Origin: Bacillota bacterium
Lineage (GTDB): Bacteria > Bacillota > Bacilli > Bacillales > Cytobacillaceae
Length of the DNA stretch: 64,000 nt
Assembly: GCA_030705955.1 (NCBI GenBank)
Contig: JAUZPL010000010.1
Span: forward strand, 1-64,000
Direction of reading: 5' to 3'
The notes below the pieces were generated by a model, which saw nothing but the letters and a program-made list of their open reading frames with translations, did no database searches and had not been told where the DNA came from. Below, piece by piece: positions 1 through 64,000 of the stretch. The translations under genes were made by a program, and so were the position numbers. Each line of letters starts with the position of its first letter. Positions within the stretch are counted from its first letter, which is position 1.

Positions 1-2
1 TC

Positions 3-221
3 TCATTCAGAGATAGAAGGGGAGGGCTTTGGAGTGTAGCTAATCATTTTAGCTACTATCAGAAGGTAGAGAAGAAGCTGGTCATCGCCGACGACAACAC
101 TCCTGATATAGTTCAAAAAATTTTTGATTGGTATCAGGAAGGTGTCACGGGTATGCAGGCAATTTCAAATCGTTTGAACAAAGAAGGAATTCCTACACCG
201 GCGCAAACTCATTGTTACTAA
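3..221 (+). pseudogene. Serine recombinase C-terminal remnant
   Basis: An open frame enters from the left edge and stops at 219-221. From about 51 it reads like the region after the catalytic domain of large serine recombinases: a KLVI stretch, then IVQKIFDWYQEG, then AISNRLNKEGIPTP. In intact proteins this is followed by a recombinase zinc-ribbon and coiled-coil part. Here the frame breaks straight after the GIPTP motif, so the gene is truncated. Residues before position 51 do not fit the family, which suggests a second break. It is most likely a relic of an integrated element; family assignment rests on motif memory. Confidence 0.6.
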
Positions 222-371
222 TTCGCATGTACTTAATTCATACAATGAAATGAAAAGGATAGCTGGTGATCATTCCAAAAGCGCTCTAAGACAGCCAAAT
301 ACTTTAAATAAATTACCAAAAGTTAGATAACGCGGAGAGTTAGGTTTAATAGATTCAGCTTATTCTTTCAC

Positions 372-548
372 TTATCCTATATACCATATAAGTCCGGTTC
401 TAGTTTTATCATATCTTTCTTTCATTGTGTTAATATATCTATCTTTTACTGTTCTATCACCAATATATATTAATATAGGAATTGTTATACTTTTTATTTT
501 ATAGGCAATTTCCTTTACTTCATCTGGTGTGAAATTTAGTGGATTCAT
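372..548 (-). CDS. Small hypothetical protein (58 aa)
   Basis: Short ORF with an ATG at 548 preceded by GGGGA seven bases upstream, which is why this start is preferred over an upstream TTG at 569. The product is charged and partly amphipathic, starting MNPLNFTPDEV, with no motif recognised. It lies in an AT-rich, apparently decayed region between a recombinase remnant and a P-loop gene. It may be a genuine small gene of the accessory island or chance coding. Confidence 0.3.
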   Translation of the reverse strand: MNPLNFTPDEVKEIAYKIKSITIPILIYIGDRTVKDRYINTMKERYDKTRTGLIWYIG

Positions 549-841
549 TTTATAGTCCCCATTAATCAATTATATTTAAGAACAATCACTAATAAACTTT
601 AGATTAACTATTTGAAAACCGCTATAAATAACACCGAATATTTCAAAAATAACTGTACTTAACGAACAGTCTCTAAATTGATGAAGAACATAACAAATAA
701 GAAAGTAGGTGCACAGTACAACGATACAGCGCATTCAAAAAACATTTATTTGTGCTGACTTTGTGAAGGAATGTACCTAAAGTAACGGGTGCGATTGCAG
801 AATAATCTAATCACTTTTTTTGTTAAACTGGGGGAAATCAA
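549..841. other. Intergenic region without supported gene
   Basis: About 290 bases of AT-rich DNA with stop codons in all frames. No promoter, RNA gene or clear repeat could be supported. It fits decayed accessory DNA. Confidence 0.4.
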
Positions 842-979
842 TTGTTGAAAAAAAGTTTAAGAGATAAATATAATGATACATTTGAAGTAGTCAAAAAATC
901 TTTTGAGGAAGACTTTAAAAAGTCAAATGATTGTTTCCAGAATGCTGATAAGATCTTAAAAACGTTGTACAAGAGTTGA
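842..979 (+). CDS. Small hypothetical charged protein (45 aa)
   Basis: A TTG-initiated ORF with a strong GGGGGAAA ribosome binding site about four bases before the start. A second TTG follows directly at 845. The product is lysine and glutamate rich with predicted helical character (SFEEDFKKSNDCFQNADKIL) and one cysteine. A terminator-like hairpin follows at 986-1014, which supports it being a transcribed unit. No family recognised. Confidence 0.35.
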   Translation: MLKKSLRDKYNDTFEVVKKSFEEDFKKSNDCFQNADKILKTLYKS

Positions 980-985
980 GCAACT

Positions 986-1014
986 GGGATGTGGGGTAGC
1001 AGCATCCCTTTTTC
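986..1014 (+). terminator. Terminator after the 45-aa ORF
   Basis: GGGATG (986-991) pairs with CATCCC (1003-1008), followed directly by a run of Ts. It is placed just after the stop codon of the small ORF. Confidence 0.6.
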
Positions 1015-1085
1015 TTATTATGCCTTCGATAGTTCAAGGAGAGTTTTTCAAAGTAAATGGTGAATATCATATTTTGAAGGGGTGA

Positions 1086-1113
1086 TTGCAGTAGAGTAAG
1101 TGATTTTTATAAT
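1086..1113 (+). promoter_or_regulatory. Sigma-A type promoter for the P-loop gene
   Basis: TTGCAG (1086-1091) and a perfect TATAAT (1108-1113) are separated by 16 bp. They lie about 36 bp upstream of the start codon at 1150. Confidence 0.55.
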
Positions 1114-1149
1114 CTTGGTTTAATACTTTGAAGGAAGGGATTTATAACT

Positions 1150-1998
1150 ATGAATACAAAACTAATAATAGTAGAAGGTTTACCTGGATTTGGAAAATCA
1201 ACCACTGCAAAGCTAATAAATGAAATTTTGACCCAAAATAAAATTGAAGTCGCACTATTTTTAGAGGGAAATTTGAACCACCCAGCCGACTATGATGGTG
1301 TATCTTGTTTTAAAAAATTTGAATTCGATAGATTATTATCTAACAGTGGGGATTTTAAAGAAGTGCTGCTTAAAAGAGTTCTAAAAAAAGGAAGCAATTA
1401 TTTATTACCATACAGAAAGATAAAAAATGAGTTTGGCGACCAGTTTTCGGACGAATTATTTAACACTATTTTTAAAAACGATATATATGAATTACCATTC
1501 GATAAAAATGTTGAATTAATTGCTGACAAATGGAATGACTTTGCTAAAATCGCTCTAGAAGACAGTAAGGTTTATATCTTTGAATGTTGTTTCATACAAA
1601 ATCCATTAACTATTGGGATGGTTAAATATGGTGAACAAAAAGAAAAAATAATAAATTATGTAATGAAAGTTGCAAAAATTATAGAGAATTTAAATCCAAT
1701 GTTATTGTATGTAGAACAAGATAATCTTGAATTTTCATTTAGGAAGGCATTAAAAGAAAGAACTCCAGAATGGTCCGCAGGAATTGTCGACTATTATACT
1801 AACCAAGGCTATGGGAAAGAATATAACCTTTCAGGTGTAGAAGGAGCGATAAAAGTTCTTGAAGCTAGAAAGAATTTAGAGTTAGAAATATTCGATATGT
1901 TAAAAATGAAAAAAGAAAAAATCAATAATACAAAATATGAAATTGACTCATATAGGTCAATGTTAAAAGATAAGTTAGCATTACAAATGGTAAAATAG
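1150..1998 (+). CDS. P-loop NTPase, kinase-like (282 aa)
   Basis: The protein opens with a beta strand and a textbook Walker A loop, GLPGFGKST, at about residues 10-18, the arrangement seen in small-molecule and nucleotide kinases rather than in multi-domain AAA machines. The rest is charged and helical with no second domain recognised; the substrate is unknown. The start has a good GAAGGAAGGG site. It stands alone between its own promoter (1086-1113) and terminator (2033-2056), in an AT-rich island next to a recombinase remnant, so it is probably acquired. Similar single-domain proteins are often annotated simply as ATP-binding protein; a thymidylate-kinase-like role is possible but unproven. 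Confidence 0.75.
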   Translation: MNTKLIIVEGLPGFGKSTTAKLINEILTQNKIEVALFLEGNLNHPADYDGVSCFKKFEFDRLLSNSGDFKEVLLKRVLKKGSNYLLPYRKIKNEFGDQFSDELFNTIFKNDIYELPFDKNVELIADKWNDFAKIALEDSKVYIFECCFIQNPLTIGMVKYGEQKEKIINYVMKVAKIIENLNPMLLYVEQDNLEFSFRKALKERTPEWSAGIVDYYTNQGYGKEYNLSGVEGAIKVLEARKNLELEIFDMLKMKKEKINNTKYEIDSYRSMLKDKLALQMVK

Positions 1999-2032
1999 CT
2001 TTTTAAATTGGGTTCTATTATTAAGGACCCTA

Positions 2033-2056
2033 GCTGCCAATTGAGGCAGCATTTTT
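2033..2056 (+). terminator. Terminator of the P-loop gene
   Basis: GCTGCC (2033-2038) and GGCAGC (2045-2050) form a stem with loop AATTGA, followed by ATTTTTC. Confidence 0.7.
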
Positions 2057-2130
2057 CTTATTGCACGAACAGGGGCTTTAGTTTAATAAGACGTTATAAA
2101 TTTAAGGTGACAAAAAGCTCCATAATCCAG

Positions 2131-2167
2131 AAAAAAGGCGTGTAAAACTGATGTTAGTTTACACGCC
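2131..2167 (-). terminator. azoR: Terminator of the azoreductase gene
   Basis: GGCGTGTAAA (2137-2146) pairs with TTTACACGCC (2158-2167). On the minus strand the stem is followed by six Ts (2136-2131). It lies 83 bp after the azoreductase stop. Confidence 0.7.
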
Positions 2168-2249
2168 ATTTCCATTGTCATTTATATGATATGCATCTCA
2201 AAACAGAAACCTATAATATACCGTCTGCATTGCTTTTACCTCATATTTA

Positions 2250-2918
2250 TTATGCCTTTTCAGAAATAGGATCCTTGGCCATTTCCCTTGCTGTCTCCAC
2301 TGCCTTGCTCTTTGCCTTCTCTATAATTTCAGCTGCCATCTTTGGAAAGTGATCCATTCCCTCAGCAATAACGGAATCCATTACTTCAATTCCAAGAAAA
2401 CCTAGTGCTGTTCTTAAGAAACGATCACCAAATTCAAAATCAACTAAAGGTCCGGATGAATAAATTCCACCTCGAGTTTGGATATGGACTCCCTTTTTTC
2501 CTTTTAAAAGACCATCTGGACCATTTTCCGTATTTTTAAAGGTTTTATTTACAATAAATAAATTATCAAGAAATGCTTTCAAAATCGAAGGTGATCCAAG
2601 ATTCCAGAGTGGTGTTACAAACACATAATAATCCGCAGCAATAAAGCGATCTGCCAGCTCATGCATTTTCGTTAATTTTGTTTGCTCTTGTTCTGTAAGC
2701 TGATCAAATTTATACCCCATAAACGAAAGCTTGGCTCTCCCATATAATAGATCCATATCTATTTCTGGAATCTCCATATCATATAAATGCATGTTTTCAA
2801 TTTCTATATTTGGCTGGTATTTTTTAAACTCTTCAAGGAATGCTTCCCCGATTTGTAATCCTTTAGAAAGCTTGATCTCCTTCTTAGGATTTACCGTTAT
2901 ATAAAGAAGTTTTGACAT
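2250..2918 (-). CDS. azoR: FMN-dependent NADH-azoreductase
   Basis: Flavodoxin-fold quinone/azo reductase that uses NAD(P)H and FMN to reduce quinones and azo bonds by two electrons, a cytosolic detoxification role. The sequence has the family opening MSKLLYITVNP, the TPLWNLGSPSILKAFLDN stretch that packs on the flavin, and the RGGIYS region. At 222 aa it is close to the usual 208-211 of Bacillus AzoR proteins, with a slightly longer C terminus. The start has a GAAGGGA site. It is monocistronic with its own terminator, and a perfect inverted repeat overlaps its putative promoter (2963-2995), suggesting control by a stress-responsive repressor. Confidence 0.9.
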   Translation of the reverse strand: MSKLLYITVNPKKEIKLSKGLQIGEAFLEEFKKYQPNIEIENMHLYDMEIPEIDMDLLYGRAKLSFMGYKFDQLTEQEQTKLTKMHELADRFIAADYYVFVTPLWNLGSPSILKAFLDNLFIVNKTFKNTENGPDGLLKGKKGVHIQTRGGIYSSGPLVDFEFGDRFLRTALGFLGIEVMDSVIAEGMDHFPKMAAEIIEKAKSKAVETAREMAKDPISEKA

Positions 2919-2962
2919 ATGTATCCCTTCCCTTCTTGCTCATTTTTTCTTACCAATAATAT

Positions 2963-2995
2963 TACTATAAAAACTATTTGTTCACTGTTGAACAA
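2963..2995 (-). promoter_or_regulatory. Putative azoR promoter with palindromic operator
   Basis: TTGTTCA (2978-2984), spacer CTGT and TGAACAA (2989-2995) form a perfect 7-bp inverted repeat. On the minus strand it covers a TTCAAC -35 that is 17 bp from a TATAGT -10. This geometry fits repression by a MarR-type or similar dimeric regulator; the regulator is not identified. Confidence 0.45.
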
Positions 2996-3188
2996 TAAGT
3001 GAAGTTCTTGAATGTTTTGTGTCCCATTTATTTCCTCCCTTTTTAAATTTAACAGCCTATTTTTGAATAATCCGTGACAATACTTCACAAAACGAAACAA
3101 AAATTAGTAAAACTAATTAAAAGTCACAGTGGAAAGAAGGAAAGTTTTCTATATTAAGTTTATTGATATGGAAGGAGTGGGATATGCG

Positions 3189-4130
3189 GTGGAGGAAAAA
3201 ACATACACACCCGACGAGGTTGCCCAGCTATTTCAAATTTCTAAGCATACCGTTTATGAGCTGATTAAACGGGGAGAACTTAGAGCTCTAAAGATTGGCA
3301 ATAAAATGAGGATTGAGCAAGCTGAACTTGACAGATATAAAGATCGGGCAAAGGCACCACCAAAAAGAAATCGAACCGAACCATCCGAAATATCTGAACA
3401 ATATTTTCATCCAATCCGTATTACTGGTAGCCATGATATACTCGTTGAGCACTTTGTTAAACAAGCATCAAAAGCCCTGCAATTACAAATTCAGCCATCC
3501 TTCATCGGTAGTTTAGAAGGGTTAATGATGCTCTACCGTGGCCAATCAGATATTGCTGCTATACATCTACAAGATCCATCATCACAAGAATACAATCTTC
3601 CATTTATACACCAGCTCTTCATTTATGAATCCATTTCTGTTATTCGATTTTCTTCAAGAGAACAAGGTTTTATTGTTGCAAAAGGGAATCCAAAAGAAAT
3701 TACTAGCTTTCGAGACCTAATCCGAAAAGAGATTCAATTTGTCAATCGTCAAAAAGGATCAGGGACAAGATTCTTACTAGATTCAAACTTACTATCACAT
3801 GGGATTAAGCCAGAACAAATTAAAGGCTATGAAACTGAGGAATGGAATCACTTAACCACTGCCTCATACATAAGTAGGGGAATTGCTGACGTTACCTTTG
3901 GGATTCGTTCCGCTGCTAGCCATTTAGATCTTGACTTTGTCCCTATTACGAAAGAGCAATTTGATCTCGTTTTCCGTTTTACAAATGAAAATAAAGGGTA
4001 CTTAACTCGTTTGATCAAGTACTTACAATCTAATGAATTTAAAAGTAGCTTAACAGATGTTGAAGGCTACGATATTCATGAATTAGGCACTATTATCTAC
4101 CAATATAATGAATTAGAGGATATAACGTAA
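3189..4130 (+). CDS. One-component regulator: HTH plus substrate-binding domain (molybdate/tungstate type)
   Basis: The N terminus (about residues 1-50) is an excisionase/MerR-like helix-turn-helix: YTPDEVAQLFQISKHTVYEL followed by an IKRGELRALKIGNKMRI wing. The rest is a periplasmic-binding-protein-like domain containing VNRQKGSGTRFLLD and an SRGIADVTFGIRSAA segment. This architecture resembles B. subtilis YvgK and other regulators near molybdate or tungstate transporters, where the binding-protein fold senses the oxyanion. GTG at 3189 is chosen because AAGGAG lies 11 bases upstream; the frame is open to a GTG at 3129. The scrap of a tungstate-binding protein just downstream supports the ligand inference. 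Confidence 0.75.
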   Translation: MEEKTYTPDEVAQLFQISKHTVYELIKRGELRALKIGNKMRIEQAELDRYKDRAKAPPKRNRTEPSEISEQYFHPIRITGSHDILVEHFVKQASKALQLQIQPSFIGSLEGLMMLYRGQSDIAAIHLQDPSSQEYNLPFIHQLFIYESISVIRFSSREQGFIVAKGNPKEITSFRDLIRKEIQFVNRQKGSGTRFLLDSNLLSHGIKPEQIKGYETEEWNHLTTASYISRGIADVTFGIRSAASHLDLDFVPITKEQFDLVFRFTNENKGYLTRLIKYLQSNEFKSSLTDVEGYDIHELGTIIYQYNELEDIT

Positions 4131-4132
4131 CT

Positions 4133-4237
4133 GTGAAAACGCCTGCAGCTGGCACAGGACAAGCATTGGCAATGGGACCAAAACGGGGAGCAGTTGCTTT
4201 ATTAGTCCACGCACCAGTTGCTGAAAAAGTTTTATCC
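4133..4237 (+). pseudogene. Remnant of tungstate ABC transporter binding protein (TupA-like)
   Basis: Two bases after the regulator stop, a frame reads VKTPAAGTGQALAMG and then ALLVHAPVAEK. This matches the N-terminal signature of TupA-type tungstate-binding proteins (a GTGQAL loop, then DVLLVHAP-AEK). Only about 34 residues survive: there is no signal peptide, and the frame runs into a terminator at 4258. No permease or ATPase gene follows. I read this as a deletion that removed the tup transporter operon and left its regulator. Confidence 0.6.
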
Positions 4238-4257
4238 TCTTGCTTTATCCTAATTGG

Positions 4258-4290
4258 AAAAGACCCCTTTAATGATTGGGGTCTTTTCTC
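4258..4290. terminator. Bidirectional terminator
   Basis: AAAAGACCCC (4258-4267) and GGGGTCTTTT (4278-4287) form a perfect 10-bp stem with U-rich ends on both strands. It serves the plus-strand regulator unit and the convergent histidine kinase gene. Confidence 0.8.
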
Positions 4291-4291
4291 T

Positions 4292-5665
4292 TTATTCTTC
4301 CCTCGGAAACCAAAGGTAAATACTTGTTCCCATGTTTATTTTACTTTTAACCTTAATCCGTCCCTGATGAGCATCCATGAGGGCTTTGACAATAGATAAG
4401 CCAATCCCGACACCACCTGTTTTCCTATCCCTTGACTTGTCTCCGCGATAGAATCGCTCAAAGATATGTGGAATGTCTTCCTCTGCCATTCCGGCACCCT
4501 CATCTTTGATTAAGAAACAAACATAATCATCTTGTTCAGATAACACAGAAATGGTTACACTTTTTCCTTCTGGCGTATATTTTAAAGCATTATTTAATAT
4601 ATTCGTTAAAATTTGGACAATCTTGTCTTTATCCCCATGAAACCATTCCTCTTGTAATGGTTCTTGTTTAAGGAGTTGAACACCCTTTTGAGTAAACAAT
4701 GGCATGAACATATCCCAAAGTGCTCCAAGAATGGCCCCCGCTTCAAGGTCTACCATTTCAAGCTTCATTTGCGGATTTTCTGCAGCAAGCAGTTTTTCAA
4801 GTTCATTTACAAGCCGAACTAGACGCATTAATTCTTCATGACATTGTTCTAATCTTTTTGGTGTTGGTTCCCAAATACCATCTTGAAATGCTTCAATTTG
4901 GCTCCGCAATGTGGCCAAAGGAGTCCTAAGTTCATGGGCCAAATCCCCCGTAAATTGTTTACGAAGCATTTCTTCTTTCCCTAGTGATTCTGCTAGTTTA
5001 TTAAAGGAAATTGCTAAATTTTTCACCTCTGAAGGCAATCCTTTCAAAGGTATGCGGATATCCAAATTATGTTCTCTGAGCTCTTTTGCTCCGAATGATA
5101 ATTTATTTAATCCAGACGTCAACGTTTTGGAAAAAAACAAACTAATCAAAATGGCCAAGACAATCGTCAAGCATACTGCCGCATAAATATATAATTGAAT
5201 CCTTTGTAAAAAGGTGGATTCATCATTGATTAGTCCTTCAGGGTAATGAACAATTAGCTTTCCTACCATTTTTTGATTCACAAAAATATTATATGTTGAA
5301 AAATCCCACTTTTCATCACTTGTAGAAGAGTCCACTAATCCGAGGCTATTTACCTGTTTGTTTAATGGAAATAGATTTATTATAGATTTTCCATCACGGC
5401 CCTGTAGCTCAAAATAAAGCTGATCATACATGGCATGTGTATGAAATAATACCACAACTGAATCACTTAAAAGTGTACCTTTTGTTTTATAATTTTTTTC
5501 TATTTCATTCAGTACCGGATTAATCTCTTTCTCTCTGTTTACCTCTAAATAGCTTTTAAAGCTCTGTTCAAATCCATACTGAATAAAAAAGCTTACAACC
5601 AATACCCCAACAAGGGACACGATTAAAAAATAAAGTAGAATTCTAAACCGAAGTGTTTGCAGCAT
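4292..5665 (-). CDS. Membrane sensor histidine kinase
   Basis: Two-component kinase of 457 aa with TM1 at about residues 7-29, an extracellular sensor of about 130 residues, TM2 at 157-180, HAMP, then the HisKA motif DLAHELRTP with phospho-His near 244. The ATPase domain has the N box (NNALKYTPEG), a DEGAGMA G1 box, the FERFYRGDKSRDR F box and GVGIGLSIVK. ATG 5665 is chosen because GGAGG precedes it at good spacing. It overlaps the 3' end of the response-regulator gene by 23 bp, indicating translational coupling and a cognate pair. The ligand is unknown; general layout resembles BaeS-type envelope sensors. Confidence 0.88.
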   Translation of the reverse strand: MLQTLRFRILLYFLIVSLVGVLVVSFFIQYGFEQSFKSYLEVNREKEINPVLNEIEKNYKTKGTLLSDSVVVLFHTHAMYDQLYFELQGRDGKSIINLFPLNKQVNSLGLVDSSTSDEKWDFSTYNIFVNQKMVGKLIVHYPEGLINDESTFLQRIQLYIYAAVCLTIVLAILISLFFSKTLTSGLNKLSFGAKELREHNLDIRIPLKGLPSEVKNLAISFNKLAESLGKEEMLRKQFTGDLAHELRTPLATLRSQIEAFQDGIWEPTPKRLEQCHEELMRLVRLVNELEKLLAAENPQMKLEMVDLEAGAILGALWDMFMPLFTQKGVQLLKQEPLQEEWFHGDKDKIVQILTNILNNALKYTPEGKSVTISVLSEQDDYVCFLIKDEGAGMAEEDIPHIFERFYRGDKSRDRKTGGVGIGLSIVKALMDAHQGRIKVKSKINMGTSIYLWFPREE

Positions 5666-6356
5666 CCAAAGTTCCTCCAAATTTATATCCCATACCAAAA
5701 ACAGTTAAGATAAAGATTGGCTGTCTCGAATCTTCTTCAATCTTTTTGCGGAGGTTTTTTATATGTGTATCAATGCTGCGCTCATAGCCTTCATAAAAGA
5801 ATCCTTCATCCTGAATTTTTTCTAGTAAATCTGCACGGCTATATACCCTTCCTGGATTCATTGCCATATTTGTTAAAAGCTTATATTCAATTGGGGTTAA
5901 ATTAATATATTGACTGCCAGCTGTTACTTCTTTTTTATCCAAATCAATCACGAGATTACCCCTGTTGAATTCAAGACGTTCCACCTTTTCAGATTTCTTT
6001 ACACGTCTTAAAATGGCTTGAACACGAACAACCACTTCTCTTGGGCTAAATGGCTTTGTTACATAGTCATCCGCACCCATAACAATTCCTTTTATACGAT
6101 CATCTTCCGTTGATTTTGCTGTTAACATGAGTATGGGGACATCGGATTCTTTTCTTACCAAACGGCATACTTCCTCACCCGAAATATCTGGCAACATTAA
6201 ATCGAGAATGACTAAATCTGGAGTCACTGTTTTTATTTTCTTTAAAGCATCAATGCCATTATCAGCACTATGAATTTCATAGCCTTCCCTTTCAAGGTAG
6301 GCCTCAAGGACTTCTATGATTCTCTTTTCATCATCTACAATTAGAATTTTCACCAT
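5643..6356 (-). CDS. OmpR-family response regulator
   Basis: 237 aa. The receiver domain has the acidic pair in VDDEKRI, phospho-acceptor Asp in LVILDLMLP and the conserved Lys in VTKPFSPRE. The C-terminal winged helix shows the OmpR/PhoB pattern LTPIEYKLL, RADLLEKI and a VFGMGYKF wing. The start could be ATG 6356 or the next codon GTG 6353, both after GGGAGGG; the upstream GTG at 6368 lies inside that site. It is the first gene of a pair with the kinase ending at 4292 and faces a second, divergent kinase gene (6750), so it may receive signals from two kinases. Confidence 0.9.
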   Translation of the reverse strand: MVKILIVDDEKRIIEVLEAYLEREGYEIHSADNGIDALKKIKTVTPDLVILDLMLPDISGEEVCRLVRKESDVPILMLTAKSTEDDRIKGIVMGADDYVTKPFSPREVVVRVQAILRRVKKSEKVERLEFNRGNLVIDLDKKEVTAGSQYINLTPIEYKLLTNMAMNPGRVYSRADLLEKIQDEGFFYEGYERSIDTHIKNLRKKIEEDSRQPIFILTVFGMGYKFGGTLDAANTSV

Positions 6357-6390
6357 AATCCCTCCCACAATACTAATATATCACTTCCAC

Positions 6391-6452
6391 TCCACAAATT
6401 TTTCAACTTCACAAATTCTCCGATTTTAATTTATTTTTCACCTTCATAAATT
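6391..6452. promoter_or_regulatory. Repeated TTCAYAAATT boxes upstream of the response regulator
   Basis: TCCACAAATT (6391), TTCACAAATT (6408) and TTCATAAATT (6443) lie just upstream of the regulator gene. Starts are 17 and 35 bp apart. Direct repeats near an OmpR-type gene are often autoregulatory boxes; this is inference. Confidence 0.3.
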
Positions 6453-6652
6453 CCCCATAAGTTCTTCATAACATCTACAACTCTTCTCGATAAGATAATA
6501 CTGTACTTACCAAAGACGAGATCATTTCTTGAAAAGGTCAGGAAGAATTTTGTATTAAGTAATGTACTTGATTTCATTAATCTCGTTTCTTATGTAATAC
6601 ATTTGCATTAACCATCTTGCTCAACCCTTGATTTACCTCTCTTTTTACATAT

Positions 6653-6685
6653 GGTGCCCCGGACGCTGGGGTACCTTTTTTTTTT
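6653..6685 (+). terminator. Orphan terminator upstream of the second kinase gene
   Basis: GGTGCCCC (6653-6660) pairs with GGGGTACC (6668-6675) and is followed by about ten Ts. No plus-strand gene precedes it in the 6357-6650 interval; the next gene starts at 6750. It may be a leader attenuator or the end of a small RNA. Confidence 0.65.
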
Positions 6686-6749
6686 GAAAATTTTAAGCAT
6701 CCATGTCCCGTCATGTAGTATTCTGTATATATGAAAGGGCGGATCCTCC

Positions 6750-8111
6750 ATGAATAAAATCTCCTTTAAAATTGGACTACTATTTTTTACGGCTATTTTT
6801 TTGATAGAATCCATTTCTATGGTTTTTTTACATAATACAATCATTCATTCACGAGTTTACGATGAGCTTTCTGCCCTTCAAACACGCGGCAATAATCATC
6901 GAGAAATTCTGGAGGCAGCCTTCCAAGAAGAAACGATTAAACATATTGCCCTTATGGAGTCCCGAACAGATACCCAGGTTATCTTAACTAATCCAAAAGG
7001 GACTATTTATATGTCATCAAATAAAGTAACTCCTGAAATGAAAAAAATAATGAAACTGACTCCTAAAAAGGTCCCTCATAAAGGTTTGATTTTAGAAGAT
7101 GATTGGCAGCATAAGGCCTACATTGCCTCTACCAGTCCAATTGTTATTGATGGTAAGATGAATGGCTACGTCTACATGTTCCAAAAAACATTAAAGATAA
7201 AGGAACTCATCTCTGATTTAAATGGACACTTCATTCTTGCGGGGGCACTATCTTTGCTTTTTTTGTTCATCATGATTATGTTCCTTACACGATTTGTTAC
7301 ACACCCACTTGTTCAAATGAGTGAAGCGACAAAAAGAATGAGCAAGGGTGACTTTTCTGTTTCGCTTCCCACATTAGGCAAAGATGAGCTAGGTGATTTA
7401 GGTAAATCCATTAAGATTTTAGCCCATGACTTAGACATCCTAAAGAATGAACGAAATGAGTTTTTAGCTAGTATTTCCCATGAACTACGTACTCCGCTTA
7501 CTTATATTAAAGGATATGCAGAAATTGCAAAGCGCCCGGAAACAGAAACAGCAGATCGGGAAAAATATTTAGGTATTATTTTTGAAGAAGCTGTAAAACT
7601 TTCCAACCTTGTAAAAGAATTATTTAATTTAGCAAAAATCGATGAAAATAATTTTTCCATCCAAAAGGAATCTGTTCACCTATACCCATACTTTAAAACC
7701 ATATGTGATAAAATCTCTCCTGCTTTTAAGGAAAATAATATGGAGCTTGTTTTTAACTGCTCTACCAATATTTACGCAGAAATTGATCCGATTCGTTTTG
7801 AACAAGTCATCCTAAACTTACTCGACAATGCACGTAAATATTCTGAACCTTTTACAAACGTAATAATGGATGTTGAAGAAATGGCAGATAAGGTTTTCAT
7901 TAAAATAATGGATCGAGGAAAGGGTATCCCTGAGAAAGATCTCCCAAGAATATTTGAACGTTTTTACCGGGTTGATAAATCGAGAACACGGGCTCTTGGA
8001 GGAAGCGGTTTAGGCCTTTCTATCGTGAAGCAATTGGTTGAGGCACACGGGGGAGAAATAAATGTTATCAGTGATCCTAACGAGGGAACTACTTTTGAAA
8101 TTGTTTTGTAA
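6750..8111 (+). CDS. Membrane sensor histidine kinase, divergent
   Basis: 453 aa. TM1 at about 8-28, an extracellular sensor of about 130 residues containing a small PAS/CACHE-like segment (VILTNPKGTIYMSS), TM2 at about 160-181, HAMP, then FLASISHELRTPLT with phospho-His near 245. ATPase motifs NLLDNARKYSE, DRGKGIPEKD, FERFYRVDKSRTR and GSGLGLSIVK are all present. It has no response regulator in its own unit; the nearest is the divergent OmpR-type gene at 5643. Its ribosome site is modest (GGGCGG), and a strong terminator at 6653 separates it from any promoter further upstream. Confidence 0.88.
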   Translation: MNKISFKIGLLFFTAIFLIESISMVFLHNTIIHSRVYDELSALQTRGNNHREILEAAFQEETIKHIALMESRTDTQVILTNPKGTIYMSSNKVTPEMKKIMKLTPKKVPHKGLILEDDWQHKAYIASTSPIVIDGKMNGYVYMFQKTLKIKELISDLNGHFILAGALSLLFLFIMIMFLTRFVTHPLVQMSEATKRMSKGDFSVSLPTLGKDELGDLGKSIKILAHDLDILKNERNEFLASISHELRTPLTYIKGYAEIAKRPETETADREKYLGIIFEEAVKLSNLVKELFNLAKIDENNFSIQKESVHLYPYFKTICDKISPAFKENNMELVFNCSTNIYAEIDPIRFEQVILNLLDNARKYSEPFTNVIMDVEEMADKVFIKIMDRGKGIPEKDLPRIFERFYRVDKSRTRALGGSGLGLSIVKQLVEAHGGEINVISDPNEGTTFEIVL

Positions 8112-8115
8112 ATAC

Positions 8116-8148
8116 AGCAAAAAGCCCTTCAATGTAGGGCTTTTTGCT
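8116..8148. terminator. Bidirectional terminator between kinase and tcyC
   Basis: AGCAAAAAGCCCT (8116-8128) and AGGGCTTTTTGCT (8136-8148) form a perfect 13-bp stem, with T-rich arms on either strand between convergent genes. Confidence 0.85.
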
Positions 8149-8149
8149 A

Positions 8150-8884
8150 TTACTGTAGCATATTTAAAAATCTTTTAGTCCGTTCTTCCTTTGGATTTGT
8201 GAAAATGGAATCTGGTTTTCCTCTTTCCACAATGACACCTTGATCCATGAAAATCACTTCATCAGCTGCCTCTTTCGCAAATCTCATTTCATGGGTAACC
8301 ACAATCATGGTCATACCTTCATTTGCTAAATCCTTCATAACTTTTAAAACCTCACCTACAAGCTCGGGGTCAAGTGCTGAAGTAGGTTCATCAAAGAGCA
8401 TAACTTCCGGTTCCATTGCTAAAGCCCTGGCAATGCCAACCCGCTGCTGCTGGCCGCCAGATAGGTGGGCTGGATAGGTATCCACTTTGTCACTTAGCCC
8501 TACTTTGTTTAAAAGCGCTCGAGCTTTTTCCTCCGCAAGCCTTTTATCTTCTTTTTTTACAATGATAGGCCCTTCCATTACATTCTCAAGTGCTGTCTTA
8601 TGAGGAAATAAATTGTAGCCTTGAAAAACCATTCCTGTTAGACGTCGAAAGGCGGCAATACTTTTTTTAGGAACTGTATGTGAAAAATCCAAGCTTTGCC
8701 CTTCAATAGAAATATTCCCTTCAGAAGGGGTCTCTAGTACATTTAAACAGCGAAGCATTGTTGTTTTCCCAGAGCCAGATGGTCCAATCACAACAACAAC
8801 CTTTCCTTTTTCAACCTCTAAATTAATTCCTTTTAACACTTCAAGCTTGTCAAATCGCTTGTGTAAATTTTTTATTGAAATCAT
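8150..8884 (-). CDS. tcyC: Cystine/polar amino acid ABC transporter, ATPase
   Basis: 244 aa nucleotide-binding subunit. Walker [11 protein letters not shown] loop in [12 protein letters not shown], signature [16 protein letters not shown], Walker [15 protein letters not shown] and the switch His in VVTHEM are all visible. It energises the permease encoded immediately upstream (gene ends at 8911). The tcy assignment rests on the operon's binding protein rather than on this subunit, since ATPases of the polar amino acid family are very similar to each other. Confidence 0.88.
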
Positions 8885-8910
8885 AGGCCATCAACCCCCT
8901 TCTCCAAAAT

Positions 8911-9609
8911 TTATGATGCATAACGATCAAGCCTCTTTTCCAAAGCTTGCTGAATAATGGAGAGGAAAAAGCAGATTACCCAATAAAGAAGGGCTGCTTC
9001 TGAATAGACCAGTAAAAACTCGTAGTTCGTTGAAGCGATTTCCTGTGCTCGCCGGAACATCTCTGTCACAAGGACTAATGATGCAAGGGAAGTATCCTTA
9101 ACGAGACTAATAAAGGTATTAGATAAAGGCGGTATCGAAACCTTAGCTGCCTGTGGAAGAATGATTCTCCTCATAACCTGTGAATAGGACATACCAACTG
9201 AATATCCTGCCTCCCATTGACCTTTAGGTATGGACAAAATAGCAGCCCTGATAATTTCAGAGGCATATGCTCCTACATTCAATGAAAAGCCAATTATGGC
9301 TGAAGTATACGGATCAATTGTCACTCCAATATTCGGTAATCCGTAGAAAATGATAAATAACTGCACTAATAGCGGGGTTCCGCGCACAGCTGAGATATAA
9401 ATCCTGGCAATGACTTGCAGGGCTTTCACATGTGAAATACGAGCAAGTGCAGTTAAAATAGCTAGAAACAACCCACAAATAAAAGTAATGATCGTTAATG
9501 GAATGCTATAAAAAATAGCCCCCTTTAAAAGGGGCATAAGGGAAGTTTTTGCAATATCCATTAACCTTGCAGCATGTTCCGGATCGGGAAAAATACTATT
9601 TAAGAACAT
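8911..9609 (-). CDS. tcyB: Cystine/polar amino acid ABC transporter, permease
   Basis: 232 aa integral membrane protein of the His/Glu/Gln/Arg/opine permease family with several hydrophobic helices and the cytoplasmic EAA-type loop (EAGYSVGMSYSQVMRRIILPQAA) that docks on the ATPase. ATG 9609 is chosen; it overlaps the end of the binding-protein gene by 14 bp, consistent with coupled translation, while the open frame extends upstream into that gene. Family length is about 230-235. Confidence 0.87.
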   Translation of the reverse strand: MFLNSIFPDPEHAARLMDIAKTSLMPLLKGAIFYSIPLTIITFICGLFLAILTALARISHVKALQVIARIYISAVRGTPLLVQLFIIFYGLPNIGVTIDPYTSAIIGFSLNVGAYASEIIRAAILSIPKGQWEAGYSVGMSYSQVMRRIILPQAAKVSIPPLSNTFISLVKDTSLASLVLVTEMFRRAQEIASTNYEFLLVYSEAALLYWVICFFLSIIQQALEKRLDRYAS

Positions 9610-10426
9610 TTTCACCAAACCATTTCTTAGAGATTTTATCGTATGTTCCATCCTTAATAATATCTGTTAAAGCTTTATTAACAGCATCAACAAGGGTATT
9701 ATTACTTTTTCTAAACATAAATCCACTTGTAGAAGCATCACTTGATGTTGCCACAATCTTAATTGGTGCATCTGGCTTTTGTTTTTTAAAGTCTAAGAAT
9801 GAAAGCTTATCATTAATGGTTACATCAACTCGATTTGATGTAAGAAGCTGAATAGCCTGGTCAAAGCCTTCAACACCTACTAACGTTGCACCAGCTTTTT
9901 TAGCGATATCAGCATAGTTACTTGTTAAAGATTGTGCTGATTTTAACCCTTTAATATCGTCAAAGCTTTTTACTTTAGTATTATCCTTCTGCGCAATAAG
10001 AACAGCTGAAGAAGTAATGTAAGGGCTAGAGAAATCATACTTTACTTGACGGTCTGGACGAATCCCTACTTCGTTAGCAATCATATCAAAGCGATTTGCA
10101 TCTAATCCAGCAAACATGGCATCCCACTGAGTTTCTTTAAACTCTGGAGTTACTCCTAACCGTTTAGCTACTTCTGTTGCAAGATCAACATCAAAACCAG
10201 TTAATTTACCACTTGCATCATGGAAGGTAAACGGAGGATATGTTCCTTCAGTACCAATTAAAATTTTTCCGTCTGCTTTTATTTTGCTAAGTAAATCCTG
10301 TGAAGAAGCATTTCCTGAAGTCTTTGATTTTTTCGTATCTGATGCATTATTACTTGTACCGCATGCAGCTAAAACAACCATAAAGCTAAGCAATAAAGCA
10401 AATAAGCCAACAAATTTCTTTTTCAA
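9596..10426 (-). CDS. tcyA: Cystine-binding lipoprotein of ABC transporter
   Basis: 276 aa extracellular solute-binding lipoprotein, family 3. A signal peptide ends in a lipobox (VVLAACG), so the mature protein is lipid-anchored at Cys. The mature part has the family hallmarks GTYPPFTFHDASGKLTGFDV, NEVGIRPDRQVKYDFSSPY and the C-terminal KISKKWFGE. These agree closely with B. subtilis TcyA, giving L-cystine as the expected ligand. TTG 10426 is the start: GGGGGA sits at correct spacing and the residues before it encode only the ribosome site. It is the first gene of tcyABC with a clear promoter at 10469-10497. Confidence 0.85.
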   Translation of the reverse strand: MKKKFVGLFALLLSFMVVLAACGTSNNASDTKKSKTSGNASSQDLLSKIKADGKILIGTEGTYPPFTFHDASGKLTGFDVDLATEVAKRLGVTPEFKETQWDAMFAGLDANRFDMIANEVGIRPDRQVKYDFSSPYITSSAVLIAQKDNTKVKSFDDIKGLKSAQSLTSNYADIAKKAGATLVGVEGFDQAIQLLTSNRVDVTINDKLSFLDFKKQKPDAPIKIVATSSDASTSGFMFRKSNNTLVDAVNKALTDIIKDGTYDKISKKWFGENVLK

Positions 10427-10468
10427 TGCAAAATCCCCCAATTCATATTGTTATTATCGGATTAATTT

Positions 10469-10497
10469 ATATTATTACATCTTTTTCATTCTGTCAA
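10469..10497 (-). promoter_or_regulatory. Sigma-A promoter of tcyABC
   Basis: On the minus strand a perfect TTGACA (10497-10492) is followed after 17 bp by TAATAT (10474-10469), about 43 bp before the TTG start of tcyA. Sulfur-dependent repression is known for such operons in B. subtilis; no operator was proven here. Confidence 0.7.
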
Positions 10498-10602
10498 AGA
10501 CAAAAAGTGGATTTTATTAAAGAAATTTCTGTAAGATTAAGGCTATTACGATAAGTATTAGATAATTAAAGACAAATTACACATAGAACTTTCATATAGA
10601 AT

Positions 10603-10628
10603 AAAAACGAGGAGATTCAATCTCCTCG
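10603..10628 (-). terminator. nadE: Terminator of nadE
   Basis: CGAGGAGA (10608-10615) pairs with TCTCCTCG (10621-10628); the minus-strand transcript then enters a T run (10607-10603). Confidence 0.8.
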
Positions 10629-10634
10629 CCTACA

Positions 10635-11456
10635 TTACTTCCACCAGCTATCAAACATGGTTGTAGGAAGTCTACGTTTATGTTCTGTTAAAAGATATCT
10701 TTCTTCTATTTTAACTGCAATTTCCTTTGCTACAGGTTTCCCCTCAAGATAATCATCAAGCTCATCATAAGAGATTCCAAGCTCTGTTTCATCCGCCTGC
10801 CCTGGTCTTTGATCTAATAAATCTGCAGTTGGCACTTTTAAATAAAGACGTTCATCTGCCCCAAGTTCTTTTAATAGTGCTTTTCCTTGGCGTTTCGTTA
10901 ACCCGGATAATGGAAGAATATCTGCACCACCATCACCGTATTTTGTATAAAAACCGGTGACAGCTTCTGCTGCATGATCCGTTCCAATGACAAGAAGCCC
11001 TTCCATTCCGCCAACCGCATACTGAGCAATCATTCTCATTCTTGCTTTTACATTCCCCTTTTGATAATCACTCAAAGGCTTATCAGCAAAAATTTGATTA
11101 TATTCCTTTTGAACATCTTCGACTGGTTCTTTAATATTATAGGTAACACTGCGATTTGCACGAATAAAGTCTAATGACCTCTGAGCATCTTCTTCATCCT
11201 GCTGGATTCCATATGGGAGTCGAACGGCTATAAAGGTTGCTTCGTTCCCTTCACTTCTTAATTCTTCAACTGCAAGTTGTGCAAGCCGGCCTGCTAGTGT
11301 AGAATCCTGCCCCCCACTAATTCCAAGGACAAATCCTTTTGCCTGTGTTTTTAACAAATAACTTTTTAAAAATTCTACTCGCTTTCGAATTTCTTCACTT
11401 GGGAAAATTTCTGGGACAACATTCAAATCCTTCATAATCTGTTTCTGTAAACTCAT
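10635..11456 (-). CDS. nadE: NH3-dependent NAD synthetase
   Basis: Last step of NAD biosynthesis: amidation of nicotinic acid adenine dinucleotide with ammonia and ATP. 273 aa, matching the 272-aa B. subtilis enzyme, with no glutaminase domain. The PP-loop motif [16 protein letters not shown] binds ATP pyrophosphate; [22 protein letters not shown] and [12 protein letters not shown] form the substrate site. ATG 11456 follows GGAGGGAAAA; the open frame runs 21 codons further upstream without a ribosome site. It is a monocistronic gene with its own terminator. Confidence 0.95.
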
Positions 11457-11594
11457 TTTTTTCCCTCCATAAGGTTTATACGATATATGTAATTTACCAT
11501 AAGTTCTCACTATGCCCAAATCATATCTCTAAGTCATTAAACCATGCAAGAATCTTTATTTTTATATATGATATAGGAAAGGGCGGTGGTAAAA

Positions 11595-11798
11595 ATGGAA
11601 TGTTCCATTAATATTGGCCAATTTCAAGTAAATTCCCTTTCGAACAATGCCAACATAAACTTCGAATCCACTTTACAGAATAGCCACACAGCGAATTCTA
11701 AACTCATTGGCGGTTGTTTTAATTTTGGAGATGATTGTACAATCACCTGTACACAAAATATAAATTGTCCTCAAGACAACGAAAATAGGACAAATTAA
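11595..11798 (+). CDS. GerPA/GerPF-family spore germination protein
   Basis: Small 67-aa protein with the GerPA/PF pattern: a short beta segment with QVNS, a central NINFESTLQNS, then GGCFNFGD. This corresponds to VQINS ... GDTLYISP ... GSGSFNTGD in GerP proteins, which affect permeability of the spore coat to germinants. It differs by having several cysteines and a shortened tail. ATG 11595 follows GGTGG; GTG 11586 in the same frame is an alternative. Expression is expected in the mother cell during sporulation, but no sporulation promoter could be assigned with confidence. Confidence 0.6.
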   Translation: MECSINIGQFQVNSLSNNANINFESTLQNSHTANSKLIGGCFNFGDDCTITCTQNINCPQDNENRTN

Positions 11799-11876
11799 TA
11801 TTTTCATTCCTTTTGTTTAAAATAGGATTGGAGTTAATCTATAAGTTAAATCATTTATATAAATGGAGGTAATATT

Positions 11877-12389
11877 TTGGATGCAAAAAGATGTAAGGAC
11901 TCTAGAGTAATAAGAACAAGCAGAATATTCCCAAATGATGTAAATAATCATAATACACTATTTGGCGGAAAACTTATGAGTGATGTTGACATGATTGCAT
12001 CAATTTCAGCTCAAAGGCATTCACGAAGAGAATGTGTCACAGCATCCACTGACTCGGTTGACTTTCTAAGTCCAGTTACACCGCTTGACTCTGTATGTTT
12101 CGAATCATTTATAACATGGACAGGCTCCACTTCCATGGAGGTTTTCGTTAAAATTATAGCTGAAAATTTAAAGACTGGAGATCGAAAAATTGCCGCTACA
12201 GCTTTTCTTACCTTTGTTGCTTTAGATGACAATGGGAAACCGGCAAGGATCCCTAGTGTCATTCCTGAAACAGAGGAGGAAAAAAAGCTACATGAAACAG
12301 GAAAAGAAAGAGCAGAAAAACGGAAAGCCCATCGAAGAGATAGTAAAGAGTTAGCAAGCTATTTAACAGTAGATAAACCATGGGAATAA
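11877..12389 (+). CDS. Acyl-CoA thioesterase, hotdog fold (YkhA-like)
   Basis: 170 aa single hotdog domain that hydrolyses acyl-CoA thioesters in the cytosol. The family signature NHNTLFGGKLMSDVD carries the catalytic Asp, and RECVTASTDSVDFLSPV with FLTFVALDDNGKP complete the fold. A basic/acidic helical tail follows, as in B. subtilis YkhA. The start is TTG 11877, with GGAGG at good spacing. It is monocistronic; the terminator is shared with the convergent serine-hydrolase gene. Confidence 0.85.
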   Translation: MDAKRCKDSRVIRTSRIFPNDVNNHNTLFGGKLMSDVDMIASISAQRHSRRECVTASTDSVDFLSPVTPLDSVCFESFITWTGSTSMEVFVKIIAENLKTGDRKIAATAFLTFVALDDNGKPARIPSVIPETEEEKKLHETGKERAEKRKAHRRDSKELASYLTVDKPWE

Positions 12390-12395
12390 TAAAAT

Positions 12396-12433
12396 GCCGC
12401 TTCCCCACCATATATGGGCTAGCGGCTTTTTTT
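12396..12433. terminator. Terminator of thioesterase gene
   Basis: GCCGCT (12396-12401) and AGCGGC (12421-12426) pair and are followed by seven Ts. It overlaps the 3' end of the convergent gene ending at 12419. Confidence 0.7.
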
Positions 12434-13522
12434 CGATCTTGGCTGAGTTTTTTCGGCCGCCACAATAGTGTGAATGTCATTTGATAATTTTTGAATATTC
12501 GCTTTTCGATTGCGTATATTGAGTAAAATGACAATATTAATTTTATCCTTGTACATGATGTGGAATGACTCCCATCCTCCAAGGACTCCTCTGCTGAAAA
12601 TAGTTTTTCCGCGATGATATAGGCCAAGACCATAGGAAGAGCGTGGTCCATGCTTTAGCATTTCAGTAAGACTTTTTCTATTGATTAGTTTTCCGCTCAT
12701 TAAAGCTTGGTCAAATAGACTTAAATCATAGGTAGTGGAATAAATATCCCCACATCCAAACAACAGAGGTATGGTAAAATTCTTTTTTGGAATTAAATGA
12801 GTTACTCCTTTAAAATACCCAACAGAGGTATAAGATGTAGGATGTTTACTTGTCATAAAACCTGATGAACGCATGTGTGCTTTATTAAAAATATTTTTTT
12901 GAATGTAGTGGTGTAACGAGTCATTTGATACTTTTTCTATGACAAACCCTAGCACCATATAATTGGCATCAATATAATCCCACTTTTCTCCTGGTTGAAA
13001 AGCAACACCCCTCTTTTCAATTTCTTTCATTAAATCTTGCGGTTTTTGGTCATTCATATGCCAAATGGGTGGGCGTATGCCTGAAGTATGAGTTAACAAA
13101 TGATAGAGCTTAATTTTTTTGCCATTTGGAAAACTCGGAATAAACTTAGAAATGGGATCTGTTATTTTCAACTTTCCTTTTTCCTGTAATTGCAAAATAC
13201 TTGTTGCCACAAACACTTTGGTCATCGAGGCTATGGGATACGTTGTGGAGGGGGTATTTTTTTTTCTTTTTTTTATATTTGAATAACCCGCTCCTTCATT
13301 AAAAACAATCCCTTTATTCTTGACAACCATTACACTGCCGCTAATTTGTTGGGATTCTAAATAATTCTTTAGTTTTTTTTCAACCTGTTTATTCTTTTTG
13401 ACAGTATATAATAATTCCTCACTTGCACTTGCTTTCCCGTGTAATAAAAATGCTGCATTTTGGCAGCCTGTTTGTGAAATTAGGAAAATACATAAGAAAA
13501 AAGGAATAATATATGGTTTCAT
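12419..13522 (-). CDS. Beta-lactamase-family serine hydrolase, probable lipoprotein
   Basis: 367 aa. The N terminus is a signal peptide ending SQTGC, a plausible though not canonical lipobox. The domain is the class C beta-lactamase/PBP4*-like fold: nucleophile Ser in SMTK (after YPIA), HLLTHTSGI, a DYIDANYMVLG segment in place of the usual YSN, and GGWESF. Such proteins include D-aminopeptidases, esterases and peptidoglycan hydrolases; the substrate cannot be told from sequence. ATG 13522 after GGTGGG is chosen over the upstream GTG. It stands alone. Confidence 0.8.
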   Translation of the reverse strand: MKPYIIPFFLCIFLISQTGCQNAAFLLHGKASASEELLYTVKKNKQVEKKLKNYLESQQISGSVMVVKNKGIVFNEGAGYSNIKKRKKNTPSTTYPIASMTKVFVATSILQLQEKGKLKITDPISKFIPSFPNGKKIKLYHLLTHTSGIRPPIWHMNDQKPQDLMKEIEKRGVAFQPGEKWDYIDANYMVLGFVIEKVSNDSLHHYIQKNIFNKAHMRSSGFMTSKHPTSYTSVGYFKGVTHLIPKKNFTIPLLFGCGDIYSTTYDLSLFDQALMSGKLINRKSLTEMLKHGPRSSYGLGLYHRGKTIFSRGVLGGWESFHIMYKDKINIVILLNIRNRKANIQKLSNDIHTIVAAEKTQPRSKKSR

Positions 13523-13648
13523 AATTCCCACCAACTTTCAGCTACCAGCGATTTCTTTATGAACTAATTTCTTATTGTAACTTTTTTTAAATAACAAAGT
13601 AAGCTATTTTTATTACTTTCCAAAAATGTTAAAAAATAAAAATGTTAA

Positions 13649-13676
13649 AACCATCTTCGAGTGACGGAAGATGGTT
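13649..13676 (-). terminator. Terminator of the acetyltransferase gene
   Basis: AACCATCTTC (13649-13658) and GAAGATGGTT (13667-13676) form a 10-bp stem; the minus-strand transcript continues TTTTAACATTTTT. Confidence 0.75.
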
Positions 13677-13689
13677 CCTGTTATTTTTT

Positions 13690-14508
13690 CTAATGATTAA
13701 ATTTGTAATAATCCTGAGAGTAATACGCCTGAAAGCCGCAAGATTCATATAACCTTAAAGCATGGGCATTTTTAGCTTCCACCTCAAGAAAGATTGGAAA
13801 ACCTTTTTGACTTTCTTGGATTACCGTTTTTGTTAAGGTGTTTCTGCCAATCCCTTTACCTTGATACTTTGGAAAAACAGAAAAACCATAAATCCATGTT
13901 TCCCCATCTAAATGAGAGATACGGATTTTCCCAACCGTCTTTCCGCCATGCTCAATCATAAAATGCCCATCCGCTTCTCTATTTTTACGAAGGTTATTGT
14001 ACTGCCTAGCATCCGCTTCCTTAAAACCAAAGCATTGAATATCTAATTGAATCTCGTCTTCTAAATCATTTTCAGTTGAAGGTCGTAAAGTGACTTCTTC
14101 GTTATCGATTAACTCTATCTCTTTCCATTGCATCTGGTATTCACTACAATCGTATTCGCACGTTATAGTTTGCAGAAATTCCTTTGCAGACTGAGAGTTA
14201 CCAGGTGCATTAAGAAGGATCATTTGCGTATGCTGAAGGGTTTTAATAGCTTCATGAAAAAGCTTGGAAAAAATCCCTTTTCTTCGCTGTTCAGGTTTTA
14301 CCATTCCACATAGCTCGACCTTACTCCCAAACCCATATATCCCAAGAAAACCGGTTAGTTCCCCGTTATCATAATGAAAGAGACATCTTGTGTCATCTTC
14401 ACTCGATTTTCTTAACATATCCCAATTTAATTTAAGCTGAATTTCATCGGCTATTTCACACTCTTGTTGAAGGGCTTTAATCTCTTTTAATTGAGTATTT
14501 GTTACCAT
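13690..14508 (-). CDS. GNAT acetyltransferase with two GNAT domains
   Basis: 272 aa. Two acetyl-CoA-binding motifs are visible: VKPEQRRKGIFSKLFHEAI near residue 75 in a weaker N-terminal copy, and VFPKYQGKGIGRNTLTK near residue 212 in a canonical C-terminal copy that ends NAHALRLYESCGFQ. Tandem GNAT proteins usually have one active copy, probably the C-terminal one here. The acceptor is unknown. ATG 14508 has GGAGGT at ideal spacing. Confidence 0.82.
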   Translation of the reverse strand: MVTNTQLKEIKALQQECEIADEIQLKLNWDMLRKSSEDDTRCLFHYDNGELTGFLGIYGFGSKVELCGMVKPEQRRKGIFSKLFHEAIKTLQHTQMILLNAPGNSQSAKEFLQTITCEYDCSEYQMQWKEIELIDNEEVTLRPSTENDLEDEIQLDIQCFGFKEADARQYNNLRKNREADGHFMIEHGGKTVGKIRISHLDGETWIYGFSVFPKYQGKGIGRNTLTKTVIQESQKGFPIFLEVEAKNAHALRLYESCGFQAYYSQDYYKFNH

Positions 14509-14556
14509 TTATACCTCCAAATAAGTAATTTTTGTTAGAAATCCTTCCAGCTACCA

Positions 14557-14790
14557 TTAAAGACCCCTTAAAACCTCTCTTAGCTGGTCATTTCTTTTTT
14601 CCTTTTCCTCAACTGTGGCTAAGTCATATTTTTTCAACAGATGGAACACCTCATTTAACTGCTCCTGTACCGGATCCTTTTCAAAAAAAGAAAGAAACAG
14701 CGGTTCCAATTCATTTGGAATAAATTCTTCTTGTGCTTGAAATTTATTTTTAACGTCTTCTAACGTATGATCTAATTTACATTCGCTCAT
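14557..14790 (-). CDS. Small conserved-type hypothetical protein (77 aa)
   Basis: Acidic, leucine-rich helical protein beginning MSECKLDHTLEDV, with no membrane segment, signal or catalytic motif. The start has AGGAGTG at good spacing, which together with codon usage similar to neighbours supports a real gene. It lies 48 bp upstream of the acetyltransferase gene on the same strand and may be co-transcribed with it. Function unknown. Confidence 0.6.
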   Translation of the reverse strand: MSECKLDHTLEDVKNKFQAQEEFIPNELEPLFLSFFEKDPVQEQLNEVFHLLKKYDLATVEEKEKRNDQLREVLRGL

Positions 14791-14951
14791 AAAGACACTC
14801 CTATCCTACTATTTACTTAAGAATAACAGATATATTTCCGATTACTCAATCAAACCACACCAAAATTTCTTTTTCAAATTTTATATTTTATAATACGAAT
14901 ACCCATAAGGAGAGCATTGAATTTAGTGAAAAAATCGAATAAACCAAAACC

Positions 14952-14977
14952 ACCCATTCTCTCATAAGAACGGGTGA
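14952..14977 (-). terminator. Terminator of the AI-2E permease gene
   Basis: CACCCATTCT (14952-14961) and AGAACGGGTG (14968-14977) pair with one G-U; the minus-strand tail is GTTTTGGTTT. Confidence 0.6.
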
Positions 14978-14982
14978 TTAGT

Positions 14983-15990
14983 TTAAACTTTTTCATGATT
15001 TGTTACTTCTAAAACATCAAACAAAAAAACAAAGAGAGGAATTCCTACAATTAAGCCCCATATTCCAAAAAAGTGCTCTGAAAAAATAAGAATAATGAAT
15101 GTGTAGAAAACGGGCAAATTTGTTTTTGATGACATAAGGTTTGGGTTCAAAATATAGGCTTCCACACTATGAACAATTAAAATGGCAATTCCAATATAGA
15201 GGACCTTCATGAATCCCCCTATACTATACGCAATAATACATAGTGGGATTAAGGAAAGAATGACCCCTGCCACTGGAATAAGGCCAAGTAAAAAGACCAT
15301 AATAGACAAGCCGCCTAACTGAGGAAAACCTAGAATCCATAAAGCTATCGTTGTTAATGTACAGTTTGCAATAGCAATAATAAGCTGGGCCTCAATTACT
15401 TTTCCAAAGGTATTGGCAAATTTTTGTACAAAAAATTCTATTTCAAGATAAATGGTTGCAATTTTGCTCTTTTTGAATTTCTTAGTAAACTCAATTAATT
15501 CCGGTTTCTCTAACAGGAAAAAGATACTTAATAAAAGCGATAAAAGAACCTGTAAACCAACCCTGCTAATATCTGTAAAATACCTGATTAAAAACGTAAA
15601 GCTCTGTTCTAAATATGAGGATAGTTGTATTCTTTCCATTCGATTAAATAAATAGGCTAAAACTACATTATTATGCTTTGCTGTATAAAAAACAGTTAAC
15701 TGACGGATTAATTCCCGGATTTCAGAAACAATCATAGGCAAATATTTAACTAGAGCAAAAGAAAGAAGCCCTACAATCAATATGTATAAAATCACTACAA
15801 TCAACTTGCGGTTTAACGGAATTCTCTTTGATGTGTAGTTTACAAGTCTATCCATTAAAAAGGTGAAAATAAAGGTTAGTAAAATTAAATTCAGCATATC
15901 CTTTAACAAATATAAAACAATTGAAATAAAAACAAAAATTAAAATTCGTTTAAACCCTCTACTTTCCAATACACGATTTATCATATCCAC
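14983..15990 (-). CDS. AI-2E-family transporter (YueF/YtvI-like)
   Basis: 335 aa polytopic membrane protein of the AI-2 exporter/UPF0118 family. Two N-terminal helices (about 13-30 and 35-55), a third near 60-80, a cytoplasmic or amphipathic region of about 130 residues, then several helices including LGFPQLGGLSIMVFLLGLIPVAG and the C-terminal FGIWGLIVGIPLFVFLFD typical of the family. Members have been linked to quorum-signal or ion export; the substrate here is unknown. GTG 15990 with GGAGTTTG upstream is preferred; ATG 15984 is an alternative. Confidence 0.82.
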   Translation of the reverse strand: MDMINRVLESRGFKRILIFVFISIVLYLLKDMLNLILLTFIFTFLMDRLVNYTSKRIPLNRKLIVVILYILIVGLLSFALVKYLPMIVSEIRELIRQLTVFYTAKHNNVVLAYLFNRMERIQLSSYLEQSFTFLIRYFTDISRVGLQVLLSLLLSIFFLLEKPELIEFTKKFKKSKIATIYLEIEFFVQKFANTFGKVIEAQLIIAIANCTLTTIALWILGFPQLGGLSIMVFLLGLIPVAGVILSLIPLCIIAYSIGGFMKVLYIGIAILIVHSVEAYILNPNLMSSKTNLPVFYTFIILIFSEHFFGIWGLIVGIPLFVFLFDVLEVTNHEKV

Positions 15991-16099
15991 TTATCAAACT
16001 CCATTTAATCAAATTTTTCTAAAAGGTCGATAATATTAATTATTTTACCAAATATCGGTGGGCTTATTTTCAGAAAAAGTGTAATATCCTATACAGTAG

Positions 16100-16125
16100 A
16101 AAAGAAGGATGATCATCCTTCTTTT
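16100..16125. terminator. Bidirectional terminator, perfect palindrome
   Basis: AAAAGAAGGATGA (16100-16112) is followed at once by its exact reverse complement (16113-16125). It lies just after the PLP-enzyme gene on the minus strand. Confidence 0.7.
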
Positions 16126-16140
16126 ATCATGGCCCCATTC

Positions 16141-17646
16141 TTATACTTCCAGTCTGAATAGCGGTTCTAAGTTTTCTCGAACATGGTTTATATAAAAGAA
16201 GTCATTTGATTTAGAATCATAGACATAATCCTTTTTCCAATCTTCAATTTGATCTACAATCTCTTCCATTGCTCTTACAAATAAAAAGACTTCTTCATCA
16301 GTCATCGTAGGATGTATAGAGCATCTAACCCATCCAGGTTTTTCACTTAGATTCCCCGTATCAACCTTATCCATAATTTCCTTAGACTTTGCTTGATCAA
16401 GATGATATAAATAGTGCCCATAGGTCCCTGCACAGGAGCAGCCCCCACGAACTTGAAATCCATACCGGTCATTTAATAAACGTACAATTAAATTATAATG
16501 CACATTTTCTACAAAGAATGAGACAATCCCCATCCGATCCTTTATGTGCCCATCTAAAATATGGAGGGTTGGGATAGATTCTAGACCCGAGAGTAAAAGT
16601 TCCGTAAGTGCTTGTTCTCTCTTAAGAATTTTTTCTACCCCCATCTGATTTTTTAAATTTAAACAAAGAGCAACTCGAATTGCTTGAAGGATGCCAGGTG
16701 TACCACCATCTTCACGAACTTCTATATTTGAGTAATAATGATGCCCACCCCATGGATTTGTCCAGGTAACAGTACCGCCTCCAGGGTGATCTGGAACCTT
16801 ATTTGAATATAATTTTGAATCAAAAACGAGAACACCACTTGTTCCAGGTCCTCCTAAAAACTTATGAGGTGAAAAAAAGATTGCATCAAGCTTTTCTAAT
16901 GGATCCTCCGGGTGCATATCAATATTTACATACGGAGCAGAGGCAGCAAAATCGACAAAACAAAAACCACCGTTCTGGTGCATAACCTGTGCAAGTTGAT
17001 AATAAGGAGTCATGATCCCAGTAACATTGGAGCATGCAGTGAAAGAACCAATCTTAAGTGGTCGATCTTTATATTGAGTTAAAAGCTGTTCTAAATGCTT
17101 GGCATCTACTCTTCCATTTTTATCTGGTTCTATAATGACTACATCAGCTATTGTTTCAAGCCAGGACGTTTGATTGGAATGATGCTCCATATGGGTGATA
17201 AATACAACAGGACGATCCTTTTCATCAAGCTTTACTAGATGCTTTAATTTCTCATGAATCCTTAATCCCAGCATTCGTTGAAATCGATTGATCACCGATG
17301 TCATTCCAAAGCCGTCAAGTATCACAACATCATGTTCATTTGCGTTTACATGCTCTTTTATGATTTTTTTGGCTTCCAAATACATGGAATTCATCTTTAA
17401 ACTTGTCAAATTGGATTCAGTATGAGTGTTGGCCATATAAGGACCAATCCATTCGGTTATCTTTTGCTCTATAGGGCGGTAAAGTCTTCCGCTTGCTGTC
17501 CAATCTGTATAAATAATTCGTTTTTTCCCAAAGGGGGAATCAAAATATTGATCATTCCCTATTACATGAGATCGAAAAATTTGAAAATATTCCTCTAGAT
17601 TTTTAGCGTATCTTACCATTTTACTGCCGACCCTTGCTGTTATCAT
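16141..17646 (-). CDS. Class V aminotransferase-fold PLP enzyme
   Basis: 501 aa. Fold-type I PLP enzyme related to cysteine desulfurases and selenocysteine lyases. Visible landmarks are HMEHHSNQTSW near the cofactor ring, the FVDFAASAPYVNIDM cofactor Asp region, the Schiff-base Lys in FFSPHKFLGGPGTSG and a RGGCSCAGTYGHYL loop with two cysteines that could act as sulfur acceptor. It is about 100 residues longer than typical NifS/SufS proteins, belonging to a longer subfamily of unknown substrate. ATG 17646 has GGGGGCG upstream; ATG 17619 is possible. No iron-sulfur assembly genes are adjacent. Confidence 0.8.
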   Translation of the reverse strand: MITARVGSKMVRYAKNLEEYFQIFRSHVIGNDQYFDSPFGKKRIIYTDWTASGRLYRPIEQKITEWIGPYMANTHTESNLTSLKMNSMYLEAKKIIKEHVNANEHDVVILDGFGMTSVINRFQRMLGLRIHEKLKHLVKLDEKDRPVVFITHMEHHSNQTSWLETIADVVIIEPDKNGRVDAKHLEQLLTQYKDRPLKIGSFTACSNVTGIMTPYYQLAQVMHQNGGFCFVDFAASAPYVNIDMHPEDPLEKLDAIFFSPHKFLGGPGTSGVLVFDSKLYSNKVPDHPGGGTVTWTNPWGGHHYYSNIEVREDGGTPGILQAIRVALCLNLKNQMGVEKILKREQALTELLLSGLESIPTLHILDGHIKDRMGIVSFFVENVHYNLIVRLLNDRYGFQVRGGCSCAGTYGHYLYHLDQAKSKEIMDKVDTGNLSEKPGWVRCSIHPTMTDEEVFLFVRAMEEIVDQIEDWKKDYVYDSKSNDFFYINHVRENLEPLFRLEV

Positions 17647-17703
17647 CTATTCGCCCCCTATTTTATTTTTAACTAATATATGCATCCACCTTTCAATATG
17701 TTT

Positions 17704-19197
17704 TTAATGGCTGTTGACAGGAAAGGATAGAACAAACGTTGTCCCTTCTCCTTCCTCACTTTCACAAACAATGTTCCCCACATGACTTTTTATAATCCGA
17801 TAGGATACCATTAATCCTAACCCTGTACCTTTTTCTTTGGTCGTATAAAATGGCTCCCCTATCTTTTCTAGTAATTTCTGTGGAATACCACACCCATTAT
17901 CCATTATTTTAACGACAACCATTGCGCCTTCTGTTCTACAATCAATAATTATTCTGCCTTTTGAATTGGATTCCATTGCCTCTATTGAATTTTTAACCAA
18001 ATTCATGACTACTTGCTTTAATTGCTGCTTGTCTCCGTTAATAAATACTTGGCTGGCTGGGAAATTCCTAATAAGTTCTACTCCATAACGGAAGGTCTCT
18101 GCTTCAATTAGAAATAATACTTCGTTCAATAATTCAACGATATCAATTCTTTTAAATTCATTAGCTTGAGGCTTAGCCAGAATCATTAGCTCACCTGCAA
18201 TACGGTTTATGCTCTCAAGCTCAGAATCAATAATTTCAAAGAACTCATCCTTAATGGCATCCTTATTTTCCATCATTAACTTTATAAATCCTTTTATGGA
18301 GGTTAGCGGGTTCCGTATCTCATGTCCAACCCCAGCTGCTAATTCACCAATCAATGCTAACTTTTCGGACTTAATCAAGGATTGTTCCGTTTTCTTTCTT
18401 TCAAGGATGTCAACAGCATAAATAATAAAGGATTTGATTTGTCCAGCCTCTATAATGGGGGATAAATTAGCCAACCAGCAAAATTCAAAGTCATCTATTG
18501 AATCGGCCCATTCGTAGAAGAAATTTTCCTTCCTTTTCCAGCAACTTTTGTATTGCTCAATCACATTTGCTGCGATTGCAGGTGGAAAAAGATCTTGAGG
18601 ACGTTTTCCAATAACGTCGTCAGGAGTTAAATCAAATTGAGCCACCAATTGCCCCTCGCAAAATATGTAAAAGAAGTCCTCTCCCCTTTTTTCTACTTTT
18701 AAAATAAGCCCTTGTTGATATTGTATGAGTGTTTCAAGTTCCTGTTTTGCTTCAAGAAGAGTCTGTTCATATCTTTTTCTTTCACTAATATCCTTTAAAA
18801 TACCAACCAAATAACAACAGGATGGACTTGGTTCTAAAAAGATAGGAATGATGGTCGTTTCAAATGTTTTTCTCTGATTCGATGCATAGACACCTATCTC
18901 AAATGTTAAAGTTTCTCTTTTTATAATGGCTTCTTTATATTTCTCTAGTAAATAAGTCGTTTCTTCTTCATTAAATAATTCATTCAACTGTTTACTTTTT
19001 ACACATTCATGTCTTATTCCCATAATATTTGTAAATGCCCGATTTACTTCTACACACCTAAGTATTCCGTCTTCCTTTATCTCAAATAAAATCATCATAT
19101 CCTCTAGGTTGTTGAAAATGGAAACTAAATGTTTTATATAAAAGGAATTACCTATATTTTTAAGGGAATTTTTCATAATGGCCCAACTCTCATTCAT
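17704..19197 (-). CDS. Soluble PAS sensor histidine kinase, copy A
   Basis: 497 aa, no membrane segment. PAS-like domains at about 25-140 (ending in a PAC motif KDISERKRYEQ) and about 150-270 (AVDILERKKTEQ), then HisKA with GVGHEIRNPLTSIKGF (phospho-His near 292) and an ATPase domain with NLVKNSIEAMES, DNGCGIP and TGLGLMVSYRI. The H box and phosphoacceptor helix match the sporulation/NtrB-like kinase class (KinA, KinE), which feed phosphorelays. No response regulator is adjacent. It is a clear paralogue of the gene at 19295 and lies in the same orientation with a terminator between them. Confidence 0.87.
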   Translation of the reverse strand: MNESWAIMKNSLKNIGNSFYIKHLVSIFNNLEDMMILFEIKEDGILRCVEVNRAFTNIMGIRHECVKSKQLNELFNEEETTYLLEKYKEAIIKRETLTFEIGVYASNQRKTFETTIIPIFLEPSPSCCYLVGILKDISERKRYEQTLLEAKQELETLIQYQQGLILKVEKRGEDFFYIFCEGQLVAQFDLTPDDVIGKRPQDLFPPAIAANVIEQYKSCWKRKENFFYEWADSIDDFEFCWLANLSPIIEAGQIKSFIIYAVDILERKKTEQSLIKSEKLALIGELAAGVGHEIRNPLTSIKGFIKLMMENKDAIKDEFFEIIDSELESINRIAGELMILAKPQANEFKRIDIVELLNEVLFLIEAETFRYGVELIRNFPASQVFINGDKQQLKQVVMNLVKNSIEAMESNSKGRIIIDCRTEGAMVVVKIMDNGCGIPQKLLEKIGEPFYTTKEKGTGLGLMVSYRIIKSHVGNIVCESEEGEGTTFVLSFPVNSH

Positions 19198-19261
19198 CGT
19201 TTTTCTACCTACTATATTTTAAGCATTCCTTTATTTCATTAAAATGGTATAAATCACGAAG

Positions 19262-19293
19262 TAAAAAAAGAAAAGGGATTGCATAACCCTTTC
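19262..19293 (-). terminator. Terminator of PAS kinase copy B
   Basis: AAAGGG (19272-19277) pairs with CCCTTT (19287-19292); on the minus strand TTCTTTTTTTAC follows. It separates the two kinase genes into different units. Confidence 0.6.
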
Positions 19294-19294
19294 A

Positions 19295-20758
19295 TTAATA
19301 GAAATATATCGGAAATGACATCACAAAGGACGTCCCTTTTCCTTCCTCACTATCACAAATAATCGTTCCTTCATGGTTCTTAATAATTCGATAGGATACC
19401 ATTAAACCTAATCCAGTGCCCTTTTCTTTTGTTGTATAAAATGGTTCTCCAATTTTTTCGATTAACTCTTTCGGAATACCGTAACCATTATCTATAATTT
19501 CTATAATAATCTCAGATTCCTCAATTCTGCACTCTACTATAATTTTACCATCCACTTTACATTCAGTGGCCTCAATTGCATTTTTAATGAGGTTAATCAT
19601 CACTTGTTTTAATTGCTGTTTATCTCCACAAATAAAAGCTTGCTTACATTTGTAAACCTTACTAAGTTTCATTCCTCGTCTAAAAACCTCTGATTCTAAT
19701 AAAAAAGTAACCTCATTTAGCAAGGGAATCATATCAATCTTTTTGTAGTCTACAGCCTGTGGCTTTGCAAGAATCATAAGCTCTCCTGCAATGCGATTAA
19801 GGCTTTCCAATTCATTGTCTATCACGTCTAAAAATTCATCTTTAATCATTGCCTTGTTTTGTTTCATTAGCTTTATAAAACCTCTTATAGAGGTAAGAGG
19901 ATTGCGCAGTTCATGCCCTATCCCTGCAGCCAATTCCCCTATTAAGGCTAGTTTCTCCGCTTTCATTAACGATTCTTCCGCTTTTTTTCTTTCACTAATA
20001 TCAATTGCATAGATAATGAGGGAAGTGGTAACTTCATTTTCAATAATTGGACTTACCACAGCAAGCATATAATGATTATTTGCTGAAAGGGGATCAAAAG
20101 TCTCAAAAATCACTTTTTCCTTTGTTTCCCAACAATGATGATAATGCTTATTAATAGTAGAAGCAATGCTCTCGGGAAAAAGATCCTGTGGTCGACAACC
20201 AATTATTTCTTCTGTGGTCACATACAGCCAATTAACCAATTGCCCATCACAAAATGAATAGAAAAAATCATTCCCATGTTTTTCAGCTTTAAGAATAAGC
20301 CCCTGCTGATGTTGAAGAACTTTTTTTAACTCATTTTTTGCATCTATAAGAGCATTCTCATATTTTTTTCGTTCACTTATATCTCTTGTAACACCAAGAA
20401 TATATCGGCTGGCCTGCTCTTCTCCGAGGAAAAGTGGAATAATGGTTGTTTCAAACGTATGTATTTCCTTATCAATTGTAGCTTTTTCTTCATACGAAAG
20501 AGCCTGTTTTCTGTAAATTGCATTCTTATAATTTTGAATTATTTTAGCCGTTTCTTCAGGACTAAATAGCTCAACTAATGGTTTATTTTTATAATTAAGA
20601 AGCTCCCATTTTGCTCCTTTAATATATGCGGGGTTTACCCCTGAGACTCGAAAAACTCCATCTATTCCTAATTCCACTAAGAAAACCATATCTTCTAAAG
20701 AATTAAAAATGGTCATTAAACTTTCCATATTAACAATTCCCTGGAGAAAAGAATTCAT
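19295..20758 (-). CDS. Soluble PAS sensor histidine kinase, copy B
   Basis: 487 aa paralogue of the kinase at 17704, co-linear along its whole length. The first PAS-like domain ends in TRDISERKKYENALIDAK, the second in AIDISERKKAEESL; HisKA has GIGHELRNPLTSIRGF with phospho-His near 283, followed by NLIKNAIEATEC, DNGYGIPKELI and TGLGLMVSYRI. Catalytic halves are very similar to copy A while the PAS halves have diverged, pointing to a tandem duplication followed by sensor divergence. GAGGTAGG precedes ATG 20758. The partner regulator is not in the window; Spo0F-type relay input is a reasonable guess only. Confidence 0.87.
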   Translation of the reverse strand: MNSFLQGIVNMESLMTIFNSLEDMVFLVELGIDGVFRVSGVNPAYIKGAKWELLNYKNKPLVELFSPEETAKIIQNYKNAIYRKQALSYEEKATIDKEIHTFETTIIPLFLGEEQASRYILGVTRDISERKKYENALIDAKNELKKVLQHQQGLILKAEKHGNDFFYSFCDGQLVNWLYVTTEEIIGCRPQDLFPESIASTINKHYHHCWETKEKVIFETFDPLSANNHYMLAVVSPIIENEVTTSLIIYAIDISERKKAEESLMKAEKLALIGELAAGIGHELRNPLTSIRGFIKLMKQNKAMIKDEFLDVIDNELESLNRIAGELMILAKPQAVDYKKIDMIPLLNEVTFLLESEVFRRGMKLSKVYKCKQAFICGDKQQLKQVMINLIKNAIEATECKVDGKIIVECRIEESEIIIEIIDNGYGIPKELIEKIGEPFYTTKEKGTGLGLMVSYRIIKNHEGTIICDSEEGKGTSFVMSFPIYFY

Positions 20759-21016
20759 TTAATGCCTACCTCTCATAATTTCTTTGGTAAAGACTTCTTC
20801 CCTAAACCATTTTACTAAATTTTCTAATAAAGAAAAGACAAAAAACTATTTTTGTTCTTTTTCCTTTTGTTCTAAAACAAAATTTTCCACACTGTAATTG
20901 CGTCCAATTTTTATAGCCAATAGGAATGGCTACTTCACCACTTTGAAGAGTTTTTTTATCAAAACTTCATTTTTTGTTCATAGTTTATTCATAACTCTCT
21001 ATTACAATAAAGACAG

Positions 21017-21101
21017 GTTAGCAAGCCTAACATTTAACCCCCTTTTTATATAGACCCCTATATAAATTTTTGAACCAGCAATAGCTGGTTCATTTTTTTT
21101 T
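21017..21101 (+). ncRNA. Candidate structured RNA with intrinsic terminator
   Basis: The 550-bp gap 20759-21307 holds no ORF but three successive hairpins on the plus strand: GTTAG/CTAAC (21017-21031), TTTATATAG/CTATATAAA (21045-21066) and GAACCAGC/GCTGGTTC (21072-21091), the last followed by nine Ts. There is no plus-strand gene upstream to terminate. This may be a small RNA or the leader of the chemoreceptor gene that starts at 21308. No known riboswitch consensus was recognised. Confidence 0.35.
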
Positions 21102-21307
21102 ATTTAAAAAACCCCTAACTGATTCACTCAAAAACTCAAAAAAAGATACTTTCCAGCTCGAAATATGAAGAAAGTGTGCACTCAAGAAATATATTTTTTG
21201 TCAATTGTAGGAAAATAATAGCATTTTTTGAAGAAAATTAGTATATTAGTGTTATTGCATTAAATTAACTAGGATATTGTACCTATATTTTGTTTCGAGG
21301 TGGAAAA

Positions 21308-23284
21308 ATGGATAAAAACGGAGGAAAATCTTTAGTAGCCCGACTCATAACATTTATGCTTTTACTTTTGGTTTTACCAATTTTAATTGCCGGATATTAC
21401 CTTTACTCTCAAGTATCGAATGACTTAACTCAAATGGAGAAAGAACGAGTGCAAATTTCAAGCCAGGCGAGTCAAAGTTTAATTAATAAGCTTGGAGCTA
21501 ACCTTTTAGATGTTACAAAAACGAATTCCCATTGGGAAGATAATCGTGTAGCAGTAGAAAAGAAGGACACTAACTGGATTACCGAGAATATAAATTGCGG
21601 GGTAGGGATAATACCAAATGTAAACTTTATTTCTACAATTGACTTTAATGGGAATATAATTTCTCAGGTTGGTGATATAAAAGAATTTACTAATACCCTT
21701 CTGTACCCAAAAATATTAGAACAATTGAAAAAGAAAAGTGACTTTTCCGGTTTAGTACAGACCTCAAAGGGTTTAGCCATAATCGCTGTCTCAAAAATAA
21801 CCAATGAAGATGGGAGTGCACAACCAACAGGATTTCTGGTATTTGGTAGGATCCTAGATAATAAGGCATTAGGGGAAATTAAAGGCACTTTACATAATGA
21901 TATCGCCATATTATCTAACAAAGGAACATTCCTATCTACTTCTAAAAAGATAACAAAAGTAGCTGTTACTCACTCTTTAGATAACCATCAAAACTTTCAT
22001 ATTTCTCATTCTAGAAATACAGAAAGTGCCCAAATGTCTATTCCTTTAAAGGATATTTCAAACACCTCTCTTGGTATTCTTTATGTGGACGAAAAACAAA
22101 ACACTAGCACTCTAGTAAAGAATAAATTAATTCACGTAAACCTTTTGATTGGTGTCATACTTTTATTAATTCTAGCACTACTCTCATTTTTAATATATCG
22201 AGGAATGATTATTCCAATTAAACACTTAGTTTTCGTTTCAGAGGATGTCTCAAAAGGGATTCTTGTTGAAGAAGTGAGACCAAAAATTGCAAATCGCAAA
22301 GATGAATTAGGTAAGTTAGGGAACTCAATGAATATCATGATTCATAATTTCCGTGAACTAATTAAAGAAGTAACAGAAACTATTGAGCTTGTTGCCTCTT
22401 CAGCAGAAGAGCTTTCAGCTAGTTCTGAAGAAACAACAAGGGCCACACATCAGATTGCTTCAGCCATTCAAGAAGTAGCAAGTGGATCAGAAACGCAGCT
22501 TCATGGAGCAACAGAATCAGCTTTAGCAGCGGAAGAAATGAAAGTTGGTATGGAGCGAATTGCAGAAACGATCTCAATGGTTTCCTCTGATTCAACAGAT
22601 ACAGAAAAAGAAGCAGAACAAGGACAACAATCCATTGTGCTTGCAGAACGACAGATGGGGAATATTAATGACTCTTTCCATGAATCAGCTTCAATTGTAC
22701 AAAAACTATCTGAACGTTCAAATGAAATTGGCCAAATTGCTTCTTTAATTACGGATATCGCAAATCAAACAAACCTTCTTGCATTAAATGCTGCTATTGA
22801 AGCGGCAAGAGCTGGTGAACAGGGAAAAGGATTTGCCGTTGTTGCAGACGAAGTTCGAAAACTTGCTGAGCAAACATCATTATCTGCCAAACAAGTTTCG
22901 GAATTAGTTGATGTTATTCAAAAAGAGTCATTTTCATCAGCCGAATCAATGAATAAGGTAAGCAATGAGGTCAATGAAGGGATAAAACAAATCCACGAAG
23001 TCGGCAATGCTTTTAAACGAATCCTTTCAGCCACCCAAAGTGTTGCCAAACAAACACTAGAGATATCCGCTGTATCGGAGGAAATATCAGCAAGTACAAG
23101 ACAAATGGCAGTATCCGTTGAAAATATGGCTAGTATTGCGAGAGTTTCAGTTGATTCATCACATCAAGTAGCCTCTTCTTCTCAAGAACAATTGGCGTCA
23201 ATGGAAGAAATCACTGTATCTACAGAGTCGCTGGCCAAGATGGCTCAGAACCTAAAAGAGTTAATACATCATTTTAAAATATAA
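21308..23284 (+). CDS. Methyl-accepting chemotaxis protein with extracellular sensor
   Basis: 658 aa transmembrane chemoreceptor. TM1 at about 12-32, an extracellular CACHE/CHASE4-like sensor of about 240 residues (it contains [20 protein letters not shown], a CHASE4-type feature), TM2 near 275-298, HAMP, then a long cytoplasmic helical hairpin. The signalling tip is fully conserved: [30 protein letters not shown] and [14 protein letters not shown]. No CheB/CheR-binding pentapeptide is visible at the C terminus. ATG 21308 has GAGGTGG upstream; the open frame begins at an in-frame TTG at 21290. Flanked on both sides by PAS kinases. Confidence 0.9.
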
Positions 23285-23290
23285 GACAAA

Positions 23291-23321
23291 GAGCATTGGA
23301 CTTCTCCGATGCTCGTTTTTT
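23291..23321 (+). terminator. Terminator of the chemoreceptor gene
   Basis: GAGCATTGGA (23291-23300) and TCCGATGCTC (23305-23314) pair with one G-U, followed by GTTTTTT. Confidence 0.85.
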
Positions 23322-23386
23322 AGTTTAGGCTATAGTTTAATTCAAGAAAATAATCTGTTTTTTATTCAACTGCTAGTGAAGAAATC

Positions 23387-25237
23387 CTATTTTATAGGTA
23401 AAATTACCTCTATAATGGTTCCCTCTTCATCACTCCAAAAATGAATACTTCCATTATGGTTTTCAATAATTTGTTTGGAAATCATTATGCCTAGTCCGGT
23501 ACCATTCTCTTTCGTTGTAAAAAATGGCTCCCCTATTCTTTTTAAAATATGATGTGGAATTCCAGTTCCCGTATCTTTAAAGATGATCTTTATTTTTTCA
23601 GTACATAGGCTTTTAATTTCAATTGTAATCGTTCCACCTTTTGGCATCGCTTCAATTGCATTCTTTAGGAAATTAATAAACACCTGTTTCAACTGATTTT
23701 TGTCACACTGAATAGTTGTAAGGTTTTCCCAATCACTTATAAACTTAATCTCTATATTATTCATAATAGCTTGTGTGTCGATGAGCGTTTTTACTTCCTC
23801 AATTATGGAATATATATCCTCTTGTTCAAATTTTAATTCTTGAGGCTTGGCAAGAACCAGCAATTCAGTCAATATATTCTCTATTCTTGCTAGCTCAGAT
23901 TGAATGATACCAAAGTAGGCTTCTTCTTTAAATTGAGGTTTCAACAATTGAAGAAATCCTTTAATAGCTGTCAGTGGATTTCGCACCTCGTGTGCAATTC
24001 CTGCTGCTAATTGCCCAGCAATTGTTAGTTTCTCTGAATTGAGTAAGAGCTCCTGTGTCCGCTTTCGCTCCGTAATGTCCCTAATAATAATATATTGTGC
24101 AGAAATATTTTGAAAAAAAGTCGGCAGCCCTTTAATTTCCGCATGAAAAACACTGCTGTCAAACCGAACAATTTTACACTCAAAAAAATCAGTGGTAACA
24201 CCATTAGAAATTCTCGCAAAAAGCTCTTTTGCAATTGATAGATACTCTGAATGTATAAAATCGAATATCGATCTATTCATAATATCCTCTTGTTTTAAAG
24301 CGCCTAATGTTCTTACTCCAGTTTCATTAATAAATATAATGTTGTCATCATCAACGATCACAACTGCATCTGGCGAACATTCCACTAGTTGGCGAAATGC
24401 CTTTTTACGGCTCCAAAGTTCTTCTTCTGACTTTATTCGTTCAGTAATATCTCTAACAACACTAACAATTTCTAAAACGTTTTGCGTACCTGTTTCCACT
24501 ACTGGATTACTAATAGATTCTATCCAAATAATGCTTCCATCTTTTTTACAAAGCTGATATGTACCTCTAACGTTATCAAGCTTATTCAACACCTTTTCTC
24601 TTGTAAAGAAAAGCCTCCCTATATCATCTTTATAAAATAAGATTGATAAATGCTCACCAATTAATTCTTTAGATGTGTAGCCAAGAACACTCTCACAGGA
24701 AGGAGAAACATAAAGTATTTTTCCTGAAAGGTCCGTGCTTAAAATGATATCTAGAACGTTGTCAGTCAATACTCGATGAAATTCTTCTATCCTTTCAACT
24801 TCCTCTCTTTTCTTGTTCAATTCTGTGATATCTTTTCCAACTATAGTAATGCCTACAATTTTATCGTTTACACTTATTGGAATCATCGTTATATTTAAAT
24901 GGAGTTTTTTCTTCTCTTTTGTTGTTAGTATGGAATCAAAATTATGAACTTGTCCGAAAGAAGCTTTTTGAAAATAATGATAGACGTTCTTCAAGCTTTC
25001 AATAGGGAAGAGCATCTGAAGTTTCATATGCATAGACTCTTCAGTTGTATATCCGAAAAGATGTTCAAAAACTGGATTTACGCTGCAAATATGGCCCTGT
25101 AAATCTAAAGTAAAAATAGCATCCGGATTCAAAGTGAATAGGGTTTTGTTACCATTAATATATTCTTCAATGTATGTATTTAAAAGCAGTCTATTTTCAC
25201 TTTTAATTTGTTCTACTAAATTATTCATTGTATCCAA
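23387..25237 (-). CDS. Soluble multi-PAS sensor histidine kinase
   Basis: 616 aa with three PAS domains at roughly 25-145, 150-270 and 275-390 (each ending in a DITE-R/N-K linker), then HisKA GIAHEVRNPLTAIKGF with phospho-His near 410 and an ATPase domain with NFLKNAIEAMPKG, DTGTGIP and TGLGIMISKQI. This is the architecture of the KinA group of sporulation kinases. TTG 25237 lies a few bases after AAGGA; ATG 25228 is an alternative. A very strong terminator hairpin sits only 40 bp upstream (25276-25304), so expression may depend on read-through. No response regulator is nearby. Confidence 0.86.
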   Translation of the reverse strand: MDTMNNLVEQIKSENRLLLNTYIEEYINGNKTLFTLNPDAIFTLDLQGHICSVNPVFEHLFGYTTEESMHMKLQMLFPIESLKNVYHYFQKASFGQVHNFDSILTTKEKKKLHLNITMIPISVNDKIVGITIVGKDITELNKKREEVERIEEFHRVLTDNVLDIILSTDLSGKILYVSPSCESVLGYTSKELIGEHLSILFYKDDIGRLFFTREKVLNKLDNVRGTYQLCKKDGSIIWIESISNPVVETGTQNVLEIVSVVRDITERIKSEEELWSRKKAFRQLVECSPDAVVIVDDDNIIFINETGVRTLGALKQEDIMNRSIFDFIHSEYLSIAKELFARISNGVTTDFFECKIVRFDSSVFHAEIKGLPTFFQNISAQYIIIRDITERKRTQELLLNSEKLTIAGQLAAGIAHEVRNPLTAIKGFLQLLKPQFKEEAYFGIIQSELARIENILTELLVLAKPQELKFEQEDIYSIIEEVKTLIDTQAIMNNIEIKFISDWENLTTIQCDKNQLKQVFINFLKNAIEAMPKGGTITIEIKSLCTEKIKIIFKDTGTGIPHHILKRIGEPFFTTKENGTGLGIMISKQIIENHNGSIHFWSDEEGTIIEVILPIK

Positions 25238-25268
25238 TCACATCCTTTCCTTAACATTACCATTCGCT

Positions 25269-25304
25269 AAAAAAAGCCAAGATAGGGAAATATCCCTACT
25301 TGGC
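25269..25304 (-). terminator. Strong terminator directly upstream of the PAS kinase gene
   Basis: GCCAAG-A-TAGGGA (25276-25288) pairs with TCCCTACTTGGC (25293-25304): 12 bp with one bulged base and a 4-base loop. The minus-strand transcript continues into seven Ts. The upstream lipoprotein gene already has its own terminator at 25549-25580, so this hairpin ends or attenuates a transcript that starts between them. Confidence 0.75.
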
Positions 25305-25548
25305 CAGTGGTTAGCTCTGGTTTTCTAATGCACTTTGCCTATGTTTTCCAAAAAATATAATCACGTGTTTATCAATTATGTAAAACCCATCTTTAGTTCC
25401 AAAAAAATTTATATAATAGTGGGAATATTTCTTATATAATATACAGTATAAATATAGTTAATTAAACTTACAAATTATATTACTTGGTCCTATAGGGCTT
25501 TTGATTTTTTGAGTATTTAGTCCCATACATAAATTATTTTAAAATAAA
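25305..25548 (-). other. Untranslated region, possible kinase leader
   Basis: AT-rich stretch without a convincing ORF. On the minus strand a TTTACA is followed, 19 bp on, by TATATT (18 bp by the offset hexamer TTATAT), around 25355-25385, a weak promoter candidate for a leader RNA ending at 25269. No known riboswitch motif was recognised. Confidence 0.3.
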
Positions 25549-25580
25549 GAAAAAAAGAAGCAGTCCTAAAAATGCTTCTT
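25549..25580 (-). terminator. Terminator of the small lipoprotein gene
   Basis: AAGAAGCA (25555-25562) pairs with TGCTTCTT (25573-25580); on the minus strand a T-rich tail follows. Confidence 0.65.
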
Positions 25581-25713
25581 CCATATTACTCTTGATGTGG
25601 GGTGGGGGTAATGTATATTTATGATTATGTTAATAGTACATTTATTATTCCTAAATAGTAATTTCCGAGCTTTGTCATGGAGACCCTCCCTATACTTGAG
25701 TGTCCCTAATTTT

Positions 25714-25968
25714 TCACTCTTGATATGGATGTGGATTTTGTCCATTTTTATCATATAGCGTTCCTTTAAACATAAGGCCATTTCTAAATAGGCCGTCAAA
25801 AATCACTTTTCCAGTTTTACTATCATATAGCTTACCCTTCTCACGTAATCCTTGACTATCTACTGTACCCACAAAAACTAATTTCCCATTTTGATATTGT
25901 TTTATTTCTTTTTGGCAACCTGTCAGCACAAGCATACTTATCAAGGCAATTACTACTGCTTTCTTCAT
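25714..25968 (-). CDS. Small lipoprotein with internal MORN-like repeat
   Basis: 84 aa. A 17-residue signal peptide ends in a clean lipobox (VLTGC), so a lipid-anchored surface protein is expected. The mature part contains two related units of about 22 residues: NGKLVFVGTVDSQGLREKG followed by KLYD, and TGKVIFDGLFRNGLMFKG followed by TLYD. The G-K-L/V-x-F-x-G pattern resembles MORN repeats, here adapted to a secreted protein. AAGGAAA precedes the start. It is a single-gene unit; function unknown. Confidence 0.7.
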   Translation of the reverse strand: MKKAVVIALISMLVLTGCQKEIKQYQNGKLVFVGTVDSQGLREKGKLYDSKTGKVIFDGLFRNGLMFKGTLYDKNGQNPHPYQE

Positions 25969-26310
25969 AAACGATCAGTTTCCTTTCACACAATAAATCA
26001 TACATTTAAAAAGATGCAATATAGAATTCCACGCTTACCTCTATTTCTACACCTATTATTAAATAAGTATATGGGTAACTTCAGATAAATCACACTCTTA
26101 ACAAACAAAATAAATGTAAATGCCCATACCATAAAATAAAGTTACATTTAATCTAAAAAGTTCATTTTATGTTTTTATATAATCACGAAATGGTCGTTTA
26201 AGCAACTTTCATTTATTTTTGTAATTTAGATAAGGTGAAAAGAGGATAATTTGGGGATAAAATAAACATTTCTTCTACACTTTGTTATGACTGCAGGTCT
26301 CTTCTATAGA

Positions 26311-26397
26311 TTATATGCTAAAAAGGACTTCACCAGCAATAATAGCTAAAATGATTAAAATATCTACTATTATCAGTACCTTTACCCACCATTTCAT
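26311..26397 (-). CDS. Candidate membrane microprotein (28 aa)
   Basis: ATG at 26397 is preceded by GGAGGGTGG, with GGTGG eight bases from the start. The product begins MKWWVKV and then is almost entirely Ile/Leu/Val/Ala for about 17 residues, a single transmembrane helix with a short charged end. It is too short for usual gene calling. It lies in a 570-bp gap between the lipoprotein gene and tmRNA; the rest of that gap (25969-26310) shows no other gene. No family recognised. Confidence 0.45.
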   Translation of the reverse strand: MKWWVKVLIIVDILIILAIIAGEVLFSI

Positions 26398-26451
26398 TTT
26401 ATTATCCACCCTCCGTTTTTTTGCCTATTACATTTAATTTATCATATATAT

Positions 26452-26483
26452 GAAAAATACCACAGCATCAAGGTCTGTGGTAT
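26452..26483 (-). terminator. ssrA: Terminator of tmRNA gene
   Basis: ATACCACAG (26457-26465) pairs with CTGTGGTAT (26475-26483), followed on the minus strand by TTTTC. It lies about 55 bp after the mature 3' end. Confidence 0.75.
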
Positions 26484-26538
26484 CATCTTATCTCTGTTAA
26501 GTCTAGCACAATTGTTAATCTTAATTCCACCTATGTAT

Positions 26539-26898
26539 TGGTGGAGACGGTGGGAATCGAACCCACGTCCAAAGATATCGCCACTTAAGCGTCTACGAGT
26601 GTAGTCGACATATTCGCGCTTCGCTGAGCCATATGCCTATCGACAGGCGTCCGGCCAGCTAGCCTGGTTATTCTCTTCTTTCATCCTCAGGCGGTGGAAT
26701 CCAGCGTAGCCCACTAAAGTTGAGTCCCTTACCCTACCACATGGGCGATGGAGGGAGGAACCGCTATGCAGTTATTAAGCTGCGAAAGCGAAAGAGTTTT
26801 GTTGTTTGCCAGTTATTGGCTTTGACGTTTTAACGAGGCCGATCCCCTCGACTCGCAACCTAAGCTCGAACTACCCCTGTCGAATCCGTAGCGTCCCC
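26539..26898 (-). ncRNA. ssrA: tmRNA (transfer-messenger RNA)
   Basis: The minus strand begins GGGGACGCTACGGATTCGAC and ends in a tRNA-like T arm GTTCGATTCCCACCGTCTCC plus an encoded ACCA, the paired ends of alanine-charged tmRNA. Length about 360 nt. The resume codon is GGC at 26810, giving the encoded tag GKQQNSFAFAA and two stop codons (26777-26772); with the charged Ala the tag is AGKQQNSFAFAA. It rescues stalled ribosomes together with SmpB, encoded just upstream. Gene order rnr-smpB-ssrA is as in B. subtilis. Confidence 0.95.
26775..26810 (-). other. ssrA: tmRNA proteolysis-tag reading frame
   Basis: GGC AAA CAA CAA AAC TCT then TTC GCT TTC GCA GCT TAA, a second TAA follows. The C-terminal AFAA replaces the commoner ALAA ending; a hydrophobic residue before AA is what ClpXP-type proteases recognise. 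Confidence 0.85.
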
Positions 26899-27003
26899 AT
26901 TATAAGAAAATGGTCAGCTGCTTTATAAGGCATGCATGACGTTCGGAGGCTCAAGTTTCGTTTGAGCAAAGATTATATGCTGCAGTCCCCTGCAACATTT
27001 ATT

Positions 27004-27031
27004 ATTATAACACATCTAAGTCTATTTTCAA
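27004..27031 (-). promoter_or_regulatory. Promoter of tmRNA precursor
   Basis: TTGAAA (27031-27026) and a perfect TATAAT (27009-27004) with a 16-bp spacer lie between smpB and ssrA on the minus strand. The transcript would carry a 5' leader of about 100 nt, removed at the mature end 26898, as RNase P does for tmRNA. Confidence 0.6.
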
Positions 27032-27054
27032 TTGTAATTTTTTGTAAATATATT

Positions 27055-27522
27055 CTACATCTTTTGGCGCTCGCGAAATACCCGTTCAATTTCACGTTTT
27101 GCCTCTTTTTTCTTTAAATCTTCACGTTTATCATAATTTTTCTTACCCTTAGCCAGCCCAACTAATACTTTTGCAAAACCATTTTTTAAATAAACCTTTA
27201 AAGGAACAAGCGCATATCCTGCTTCCTTCGTTTCCCCAAAGAGCTTTGCAATTTCACGATTATGAAGTAAAAGCTTTCGCTCTCTTAATGGATCATGGTT
27301 ATAGCGGTTTCCCTGTTCATAAGGACTCACGTGCATCCCATAAAGATATGCTTCACCATTTTGAATTCTTGCATACGAATCCTTTAAATTTACACGTCCC
27401 GCCCGAATGGATTTAATTTCGGTCCCTTGTAAAACAATACCTGCTTCATATGTTTCTTCGATAAAGTAATCATGATAAGCCTTTTTATTTTGGGCAACAA
27501 CTTTCCCTTCACCTTTTGGCAT
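27055..27522 (-). CDS. smpB: SsrA-binding protein SmpB
   Basis: 155 aa, the usual size. SmpB binds the tRNA-like domain of tmRNA and places it in the ribosomal A site. The oligonucleotide-binding fold shows [21 protein letters not shown] at the start, [14 protein letters not shown], and the basic C-terminal tail [10 protein letters not shown] with the long helix that enters the mRNA channel. ATG 27522 follows GAGGTG; the upstream GTG of the open frame lies within that site. It sits between rnr and ssrA. Confidence 0.96.
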
Positions 27523-27602
27523 ATTTTTCACCTCTTTGTACCTAACATTGTAGCAGATATAAGTTTCATACTCAATTGAAAGAGAGCCTATGTCAAGGCT
27601 CC

Positions 27603-29945
27603 CTATCGATGGTTCTTTTTGCGTTTTGTACTTTTCGCTTTCGGAACGTTATCATAGAATTTCCGTTTCTTTTTCGGCTTAGGTTCCTCAGAGGATTCAG
27701 ATTTTCTAGTATGATCGTTTTCTTGTTTACCACGTCCAGGCTTTTTCACATTGCTTCCAGTTTTAATAATCTTTGGTGCTTGTGATTGCTCCCTGCGACG
27801 TGTCCCCTTCATGCCGACAATTTCAAAATCAATAGCCTTTTCATCTTTATTCACTTTTACAACACGTACGGTAATTTGATCCCCAATGCGATAAACATTC
27901 CCTGTTCGTTCCCCTATCATTGCATAATGCCGCTCATCAAAACGATAGTAATCATCTGTCATATAACTAACATGAACCAAACCTTCAATGGTATTTGGAA
28001 GTTCTACAAACATTCCAAAATTGGTTACTGAACTGATAATCCCATCATATTCTTCCCCAATTTTATCTTCCATGTACTCCGCTTTCTTTAATTCGTCTGT
28101 TTCACGTTCAGCATCAACGGAACGACGCTCCATTCTGGAGGAATGCTGTGCAATTTCCGGCAGCTGTGCACCCCATTTTGCTCTAGTTGCCTCATCTAAT
28201 TTTCCATCAATTAAATAAGTGCGAATCAAGCGGTGGACAATCGTATCTGGATAGCGCCGAATGGGCGAAGTAAAATGAGTATAAAACTCTGTCGCTAAGC
28301 CAAAGTGACCTAAGCTTTGCGGATCATACTTAGCCTGCTGCATGGAACGAAGCATAACGGTTGAGACAACCATTTCCTCCGGCTTCCCTTGAACCTCCTC
28401 AATAATTCCCTGAAGAGCTCTTGGATGAACATCATTTGCCGAACCTTTGATGATATATCCAAAGTTTGTAATAAACTCAAAAAACCTTCTTAATTTTTCT
28501 TCTTTCGGATCTTCATGGATACGGTATATAAATGGAACATCTAGCCAATGGAAGTGTTCAGCTATTGTTTCATTAGCGGCAAGCATAAATTCTTCAATTA
28601 ATCGCTCTGCAACAGATCGCTCACGAAGTACAACATCTTTTGGTTTTCCATCTTCATCGACTAAAACCTTGGACTCTTTAAAGTCAAAGTCAATCGCTCC
28701 TCGGGTCATTCTTTTATGTCGTAAAATCGCGGCAAGCTCTTCCATCATTTCAAACATAGGAACAAGGGCTTCATATTTTGTTCTTGTTTCTTCATCTTGG
28801 TCAACAAGAATTCGATTTACATCATAATAAGTCATTCGCTCCGTTGTTTTAATGACACTTTGGAAAATTTCATGGTCTACGACTTCACCATCCGGTGTAA
28901 TCTCCATTGTACAAGACAATGTCAAACGGTCCACCTTTGGATTTAACGAACAAATTCCATTTGACAAGCGATGTGGGATCATGGGAATAACCCGGTCCAC
29001 TAAATAAACACTTGTAGCTCTTTCTTCTGCTTCAAGGTCAATTGGCGTTACTTCTTTTACATAGTAGCTGACATCAGCAATATGTACACCAAGCTTATAA
29101 TTTCCGTTTTCAAGCCTGGTCACCGTTACTGCATCATCTAAATCCTTAGCATCCGCCCCATCAATCGTTACAATTGTTTCGTTTCGCAAGTCACGGCGGT
29201 TAGCTAATTCACTTTCATCAATCGTATCTGGTGTGTCAACAGCTTGCTTTAACACTTCATCAGGGAAAGCCAGTGGAAGACCATGTTTATGAATAACAGA
29301 TAGGATGTCCACTCCAGGGTCATTTTTATGCCCAAGTATTTGGATGACTTCACCCTCCGCACTTTTTCTTCCTTCTGGGTAAGTGGTCAATTTAACGACC
29401 ACTTTATGTCCTTCAACAGCACCCTTTGAAGCAGCTTTTGGGATGAAAATGTCACTTGTAAATTTTTTATCATCTGGGATGACGAACCCAAAATGCTTGA
29501 TTTCCACATAGGTTCCAACCATCTGTTTAATGCCTCTTTCGAGAATGCGAATGATGCTACCCTCTCGACGTTGGCCAGAGCTTTCTGATGATACACGTGC
29601 CAATACCGTATCACCATGCATAGCGTTGTTCAATTCAGTAGGCGGAATAAAAATATCATCCATACCTGTTTCTTCCGGAATGACGAATGCAAACCCTTTT
29701 GCATGTCCTGTTAACTTTCCACGAATTAAGTTCATTTTTTCCGGCAAACCATAACGATTGCTGCGGGTCCGGACAACCAGTCCCTTTTCTTCTATTAGTA
29801 CTAAGGCCTTTACAAATTCCTTGAAATCGCTTGAGTCATGAATACCAAAAGCCTGCTCCAGCTCTTGAACAGTTAACGGCTTGTATGCCTCATCCTTCAT
29901 ATATTGCAAAAGCTTATCAATATGCTTTTGAATATTTTCTTCCAA
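27603..29945 (-). CDS. rnr: Ribonuclease R
   Basis: 780 aa 3'-5' exoribonuclease of the RNB family, able to degrade structured RNA and associated with tmRNA-mediated decay. N-terminal winged helix (about 15-70), cold-shock domains, the RNB catalytic core with [16 protein letters not shown] (metal-binding Asps) and [16 protein letters not shown], an S1 domain near 625-705 ([18 protein letters not shown]), and a long Lys/Arg-rich tail. I choose TTG 29945: AGGAGG is eight bases upstream and the resulting [16 protein letters not shown] aligns with the B. subtilis start, while ATG 29951 is only two bases from the ribosome site. Confidence 0.95.
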
Positions 29946-29959
29946 ATTCATTTCCTCCT

Positions 29960-30706
29960 TTATTCGCTCCATTCCAGCCTTTCTAAAAAGGAATACACAT
30001 CCTCATGCAGCTGGTCACGTTCCTTATCAAGTGTAATGACATGCCCTGATTCCTCAAACCATTTCAATTCTTTAAAATCAGATTCTACTTTATTGAATAT
30101 AATATTGGCACTTTCTGTATTAATCATATGATCGTGACGAGCTTGAACCACAAATGTAGGTGCATAAATCATATCTACATGTTCTCTTACGTCTGAAATT
30201 AACCCCTGCAAGGCTTGTAGCGTATTCATTGGGGTTTTTTCAAATACCTTCATTTCCAATTCAATTTGCTCTTGATTCTTTCCTTCATACCTTTTATATT
30301 CACGTGCATATTCAAGGACTCCCTGGTACATCACTTCTTCACTTTTAATATACATGGGCGCACACATAGGAATAATCCCCTTTATAGGTACAGTGTATCC
30401 TAATTTCAAGGAAAATACGCCGCCTAAAGACAATCCTGCTACTGCAATTTCCTCATGTCCTTTATTTTTTAAAAATTCATATCCATTTAAAACATCCTGC
30501 CACCAATCATCAGGCCCAGTGTGAACCAGTTCTTCTGGAGGAACTCCATGGCCTTTATAATGTGGAGCATGACAGGTATAGCCTTTATTTTCTAAATATC
30601 GCCCAAGCATTCTGACGTCTGCTGAATTTCCTGTAAATCCGTGCAAAAGCAAGACTGCTCTATTTCCTGCCTCAAATGTAAATGGCTTTGGTGGTGTTAC
30701 TTTCAT
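29960..30706 (-). CDS. est: Carboxylesterase, alpha/beta hydrolase (Est30-like)
   Basis: 248 aa cytosolic carboxylesterase. Nucleophile elbow GLSLGG (Ser near 94), oxyanion strand [18 protein letters not shown], acid in VQARHDHMI and catalytic His in [13 protein letters not shown], all as in the Geobacillus Est30/B. subtilis YvaK group that hydrolyses short to medium acyl esters. Its position between secG and rnr is the conserved Bacillus arrangement, and its stop is 14 bp from the rnr start, so the two are translationally linked. Substrate in the cell is unknown. Confidence 0.92.
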
Positions 30707-31011
30707 GATACATATTCCCCTTTAAATCTTGTTTTCTTTTAGTTTAAGCAAAGAGAGTAAGAACATGCCAGAAAAAAGGCTTAAGTTAGGTCAACAAAAG
30801 AAAGCATTCAAATAATAATACCATTTAAGGAAATAGTTTGCTTTATCTTTGTCTCTTTTTTTAAATGATTGTTGCTTCCGATTCGTTTCACGGATTAATT
30901 CCTGTTTTTCGTGCTTTTATTTTCACAAATAAATCTGGAAACTTACGAAAATTTTAATGGGCTCCATAAACCTTCCATAGTGACCGCGCTTGCCCTTTTT
31001 TATTGGGAAAA
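30707..31011. repeat. Intergenic gap holding a decayed phased-repeat element
   Basis: No ORF with a ribosome site. Between about 30861 and 30935 the sequence aligns to the array at 47455-47582 in the same orientation: both share GATTGTTGCTTYCGATT (30868-30884), then TTTCACGGATTA for TTTCGCGGATA, GTTTTTCGTG for GGTTTTCGCG and TTTTCACAAATAAA for TTTTCGCGGATAAA. Point mutations and small deletions have degraded the repeat. Confidence 0.55.
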
Positions 31012-31035
31012 TAAAAAACCCAGCCATTGGCCAGG
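31012..31035 (-). terminator. secG: Terminator of secG
   Basis: CCCAGCC (31019-31025) and GGCCAGG (31029-31035) pair with two wobble pairs around a 3-base loop; the minus-strand tail is six Ts. Confidence 0.6.
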
Positions 31036-31049
31036 TATTAGCAACATTA

Positions 31050-31283
31050 TTAGAATTTTAAATAAACCACAGATATCGAGAGTAAGAAGAACAACACAGA
31101 TAAAACAATGGTAATTCGATGTAAGATTAAGTCCATACCACGTGCTTTTTGTTTACCAAATAATTGTTCTGCTCCACCCGAAATGGCGCCAGATAATCCA
31201 GCACTTTTACCTGATTGAAGTAAAACAACAACGATAAGTGCAATACTTACAATAACTAATAGTGTTATAATCAATGCATGCAT
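31050..31283 (-). CDS. secG: Preprotein translocase subunit SecG
   Basis: 77 aa, two transmembrane helices (about 3-23 and 53-75) joined by the conserved cytoplasmic loop [20 protein letters not shown]. SecG supports SecYE-driven protein export. ATG 31283 (MHALIITLL) follows GGAGGTGG at eight bases and matches the B. subtilis protein end to end. First gene of the secG-est-rnr-smpB-ssrA order; a terminator at 31012 suggests est has at least partial independent expression. Confidence 0.95.
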
Positions 31284-31375
31284 GAAGGCCACCTCCAGTT
31301 AGACGATCGTTTACATTATTTTAAATTTACCATATAATTTCCCTTTTAACAATAGACGTTATTGTGACAGGTTGG

Positions 31376-32293
31376 TCATCTTAAGATAGAGGATGCCATT
31401 CTTACATATGTATGTCTTTTTCCCCTTATGACAATGGAGTAGGTCGTAATATTTTCTGGCATAGCAATGCCTGCTACCCCAGCATCCCCAATATGAAATA
31501 AATCAGCTCCTGCCATTTTACTATTTAAAGCAATTTGCCTAATGGTTTCTTCATCTGAACCTTCCTGACTAGTTCCAGTGGTTAAAATGGCCAATGCTCC
31601 TTTTTCATGAACAATATCAATGAGGTTTGCTGTTTTTTCGACTGTAAATCCAGGTACAGTTCCTGGTGATGGTATAAGAATGATATCAGCTCCTGCATCA
31701 ATGAATGCGTGCAATGTCTCTTTTGGCATTAAACGGCTGCCAGCTTCCCCTGCTACACCCGCACTATGCATTTTACCAGCGATAATTAATCCCTCTTTAC
31801 CAAAAACCTTTCTAGCTATCTGAATCGCCTTTGTAATTTCCTCATTGGATACACCTGTCTTTGGATTCCCTGTTAAACAAACGAAGTCAAATCCTAATTC
31901 CTTCGCTTTTTGAAGTGACTTTTCCGAAGCAAGCCTACCTTCTGGAAGCTGCCTTAAGGATTCTAATTGTCTTGCATTCAAATCAACAGGCTCTAAATTA
32001 AGGCCCATTGGGCGCCCTACTAATCTTTTTAATGTTTTTACAGTTGTTTCTGGATCCTCAATGGTTAATCCCTCAATTTCAGGGTGAAAAACATCAAAAT
32101 AATTTAATAATAGAAGATCTGCCCCAAATGCGGCAGCCATTTCTGCATTTGTTACCGCTGGATAAAAAGGAGTTACTGCACCAATAACCTCTGCCACAAT
32201 GGTTCTTCCTTCGGAAGCAAGAATTGATTGTTTTAATTCTTGTCCATTCATACTTTCAAAATCTGATGCTGTACAATCTAACAATCTTTTCAT
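31376..32293 (-). CDS. Putative TIM-barrel protein of unknown function
   Basis: 305 aa, cytosolic. The repeating beta/alpha pattern (IVAEVIGAVTPFYP, GADLLLLNYFDVFHPE, PMGLNLEPVD, GFDFVCLTGNPKTGV, GLIIAGKMHSAGVAGEAG, GADIILIPSPGTVPG, GALAILTTGTSQEGSD, GADLFHIGDAGVAGIAMPEN) is that of a TIM barrel, with glycine-rich turns near the C-terminal ends of strands as in phosphate-binding barrels. I do not recognise the family with certainty; some relatives carry misleading hydrolase annotations. ATG 32293 follows GAGGAGG; the longer frame starts inside that site. It is divergent from aceB-aceA. Confidence 0.7.
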   Translation of the reverse strand: MKRLLDCTASDFESMNGQELKQSILASEGRTIVAEVIGAVTPFYPAVTNAEMAAAFGADLLLLNYFDVFHPEIEGLTIEDPETTVKTLKRLVGRPMGLNLEPVDLNARQLESLRQLPEGRLASEKSLQKAKELGFDFVCLTGNPKTGVSNEEITKAIQIARKVFGKEGLIIAGKMHSAGVAGEAGSRLMPKETLHAFIDAGADIILIPSPGTVPGFTVEKTANLIDIVHEKGALAILTTGTSQEGSDEETIRQIALNSKMAGADLFHIGDAGVAGIAMPENITTYSIVIRGKRHTYVRMASSILR

Positions 32294-32419
32294 TATAGTA
32301 TTCCTCCTCAAAAACTAAATCTGGCAAGGATACAACAATACACTCCTCTAGATTACATTTTTTTTAATAAAAATGCTAGAAATGCGAAAAAAAGAAATAA
32401 AAATTTACAGAAAAAGCAG

Positions 32420-32448
32420 TTCCATTTTTAATTAATGTGTTATATAAT
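32420..32448 (+). promoter_or_regulatory. Candidate aceBA promoter
   Basis: A perfect TATAAT (32443-32448) lies 17 bp after a weak TTCCAT -35, about 50 bp upstream of the GTG start of aceB. A poor -35 is common for regulated promoters. Confidence 0.45.
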
Positions 32449-32497
32449 ACAAAATGAAATATTTATCTGTAATATAACAAGAAAGGTGATGAGACCA

Positions 32498-34090
32498 GTG
32501 TCAACAAAAACAAAGGGGATTAAGGTGGTTGGGGCCATTAAACCAGCGTATGATGAAATCTTAACCACTGAAGCACTTCATTTTATCGAACAACTAGAAG
32601 TTCTTTTCGGGGAAAGACGATTGGAACTGTTACAGTACAGAAAAAAACGCGAGAAAGAACTTAATCAAGGAAAAATGCCCGATTTTCTGCCTGAAACAAA
32701 GCATATTAGAGAGGGAGAGTGGACTATTTTTCCTTTACCTCAAGACCTTTTGGATAGAAGGGTAGAAATTACAGGGCCAACTGATCGAAAAATGGTGATT
32801 AATGCTCTGAATTCTGGTGCAAAGCTCTTTCTGGCTGACCTTGAGGATGCTAACTCCCCTACCTGGGAAAATATGATGGAAGGGCAAATAAATCTTAGAG
32901 ATGCTAACAATCGAACTATTTTTTTCAAAAATCCCGATGGGAAGCAATACAGATTAAATAAGGAAGTTGCTGTCTTGATGGTAAGGCCACGTGGACTTCA
33001 TTTAGAAGAAAAACATGTTCTGGTTGATGGAAGGCCCGTTTCTGGAAGCTTTTTTGACTTCGGCATGTACTTTTTCCATAATGTTAAAAATCTACTTACC
33101 AATGGAACAGGGCCTTATTTTTACTTACCTAAGCTAGAAAGTCATCTGGAAGCAAGGTTGTGGAACGATGTTTTTGTGTTCGCACAAAATAGGCTTGGTG
33201 TTCCACAAGGTACAATAAAAGCCACTGTTTTATTAGAGACCATAATGGCTGCTTTTGAAATGAATGAAATTTTGTTTGAATTAAAAGAGCACTCAGCCGG
33301 TCTAAACTGTGGCAGGTGGGATTACATTTTTAGTTATTTGAAAAAGTTCCGTTATCAACAGGACTTTATTCTTCCGGACCGTTCACAAGTAACAATGACT
33401 TCGCCGTTTATGCATGCATACTCACTCCTCACCATTCAAACATGTCATCGAAGAAATGCTCCTGCAATGGGTGGAATGGCCGCTCAAATTCCAATTCGAA
33501 ATAATCCTGAAGCAAATGAAGACGCCTTTGCTAAGGTTCGTGCTGACAAAGTAAGGGAAGCTCGTGATGGCCATGATGGTACATGGGTGGCCCATCCAGG
33601 TCTTGTACCAGTTGCATTAGAGGTATTCAATCGAGAGATGCCACAACCTAATCAAATTAACTCTGAAAAACAACAAAACATCACAATTACAAGAAAAGAT
33701 TTATTGGAGGTACCAGAGGGCACTATCACAGAGGATGGAGTCAGGATTAACATTAATGTTGGAATTCAATATGTGGAATCTTGGTTATCCGGAAAAGGTG
33801 CCGCACCTATCTATAATCTTATGGAGGACGCTGCAACCGCTGAAATTTCAAGGGCACAGCTTTGGCAATGGATCCGGCATCCAAAAGGCATTCTGATTGA
33901 TGGGCGCAAGGTAACTATTGATATGTATGAGCAATTAAAGTCTGAGGAACTGGAAAAAATCATACAGGAAATTGGAATCACTGCCTTTGAAAATGGCCGA
34001 TTTACAGAGGCCGTCCAGCTATTTGACCGTTTAATTTTAAACGATGACTTTGCTGACTTTTTAACGGTACCTGGGTATAAGTTTTTATAA
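32498..34090 (+). CDS. aceB: Malate synthase A
   Basis: 530 aa, the usual size of form A. It condenses glyoxylate with acetyl-CoA to malate, second enzyme of the glyoxylate shunt. Characteristic segments are LFLADLEDANSPTWENMM, RPRGLHLEEKHV, GLNCGRWDYIFSYLKKF with the catalytic Arg/Asp area, MGGMAAQIPI and HDGTWVAHPGLVPVA. GTG 32498 is chosen: AAAGGTG sits nine bases upstream and the following STKTKGIKVVG is a sensible N terminus; ATG 32489 is possible. It is 51 bp upstream of aceA and forms an operon with it. Confidence 0.95.
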   Translation: MSTKTKGIKVVGAIKPAYDEILTTEALHFIEQLEVLFGERRLELLQYRKKREKELNQGKMPDFLPETKHIREGEWTIFPLPQDLLDRRVEITGPTDRKMVINALNSGAKLFLADLEDANSPTWENMMEGQINLRDANNRTIFFKNPDGKQYRLNKEVAVLMVRPRGLHLEEKHVLVDGRPVSGSFFDFGMYFFHNVKNLLTNGTGPYFYLPKLESHLEARLWNDVFVFAQNRLGVPQGTIKATVLLETIMAAFEMNEILFELKEHSAGLNCGRWDYIFSYLKKFRYQQDFILPDRSQVTMTSPFMHAYSLLTIQTCHRRNAPAMGGMAAQIPIRNNPEANEDAFAKVRADKVREARDGHDGTWVAHPGLVPVALEVFNREMPQPNQINSEKQQNITITRKDLLEVPEGTITEDGVRININVGIQYVESWLSGKGAAPIYNLMEDAATAEISRAQLWQWIRHPKGILIDGRKVTIDMYEQLKSEELEKIIQEIGITAFENGRFTEAVQLFDRLILNDDFADFLTVPGYKFL

Positions 34091-34141
34091 TTCTGATTTT
34101 GACGGATAAACGAAATTAAATTTTTAGAGGAGGCTAGAAAA

Positions 34142-35422
34142 ATGAAAGATTCAAGAGTAAATGAATTACAGGAAAGCTGGGAAATGGACTCTCGTTGGAA
34201 GGGAATTACAAGACCCTATACTGCAGAGGATGTTATAAAACTACGAGGTTCCATGGATATTGAGTATACTTTAGCTAAAAAGGGAGCAATAAAGTTCTGG
34301 AAGCTTTTGCATGAGGAAGAGTATATTCATGCACTTGGCGCTTTAACGGGCAACCAGGCAGTTCAACAAGTAAAAGCAGGCCTTAAAGCTATTTACTTGA
34401 GCGGCTGGCAGGTTGCAGCAGATGCGAACCTTTCAGGTCATATGTATCCGGACCAAAGCTTATATCCAGCAAATAGTGTTCCTAGCGTAGTAAAGAAAAT
34501 TAACCAGGCCCTACAACGCGCAGACCAAATCCATCATACCGAAGGAGATCACTCAATTGACTGGTTTGTTCCTATTTTGGCGGATGCTGAGGCAGGATTT
34601 GGCGGGCAGCTTAACTGTTTTGAGTTAATGAAGGGCATGGTTGAGGCAGGTGCAGCTGGCGTACATTTTGAGGATCAGCTTTCTTCGGAAAAAAAATGCG
34701 GCCATTTAGGCGGAAAAGTACTACTTCCTACACAAACAGCGGTTCGAAACCTTATTGCAGCACGTTTAGCAGCTGATGTCATGGGTGTTCCAACCGTGCT
34801 AGTAGCTCGTACTGATGCCAATGCTGCAGACCTTATTACAAGCGATATTGATATGAATGATGCGCCGTTTATCACTGGTGAACGGACAGCAGAGGGATTT
34901 TTCCAGACAACTGCAGGAATTGACCAAGCAATTGCCCGAGGCTTATCCTACGCTCCATACGCAGATGTTGTTTGGTGCGAGACTGCTGAGCCAAACCTTG
35001 AGGAAGCAAGAAGGTTTGCTGAAGCTATCCATGAAAAATTTCCAGAAAAATGTTTGGCCTACAATTGCTCACCATCATTTAATTGGAAGAAGAAGCTTAA
35101 CGAAGAAACGATTGCGAATTTCCAAAAAGAGCTTGGGAAAATGGGCTACAAATTCCAGTTTGTCACACTTGCCGGTTTCCACGCATTGAACCATAGTATG
35201 TTTGAACTTGCGAGAGGGTATAAAGAGCGTGGCATGGCGGCCTACTCTGAATTACAGCAAGCAGAATTTGATAGCGAACAATATGGTTACACCGCAACAC
35301 GCCATCAACGTGAGGTCGGTACTGGATATTTTGATAAAGTTTCGATGGTTATTTCAGGAGGAACCTCTTCTACTACAGCATTGAAGGGGTCTACTGAAGA
35401 AGCGCAGTTTGTTGGGAAATAA
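34142..35422 (+). CDS. aceA: Isocitrate lyase
   Basis: 426 aa. Splits isocitrate into succinate and glyoxylate, bypassing the decarboxylations of the TCA cycle during growth on acetate or fatty acids. The active-site loop KKCGHLGGK (catalytic Cys) is present, with metal-binding [18 protein letters not shown] and [18 protein letters not shown] precedes ATG 34142. The pair with aceB gives a complete shunt, a feature lacking in B. subtilis but present in several other Bacillaceae. The downstream region holds a phased repeat array before the terminator. Confidence 0.96.
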
Positions 35423-35444
35423 TAATCGGCTGTTTTTCTAATTA

Positions 35445-35538
35445 TATCCGCGAAAAATTGCTACTTATCCGCGAAAATTCTATTTTATCCGCGATAATTT
35501 CGATTTATCCGCGAAAATCATGTATTTATCCGCGAAAC
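35445..35538 (+). repeat. Five-copy phased repeat array 1 (TTATCCGCGAAAAT type)
   Basis: Five units with TATCCGCG starting at 35445, 35466, 35486, 35506 and 35527: steps of 21, 20, 20 and 21 bp. Units 2 and 4 are identical (TTATCCGCGAAAAT), unit 3 has GATAAT, unit 5 ends CGCGAAAC. Spacers are AT-rich and not conserved. The array lies between the aceA stop and the shared aceA/eno terminator. A GGCTGTTTTTCT lead-in at about 35428 resembles that of array 2. Confidence 0.85.
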
Positions 35539-35540
35539 GG

Positions 35541-35570
35541 AAAAAAGGGTGACCCGAGGGCCACCCTTTT
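35541..35570. terminator. Bidirectional terminator between aceA and eno
   Basis: AAAAGGGTG (35543-35551) pairs with CACCCTTTT (35562-35570), with an inner CCC/GGG. Poly-A and poly-T flanks serve both convergent units. Confidence 0.85.
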
Positions 35571-35575
35571 CATGT

Positions 35576-36886
<1,311 letters not shown>

Positions 36887-36900
36887 TTAAAATAGGGGTA

Positions 36901-39217
<2,317 letters not shown>

Positions 39218-39231
39218 TCATTGCATATGGA

Positions 39232-40416
39232 TTATTTATCGTTTAAGGCCACAACGCCAGGCAATACCTTTCCTTCCATAAATTCTAAGGATGCTCCGCC
39301 TCCTGTTGAAATATGGCTCATTTTATCAGCTAAATGAAACTTTTCTACAGCTGCTGCAGAATCACCACCGCCAATAACAGAATATGTACCCTTAGATTCT
39401 GCAAGTGCTTCCGCTACTGCTTTTGTTCCACCAGCAAATTTATCAATTTCAAACACACCCATTGGTCCATTCCAGATAACCAATTTAGACTTTTGGATCA
39501 CGTCACGATAAAGTTCTGCGGTCTTTGGCCCAATATCAAGTGCTTCCCAATCAGCAGGAATTTCATTGATCGGTACTACCTTTGAATTAGCATCTGCAGA
39601 AAAATCATCTGCCACAATCGCATCCACAGGTATATAGAAGTTAACACCTTTTTGCTTTGCTTTTTCAATAAAAGAATTAGCAAGGTCAATTTTATCTGCT
39701 TCTAAAAGAGATTTACCGATTTCGTGACCTTGTGCTTTTACGAAAGTATAAGCTAAGCCACCACCAATAATGAGATTATCAACCTTTTCTAAGAGGTTTT
39801 CAATCACACCAATCTTATCCTTAACCTTGGCTCCACCAATAATGGCAGTAAAAGGACGGTCTGGATTAGAAAGGGCCTTTCCTAATACTTCAAGCTCTTT
39901 TTCCATTAAAAATCCGGAAACTGCTGGAAGATGGTGTGCAATTCCTTCAGTAGATGCATGGGCACGGTGTGCAGCACCAAAAGCATCGTTTACATACACA
40001 TCAGCAAGCTCAGCAAAGGCACTAGCTAATTTTGCATCGTTTTTCTCTTCACCAGGATAAAAACGAACATTTTCAAGAAGGAGCACATCTCCATCATTCA
40101 TTTTGGCAATTTGTGTTTTTACAGTATCGCCAAATGCTTCATCAGCCTTTTGAACGTCTTTTCCTAAAATTTCTCCTAGTCGTTTCGCTACTGGTGTTAA
40201 GCGCATTTCTTCTACTACTTTACCCTTTGGACGACCAAGATGGCTAGCAAGAATGACTTTTGCATGGTTGTCAATTAGGTATTGAATGGTTGGAATTGCT
40301 GCACGAATCCGTGTTTCATCCGTGATTTTTCCATCTTGCATTGGAACGTTAAAATCAACTCGGCAGAATACGCGTTTTCCATTTACATCAATGTCTTTTA
40401 AGGTTTTCTTATTCAA
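39232..40416 (-). CDS. pgk: Phosphoglycerate kinase
   Basis: 394 aa, two-domain kinase making ATP from 1,3-bisphosphoglycerate. N-terminal [44 protein letters not shown] and the C-terminal nucleotide site GGGLAYTF and GGGDSAAAV are canonical. Start is TTG 40416 after GGAGGG, an unusual start codon for a highly expressed gene. A terminator-like hairpin lies upstream, between gap and pgk (40444-40472). Confidence 0.97.
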
Positions 40417-40443
40417 GATAAGGACCCTCCTATTTTAAAATAG

Positions 40444-40472
40444 AAAAAGGAGAGGGGAATCCTCCCCGCTCC
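40444..40472 (-). terminator. Internal terminator/attenuator between gap and pgk
   Basis: GGAGAGGGGA (40449-40458) pairs with TCCCCGCTCC (40463-40472) around a 4-base loop with one mismatch, followed on the minus strand by five Ts. Partial termination here would make gap mRNA more abundant than the downstream genes, as known for the B. subtilis operon. Confidence 0.65.
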
Positions 40473-40552
40473 CCTTAAAAAGCTTCATACTTTTTCATTA
40501 TAGACGTTTATTGTTTGAATATCCAATATCGTCTAAATGATGATTTTTAGGA

Positions 40553-41593
<1,041 letters not shown>

Positions 41594-41659
41594 TTATTTT
41601 AGAAAAACTACGCCCTTTGAATTTATAAAAAAATATAAATCCTAGGTAGCAAAAAGGGA

Positions 41660-42682
41660 TTACCCTTTTAATAACATTTTTGCTGCCCCTTCATCTGTAA
41701 TTAAGATGGTAGATGAGGGTGCTTTCTTCAAATATGCCCGGATTGCTTTTGCTTTTGATGAACCGCCTGCAACAGCCATAATATTTGGAATGCTTGAAAG
41801 GTCATTAAGCTGGAGACCAATTGTTAACACTTTATGGACAATCTCGCCTGCTTCGTTGAAATAGTAGCCGAAAGCTTCTCCAACGGCCATTCCTCTTTCA
41901 ATTTTCTTCATATCTTCTGCGTTCGTTTTTCTCCGTTCAGCCATTGTAATGGCGTCCCCTATTCCATGTATGACCATGTTTGCTGATTGAATTAATCCCA
42001 ATACCTCATGAATAGCAGGCTCCTTAACGAGAGTCTCATAACTATCCATACTGACCTGGTCAAGAACATAGAATACCCGATGCTTTGCATTCGAATTTCT
42101 TGCCATAATGGAACAAATGGTATTAGCTTGGTTTTGTACGTCCTCACCAATTCCGCCGCGCGCTGGTACAAAAAGCAGTTCATTCTCACTCAATTCAGGC
42201 GTTAATTGTTCTGCTACAGCAGCCATCGTTGAACCACCAGTTACAGCGATGATATTTTTCCCATCAAGAAGTTTTTTCATGCAGGAGGCACTTGCTTTGC
42301 CTAATTCCCTTTTTACCATGACAGAAATGTCACTATCGCCAGGAACTATGATGGCTCTTCGTATGCCGAGGCGATGTTTCAATTCCAATTCCAGAACATC
42401 AATACCTTTAAGCTCCCGCATTAAACCTTCAAGGTCCTCTAGTAAGTTTTTCCCTTCAGACGACAAGCTCATCCCAATATTGTTAATAGTAATGAGATTT
42501 TGGTCCTTTAGAAAATCCACCTCACTTCGAAGGGTCCTCTCGGTTAAGCCCAAACTAACTGCTAGGCTTCTTCTCCCCACAGGCTGCATAAAGCCTATGT
42601 ATCGTAAAATGGAATATCTTTTTTGCATAACTTGAAGGAGATCGGGTAACAATTTCCTTTGGATATCGATGAATGCGTGCAT
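41660..42682 (-). CDS. cggR: Central glycolytic genes regulator CggR
   Basis: 340 aa SorC/DeoR-type repressor. N-terminal winged HTH with RRSLAVSLGLTERTLRSEVDFLKDQ, then the sugar-phosphate-binding domain with AVTGGSTMAAVAEQL, FVPARGGIGED, HGIGDAI and AGGSSKAKAIRAYLKK. In B. subtilis fructose-1,6-bisphosphate relieves its binding to the operator upstream of cggR-gapA. AGGAGC precedes ATG 42682. The matching operator is seen at 42709-42746. Confidence 0.96.
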   Translation of the reverse strand: MHAFIDIQRKLLPDLLQVMQKRYSILRYIGFMQPVGRRSLAVSLGLTERTLRSEVDFLKDQNLITINNIGMSLSSEGKNLLEDLEGLMRELKGIDVLELELKHRLGIRRAIIVPGDSDISVMVKRELGKASASCMKKLLDGKNIIAVTGGSTMAAVAEQLTPELSENELLFVPARGGIGEDVQNQANTICSIMARNSNAKHRVFYVLDQVSMDSYETLVKEPAIHEVLGLIQSANMVIHGIGDAITMAERRKTNAEDMKKIERGMAVGEAFGYYFNEAGEIVHKVLTIGLQLNDLSSIPNIMAVAGGSSKAKAIRAYLKKAPSSTILITDEGAAKMLLKG

Positions 42683-42708
42683 GATAAAGCTCCTTTTTAT
42701 TTATGGTT

Positions 42709-42746
42709 GGTCATATAATGTCCCGTATAGACATATTATGTCCCAC
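42709..42746 (-). promoter_or_regulatory. CggR operator, two direct repeats
   Basis: Plus-strand GGTCATATAATGTCCCG (42709-42725) and GACATATTATGTCCCAC (42730-42746) are direct repeats whose GTCCC cores are 20 bp apart. On the minus strand each reads GGGACAT-ATATG-C, like the CGGGAC/TGTC repeats bound by CggR in B. subtilis. They lie 27-64 bp before the cggR start. Confidence 0.8.
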
Positions 42747-42758
42747 CATAGCCAAAAA

Positions 42759-42799
42759 AAATTCACCCCTGTTACAACGTTCATTTTAACAGGAGTGAA
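42759..42799 (-). terminator. Terminator after rpoN-glutaredoxin
   Basis: TTCACCCCTGTTA (42762-42774) pairs with TAACAGGAGTGAA (42787-42799) with one wobble, followed on the minus strand by a run of Ts. It nearly abuts the CggR operator, leaving little room for the cggR promoter, whose -35 may lie inside the hairpin. Confidence 0.75.
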
Positions 42800-42812
42800 A
42801 CTCAATTTCAAC

Positions 42813-43070
42813 TCAAAAAGCTTGATTTTTTTGTCGCAAACGTTTACATACCTCAAATTGATCAATATACCCAAACCCAACCTCGTTCCCATCTACTAAT
42901 ACAACTGGAATCATTAGTCCATAGCGCTCTGTTAAGTCATCACTTTGGTCAATATCAATTTCTTCTAAAATAAAATCCCAGTTTCTTTTGAGTTCTAAGA
43001 TCGTTTCTTTAGCGGTTTCACAAAGATGGCAATGTGCTCGTGTATATAAAGTGATGATTGTTTGATCCAT
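42813..43070 (-). CDS. Glutaredoxin-family thioredoxin-like protein
   Basis: 85 aa, glutaredoxin fold with redox motif CHLC at about residues 14-17, the cis-Pro segment MIPVVLVDGNEV and a C-terminal helix. Such small proteins belong to the DUF836/NrdH-like group; the partner is unknown. GAGGAG precedes ATG 43070. It begins 14 bp after rpoN and ends just before the cggR regulatory region, so it is probably co-transcribed with rpoN. Confidence 0.8.
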   Translation of the reverse strand: MDQTIITLYTRAHCHLCETAKETILELKRNWDFILEEIDIDQSDDLTERYGLMIPVVLVDGNEVGFGYIDQFEVCKRLRQKNQAF

Positions 43071-43084
43071 AGTGCGACTCCTCT

Positions 43085-44383
43085 TTAATCAAACCTTTTC
43101 CGTTTAGAGGATGATGGTAGTCCAAGCTGGTCACGATACTTAGCAATCGTTCGTCTTGAAACCAAAATTCCTTCATTATTTTTCAAATAATCAACGATTT
43201 CTTGATCGGAATAGGGCTTTATTTTATTTTCTTTTTCAATTAATAATGATAGTACACTTTTTACCTGCGAAGATGAAGTACTTTCTTCTGATACAGTCTG
43301 AATATTACTTGTAAAAAAGAATTTAAGCGGAAAGGTCCCCAATGGTGTCTGAACAAATTTTTCCCTAACTGCTCTGCTAATTGTTGACTCATGCACACTA
43401 AGTTCCGAAGAAATTTCCTTCATGGTCATCGGTTTTAAGTATTCCGGGCCTTTTCTAAAAAAGTCCGTCTGTTTTTCCACTATTTTATATATTACTTTCA
43501 TCAGAGTTTCTTTTCTTTGTTCAATACTTTTTAAAACAAATTGAAAATCCTGATATTTTTCATGTAAAAATCGACTAACCTGTGCGTCATCATTGTTGGA
43601 AAATTGATGGTAGTAATGTTCGTTTAATCCTATTTTGGGAAGGAGATAGTCATTTAAACGAACGATGAAGCCTTCTGAACCCCACTCTATAACAGCATCA
43701 GGGGCTACGTAGGATGTAGGCCCATCAGAAAAATTGGCACAGGGCTTTGGATTCAAGTGTTGAAGCTGGTCAAAAACATCCTGTATTTCTTTCATTGTGA
43801 CCTGCAATTCGTTTGAAATCATTTTCCACTTCTTCTCGGCAAAAGGAAGAAAGTATTCTGCAAGAATGGTTTGAGCAAGCTTATTCTCTGGTTCCATTCT
43901 TTGTAACTGTAAAAGTAGGCATTCCTGAAGTCCTCTTGCACCAATTCCAACAGGCTCCATCTTCTGAATAATCTGTAAACCTTCTTCTATTAAATCAACA
44001 GATACTCTATGGTTGTCTGCCATTTCTTGTGTATTACCACGAAAGTAACCGTTTTCATCTAAACATTGAATAAGATGCCGGATTATTTTTAACTGCTGTT
44101 TTGTATATTTTTTTAAATTCAATTGAGCAAGCAAATAGTCCTCTAACGAGAAGGTTTTATCTGCTATTTGTTCAATCCAATATGTTTTGTCTTTATCAGG
44201 CTTTTTGGGTACACGGATGGCTTTATTTTCTACAGTAAATAGGGGATTTTCCAAAGCCTTATTTTCCAAAAACTCCGTTAGCTCTTGGGCAGAATATTGC
44301 AAAAGGGCAATTGCCTGTGTAAGCTCCTGCGTCATTGCTAATTTTAAGGTTTGCTGCTGCCATAAACCTGCCTTTAAATTCAT
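43085..44383 (-). CDS. rpoN: RNA polymerase sigma-54 factor
   Basis: 432 aa (SigL in B. subtilis). Region I is glutamine-rich (WQQQTLKLAMTQELTQAI), the core-binding middle follows, an HTH near 325-350 (MKEISSELSVHESTISRAV) contacts the -12 element, and the C-terminal RpoN box VSRRTIAKYRDQLGLP reads the -24 element. ATG 44383 follows AGGGGGG. No enhancer-binding activator is encoded in this window, and no -24/-12 promoter was found upstream of the mannose-family PTS operon here, unlike the levanase case in B. subtilis. Confidence 0.95.
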   Translation of the reverse strand: MNLKAGLWQQQTLKLAMTQELTQAIALLQYSAQELTEFLENKALENPLFTVENKAIRVPKKPDKDKTYWIEQIADKTFSLEDYLLAQLNLKKYTKQQLKIIRHLIQCLDENGYFRGNTQEMADNHRVSVDLIEEGLQIIQKMEPVGIGARGLQECLLLQLQRMEPENKLAQTILAEYFLPFAEKKWKMISNELQVTMKEIQDVFDQLQHLNPKPCANFSDGPTSYVAPDAVIEWGSEGFIVRLNDYLLPKIGLNEHYYHQFSNNDDAQVSRFLHEKYQDFQFVLKSIEQRKETLMKVIYKIVEKQTDFFRKGPEYLKPMTMKEISSELSVHESTISRAVREKFVQTPLGTFPLKFFFTSNIQTVSEESTSSSQVKSVLSLLIEKENKIKPYSDQEIVDYLKNNEGILVSRRTIAKYRDQLGLPSSSKRKRFD

Positions 44384-44454
44384 TTTCAATCCCCCCTATC
44401 TTCTATTTTACAATACAAACAGGGCTTTGGTGAATGGAAAGAAAATGGTAATCT

Positions 44455-44492
44455 AAAAAAATAGTCCCTTTGGTTGATACTTACAAAGGGAC
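44455..44492 (-). terminator. Terminator of the class A PBP gene
   Basis: GTCCCTTTG (44464-44472) and CAAAGGGAC (44484-44492) form a 9-bp stem; the minus-strand tail is ATTTTTTT. Confidence 0.85.
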
Positions 44493-44502
44493 CCAATTCT
44501 TC

Positions 44503-46644
44503 TTATCCATGCTTATGTTTTCCTTTTCCTTTCCCTGGTTTAAATTTTCCCCAACCAGGTCCATGTCCCTCTCCTTTTGGCACGTGCTTCTGTTGTTCTC
44601 CACTATTTCCAATATTGTATATTGGAGCTTGCGGAAAATCTTCAGGATTTCCATCTAAAATGTAAAGTTCATTATTCACTCTGAATACATCATTAGGCTG
44701 TATAAAGTTACTTTGATCTGTTCCAAACTCCTGCATCATGGATTTAAATAGTAGCTGGGAGACTTTTGTCGTATATCCAAGCATATAGTTACCTGGTCCA
44801 TTTTTCGCATATCCAGTCCAAACTGCCATTGTATATTGCGGTGTATATCCCGCAATCCAACTATCGTTTGTTGCGCTTGATGGATAACCAAATCGGGCAG
44901 TTGTTTTATCATCGAAATTGGTGGTACCAGTTTTTCCGGCAATATCTAGCCCCGGGACATTTGCTGCCGTTCCAGTTCCGGAGTTTACGACTGTCCGTAG
45001 CATATCCGTCACCATATATGCTGTGTAATCATGCATAACACGCCTTGGCTTTGGAGAAAACGAAACAACTTCGCCATCAGGAAAGACAACCTTCTGAACG
45101 AAATGTGGTTGATTGTAGACTCCATTATTTCCAAAAGCGCTGTAGGCTCCCGCCATCTCCAATGGATTAACCGTGTTACTTCCAATCGCTGTGGATTCGT
45201 ATACTTTATTATGATCAAAGGATATCCCCAAATTCTCAGCAAATTCCTTTGCCTTCCCCATTCCTACCTCTCTAAGTGTTAGGAGAGCAGGTATATTGTA
45301 TGACCACTGAAGTGCTGTTCGAATGGACAGCATTCCATGATATTGATGATCCCAGTTTGAAATGGATTCTCCATTCGAATACGAGGTTTCATGGTCATCA
45401 ATTTGGTGGGCTGTAGACCATTTTAAATTTTCAATAGCCGGACCATAATCAAAGATGGGTTTAAAAGAGGATCCTGGCTGCCGTTTTATATCGATTGCAA
45501 AATTGGTTCCCAGAAATGATGCCTTATACTCGTTCCGGCCACTCCCAATAGCACGAACCTCTCCTGTTTTGGTATCTAAAAATACAAAGGCTCCTTGAAA
45601 ATTAGCATTTGGATAAGGAATCATCGTATTCGTGTTCATCAGTTTATCTGCATAATCCTGAGCTTTTGTATCCAGGGTCGTATAAATCGATAATCCATCC
45701 GTACTGATGTCCACATTTTTCAGCTTGCCTTGTACTTCTTTCACAACTGCATCTAAAAACGCCTCATACGGCATACCTTGCTGATTGGACTTTGGTGCCA
45801 GCCCTTCTGTAATAGGGACTCTCTTTGCGTCAATCATTTGCTCCTCTGTAATGTATCCTTGTTTATACATTGAATGTAAGACAAGGTTACGGCGATTAGT
45901 GGCGGCTTTCTGGTTCTCGGGCTTGGTTGGATCATAATGACTAGGACTTTGCGGAAGTCCAGCCAGCATAGCAGCCTCTGAAAGGGTTAATTTATTTAGA
46001 TTGTTAGCACCAATTCCATAATAGGTTTTTGCAGCTGCTGCCACCCCATAAGAACCATCACCAAGATAAATCTTATTTAAATACATCATTAAGATTTCAT
46101 GCTTGGTATACTTTTTTTCCAGCTGATAGGCCAAACTCCATTCCTGTACTTTTCGCTTTATCGTCTTTTGAGGAGTCAGAAATGAGTTTTTAATGACCTG
46201 CTGGGTAATCGTACTACCACCTTGCGAGCCAAAATTCCCGGTTAAATTTTCAAAAATGGCTCTTGCTGTTCCTTTTATATCAATTCCATGATGTTCATAA
46301 AAGTGGGCATCCTCTGTAGCAATAAAGGCATGTTCCAACATTTTTGGTACTTGTGTATACGTAATCTTTGTCCGTTTCTCTTTGCCATATTCATAGAGAA
46401 AATTCCCGTTTTCATCGTAAAATTTAGTTGAAAGTGGATCTACTAGTTTAGAAGGGTCTAATGTTGGTGCACTTTTAATCATTGCAGCGAAGGTTACAAC
46501 CCCTATGCCTATTGAAAGAACAGCAAGAACCATACAGGTCATGAATATCTTTTTTAACAAGGATCTGCTTTTTGATGATTTATTACTTCTAAGTTGTTTT
46601 TTCGCTTGTTTTCGCTCTTGGCGATAGCGATATTCTTCAGCCAT
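44503..46644 (-). CDS. Class A penicillin-binding protein (PonA-like)
   Basis: 713 aa bifunctional peptidoglycan synthase. A basic cytoplasmic N terminus precedes a single TM helix near residues 34-56. The GT51 glycosyltransferase has the catalytic TEDAHFYEHHGID and GGSTITQQVIKN; the transpeptidase has SSFK (in QPGSSFKP), SYN and KTGTTN. Sequence is closest to PonA (PBP1) but lacks its long C-terminal extension; instead it ends in a short Gly/Lys/His/Pro-rich tail. ATG 46644 follows GGAGGCGGGG; the frame is open 62 codons further upstream with no ribosome site. It is probably a second class A PBP. Confidence 0.92.
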   Translation of the reverse strand: MAEEYRYRQERKQAKKQLRSNKSSKSRSLLKKIFMTCMVLAVLSIGIGVVTFAAMIKSAPTLDPSKLVDPLSTKFYDENGNFLYEYGKEKRTKITYTQVPKMLEHAFIATEDAHFYEHHGIDIKGTARAIFENLTGNFGSQGGSTITQQVIKNSFLTPQKTIKRKVQEWSLAYQLEKKYTKHEILMMYLNKIYLGDGSYGVAAAAKTYYGIGANNLNKLTLSEAAMLAGLPQSPSHYDPTKPENQKAATNRRNLVLHSMYKQGYITEEQMIDAKRVPITEGLAPKSNQQGMPYEAFLDAVVKEVQGKLKNVDISTDGLSIYTTLDTKAQDYADKLMNTNTMIPYPNANFQGAFVFLDTKTGEVRAIGSGRNEYKASFLGTNFAIDIKRQPGSSFKPIFDYGPAIENLKWSTAHQIDDHETSYSNGESISNWDHQYHGMLSIRTALQWSYNIPALLTLREVGMGKAKEFAENLGISFDHNKVYESTAIGSNTVNPLEMAGAYSAFGNNGVYNQPHFVQKVVFPDGEVVSFSPKPRRVMHDYTAYMVTDMLRTVVNSGTGTAANVPGLDIAGKTGTTNFDDKTTARFGYPSSATNDSWIAGYTPQYTMAVWTGYAKNGPGNYMLGYTTKVSQLLFKSMMQEFGTDQSNFIQPNDVFRVNNELYILDGNPEDFPQAPIYNIGNSGEQQKHVPKGEGHGPGWGKFKPGKGKGKHKHG

Positions 46645-46815
46645 CCTATCCCCGCCTCCTATCCATAAGGTGTTTTCTTCATTGATTACAATAGGAAGTG
46701 TATCAATTAATTTTAAAAAACTTATAGAATAATCTTCGTAATTCCATATTCCATTCATATTCATTCGAAGATTCTTTTCTTTTTTTGAGGGTAAGGGTTC
46801 ATTTAAAATACTAAA

Positions 46816-46841
46816 CCTCCCGCCAAACAAATGGCAGGAGG
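46816..46841 (-). terminator. Terminator of the STM3941-like gene
   Basis: CCTCCCGCCA (46816-46825) pairs with TGGCAGGAGG (46832-46841) with one wobble; the minus-strand tail TTTAGTATTTT is moderately T-rich. Confidence 0.6.
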
Positions 46842-46847
46842 CTCCCT

Positions 46848-47423
46848 TTACGCTTTAATTCCTTTCTTTTTCCTTCTTTTTAAGAAAGGATCTTCGTATT
46901 CCTTTACTATAATTCCTTGATTATTTTTCTGTCCGAAATCTTTACAAGTATTAAAAATTTGCCTTAGTTTCTCACTTTGAAATGCAAATCCATCAATCGA
47001 AATGGTATGACCTGTACGTTCACGATTCCTTTGTGCCATTTTAAACGCGTTCATACTGCCACTATTTTTAAAATCGTAAATTTTTGAAACTAAAATTCCA
47101 ATTTGCAGACTCGTACTTCCAGGATATGTTTCAATTTTTTCAATTGCACTCCATGGAATAAGTCCAAAATCAACAGGGGAAGTGTAATCTTTGATTCCTT
47201 TATCAGATATGACAAGTAAAGGGTCATGTTTGACTATAGCCCGAATACTCATTACAATCTGCCAGACAAAAAATAACATTATGGCAATCAATAATACTTT
47301 CCAAATAAGTTGAAAATTATTTGTAAATAATATATAAGCCTCTAAAATTAAAAAAATGAAATACACAATAATAGAGAGAGAGGATCTAATTTTATCAGGA
47401 TAGACAACATACTCGTTTGACAA
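46848..47423 (-). CDS. STM3941-family membrane protein
   Basis: 191 aa. Two transmembrane helices at about 15-33 and 40-60, then a soluble PH-like domain (LLVISDKGIKDY, LIPWSAIEKIETYPG) and a very basic C terminus. This matches the two-TM plus beta-domain pattern of STM3941-type proteins, whose role is not established. Start is TTG 47423; AAGG lies at acceptable spacing. The region immediately upstream is the second phased repeat array. Confidence 0.65.
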   Translation of the reverse strand: MSNEYVVYPDKIRSSLSIIVYFIFLILEAYILFTNNFQLIWKVLLIAIMLFFVWQIVMSIRAIVKHDPLLVISDKGIKDYTSPVDFGLIPWSAIEKIETYPGSTSLQIGILVSKIYDFKNSGSMNAFKMAQRNRERTGHTISIDGFAFQSEKLRQIFNTCKDFGQKNNQGIIVKEYEDPFLKRRKKKGIKA

Positions 47424-47486
47424 AACCTATGCCTTCTTTCATTTAGGCTCTTTTCTAAAAGATTGTTGCTTTCGATTAAGTTATTG

Positions 47487-47582
47487 TTTCGCGGATATAT
47501 TACTGGTTTTCGCGGATATCCTTTAATTTTCGCGGATAAAATTTTATTTTCGCGGATAAATTGTATTTTTTCGCGGATAAAT
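47487..47582 (-). repeat. Five-copy phased repeat array 2, inverted relative to array 1
   Basis: CGCGGATA cores start at 47490, 47511, 47531, 47551 and 47572: steps of 21, 20, 20 and 21, the same pattern as array 1 at 35445. Read on the minus strand the units are TTATCCGCGAAAA followed by AT-rich spacers, and the last unit ends CGCGAAAC, again as in array 1. The flank 47461-47477 (GATTGTTGCTTTCGATT) recurs at 30868. It lies in the 260-bp gap 47424-47683 between kdgA and the STM3941-like gene; the rest of that gap shows no gene. Confidence 0.85.
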
Positions 47583-47683
47583 CTGAAATTGGCTGGAATA
47601 ATGCCAAAAAAAACAACAAAATGTACGAAAACAGCCTTTATTTAAATTCACAAATCTAAGCCCGATACGTGACTCTTTTCCTT

Positions 47684-48328
47684 TTAACCATGCATACCTT
47701 CTTTTACAATAGATACAAACTGTTTAGCTGTTCTTGTGACTAACTCATAATCACCCATTTTTGCCCCTTTTGTTAAACTGCTTCCAGTACCGAGTGCAAA
47801 TGCCCCATTCTTCAACCATTCTGCAGCGTTTTCAGTCGTTACCCCACCGCTTGGCATAAAATGGCCTTGTGGCAGTGGCCCTTTCAAATCCTTTATAATG
47901 TTAGGTCCAAATGCGCCTCCAGGAAAAATCTTGATTACATCCGCTCCTAATTCCATTGCTTTAACAGCTTCAGTTGGGCTCATTACTCCCGGAATAACAA
48001 CGACTCTGTATCGGTTGCATACTTGAATCGTTTTTTCCGAAAGGTTTGGTGAGACAATAAACTTCGCCCTAGCAAGAATAGCCAAGCGGGCAGTTTCAGC
48101 ATCAAGTACTGTACCAGCACCAACTACAACATCCTTATCCATGTAACAGTTAGATAATTCTTTAATAATATCCAAAGCCCCCGGTACCGTCATGGTTACT
48201 TCCAGAAACTTAATGCCTCCTTTAAAAATTGCTTCACTTACCTTTAGACCTTGATCCCTATTATCCGCCCGGATGACAGCAACAAGTCCCTCTTCCCGCA
48301 TCTTTACCAGTACATCCAGCTTATCCAT
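47684..48328 (-). CDS. kdgA: KDPG/KHG aldolase (2-dehydro-3-deoxy-phosphogluconate aldolase)
   Basis: 214 aa class I aldolase cleaving 2-keto-3-deoxy-6-phosphogluconate to pyruvate and glyceraldehyde-3-phosphate. Catalytic Glu in KFLEVTMTVP, phosphate-binding GAGTVLD, Schiff-base Lys in VIKIFPGG and PSGGVTTENA. GAAGGTG precedes ATG 48328. It is the last gene of a six-gene unit with a mannose-family PTS and a 2-hydroxyacid dehydrogenase, which identifies the end products of the pathway. No dehydratase or KDG kinase gene is adjacent. Confidence 0.9.
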   Translation of the reverse strand: MDKLDVLVKMREEGLVAVIRADNRDQGLKVSEAIFKGGIKFLEVTMTVPGALDIIKELSNCYMDKDVVVGAGTVLDAETARLAILARAKFIVSPNLSEKTIQVCNRYRVVVIPGVMSPTEAVKAMELGADVIKIFPGGAFGPNIIKDLKGPLPQGHFMPSGGVTTENAAEWLKNGAFALGTGSSLTKGAKMGDYELVTRTAKQFVSIVKEGMHG

Positions 48329-48364
48329 TTCTGGTCACCTTCGTTTTAGACAATGTTCTTGATT

Positions 48365-49357
48365 CTATTTAATAAATACCTCACGATTCACCACATGATC
48401 TGGTTTTTCCCCTCTTACTATTCGTTCCACATCTGACACCACTTTTTCCCCCATCCCTCTTAGGCATTCTTCTGTATAGGCTGAAATATGGGGTGTTACA
48501 AGTACATTTTCATAGTTAAAATAAGGATGACTCTCATCAATTGGTTCACCCTCGAGAACATCTGTAAAAACTCCGGCAATGACCCCTTGATTCAAGCCGT
48601 TCAGCACTGCCTCTTGGTCCAACAATTCCCCTCTGGCTGCATTTGCGATATAAACGCCTTTTTTCATGAGACCAATTTCTCTATTTGATATCATATGATA
48701 GCTTTCTTTATTAAGTAGGGCATGCATGGAAATAATGTCTGACTGTTTTAGCAATTCATCGAGTGTAGCAGACTCTACCCCCATTTTCGCTAATTCTTCT
48801 TTATCTTTAAAAGGATCATAAGCTAGTACTCTAGCATTAAAACCATTTTTAAAAATTTCCCCAACACGGCTGCCTATATTCCCATAACCAATGACTCCAA
48901 CCGTCTTTCCCGTAATCTGATGACCAATAAATTGTGCCCGTTTTGACCATTTTCCTTCTTTTGCAGCAAGGGATGCTTCAACTGTTTTACGAATCACTGC
49001 CATTAACCCCGCTATTGCATTTTCCGCTACAGCATTTCTTTCAACATGAGCAGAAACAATCGAGACAACTGTGCCTCTTTCTGTCGCAGCATGGATATCA
49101 ATGTTGTTGTAGCCTATTCCATGCCGTGAAATCAAAATAGTTTCATCCTTAAATTCAAAAAATTCTCTTGTGAAAAATGGGGTAACGCTTGAAATAAGAA
49201 TATCAAATCCATTCAGCTTCTCTGCTAATTCCTTTCCAGGTGTCTCAATTGGAAAAGTAAAGCGTTCCACTACCCCAAGTTTCTCAAGTCTTTCCATTTG
49301 CTCTGGAAATTTCCTGCCAAAACTACTCGAATTGATGATTGCAATCTTATGTGCCAT
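48365..49357 (-). CDS. D-isomer-specific 2-hydroxyacid dehydrogenase
   Basis: 330 aa NAD(P)-dependent dehydrogenase. Rossmann motif VGVIGYGNIGSRVGEIF, catalytic Arg in NAARGELLD, Glu in DVLEGEP and catalytic His in TPHISAYTEE; the Asp in LAYDPFKDKEE at the end of beta-2 favours NAD over NADP. ATG 49357 follows GGAAGAGG; the frame opens six codons earlier within the ribosome site. Set between PTS IIB and KDPG aldolase genes, it probably interconverts a 2-hydroxy and 2-keto sugar acid 6-phosphate in the same pathway. The exact substrate is unknown. Confidence 0.88.
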   Translation of the reverse strand: MAHKIAIINSSSFGRKFPEQMERLEKLGVVERFTFPIETPGKELAEKLNGFDILISSVTPFFTREFFEFKDETILISRHGIGYNNIDIHAATERGTVVSIVSAHVERNAVAENAIAGLMAVIRKTVEASLAAKEGKWSKRAQFIGHQITGKTVGVIGYGNIGSRVGEIFKNGFNARVLAYDPFKDKEELAKMGVESATLDELLKQSDIISMHALLNKESYHMISNREIGLMKKGVYIANAARGELLDQEAVLNGLNQGVIAGVFTDVLEGEPIDESHPYFNYENVLVTPHISAYTEECLRGMGEKVVSDVERIVRGEKPDHVVNREVFIK

Positions 49358-49447
49358 AGTCCTCTTCCTTTCCATACAAATCTGAAAAGTGAATGGCTTA
49401 CAAACAGCTTTTTAGTTGACTGAACGCAATACCATTTCATCATAATT

Positions 49448-49942
49448 CTATTTAAGAGATTTAAGGGCATCCGTTAACGACACACGTTTACTGTCAGGGA
49501 CTGTCTGGAAGTATACCTCAATTCCTTTACTTTCTATTTCTTTTAAAACTTCCCCATCTTCTTTTGTTAAACCCACCGTACTGATGACAAACTTTGAGTT
49601 TGCTTTCTTAGAGATTCCTCCAATATTCAGTTTTTCAATAGGCAGGTTCCCTTTTTCAATGACTTCCTTTACACTAGCAATATTTTTAAATAGTAAAACA
49701 ACCTGATCATTCCCAAATTGATCTTGAGCCCAACTTTCCATTACCTCTTTCGTACTAAATACTTTAATTTTCAAGCCCGAAGAGGAGTTCACATTAATAT
49801 AGATTTCCTTCATAAAATCATCTGCAGCTGTAAGGTTGTCAACCACATAAATGGCATTCGTTCCAAGCCCCTTTGACCACTTTGTCATAACTTGTCCGTG
49901 TATTAATCGATCATCAATTCTTATTAAGTTAATTTTCCCCAT
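49448..49942 (-). CDS. PTS mannose/fructose/sorbose family IIB
   Basis: 164 aa cytosolic phosphotransfer protein. The phospho-acceptor His lies in the canonical RIDDRLIHGQVMTKW near residue 15; the rest is the IIB-Man fold. It receives phosphate from IIA (gene at 49959, 16 bp away) and passes it to the incoming sugar at IIC/IID. AGGGGTGG precedes the start. Confidence 0.93.
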   Translation of the reverse strand: MGKINLIRIDDRLIHGQVMTKWSKGLGTNAIYVVDNLTAADDFMKEIYINVNSSSGLKIKVFSTKEVMESWAQDQFGNDQVVLLFKNIASVKEVIEKGNLPIEKLNIGGISKKANSKFVISTVGLTKEDGEVLKEIESKGIEVYFQTVPDSKRVSLTDALKSLK

Positions 49943-49958
49943 GAAAATCCACCCCTTT

Positions 49959-50375
49959 CTATTTTTTAAGAAAAAAGCTTCGATCTAATTTTTTGATTCC
50001 ATCCATACCTGTCTGTTTAATTGTTTCTAATAATGTATTGGTATCTTCATCATTTTTATAGAAAGCCAATAATTCAATTAACATTGGCATATTTACTCCA
50101 GTCAGAATCTTCAAATCATTTTTAGCCAATAATGAGAGGGCAACATTTCCAGGACTTCCCCCCATTAAGTCAACCATGACAACCGTTTCTAACCCTTTTT
50201 CATTATTTTTTTCCACAATTAAAGCGGCTTTGTTTCGAAGATTATCCACAGAATCACCAGGACGTAAGGCTAAGGCACAGACATTTTCCTGCGGTCCCAT
50301 GATCATTTCTACGCTTTTTATTAATTCACTGCCAAACTCACCATGAGTCATAATTACTATTGCTCTATCTGCCAC
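49959..50375 (-). CDS. PTS mannose family IIA
   Basis: 138 aa. The active-site His is in VIMTHGEFGSEL near residue 11, and VDLMGGSPGNVAL is typical of the fold. Here IIA and IIB are separate genes, as in several sugar-acid and fructose systems, not fused as in E. coli ManX. Start is GTG 50375 after GAAGAAGGG. A stable stem-loop (50400-50440) lies in the 78-bp gap to the IID gene. Confidence 0.92.
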   Translation of the reverse strand: MADRAIVIMTHGEFGSELIKSVEMIMGPQENVCALALRPGDSVDNLRNKAALIVEKNNEKGLETVVMVDLMGGSPGNVALSLLAKNDLKILTGVNMPMLIELLAFYKNDEDTNTLLETIKQTGMDGIKKLDRSFFLKK

Positions 50376-50399
50376 GGCCCTTCTTCCCTTCGCGAAACA

Positions 50400-50440
50400 A
50401 TATAGCCTGAATATGTATCTTTAACATAGTCAGGCTATAT
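50400..50440. promoter_or_regulatory. Intercistronic stem-loop between PTS IID and IIA genes
   Basis: ATATAGCCTGA (50400-50410) and TCAGGCTATAT (50430-50440) are perfect inverted repeats around a 19-base loop. On the operon strand no T run follows, so it is more likely an mRNA processing or stability element than a terminator. On the plus strand it is followed by CGTG and seven Ts. Confidence 0.5.
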
Positions 50441-50453
50441 CGTGTTTTTTTAC

Positions 50454-51332
50454 TTACAAAATGCCAATTGCTGCGAGAACAATAAGTACCCCTGTTAGCC
50501 AAAGTAAACCGTTTGTAATTTTTAGGCCTTTCTTTTCAAAGTAATAATAGACCGCCAAAACAGTTACGAGTGGCAACAAGCCAGGCAAGATACTGTCTAA
50601 AATAGCCTGAATATCAAATGTCTTTTTCGACAGCGTAAAGGTCAAGGTACTGCTAACTTTTACATATGATCCAGCCAGTATTCCCATCATAAATAATCCC
50701 ATTACAGATAAGGCATCAATAATCGTTTTCACACGGCTTCCGGCTAAAAGCTCTCTTGCTGCATTTCGTCCTAGACTATAGCCCATTTTGGTAAAATAAT
50801 AGCCATATATAAAGGTTGCAAGTACAAAGCAAATGAATGGGAATAACGCACCCCAAGCACTCCCTTTAGCAGCCCATGGTAAAGCAATGGCAATAAAAAT
50901 GTATTGAACCGTACCAGAGTCAATGGCATCTCCAATTCCAGCCAAAGCACCCATTAAGCCAACCTTTGTGCTGTTAATCATTTCTTCACTGACAGCCTCA
51001 TCTTCATTCCCTTCTGCCTTTGCCTTTGCACGGGATTCTTCCAAAGAGGCTGTAATACCAGTCAGTGTTCCGCCGCCCCAAACAGCTTGAGTATTAAAGA
51101 AAAGAGTATGTCTTTTATAGGCTTCTTTTAAATCCTCATCTTTTTTATATAATTTCCTTAAAATCGGCATCATTCCAAATAGGAAGGATGGAGCTAACAT
51201 ACGGTCAAAGGTATGTGGTGCTTCGTTTGCCCACCACCACCTAACCCATGATTTCATTAGATCTTTATTTGTTATTTTTTCTGGATAATCTGGTGTTTTG
51301 GTTACATCTGTATTTGTTTGATTTTCACTCAT
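50454..51332 (-). CDS. PTS mannose family IID
   Basis: 292 aa membrane component. Features: a polar N terminus, ITNKDLMKSWVRWWWANEA, RKLYKKDEDLKEAYKRHTLF, FFNTQAVWGGGTLTGITASLEE, VGLMGALAGIGDAIDSGTVQ and a hydrophobic C-terminal half ending in the membrane. It forms the translocation unit with IIC. ATG 51332 follows GAGGAGG; the frame is open 27 codons further into the IIC gene. The IIC stop is 13 bp upstream. Confidence 0.93.
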   Translation of the reverse strand: MSENQTNTDVTKTPDYPEKITNKDLMKSWVRWWWANEAPHTFDRMLAPSFLFGMMPILRKLYKKDEDLKEAYKRHTLFFNTQAVWGGGTLTGITASLEESRAKAKAEGNEDEAVSEEMINSTKVGLMGALAGIGDAIDSGTVQYIFIAIALPWAAKGSAWGALFPFICFVLATFIYGYYFTKMGYSLGRNAARELLAGSRVKTIIDALSVMGLFMMGILAGSYVKVSSTLTFTLSKKTFDIQAILDSILPGLLPLVTVLAVYYYFEKKGLKITNGLLWLTGVLIVLAAIGIL

Positions 51333-51345
51333 GCTCCCATCCTCC

Positions 51346-52113
51346 TCATTGTTCAGCCTTTTTACTTGTAAATAGCACATACAGGCCTGCAAAAATGGCA
51401 CCGAAAATCGCAAACGTTACAGTACTGATTTTTAAAGTTGCGAGAGATACACTCATAAAATAGGCAAGGAAGAAGAAAACCAACAAGCTTTTTTTACCAA
51501 TAACGTGCATAATAACAGCAATCCCCAATGCTGCAAGGCCACCGCCAACAACCGTGAGGATATGTAGCACCTTACCTCCGGAGATGGCATTAACGAAATG
51601 AGCGATTTGTGGAGCACCATAATATAAAGCAATAAAGATTAATGGGATAAATAAAACGAAACTAATAATAGCCGGAATAACGATAATGGAAAAAAATAAG
51701 CCCGTGTCATTTGCCTCCGACGCGTATTTATCCATTAGCCGAGTAGCAAATGTATTTAAGAAGAACCTAAATTGATACGCATAGCTTCCTAACAATCCAA
51801 CAGGCACTGCAATAGCTACTGCCTGTTGGGGTGTAAGATGTCCCAAAATAGCAACTGATACGGCAACAGCCGCAGCGATGGCTGGCTCTGCTGGTAATGT
51901 CCCGCCTGGAGCAACAACCCCCATATAGATTAATTGAATGGCAGCAGTGATAATCATGGCTTCACCTACATGACCAGTAACAAGTCCAACAACAAGACCT
52001 GTCATCAAAGGACTGAAGCGTAAAGTAAGTGTCGCATACCCTAAAATCCGAGATTCCACAAGTGCCACCCATATAGCGATAATAAGTGCCTCACCAACTG
52101 TAAGTGTACTCAT
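51346..52113 (-). CDS. PTS mannose family IIC
   Basis: 255 aa polytopic permease. LTVGEALIIAIWVALVESR at the start, RFSPLMTGLVVGLVTGH, YMGVVAPGGTLPAEPAIAAA and QQAVAIAVPVGLLGSYA are the family blocks. First gene of the operon IIC-IID-IIA-IIB-dehydrogenase-kdgA. A cre site (52306) and an 18-bp palindrome (52137) lie upstream. Homologous systems carry mannose, fructose, sorbose, amino sugars or sugar acids; context favours a sugar acid here. Confidence 0.93.
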   Translation of the reverse strand: MSTLTVGEALIIAIWVALVESRILGYATLTLRFSPLMTGLVVGLVTGHVGEAMIITAAIQLIYMGVVAPGGTLPAEPAIAAAVAVSVAILGHLTPQQAVAIAVPVGLLGSYAYQFRFFLNTFATRLMDKYASEANDTGLFFSIIVIPAIISFVLFIPLIFIALYYGAPQIAHFVNAISGGKVLHILTVVGGGLAALGIAVIMHVIGKKSLLVFFFLAYFMSVSLATLKISTVTFAIFGAIFAGLYVLFTSKKAEQ

Positions 52114-52136
52114 TTCAATCGTTCACTCCCTTTTCT

Positions 52137-52154
52137 TTGCTATTTTAATAGCAA
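52137..52154 (-). promoter_or_regulatory. Palindrome in the PTS operon leader
   Basis: TTGCTATTTTAATAGCAA, 8-bp arms with a 2-base centre, lies 24 bp before the IIC start. It could be the operator of an unlinked regulator; no regulator gene is present in the operon. Confidence 0.4.
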
Positions 52155-52305
52155 TGATTTCCCCCAAATACAAAGAATCGCTTATCCAATTTGGTCTTTT
52201 TGAGAACAGCCTCACCTCCTAATCTAAAATCCGCTTACTAGATTCATAGAAAAAAGGAATTAAACACTTACTAGTAGAGGTTTACATTTTGTTATTTACA
52301 AAGGG

Positions 52306-52320
52306 TGAAAAACGCTTTCA
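52306..52320 (-). promoter_or_regulatory. Catabolite-responsive element (cre)
   Basis: On the minus strand TGAAAGCGTTTTTCA matches the CcpA consensus TGWAARCGYTWNCW. It lies 193 bp before the IIC start in the 470-bp gap 52114-52586, so repression of the PTS operon by CcpA with HPr-Ser-P or Crh-Ser-P is expected; crh is in this window. Confidence 0.7.
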
Positions 52321-52527
52321 TTTTAAGCTGTTAAATTAACTATTTATCATTTGTTAAAAGTATTATTTGATTTCATTCTATGTTTTGAAAAGTTTAGCTA
52401 TGCTTAAAAAATTACTTTTTGGTGAACAACCTTTGGATTTGTTTTATAAGAGGAGTTTAGATAGGAGGCAAAATAAAAGGTTATAGATATTGAATAAATA
52501 GCAATACAGTTCAAAATCATTTTTAAA

Positions 52528-52536
52528 TGGTATAAT
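52528..52536 (+). promoter_or_regulatory. Extended -10 promoter of the 83-aa membrane protein gene
   Basis: TGGTATAAT is a perfect extended -10 element 50 bp upstream of ATG 52587; the -35 region is poor, as usual for this class. Confidence 0.5.
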
Positions 52537-52586
52537 TTTGTTATATATGGAAAATCTATGTTTGCTGTACCTTTGGGGAGGAAAAA

Positions 52587-52838
52587 ATGAAACGAATTAC
52601 TTTACATAGTATACTAGGTTTTTTCAAAAGGCTTTTTAGAAAAATATTATTTGCGCTTGGCGTACTTATTGTAGCAGGAATCATGCTAGGAATAATTGAA
52701 GGACTAGAAACATATGGTACTTCTGCACCCAGCCACATTCCAACTACTTTAAACCAAATAAAACATATTCATATTACTTTTCATCTCTTTAATCATCCAA
52801 GTAATCCGCCAGAACCTGAATTGAAAAAACTTAATTAG
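52587..52838 (+). CDS. Small membrane protein (83 aa), unknown
   Basis: Starts MKRITLHSILGFFKRLFRKI, a basic amphipathic stretch, then one transmembrane helix at about 20-42 (ILFALGVLIVAGIMLGII), then a 40-residue outer part rich in His and Pro. GGGGAGG at ideal spacing and an extended -10 promoter support a real gene. It is divergent from the PTS operon and sits alone. No family recognised; a secreted or membrane-anchored peptide is possible. Confidence 0.6.
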   Translation: MKRITLHSILGFFKRLFRKILFALGVLIVAGIMLGIIEGLETYGTSAPSHIPTTLNQIKHIHITFHLFNHPSNPPEPELKKLN

Positions 52839-52896
52839 TCCTTGCCTTTTTTATTTACCTTTTATCAACTGGCGTGCTGATTTAATGGGGCACAAA

Positions 52897-52943
52897 CAAA
52901 AAAGTTCCTATGCTTGTATAAAACTCATACAAACATAGGAACT
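52897..52943 (-). terminator. Terminator of chemoreceptor 2
   Basis: AGTTCCTATG-C-TTGTAT (52903-52919) pairs with ATACAA-A-CATAGGAACT (52927-52943), about 16 bp with one internal mismatch; six Ts follow on the minus strand. Confidence 0.85.
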
Positions 52944-53009
52944 CATTGATTTTTACTTCCTTTACCATCAGGTTTTGACTGTTTGCCAGCGGGATTCAGC
53001 AATTTATCA

Positions 53010-54683
53010 CTATACTTTAAATTTACTGATAAGTGCCTGCAACTCTTCTGACATTTTAGCTAATGAGTTGGCTGATACCGAGACTTCTTGTATAGAACTG
53101 TATTGTTCTCCTGAAGCTACGGTCATATTTTGTGTATTTCCAGTTGCTTGTTCTGAGATCTGTGCAACCATTTCCATCATTTCTACCATACCTTGTGCAC
53201 TTGCATTGACTTCTTCAACAATAGAGGAAACCTCTTGCGATTGTGCAGAAACCTCTCCTATCATTTTTGTAATAGATTGGAAACTTTCCCCAGTTTTGCG
53301 AACTTGCTTAATCCCTTCTTCAACAACCATAGTTCCCTCGTTCATTGAAAGAACGGCCTTTTGTGCTTCAGTTTGTACTTCTGAAATTAAAGTACGAATT
53401 TTTTCAGCAGCCATCCCTGATTGTTCAGCTAATTTTCGAACTTCGTCTGCCACAACTGCGAATCCACGTCCATGTTCACCAGCCCTTGCTGCCTCTATTG
53501 CTGCATTTAATGCTAATAGATTCGTTTGACTGGAAATGTCAGTAATAATAGAAACAATTTGCCCAATTTCCTTTGATTTTTCTCCTAATGAATTGACTAC
53601 TAAAGCAATGGACTCTACCTTTTCGTGTACACTATTCATCTGCTCTACGGTTTGACGTACAACCTGATTCCCCTTCACGGTTTCCTGACTTGCATCCACT
53701 GAAGTTTCAGCAACCATTTGAATGGAAGACGCTACCTGGCTCATTCCCTTTGAAATTTCATCCACAACATGGGTAGCTTCCATTGCGCTTTGCAATTGAC
53801 GTTCCGTACCCGTTGCCACTTCTTTTGCTGCAATGGAGATTTGCTTTGAAGCATTGCTTGTTTGATCAGCGCTATTTTTTAATTCTTCAGAAGTAGATAA
53901 TACCTCTAAAGTAGATTCTCGAACTTGAAAGATTAAATGGTGGAAATCGCTTTTCATTTTATTAACATAATTTCCTAAGGTTCCTAGTTCATCCTTTCGG
54001 TTTAATTGAATATTGTCTTGGGTCAAATCTCCGTTGGACATTTGTTCTAGGGACTGTGTGACCATTTCAACCGGCTTTGCGATGGCTCGTGCCATAAAAT
54101 ATCCAACTATAATGGCTAAAATTCCAACTAAAAAACTAAGAGTAAAAATAACTTTTTTAATATTGTTGATCCATTGCATTCGGACATTATCTTCTTTTAT
54201 GACCCGATTTCTTTCCCTTTCAGAGATACTAGCCGCCACTTTTCTTATAGTAACCCCATTTTCCATTACATTTTCATTAGCATATGTAATAGCTTCAGCG
54301 GGATTTTTTTTAGCCAATGGAAAAATATTTTTATATTGGTTTTGAAATTCCTTGTTAGATTCCATTAGTTTTTTAAGTTGAGCCTGTGTTTCTGTACTTA
54401 CTAAAGGTATGGTAGTCTTAATAGTATTGAAGAAATCCTGTGTTGTCTGTTCGGTCTTTTGTTCATCTCCAGAGTCACCTAACAAAAAAGACCGTAATAG
54501 GTTAATTTGAAGATCACCATAATATTGAACATTATCCAGATTTTTTAGAACATTGTTATCTTGAATAGCGATATCGTAATAGCTATTAACCTTTGAAAAA
54601 TAATAGAGTGAGACTAAAGTAACAATTCCAAAAAGCATTGCAACGCTGACTGGCAAAAGTATTATTTTTTTTCTAATAGACAT
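53010..54683 (-). CDS. Methyl-accepting chemotaxis protein with 4-helix-bundle sensor
   Basis: 557 aa. TM1 near 8-30, an extracellular domain of about 150 residues of the four-helix-bundle (4HB_MCP) type ([20 protein letters not shown]...), TM2 near 178-198, HAMP, then the cytoplasmic hairpin with tip [30 protein letters not shown] and [14 protein letters not shown]. No C-terminal CheR-binding pentapeptide. AGGAG precedes ATG 54683. It is monocistronic with a strong terminator. The signalling domain is related to, but distinct from, the receptor at 21308, which has a different sensor type. Confidence 0.9.
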
Positions 54684-55012
54684 GAAAATACTCCTTTTCT
54701 TTAGGGGAAATAAAATTTCGATTAAATTATGAAATAATCATTTAATGATAAATTCCACTATTCTAATCAGAATTATAGAAAAATTAAATTGGCAATTCAA
54801 TCCATTTCAACAAAATTCAACATTTTAGACAAATTTTCGAAGGCTTTTTTATGTTTAATTGTAAAAATAACTCTTGTTTTTCATATTGCTATTTTTATTA
54901 AAATGTTCTACGTTCTGTTGAAGCAGTATTCCGTTAATACATAACCATCCTTCGTTTTTTACGTAAGGATCCTCTTGTACTTCGTGGAACTCCGTACCCC
55001 TTTTAAAATGTG
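54684..55012. other. Intergenic region, nothing supported
   Basis: AT-rich gap. The only structure noted is ATCCTTCG/GTAAGGAT (about 54950-54972), a short imperfect inverted repeat without a T run. No ORF with a ribosome site. Confidence 0.4.
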
Positions 55013-55050
55013 CAAAAAAAATATCACCACGTTATAAAAACGCAGTGATA
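55013..55050 (-). terminator. Terminator of tRNA-Arg
   Basis: TATCAC (55022-55027) pairs with GTGATA (55045-55050), with an inner CGTT/AACG stem; the minus-strand tail is eight Ts. Confidence 0.7.
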
Positions 55051-55064
55051 CCATTTATTTATTA

Positions 55065-55136
55065 CGCCCTCGGAGGGAATCGAACCCCCATCTCAAGAAC
55101 CGGAATCTTACGTGCTATCCGTTGCACCACGAGGGC
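55065..55136 (-). tRNA. tRNA-Arg (anticodon CCG)
   Basis: The minus strand folds as a cloverleaf: acceptor GCCCTCG/CGAGGGC with discriminator G, D arm GTGC/GCAC, anticodon arm TAAGA/TCTTG with loop TTCCGGT giving anticodon CCG (codon CGG), and T arm with GGTTCGATTCC. CCA is not encoded. It is a single tRNA gene with its own promoter and terminator. Confidence 0.92.
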
Positions 55137-55156
55137 AAAATATAAGCGACTTTCCT

Positions 55157-55185
55157 ATTATATTCTAATAATGACCTCTTTGCAA
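55157..55185 (-). promoter_or_regulatory. Promoter of tRNA-Arg
   Basis: TTGCAA (55185-55180), 17-bp spacer and a perfect TATAAT (55162-55157) on the minus strand, 21 bp before the mature 5' end. Confidence 0.8.
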
Positions 55186-55262
55186 GGCTAGGGTTTATTT
55201 TGAATAATATTGGATATGATGGAATATGTATATTTTTATGGGAAGGTTGTCGAATCGATTTG

Positions 55263-55292
55263 TTTGACCTTTATTGACCATCAGTGTATGAT
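55263..55292 (+). promoter_or_regulatory. clpP promoter with CtsR operator
   Basis: TTTGACC (55263) and ATTGACC (55273), separated by TTT, are the inverted reading of the CtsR heptad repeat GGTCAAA-N3-GGTCAAA. The first heptad overlaps the -35 TTGACC (55264-55269), which is 17 bp from -10 TATGAT (55287-55292). CtsR repression relieved by heat or protein stress is therefore expected. Confidence 0.85.
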
Positions 55293-55341
55293 AACAATAC
55301 ATAAGCTTTAAATGACTTTCCTAATAAAAGGAGGAAGAAAA

Positions 55342-55941
55342 ATGAATTTGATCCCTACAGTTATTGAACAGACTAATCGGGGCGAAAGAGCATATGATAT
55401 TTATTCCCGTCTTTTAAAAGACCGAATTATTATGCTTGGCAGTGCGATTGATGACCATGTAGCGAATTCCATTGTTGCCCAATTATTATTCTTAGAAGCA
55501 GAAAACCCTGAAAAGGATATATCCATTTACATCAACAGTCCTGGTGGAAGTATCACTGCTGGTATGGCTATTTATGACACTATGCAGTTTATTAAACCAG
55601 ATGTTCAAACCATCTGTATCGGTATGGCTGCATCAATGGGTGCATTCCTCCTTGCAGCTGGTGCAAAAGGAAAACGTTATGCCCTACCAAATGCTGAAGT
55701 CATGATTCACCAGCCACTTGGCGGTGCTCAAGGGCAAGCAACTGAAATTGAAATTGCTGCTAAACGGATTCTATTCCTCCGTGAAAAGTTAAATGGAATT
55801 CTAGCTGAGCGTACTGGCCAGCCGCTTGAAGTCATTCAAAAAGATACAGATCGTGATAATTTCATGACTGCTGAAAGAGCAGCAGAATATGGTTTAATCG
55901 ATACGATTATTACCCGCAATGATGATAAAAACAAGAAATAA
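55342..55941 (+). CDS. clpP: ATP-dependent Clp protease proteolytic subunit
   Basis: 199 aa serine peptidase forming the tetradecameric barrel used by ClpX, ClpC and ClpE. Catalytic Ser in [11 protein letters not shown] (near 97), His in MIHQPLGG (near 122) and Asp in [10 protein letters not shown] (near 171). ATG 55342 follows GGAGG; the frame is open ten codons upstream without a ribosome site. Single-gene unit under CtsR control. It would degrade proteins tagged by the tmRNA encoded in this window. Confidence 0.97.
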
Positions 55942-55949
55942 ACAAGTTA

Positions 55950-55978
55950 GGGTTTGACCAAGGTCAAACCCTTTTTTT
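55950..55978 (+). terminator. clpP: Terminator of clpP
   Basis: GGGTTTGACC (55950-55959) pairs with GGTCAAACCC (55962-55971), perfect 10 bp with a 2-base loop, then seven Ts. The arms happen to contain TTTGACC and GGTCAAA. Confidence 0.88.
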
Positions 55979-56234
55979 AATTTTCTTTATTTACAAACGC
56001 GGATAGAGCGGAAATAGCATCTTCTTCATCAGATCCATCCGCAATAATATTTATTTCTGTTCCAGAGCTTACAGCTAAACTCATCAACCCCATGATGCTT
56101 TTAGCATTAACCTTTTTACCACCTTTTTCAAGGAAAATATCTGAAGAAAACCGATTTGCCTCTTGGACAAAAAGTGCTGCTGGGCGAGCTTGAAGTCCCG
56201 TTTTTAATAATACTTTTACTTGTTTTTCAACCAT
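55977..56234 (-). CDS. crh: HPr-like catabolite repression protein Crh
   Basis: 85 aa HPr homologue. The position of the PTS phosphohistidine is Gln (LQARPAAL, residue 15), so it cannot pass phosphate, while the regulatory Ser-46 site NAKSIMGLMSL is intact. This pair of features defines Crh rather than HPr. Crh-Ser-P is a CcpA co-repressor, and unphosphorylated Crh acts on methylglyoxal synthase in B. subtilis. It ends the nudix-rapZ-glmR-whiA-crh operon. Confidence 0.95.
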   Translation of the reverse strand: MVEKQVKVLLKTGLQARPAALFVQEANRFSSDIFLEKGGKKVNAKSIMGLMSLAVSSGTEINIIADGSDEEDAISALSAFVNKEN

Positions 56235-56263
56235 ACTATAATCCTCCCTATTTTCCTGTTCTC

Positions 56264-57214
56264 CTATTTAAATGGAGCTGGTTCACCAGCCCGCAATTTT
56301 TCGGCTATTTCATCAATCTTTCGTAAGCGGTGGTTTATCCCCGATTTACTTATATTCCCCCCGCTTACCATTTCACCTAATTCTTTTAATGTAATCTCTT
56401 GATAATTCATACGAAGCTCAGCAATTTCCCGTAATTTATCTGGTAATATATGCAGTCCAACCGTTTGATCAATAAAACGAATATTTTCAACCTGCCTTAA
56501 TGAGGCTCCGATTGTCTTATTTAAATTTGCTGTTTCACAATTCACAAGACGATTGACGGAATTTCTCATATCTCTTACAATTCGAACATCTTCAAACCTT
56601 AATAGCGCATTATGTGCCCCTACAATAGTTAAAAACTCCGTTATCTTTTCAGCTTCTTTTAAATAGGTGATATATCCTTTTTTTCTCTCAAGGGTTTTAC
56701 TGTTAAGACCAAACATATTCATTACTTCACATAAGGCAGCATTATGCTCTTTATAAAGAGAGAAAATTTCTAGATGATAGGAAGATGTTTCTGGGTTATT
56801 AACAGATCCCCCGGCTAAAAAGGCACCCCTTAAGTAAGAACGCTTACAGCACTTCTTTTTAATTAAATCTTTTGATATATCATGAATGAAGGTAAAGCCC
56901 TCACCTAGGATTTTTAAATCCTCTAGTATACCTTTTGCCTGCTCAGACAAACGGACAATGTAGACATTATTCTTTTTTAAACGCATCTTTTTACGAACAA
57001 GTAGCTCTACCTGTATGTCATAGCTTTTCTTAATCAACGTATAAATTCGTCTGGCAATGGCAGCGTTTTCGGTTTGAATATCAACAATCAGTTTACGATT
57101 AGAAAAGGAAAGCGAACCATTCATTCTAATCAAGGCTGAAAGCTCAGATCTCAAGCAACAAGGCCTGATTTCTAAATTCGTTAGTTCTTTTTTCGTCTCC
57201 GAAGCGAAAGACAT
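56264..57214 (-). CDS. whiA: DNA-binding protein WhiA
   Basis: 316 aa. The N-terminal part is LAGLIDADG-like ([31 protein letters not shown]) without endonuclease residues, followed by a C-terminal HTH ([32 protein letters not shown]). WhiA influences cell division and chromosome segregation in Bacillus and sporulation in actinomycetes. AGGGGGTG precedes ATG 57214; gaps of 18 bp to glmR and 29 bp to crh. Confidence 0.95.
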
Positions 57215-57232
57215 CCCTTCACCCCCTATCTA

Positions 57233-58216
57233 TTACGCTTGATTCCGATGTTTGGCTTCATCTATTAATAAATTATATAAAATATTAGCAACCTTTTTTG
57301 TGTCATGCCTTAGTGCGCCGTTTTCCAGAATCGCAATATCCGCATGAACTACCTCTATACCCATCTCATACAGCTTTTCAAAATCATACTGTACTGGACT
57401 GGCTAACTCTTGGTTATAGCGAAGCTGAACATCCTGCGGTATCTCTTCATTATTAACAAGAATAGTGTTTATAAAAGAACAGTCCATATGATCATATATA
57501 GCCTTAACATGATCACTCGCCGAATAACCATGTGTTTCTCCAGCTTGAGTCATTAAATTACAAATATAAACCTTTTTAGCACTGGATGTGCAAACCGTCT
57601 CACCAAGCTTTGGAACAAGGAGATTAGGCAAAATACTTGTGTACAAGCTACCAGGACCAATGATGATTAAATCGGCTTGTTTAATAGCCTGGAGAGTTTC
57701 AGGTAGTGGATCAATACCATCCGGAGTTAAAAATACTCTATGAATTTTTTTCCCGGAATAGGGTATTTTCGACTCTCCTGAAACAATCGTACCATCTTCC
57801 ATCTCTGCATTTAAAACAACATTTTGATCAGATGCAGGCAATACTTTGCCACGAACATTCAACACCTTGCTCATCTCTTGAATGGCATGAGCAAAATTCC
57901 CTGTAATTGACGTCATGGCAGCTAAAATTAAATTCCCTAAGGAATGGCCTGATAATTCATTTGAAGTTTTAAATCGATGTTGGAACATTTCTTCAACTAA
58001 CGGTTCAACGTCTGATAGCGCAGCTAAAACATTCCGGATATCCCCAGGCGGGGGAATATGCAAATCTTCCCTCAGCCTTCCAGAGCTGCCACCATCATCC
58101 GCAACAGTCACAATAGCGGTAATATCGGCTGGATATCGTTTTAACCCTCTTAATAATACGGGTAATCCTGTGCCTCCGCCAATGATGACAATTTTGGGCT
58201 GTCCAACTTGGCTCAT
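57233..58216 (-). CDS. glmR: Gluconeogenesis factor GlmR (YvcK)
   Basis: 327 aa, CofD/YvcK superfamily. Opening [20 protein letters not shown], then [22 protein letters not shown] and NSLGNLIL-like [31 protein letters not shown]. GlmR binds UDP-GlcNAc and stimulates GlmS to steer carbon into the cell wall; it is required on gluconeogenic carbon sources. The ATG overlaps the rapZ stop (ATGA), so the two are coupled. Confidence 0.95.
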
Positions 58217-59106
58217 GTTGTCTTATCCTTTCTCCCTTGTATATCACGGTGTGTAATGCAGGTTTGGTAATCCTTTTCAAAGAAGTGCCCTAAATACTCC
58301 GCAAGAGCAACTGAACGGTGCTGACCACCCGTACATCCAACCGCAATAACTAGCTGTGCTTTCCCTTCTCTCTTATAATGAGGAAGCATGAAACATAAAA
58401 GCTCAGTTACTTTTTCTAAAAATTTTTGAGTTTCACTCCATTTTAAAACGTATTTTGAAACTTCATCATCTAGCCCAGTCATCGGCCTCATATGGTCAAT
58501 ATAGTGCGGATTTGGTAAAAAACGCACATCAAAAACAAGATCTGCATCAATTGGGATGCCATGCTTAAAACCAAAAGACATCACATTAACTGTGAATATA
58601 GTTTCCTTATTTTTTGAAAACTCAGTAAGGATTTTTTCCCGTAGCTCCCTCGGCTTCATCTCTGATGTATTATAAATAAGCTGTGCCCTTCCTTTTAAAT
58701 CCTCCAAAAGTTCGCGCTCAAGCTTAATCCCTTCAAGCGGAAGCCCGGACGGAGCAAGCGGGTGTACTCTTCTTGTTTCTTTATATCTCCTTACTAAGGT
58801 AGGGTCATCTGCATCAAGAAATAAAATTTGCGGGGTAACCCATGAGGTTTCTGCTAGGTCGTCAAGTGCTCGGAAAAGATGATCAAAAAATTCTCTTCCC
58901 CGCAAATCCATGACTAATGCAACCTTATTCATTTTATTCCCTGACTCCTTCATGAGTTCAAGGAACTTTGGCATAAGGGTTGGCGGAAGATTATCGACAC
59001 AAAAGAAGCCTAAATCCTCTAAGCTTTGGATTGCAACTGTTTTCCCAGCTCCTGACATTCCTGTAATAATGACCATTTGAGTATCGTTCGTTGTCCCGGT
59101 ACTCAT
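58213..59106 (-). CDS. rapZ: RNase adapter/nucleotide-binding protein RapZ (YvcJ)
   Basis: 297 aa. N-terminal P-loop [11 protein letters not shown], Walker-B-like [15 protein letters not shown], and the C-terminal domain [36 protein letters not shown]. In E. coli RapZ adapts RNase E to GlmZ; in Bacillus the protein binds and hydrolyses GTP/ATP and affects competence. AGGGGGAA precedes ATG 59106. It lies between the nudix and glmR genes, supporting a link to amino-sugar metabolism. Confidence 0.95.
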
Positions 59107-59128
59107 GAATAATTCCCCCTATTACTGA

Positions 59129-59587
59129 TTAGCTAGGATCTAATCTATAGCTAAGTAGTTTAAAGTCTTTTGTATACGTGAATGTACCATAAATGATTCC
59201 ATTTCCATGAATCATATAATCCAGAATATGGTGGTCTCCGGCCGCCATTGGAAGAAGATTGATATCTTCAATAGAGCGCCATTCCAGTTTACCTTCCGGA
59301 CTTTCTTGAAAGCCCACTCCATCTGAATCTGTGGCATAAAAAGTAAACATCATCCATTCAGAGACAATTTGATCATTTTCCTGGATGATCATCGTAAAAA
59401 TTCCTTTTAATTGTGGGTTTTTTAAATATATACCTGTTTCTTCCCGAAATTCACGAATGCAGGAATCCCTTACCGATTCACCTGACTCCATCTTACCTCC
59501 TGGAGCCACCCACCAGCCACGTCTCGGTTTTTGCAGCAATAAAATTTTTTGATCCCTTAATAGGACACAATTTGTTACACGCTGCAC
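59129..59587 (-). CDS. Nudix hydrolase (YvcI-like)
   Basis: 152 aa. The Nudix box GGKMESGESVRDSCIREFREETGI is complete. Preceding LLQKPRRGWWVAPGG resembles MutT/8-oxo-dGTPase-like members; the substrate of YvcI is a nucleoside or dinucleoside polyphosphate by family. Start GTG 59587 is chosen because GAGGTG lies six bases upstream and QRVTNCVLL then matches the YvcI N terminus; the frame itself is open to 59644. First gene of the operon leading to crh. Confidence 0.9.
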   Translation of the reverse strand: MQRVTNCVLLRDQKILLLQKPRRGWWVAPGGKMESGESVRDSCIREFREETGIYLKNPQLKGIFTMIIQENDQIVSEWMMFTFYATDSDGVGFQESPEGKLEWRSIEDINLLPMAAGDHHILDYMIHGNGIIYGTFTYTKDFKLLSYRLDPS

Positions 59588-59710
59588 TTGGTTCACCTCA
59601 ATATAAATGCAATTATTGATTCTTTCCATTATACTATTTTTCAAATTCAGTCACAATGAGTCCAAATTTGATATTCTTTTAAAATTTTATTGTCCTTTCT
59701 ACATACACAA

Positions 59711-59740
59711 AAAAAGAAACACAGGAAATTAACCTGTGTT
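59711..59740 (-). terminator. trxB: Terminator of trxB
   Basis: AACACAGG (59718-59725) and CCTGTGTT (59733-59740) pair; the minus-strand tail is TTCTTTTT. It lies 110 bp after the trxB stop. Confidence 0.7.
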
Positions 59741-59849
59741 TTGAAAAGGATTATATTTTAAAGGGGGTCAATTACTATCTTTATCATACTCCCCCATTAT
59801 TTCACTGCTGTTACAGGAGAATTAAAACATAGTTACTTTTTTGTAAATA

Positions 59850-60809
<960 letters not shown>

Positions 60810-60903
60810 CTAAAGTCACATCTTGGATTATTATACCCCGCTACCCATATCCTATAAAACAATGGTCAACTAGTCTAAATATCTGCTCAAATTAGTACAT
60901 AAG

Positions 60904-62409
60904 CTAAAATTCGTAATTCGTTAAAAAGCGATTAATCATTTTGACATATTTTCCTACTGTTGCAGCTGAAATCCCATACCGTTCCGCAAGTTCTTGCTGA
61001 GAAAGCTTTCTGCTACTTAATTTATTCCATAAATACTCCGTTGCTGCTGCCCAAGCTTGTTTATTTTTAAATTGAACGTCTTGATCATAAATTTCATGGA
61101 ATATGGTGAACCAAAGTAAGTAAAGACCTGCTTCAACCGTGCCGATTGGCTGATGATATTGATATAATTGCTCTGCTATCTCATGTGCATCAGCAACAAA
61201 TGAAGGCTCATTCTTACTTAAAAAGGATAGATAAAGATGCTCCAGCTCTGTTAGCTTTCTATTTTGTTCAATCCTCTTTGAATAAAGCAGGTTTTCTCTA
61301 TCCTTGGAAATAGACAAAAGAAAGATTGCAAAAAGTCTTTCTTCCAAATAGTCACTCTCTAACTTTTGAAAGATGGCCCCAGAATGGTCTTCAAACCCAT
61401 GAATCGAGGCTTGTTCTTCATTCCATGGTTCAAAGCCTTCCTTATCAGGGTTCATTTCTAAGACCTTTTTCCATATATTTTTTGCGAAGTTTTCTCTGCC
61501 AGTATAATAAGCAGCATAGGATAACCAATAATAAAATGGCCCATCGCCCTGAAAGCCTTGTTTATAAAGCTTTTTAAGCCATAAATAGGCTATGGTATAT
61601 TCCCCCACAAGCGCAAAGGTGGCTCCTAATTTAAATTGGTGCTCTGTTAGTATTGGTTGTATTTTTTTCAATATTTCCACGAGCTCTTGAACAGCCTCTA
61701 CTTCTTTTAGATAGTGTGAAAACACAAGCGAATTGCATAAGGCATGAAGATTTCCAGGATTGCGTTCTAAAACATCATTTAGAATATCTTCAGCTTTCTC
61801 TGTTTCTCCTAAATAAAAGTGGGCAAGGGCTAGATTATTGTAAGCAGACCAATATTCGGGATAATCAGAAATGACCTCATTGAGAAGCTCTATGGCCTTT
61901 GGAAAGTAGCCAGTTTCCAACAGCTCCCTTGCTTGTTCTTGCCTTACAATCAAATCATCCTGAGCATACAATTCCTCGTCAAGATCGTCAGATTCCATTT
62001 CTAATAGCTCTAGTAAATCTTCCGTTTCCTCTACGAAGTCACCCTCTGCATCAAGCTCTAAATATGATTTTGCATGTTGAAATGCATCTTTAAAAAAGCC
62101 CATATGAGCGTAGTTATTAGCTAAAAAATAATGGCATTCCGCCATTTCCTCATCAAGCTCTTCAAGGATTACATGTAAAAGCTGATTTGACTTTTCATAT
62201 TCACCAAGCTCAGTCCATACAATGGCAAGCTGGCAAGCAATCATTGGTTCCCCCGGCTCAAGCTGTAATGCCCGTCCAAGGTATTTTTTTGCCTTAATAA
62301 AGTCACGTCGGTGGTATGCTTTTAACCCCTTTGTGAAATAATATTCTCCTGTTGGAAGAAAAGACAGAACTTTTCCCTTTTGAATTCTTGCATTTGAGTC
62401 TTTACTCAT
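60904..62409 (-). CDS. TPR-repeat protein with C-terminal HTH (YvcD-like)
   Basis: 501 aa cytosolic protein made of tandem tetratricopeptide repeats (YYFTKGLKAYHRRDFIKAKKYLGRALQLEPG, AYNNLALAHFYLGETEKAEDIL and others at about 20-300). A C-terminal segment LSQQELAERYGISAATVGKY looks like a helix-turn-helix, an unusual combination suggesting a scaffold that may also touch nucleic acid. ATG 62409 follows GGAGG; the frame is open 15 codons upstream. Conserved neighbour of trxB in Bacillus; function unknown. Confidence 0.85.
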   Translation of the reverse strand: MSKDSNARIQKGKVLSFLPTGEYYFTKGLKAYHRRDFIKAKKYLGRALQLEPGEPMIACQLAIVWTELGEYEKSNQLLHVILEELDEEMAECHYFLANNYAHMGFFKDAFQHAKSYLELDAEGDFVEETEDLLELLEMESDDLDEELYAQDDLIVRQEQARELLETGYFPKAIELLNEVISDYPEYWSAYNNLALAHFYLGETEKAEDILNDVLERNPGNLHALCNSLVFSHYLKEVEAVQELVEILKKIQPILTEHQFKLGATFALVGEYTIAYLWLKKLYKQGFQGDGPFYYWLSYAAYYTGRENFAKNIWKKVLEMNPDKEGFEPWNEEQASIHGFEDHSGAIFQKLESDYLEERLFAIFLLSISKDRENLLYSKRIEQNRKLTELEHLYLSFLSKNEPSFVADAHEIAEQLYQYHQPIGTVEAGLYLLWFTIFHEIYDQDVQFKNKQAWAAATEYLWNKLSSRKLSQQELAERYGISAATVGKYVKMINRFLTNYEF

Positions 62410-62540
62410 GAAGGCCTCCATCTTTCTATAAACATAACTATAGTAGTATATCACAATTTTAAGTGGTGGGAGAAGGGATATTCTCCTAGAAGATAGGTGT
62501 CTAATTCGTGAAGCGGGTTTGAATGAAGGGAAGGGAATCC

Positions 62541-62602
62541 GGCAAAAGTGACAGGACAGTTTTGTACTAAATGGACGGGTAATTTGGCAAAAGTCGCGGG
62601 TA
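62541..62602. repeat. Two-copy direct repeat GGCAAAAGT
   Basis: GGCAAAAGTGACAGGACA (62541-62558) and GGCAAAAGTCGCGGGTACA (62586-62604) are related sequences 45 bp apart in the gap between the his and TPR genes. They are possibly a remnant of a dispersed repeat. Confidence 0.4.
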
Positions 62603-62607
62603 CATTA

Positions 62608-62639
62608 AACAAACCCGCATGTGAAAATGCGGGTTTGTT
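62608..62639 (-). terminator. Terminator of the his operon
   Basis: AACAAACCCGCAT (62608-62620) and ATGCGGGTTTGTT (62627-62639) form a perfect 13-bp stem with a 6-base loop just after hisE. The T tail is built into the stem end. Confidence 0.7.
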
Positions 62640-62648
62640 GGATAATAT

Positions 62649-62942
62649 TTATTTTTTATTATGACGTTCCTCAAGTGTTTTAAGAACCTCTGTAAAAGGA
62701 AGTTCTTGTTCAACTAGAAGTACAAGTAAGTGGTACAGGAGATCAGCAGCTTCCCATTTTAATTCTTCCTGACTTCGATTCTTTGCTGCGATAATGACTT
62801 CGGCTGCTTCCTCACCGACTTTTTTTAAAATTTTATCAACGCCTTTTTCAAATAAATACGTGGTATAGGCACCCTCTGGTCTTTCTTTTTCACGCTCTAT
62901 GATGACTTGTTCTAGTCTTTTTAAGATTTCATATTCATTCAT
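62649..62942 (-). CDS. hisE: Phosphoribosyl-ATP pyrophosphatase
   Basis: 97 aa, all-alpha MazG-like fold. Removes pyrophosphate from PR-ATP in histidine synthesis. [19 protein letters not shown] with the metal-binding EExxE pattern and [13 protein letters not shown] are typical. It overlaps the end of hisI by 8 bp in another frame; in B. subtilis the two are one fused protein, here they are separate. Last gene of the his operon. Confidence 0.93.
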
Positions 62943-63252
62943 TTTTCATGGCTCCTTCCGAAAAGCAACTAATAGTACCCGTATGACAGGCTGGACCCTT
63001 TGGATTTACGAGTACAAGCAAGGCATCACGATCACAATCAAGCTTCATCTCCACAACAGCTTGTGTATTTCCGCTTGTTGCCCCTTTATGCCATAGCTCC
63101 TTGCGTGAACGACTCCAAAACCAGGTTTCCTGTGTTTCAAGAGTCAACTTAAGCGATTCTTCATTCATATAAGCGAGTGTTAAAACTTCCTTTGTTTCGG
63201 CATCCTGAACAATTGCTGGGATTAGGCCTTTCTCATCAAACGTGACGTTCAC
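62935..63252 (-). CDS. hisI: Phosphoribosyl-AMP cyclohydrolase
   Basis: 105 aa. Opens the adenine ring of [42 protein letters not shown], the metal-binding [11 protein letters not shown] and the Cys/His site [12 protein letters not shown] are all present. Start ATG 63252 overlaps the hisF stop (ATGA). A complete stand-alone enzyme: the C terminus ends normally before the hisE frame starts. Confidence 0.94.
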
Positions 63253-64000
63253 CGTACCAACACTCCCTTTTCATTTAAAAAGCCTTTCACTTCATGTACG
63301 AAGGTTTCTTTATAATGAAAAATAGAAGCGGCTAAAGCAGCGTCTGCTTTTCCTTCTATAAAGGCTTCCTCAAAATGTCCAGCATTTCCGGCTCCACCTG
63401 AAGCAATGACGGGTATGGATACGGCTTCACTTACAGCTCTTGTTAGCGATAAATCAAAGCCATTTTTTTCCCCATCACTGTCCATGCTCGTTAAAAGAAT
63501 TTCCCCAGCACCAAGCTCCATTGCCTCACGTGCCCAGTTAATGACTGTTTTTTCCGTTGGGGTTCTTCCTCCATGAGTAAAAACTCTCCATGTTCCGAGG
63601 TCTTGATCATACTTTGCATCTATCGCTACCACAATACATTGAGAGCCAAAAAAGCTTGCCCCTTCCTTAATCAGGCTTGGGTTATGAACGGCAGCTGTGT
63701 TTAAAGAAACCTTATCAGCTCCAGCCCTTAAAATACGTTTCATATCCTCAAGGGAATGAATTCCTCCGCCAACGGTAAAAGGAATAGCAAGTTCAGATGC
63801 AACAGCCTTTACTACCTCTACCATGGTTTTTCTGCCTTCATGAGAGGCTGAAATATCCAAGAATACTAATTCATCAGCACCCTCTTTATCATAAAAGCGG
63901 GCCAATTCAACCGGATCCCCTGCATCACGAAGCTGGACAAATTGAATTCCTTTCACAACCCGGCCATCCTTTACATCGAGACATGGAATGATGCGCTTTG
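63249..64000 (-). CDS. hisF: Imidazole glycerol phosphate synthase subunit HisF (5' end cut by window)
   Basis: TIM-barrel cyclase half of IGP synthase, working with the HisH glutaminase. The frame continues past the internal ATG 63956 to the window edge, where it reads [17 protein letters not shown], so only about three residues are missing. Phosphate-binding [23 protein letters not shown] with a catalytic Asp, [15 protein letters not shown] with the second catalytic Asp and [17 protein letters not shown]. It is followed by hisI and hisE with overlapping stop/start codons. Confidence 0.96.

Follow-up and report, generated by a model that had tools for sequence, protein, structure and literature searches.

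Two arrays of a short repeat lie on opposite strands of the window (the whole stretch of 64,000 nucleotides analysed here), and both have the same uneven sequence of steps between their units. The question is what such arrays are, how they came to their sites and what keeps them there. A sequence-only reading of the window had taken them for an element selected for its geometry, with a possible role at the 3′ end of kdgA transcripts.

Two arrays of the same geometry

Array 2 has five exact CGCGGATA cores on the + strand (47490, 47511, 47531, 47551, and 47572) and array 1 has five on the - strand (35445, 35466, 35486, 35506, and 35527), each set with steps of 21-20-20-21 bp; the common spacing and opposite strands claimed previously are confirmed by these exact positions. 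The window contains 11 exact CGCGGATA octamers, ten of them inside the arrays; 100 dinucleotide shuffles averaged 0.42, with a maximum of 3. An isolated copy is present at 55998-56005 (+). A de novo scan of the whole window for phased 7-mers found arrays 1 and 2 and no third. The cores are 8-9 bp in length, with 11-13 bp between them.

The reported terminal variant CGCGAAAC is real in both arrays, where, in the sense orientation, G-TTT replaces TTTT before the first unit, which is CGCGAAAC on the other strand. The sequence GGCTGTTTT occurs only twice in the 64 kb, at 35428 (+) and 47628 (-), and an array adjoins both, but the shared lead-in that had been proposed is only partly borne out. At array 2 this sequence forms one of the two inverted ends of an insertion; the other, GGCTCTTTTC at 47446, is not listed in the sequence-only reading. 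At array 1 it is 6 bp away and no second inverted end was seen. The GGCTGTTTTTC stretch beside array 1 could possibly be a remnant of the terminal repeat of the array 2 element. Array 1 is outside any recognised MITE, directly behind the eno terminator. An element with defined ends and polarity, as described in the sequence-only reading, is supported.

Table 1. Features of the window associated with the two arrays.
Feature	Position	Strand	Basis or remark
Array 1	35445..35534	-	five CGCGGATA cores, steps 21-20-20-21; immediately follows the eno terminator hairpin, which was identified by eye
Array 2	47490..47579	+	five CGCGGATA cores, steps 21-20-20-21; exact-match count and de novo scan
GGCTGTTTTTC	35428..35438	+	6 bp from array 1
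Enolase ORF upstream of array 1	35576..36874	-	named by eye
kdgA-like aldolase ORF, 214 aa	47684..48328	-	name from the sequence-only reading and by eye
191-aa ORF on the other side of array 2	46848..47423	-	ORF
MITE-like element, 191 bp, carrier of array 2	47446..47636	+	inverted ends; other genomic copies; related copies in another genome of the genus (G001)
Left terminal inverted repeat GGCTCTTTTCTAAAAGATTGTTG	47446..47468	+	23-bp inverted ends
Right terminal inverted repeat GGCTGTTTTCGTACATTTTGTTG	47614..47636	-	23-bp inverted ends
Left target duplication TTCATTTA	47438..47445	.	7/8 match to right copy
Right target duplication TTTATTTA	47637..47644	.	7/8 match to left copy
Degenerate relative of the array 2 element, no intact core	30857..30933	+	70% identity over part of the element

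A MITE-like element carries array 2

Array 2 came in as the passenger of a MITE-like insertion. The inverted ends are GGCTCTTTTC..TTGTTG at 47446 and, on the other strand, GGCTGTTTTC..TTGTTG ending at 47636. The 8-bp target duplication matches at 7/8 positions in the window and at 8/8 in two other copies (L034 and L036) and in all seven of the measured, shorter relatives in G001, the one other genome of the genus; it is weaker in L039 (5/8) and L043 (0/8). Several copies exist and the carrier has no long ORF. It is like MITEs with 8-bp target duplications in being short and multi-copy with inverted ends, and presumably it resembles the ISL3-like MITEs. An ISL3 transposon as the source of the ends was considered and rejected: the PF01610 (ISL3) search of the window's genome found a single locus (L087), which does not have the MITE ends.

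The copies on contigs C196 and C168 have five units and an 8/8 target duplication each. By eye, other copies retain units 1-2-5, 2-5, or 5 only, the number of units thus ranging from 1 to 5; such partial sets are as expected for recombination between units. Further related copies, several of these with degenerate cores, are on C168, C57, C159, C150, and C158, among others. The spacers had been described as unrelated in sequence, which is the case between arrays 1 and 2, but those of array 2 match the C196 and C171 copies unit by unit (by eye). Of the copies in the window's genome, several bear CGC[TC]GATA-like cores; those on C196 and in the window have CGCGGATA throughout their five units, with similar spacers, as if the core code of the MITE copies had been switched in concert.

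In G001 there is a family of such elements (L330, L336, L338, L340-L343), 153-162 bp long, which have GGCTCTTTTC at their ends and are flanked by AT-rich 8-bp target duplications without a mismatch. The seven measured short members carry no array; at another locus in this genome (L331), the left MITE end is followed by CGC[TC]GATA units.

Occurrence in other genomes

There are seven exact-pattern CGCGGATA sites in the window's genome, two on C2, the contig of the window, and one each on C124, C150, C171, C196, and C207. Among 201 genomes, strict three-unit TCGCGGATA arrays are present in 13 and CGCNGATA arrays in 41, the reversed-pattern control having matches in one. A scan of named genomes gave at least 113 stretches, and 107 of the matches listed are from Bacillales, as judged by record title. 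It had been suggested that sister genomes without any such pattern at the orthologous loci, and with random unit numbers, would argue for neutral simple repeats. Overall the pattern is not missing, as G001 has 49 CGCNGATA matches, but there is no such core behind eno in that genome; at the kdgA site the matches to G001 fall outside the array region, and no empty site is definable. The number of units does vary among the MITE copies.

Most of the listed arrays outside Bacillus fonticola have 3-6 units, while the 21 loci fetched from B. fonticola CS13 have 12-46 units each. In this strain (L097-L196), each of the 22 fetched arrays runs counter to the local GC skew, on the - strand below the chromosome midpoint and on the + strand above it. 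Orientation is not strict elsewhere (52 arrays with the skew and 33 against, in ten groups; 1:6 in the window's own genome), and a general rule of replication-oriented arrays was therefore rejected, this being strict in B. fonticola only.

Some individual arrays differ in make-up or setting. At G108:C18:389011-389178, CGCGGATA and CGCAGATA units alternate, giving a 40-bp higher-order repeat. An IMG/VR viral contig (L201, 3842-4112) has TTCGTACATCGCGGATA-type repeats, and the ORF scan listed no NERD gene on it. Three arrays, in Bacteroidales, Streptomyces, and Spirochaetaceae records, sit inside large ORFs.

A NERD protein as candidate partner

When the 478 proteins flanking 147 distinct arrays were clustered, the largest group was a NERD protein, filling 14 flank slots at 10 loci, one of them second-nearest; a simple ORF picker provided the gene calls here and for the placement and skew counts. 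Eight of eight aligned representatives matched PF08378 (NERD) in a Pfam scan. Residues G45, E46, D79, and K94 are invariant in all eight, and a C-terminal CxxC..CxxC ribbon and winged helix are common to them. Structure models (pLDDT 86.7 and 91.6) have a nuclease-like domain and a winged helix. The N-terminal fold resembles PD-(D/E)xK enzymes (Cdn1/Can2, McrC, and Holliday junction resolvases) with modest scores (Z up to 8.9) and the best structural match of the C-terminal part is weak (Z 6.6). Foldseek with the models gave no match at 1e-3 (best E 3.9e-3), general folds only being assigned, and a sequence search of solved structures found no credible NERD relative. The partner appears to be nuclease-like, with catalysis predicted.

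Matches to the NERD family at 1e-10 are found in 174 of the 201 genomes, with up to 12 per genome. In the window's genome, the NERD gene with the matching core is on another contig than the window's, at G000:C207:8895-9857, and the CGCGGATA array upstream of it has steps equal to those of the window arrays. A paralogue at G000:C33:5536-6482 (L242 and L243) is split in two frames, with GG[CT][TC]GATA-like units upstream; by eye, it adjoins a polysaccharide-deacetylase-like gene, and another NERD gene (L241) has a similar neighbour. Two distant paralogues, L244 (G000:C154) and L245 (G000:C109), have nearby repeats with a period of 52 bp, not 20/21 bp. A search of phage and plasmid records with one NERD query (the L188 protein) gave no match at 1e-5.

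Ten of the 17 listed neighbours of NERD genes, from eight loci, were annotated. These are mostly metabolic or repair genes, and include one RCC1-repeat protein and one YtxK/N6-methylase-like protein; a defence-island context was rejected on this basis. Likewise, PglW-like matches in PADLOC (5/8, best 3e-5) and a match to the MAD6 kinase in NCBIfam (7/8, best 9e-8) were set aside as weak and as expected from the shared NERD domain. In a Robertmurraya metagenome-assembled genome (L160), the order is an enolase gene (confirmed by Pfam), a terminator-like hairpin, an array, and then a NERD gene. As a suggestion only, array 1 behind eno may mark a former NERD site.

Association of NERD genes with arrays in differing codes

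A phased array, defined as three or more copies of a 7-mer in which two or more steps measure 19-22 or 39-43 bp, was found within 400 bp of 66 of 73 NERD loci and 11 of 338 control ORFs. The NERD loci were taken by profile and include both halves of the split gene, both negative; the controls came from array-bearing contigs with CGCNGATA masked. At the 73 loci, 47 arrays are upstream and 37 downstream, with 18 loci having both, while controls have four upstream and seven downstream. The association holds in 60 of 67 loci when the six that had suggested the link are left out, and in 78 of 88 when further loci are added, the other ten having no array under this definition. With no period imposed, the steps in 86 NERD-flank segments are 20 bp (144), 21 bp (201), or 40-42 bp (48), with 16 others.

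The cores differ between NERD paralogues and include TTCGCGGATA, TTCGCAAA, TTCGCGAATA, TTCGCTGATA, AATTCCGGAA, TTTACCGGCCA, TGCAAATAGA, and GGCTCATA, as well as others; some, such as AATTCCGGAA, are palindromic. Arrays upstream and downstream of one NERD gene have similar cores (median similarity 0.90, n=12, compared with 0.38, n=3309). Among 70 NERD proteins with arrays of at least four units, core similarity correlates modestly with identity across the ribbon and winged helix (r 0.257 and partial 0.249 in Mantel tests, 0/500 permutations); the N-terminal part (nuclease domain plus linker) adds no correlation of its own (r 0.083, 27/500; partial -0.05). In single-column tests, the two columns most associated with the core (175 and 166) precede the ribbon, outside the C-terminal part; five columns of the third helix and wing (294, 297, 298, 311, and 317) are among the next six. 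Mean column scores differ little (N-terminal 1.28, ribbon 2.24, winged helix 1.64). The best reading is that the core code would be read by the C-terminal part of the NERD protein.

A core beside a NERD gene also tends to be dispersed in the same genome. For three cores in 49 genomes, the same core is dispersed in 10 of 12 genomes with it beside a NERD gene and in 10 of 135 without (table [[10,2],[10,125]]; Fisher 1e-8, with kinship ignored; by core 0.002, 0.013, and 0.0002), as judged from the fetched NERD loci, which are not every paralogue. Two genomes of one genus, G140 and G183, have CGCTGATA and CGCGGATA, respectively, as their NERD-side cores; strict matches to CGCTGATA number 18 in G140 and none in G183, and those to CGCGGATA number two and 21. 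Orphan arrays are found in G064, with 17 strict matches and two NERD genes at 1e-30 that have other cores, and in G001, where the arrays are CGC[TC]GATA and the one NERD gene at 1e-30 has ACGGATA. The pairing of protein and code recurs, with different codes, across many relatives of Bacillus.

Placement and core conservation

Of 91 distinct dispersed arrays, five are between divergent genes, where 18% are expected by length, and 26 are between convergent genes, where 16% are expected (p 2e-4). Between co-directional genes the orientation is 31:29. This count left out seven non-Bacillales or viral loci and arrays less than 500 bp from a NERD gene. None of 120 arrays checked is inside an ORF of at least 1200 bp; array-overlapping ORFs shorter than this were discarded, so that short coding ORFs are not excluded.

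Pooling 12 orthologous pairs of arrays gives differences at 4/504 core, 126/533 spacer, and 369/928 flank sites. This omits two of the 14 pairs found, with more than 30 gaps each, one of which (L180/L102) has 7/39 core mismatches; with all 14 pairs the values are 11/579, 147/617, and 426/1044. The loci were found through three consecutive exact cores, so that some three cores in each array owe their conservation to the ascertainment, and when 27 sites per pair are discounted by hand the core divergence is about 4/180 (pooled) or 11/201 (all). The pairs are not independent, three sharing loci, and one (L175/L141) is adjacent to NERD. Step patterns are identical in eight of the 14. Selection on the cores, as judged from these alignments, is supported, and for the core the earlier argument for selection holds.

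Proposed function and alternatives

The arrays are probably cognate multi-site binding platforms of NERD proteins, a reading that draws on comparison of the family, the geometry, the co-occurrence, the divergence of the codes, and the conservation of the cores. From this we infer physical binding and the stacking of protomers: each 8-9 bp core would be read by the C-terminal part of one NERD protomer, and with a step of 20-21 bp, equal to two turns of the helix, about five protomers would stack on one face of the DNA. The window arrays would be dispersed platforms for the NERD protein encoded at C207:8895-9857, array 2 having been carried in by the MITE-like insertion.

Binding could result in tethering, titration, directed cutting, or chromosome organisation. 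We tentatively suggest that a potentially harmful nuclease is tethered or titrated by the dispersed arrays, and that its gene is autoregulated through the arrays next to it, which would explain why cores are retained while position and orientation relative to genes hardly matter; the gene-side arrays and the extreme expansion in one species also favour this. In our view it fits best, with array-directed cutting and spread as the main rival. A more doubtful proposal is a NERD nuclease with a DNA-encoded antidote, in which arrays in a private 8-9 bp code, next to the NERD gene and scattered, would hold the nuclease harmless, and the codes of paralogous systems in one genome would be orthogonal to each other. 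If arrays were lost, or if a phage destroyed the chromosome, the nuclease would be set free; arrays would then be addictive, which would explain the preservation of cores wherever they lie.

In the main rival, the NERD protein of a selfish mobile system cuts or nicks at arrays, copying arrays and its own gene to new sites in the style of RAYT/REPIN, and the dispersed arrays are non-autonomous or solo copies. The many dispersed intergenic copies, their depletion between divergent genes and absence from the longer ORFs, the arrays on both sides of 18 of 88 NERD loci, the conserved nuclease-type residues of the eight aligned proteins, the NERD neighbours that differ between species (with 10 of 17 annotated), and the enolase gene followed by array and NERD gene in L160 but by an array alone in the window all suit such a system. 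The strong conservation of cores at orthologous sites is unlike that of dead copies, though, and the single clear movement, that of array 2, was via MITE ends; selfish spread is possible, but we would not expect it. Dispersed, intergenic arrays with conserved cores could also be parS- or Noc-like loading sites for chromosome folding or segregation, and the uniform orientation of the 22 B. fonticola arrays, at 21 loci, would agree with this. It is unlikely, given the lax orientation elsewhere, and given the several NERD paralogues with different cores per genome and the lack of arrays of a given core in most relatives, which are unlike a housekeeping segregation system.

That the arrays are neutral tandem repeats or MITE cargo, similar through the spread of one satellite and of no function, is already disfavoured and highly improbable: array 2 is inside a MITE-like element and unit numbers range from 1-5 among its copies up to 46 in B. 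fonticola, but cores diverge far less than spacers, arrays are associated with NERD genes of different codes, and the 20/21 step is sharp despite variable spacers. The least credible of all is an RNA element downstream of kdgA, be it a terminator, an attenuator, or a processing signal. Several arrays start right after terminator-like T-runs (by eye), and the earlier statement that no conventional terminator is seen near array 2 is correct, as 47300-47800 has no terminator-like site (GC-rich hairpin plus T run). However, this is also evidence against the array serving as one, four RNA folds show no significant gain over shuffles (z -1.39 to +0.36), there is no Rfam match in window positions 30000-50000, orientation to transcription is even, and array 2 was brought in by an insertion; a role at the 3′ end of kdgA transcripts is therefore not upheld.

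Comparison with known systems

If the arrays are binding platforms of NERD proteins, the large and mostly uncharacterised NERD family is linked to a DNA code that can be read from the genome, which gives a ready set of predicted natural pairs of protein and DNA specificity and would account for a class of phased repeats dispersed in Bacillales genomes. Were a nuclease indeed restrained or directed by arrays, genome defence or selfish maintenance would be working on a new principle. The NERD domain (PF08378) was described by Grynberg and Godzik (2004), as cited in PMC12567373 and PMC12458937; in the accessible parts of these two papers and of PMC12802215, no arrays or paralogue-specific codes are tied to NERD. 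No link between NERD proteins and repeat arrays emerged from a search of the open-access literature on NERD, with or without repeats (subscription papers being mostly outside this scope), nor did anything relevant on the core sequence or a description of these dispersed phased Bacillales repeats.

CRISPR arrays have long conserved repeats and spacers of about 30 bp. The present arrays are unlike them in having 8-9 bp cores with 11-13 bp in between. Plasmid iterons are direct repeats spaced by about 20-22 bp along the same face of the DNA, and the winged-helix protein that binds them also controls its own gene. Phased direct repeats at 20-22 bp are common to both, but the arrays are chromosomal and dispersed, with much of each unit free to drift, and no replication initiator is among the ten annotated neighbours of NERD-side arrays, the neighbours of other arrays having been clustered only.

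In REPIN/RAYT systems, the REPs have palindromic sequences, and the RAYTs are enzymes resembling tyrosine (HUH) transposases. There, as here, short repeats are dispersed in intergenic regions, and each type is paired with a repeat-flanked partner gene for a DNA-processing-like protein. Here, however, the cores are mostly non-palindromic, 8-9 bp in length, and set in phased direct arrays (CGCGGATA is not a palindrome, and its folds are not above shuffles), and the partner is a PD-(D/E)xK NERD protein that has a zinc ribbon and a winged helix: NERD is found in 8/8 representatives, and no Y1 transposase is among 25 of 28 Pfam families shown. As far as the accessible parts of the papers on REPIN/RAYT (TnpA-REP) go (PMC3116915, PMC8266576, PMC3686654, PMC8049555), this is the closest concept, from which the arrays and their NERD partners differ in the type of repeat and in the enzyme.
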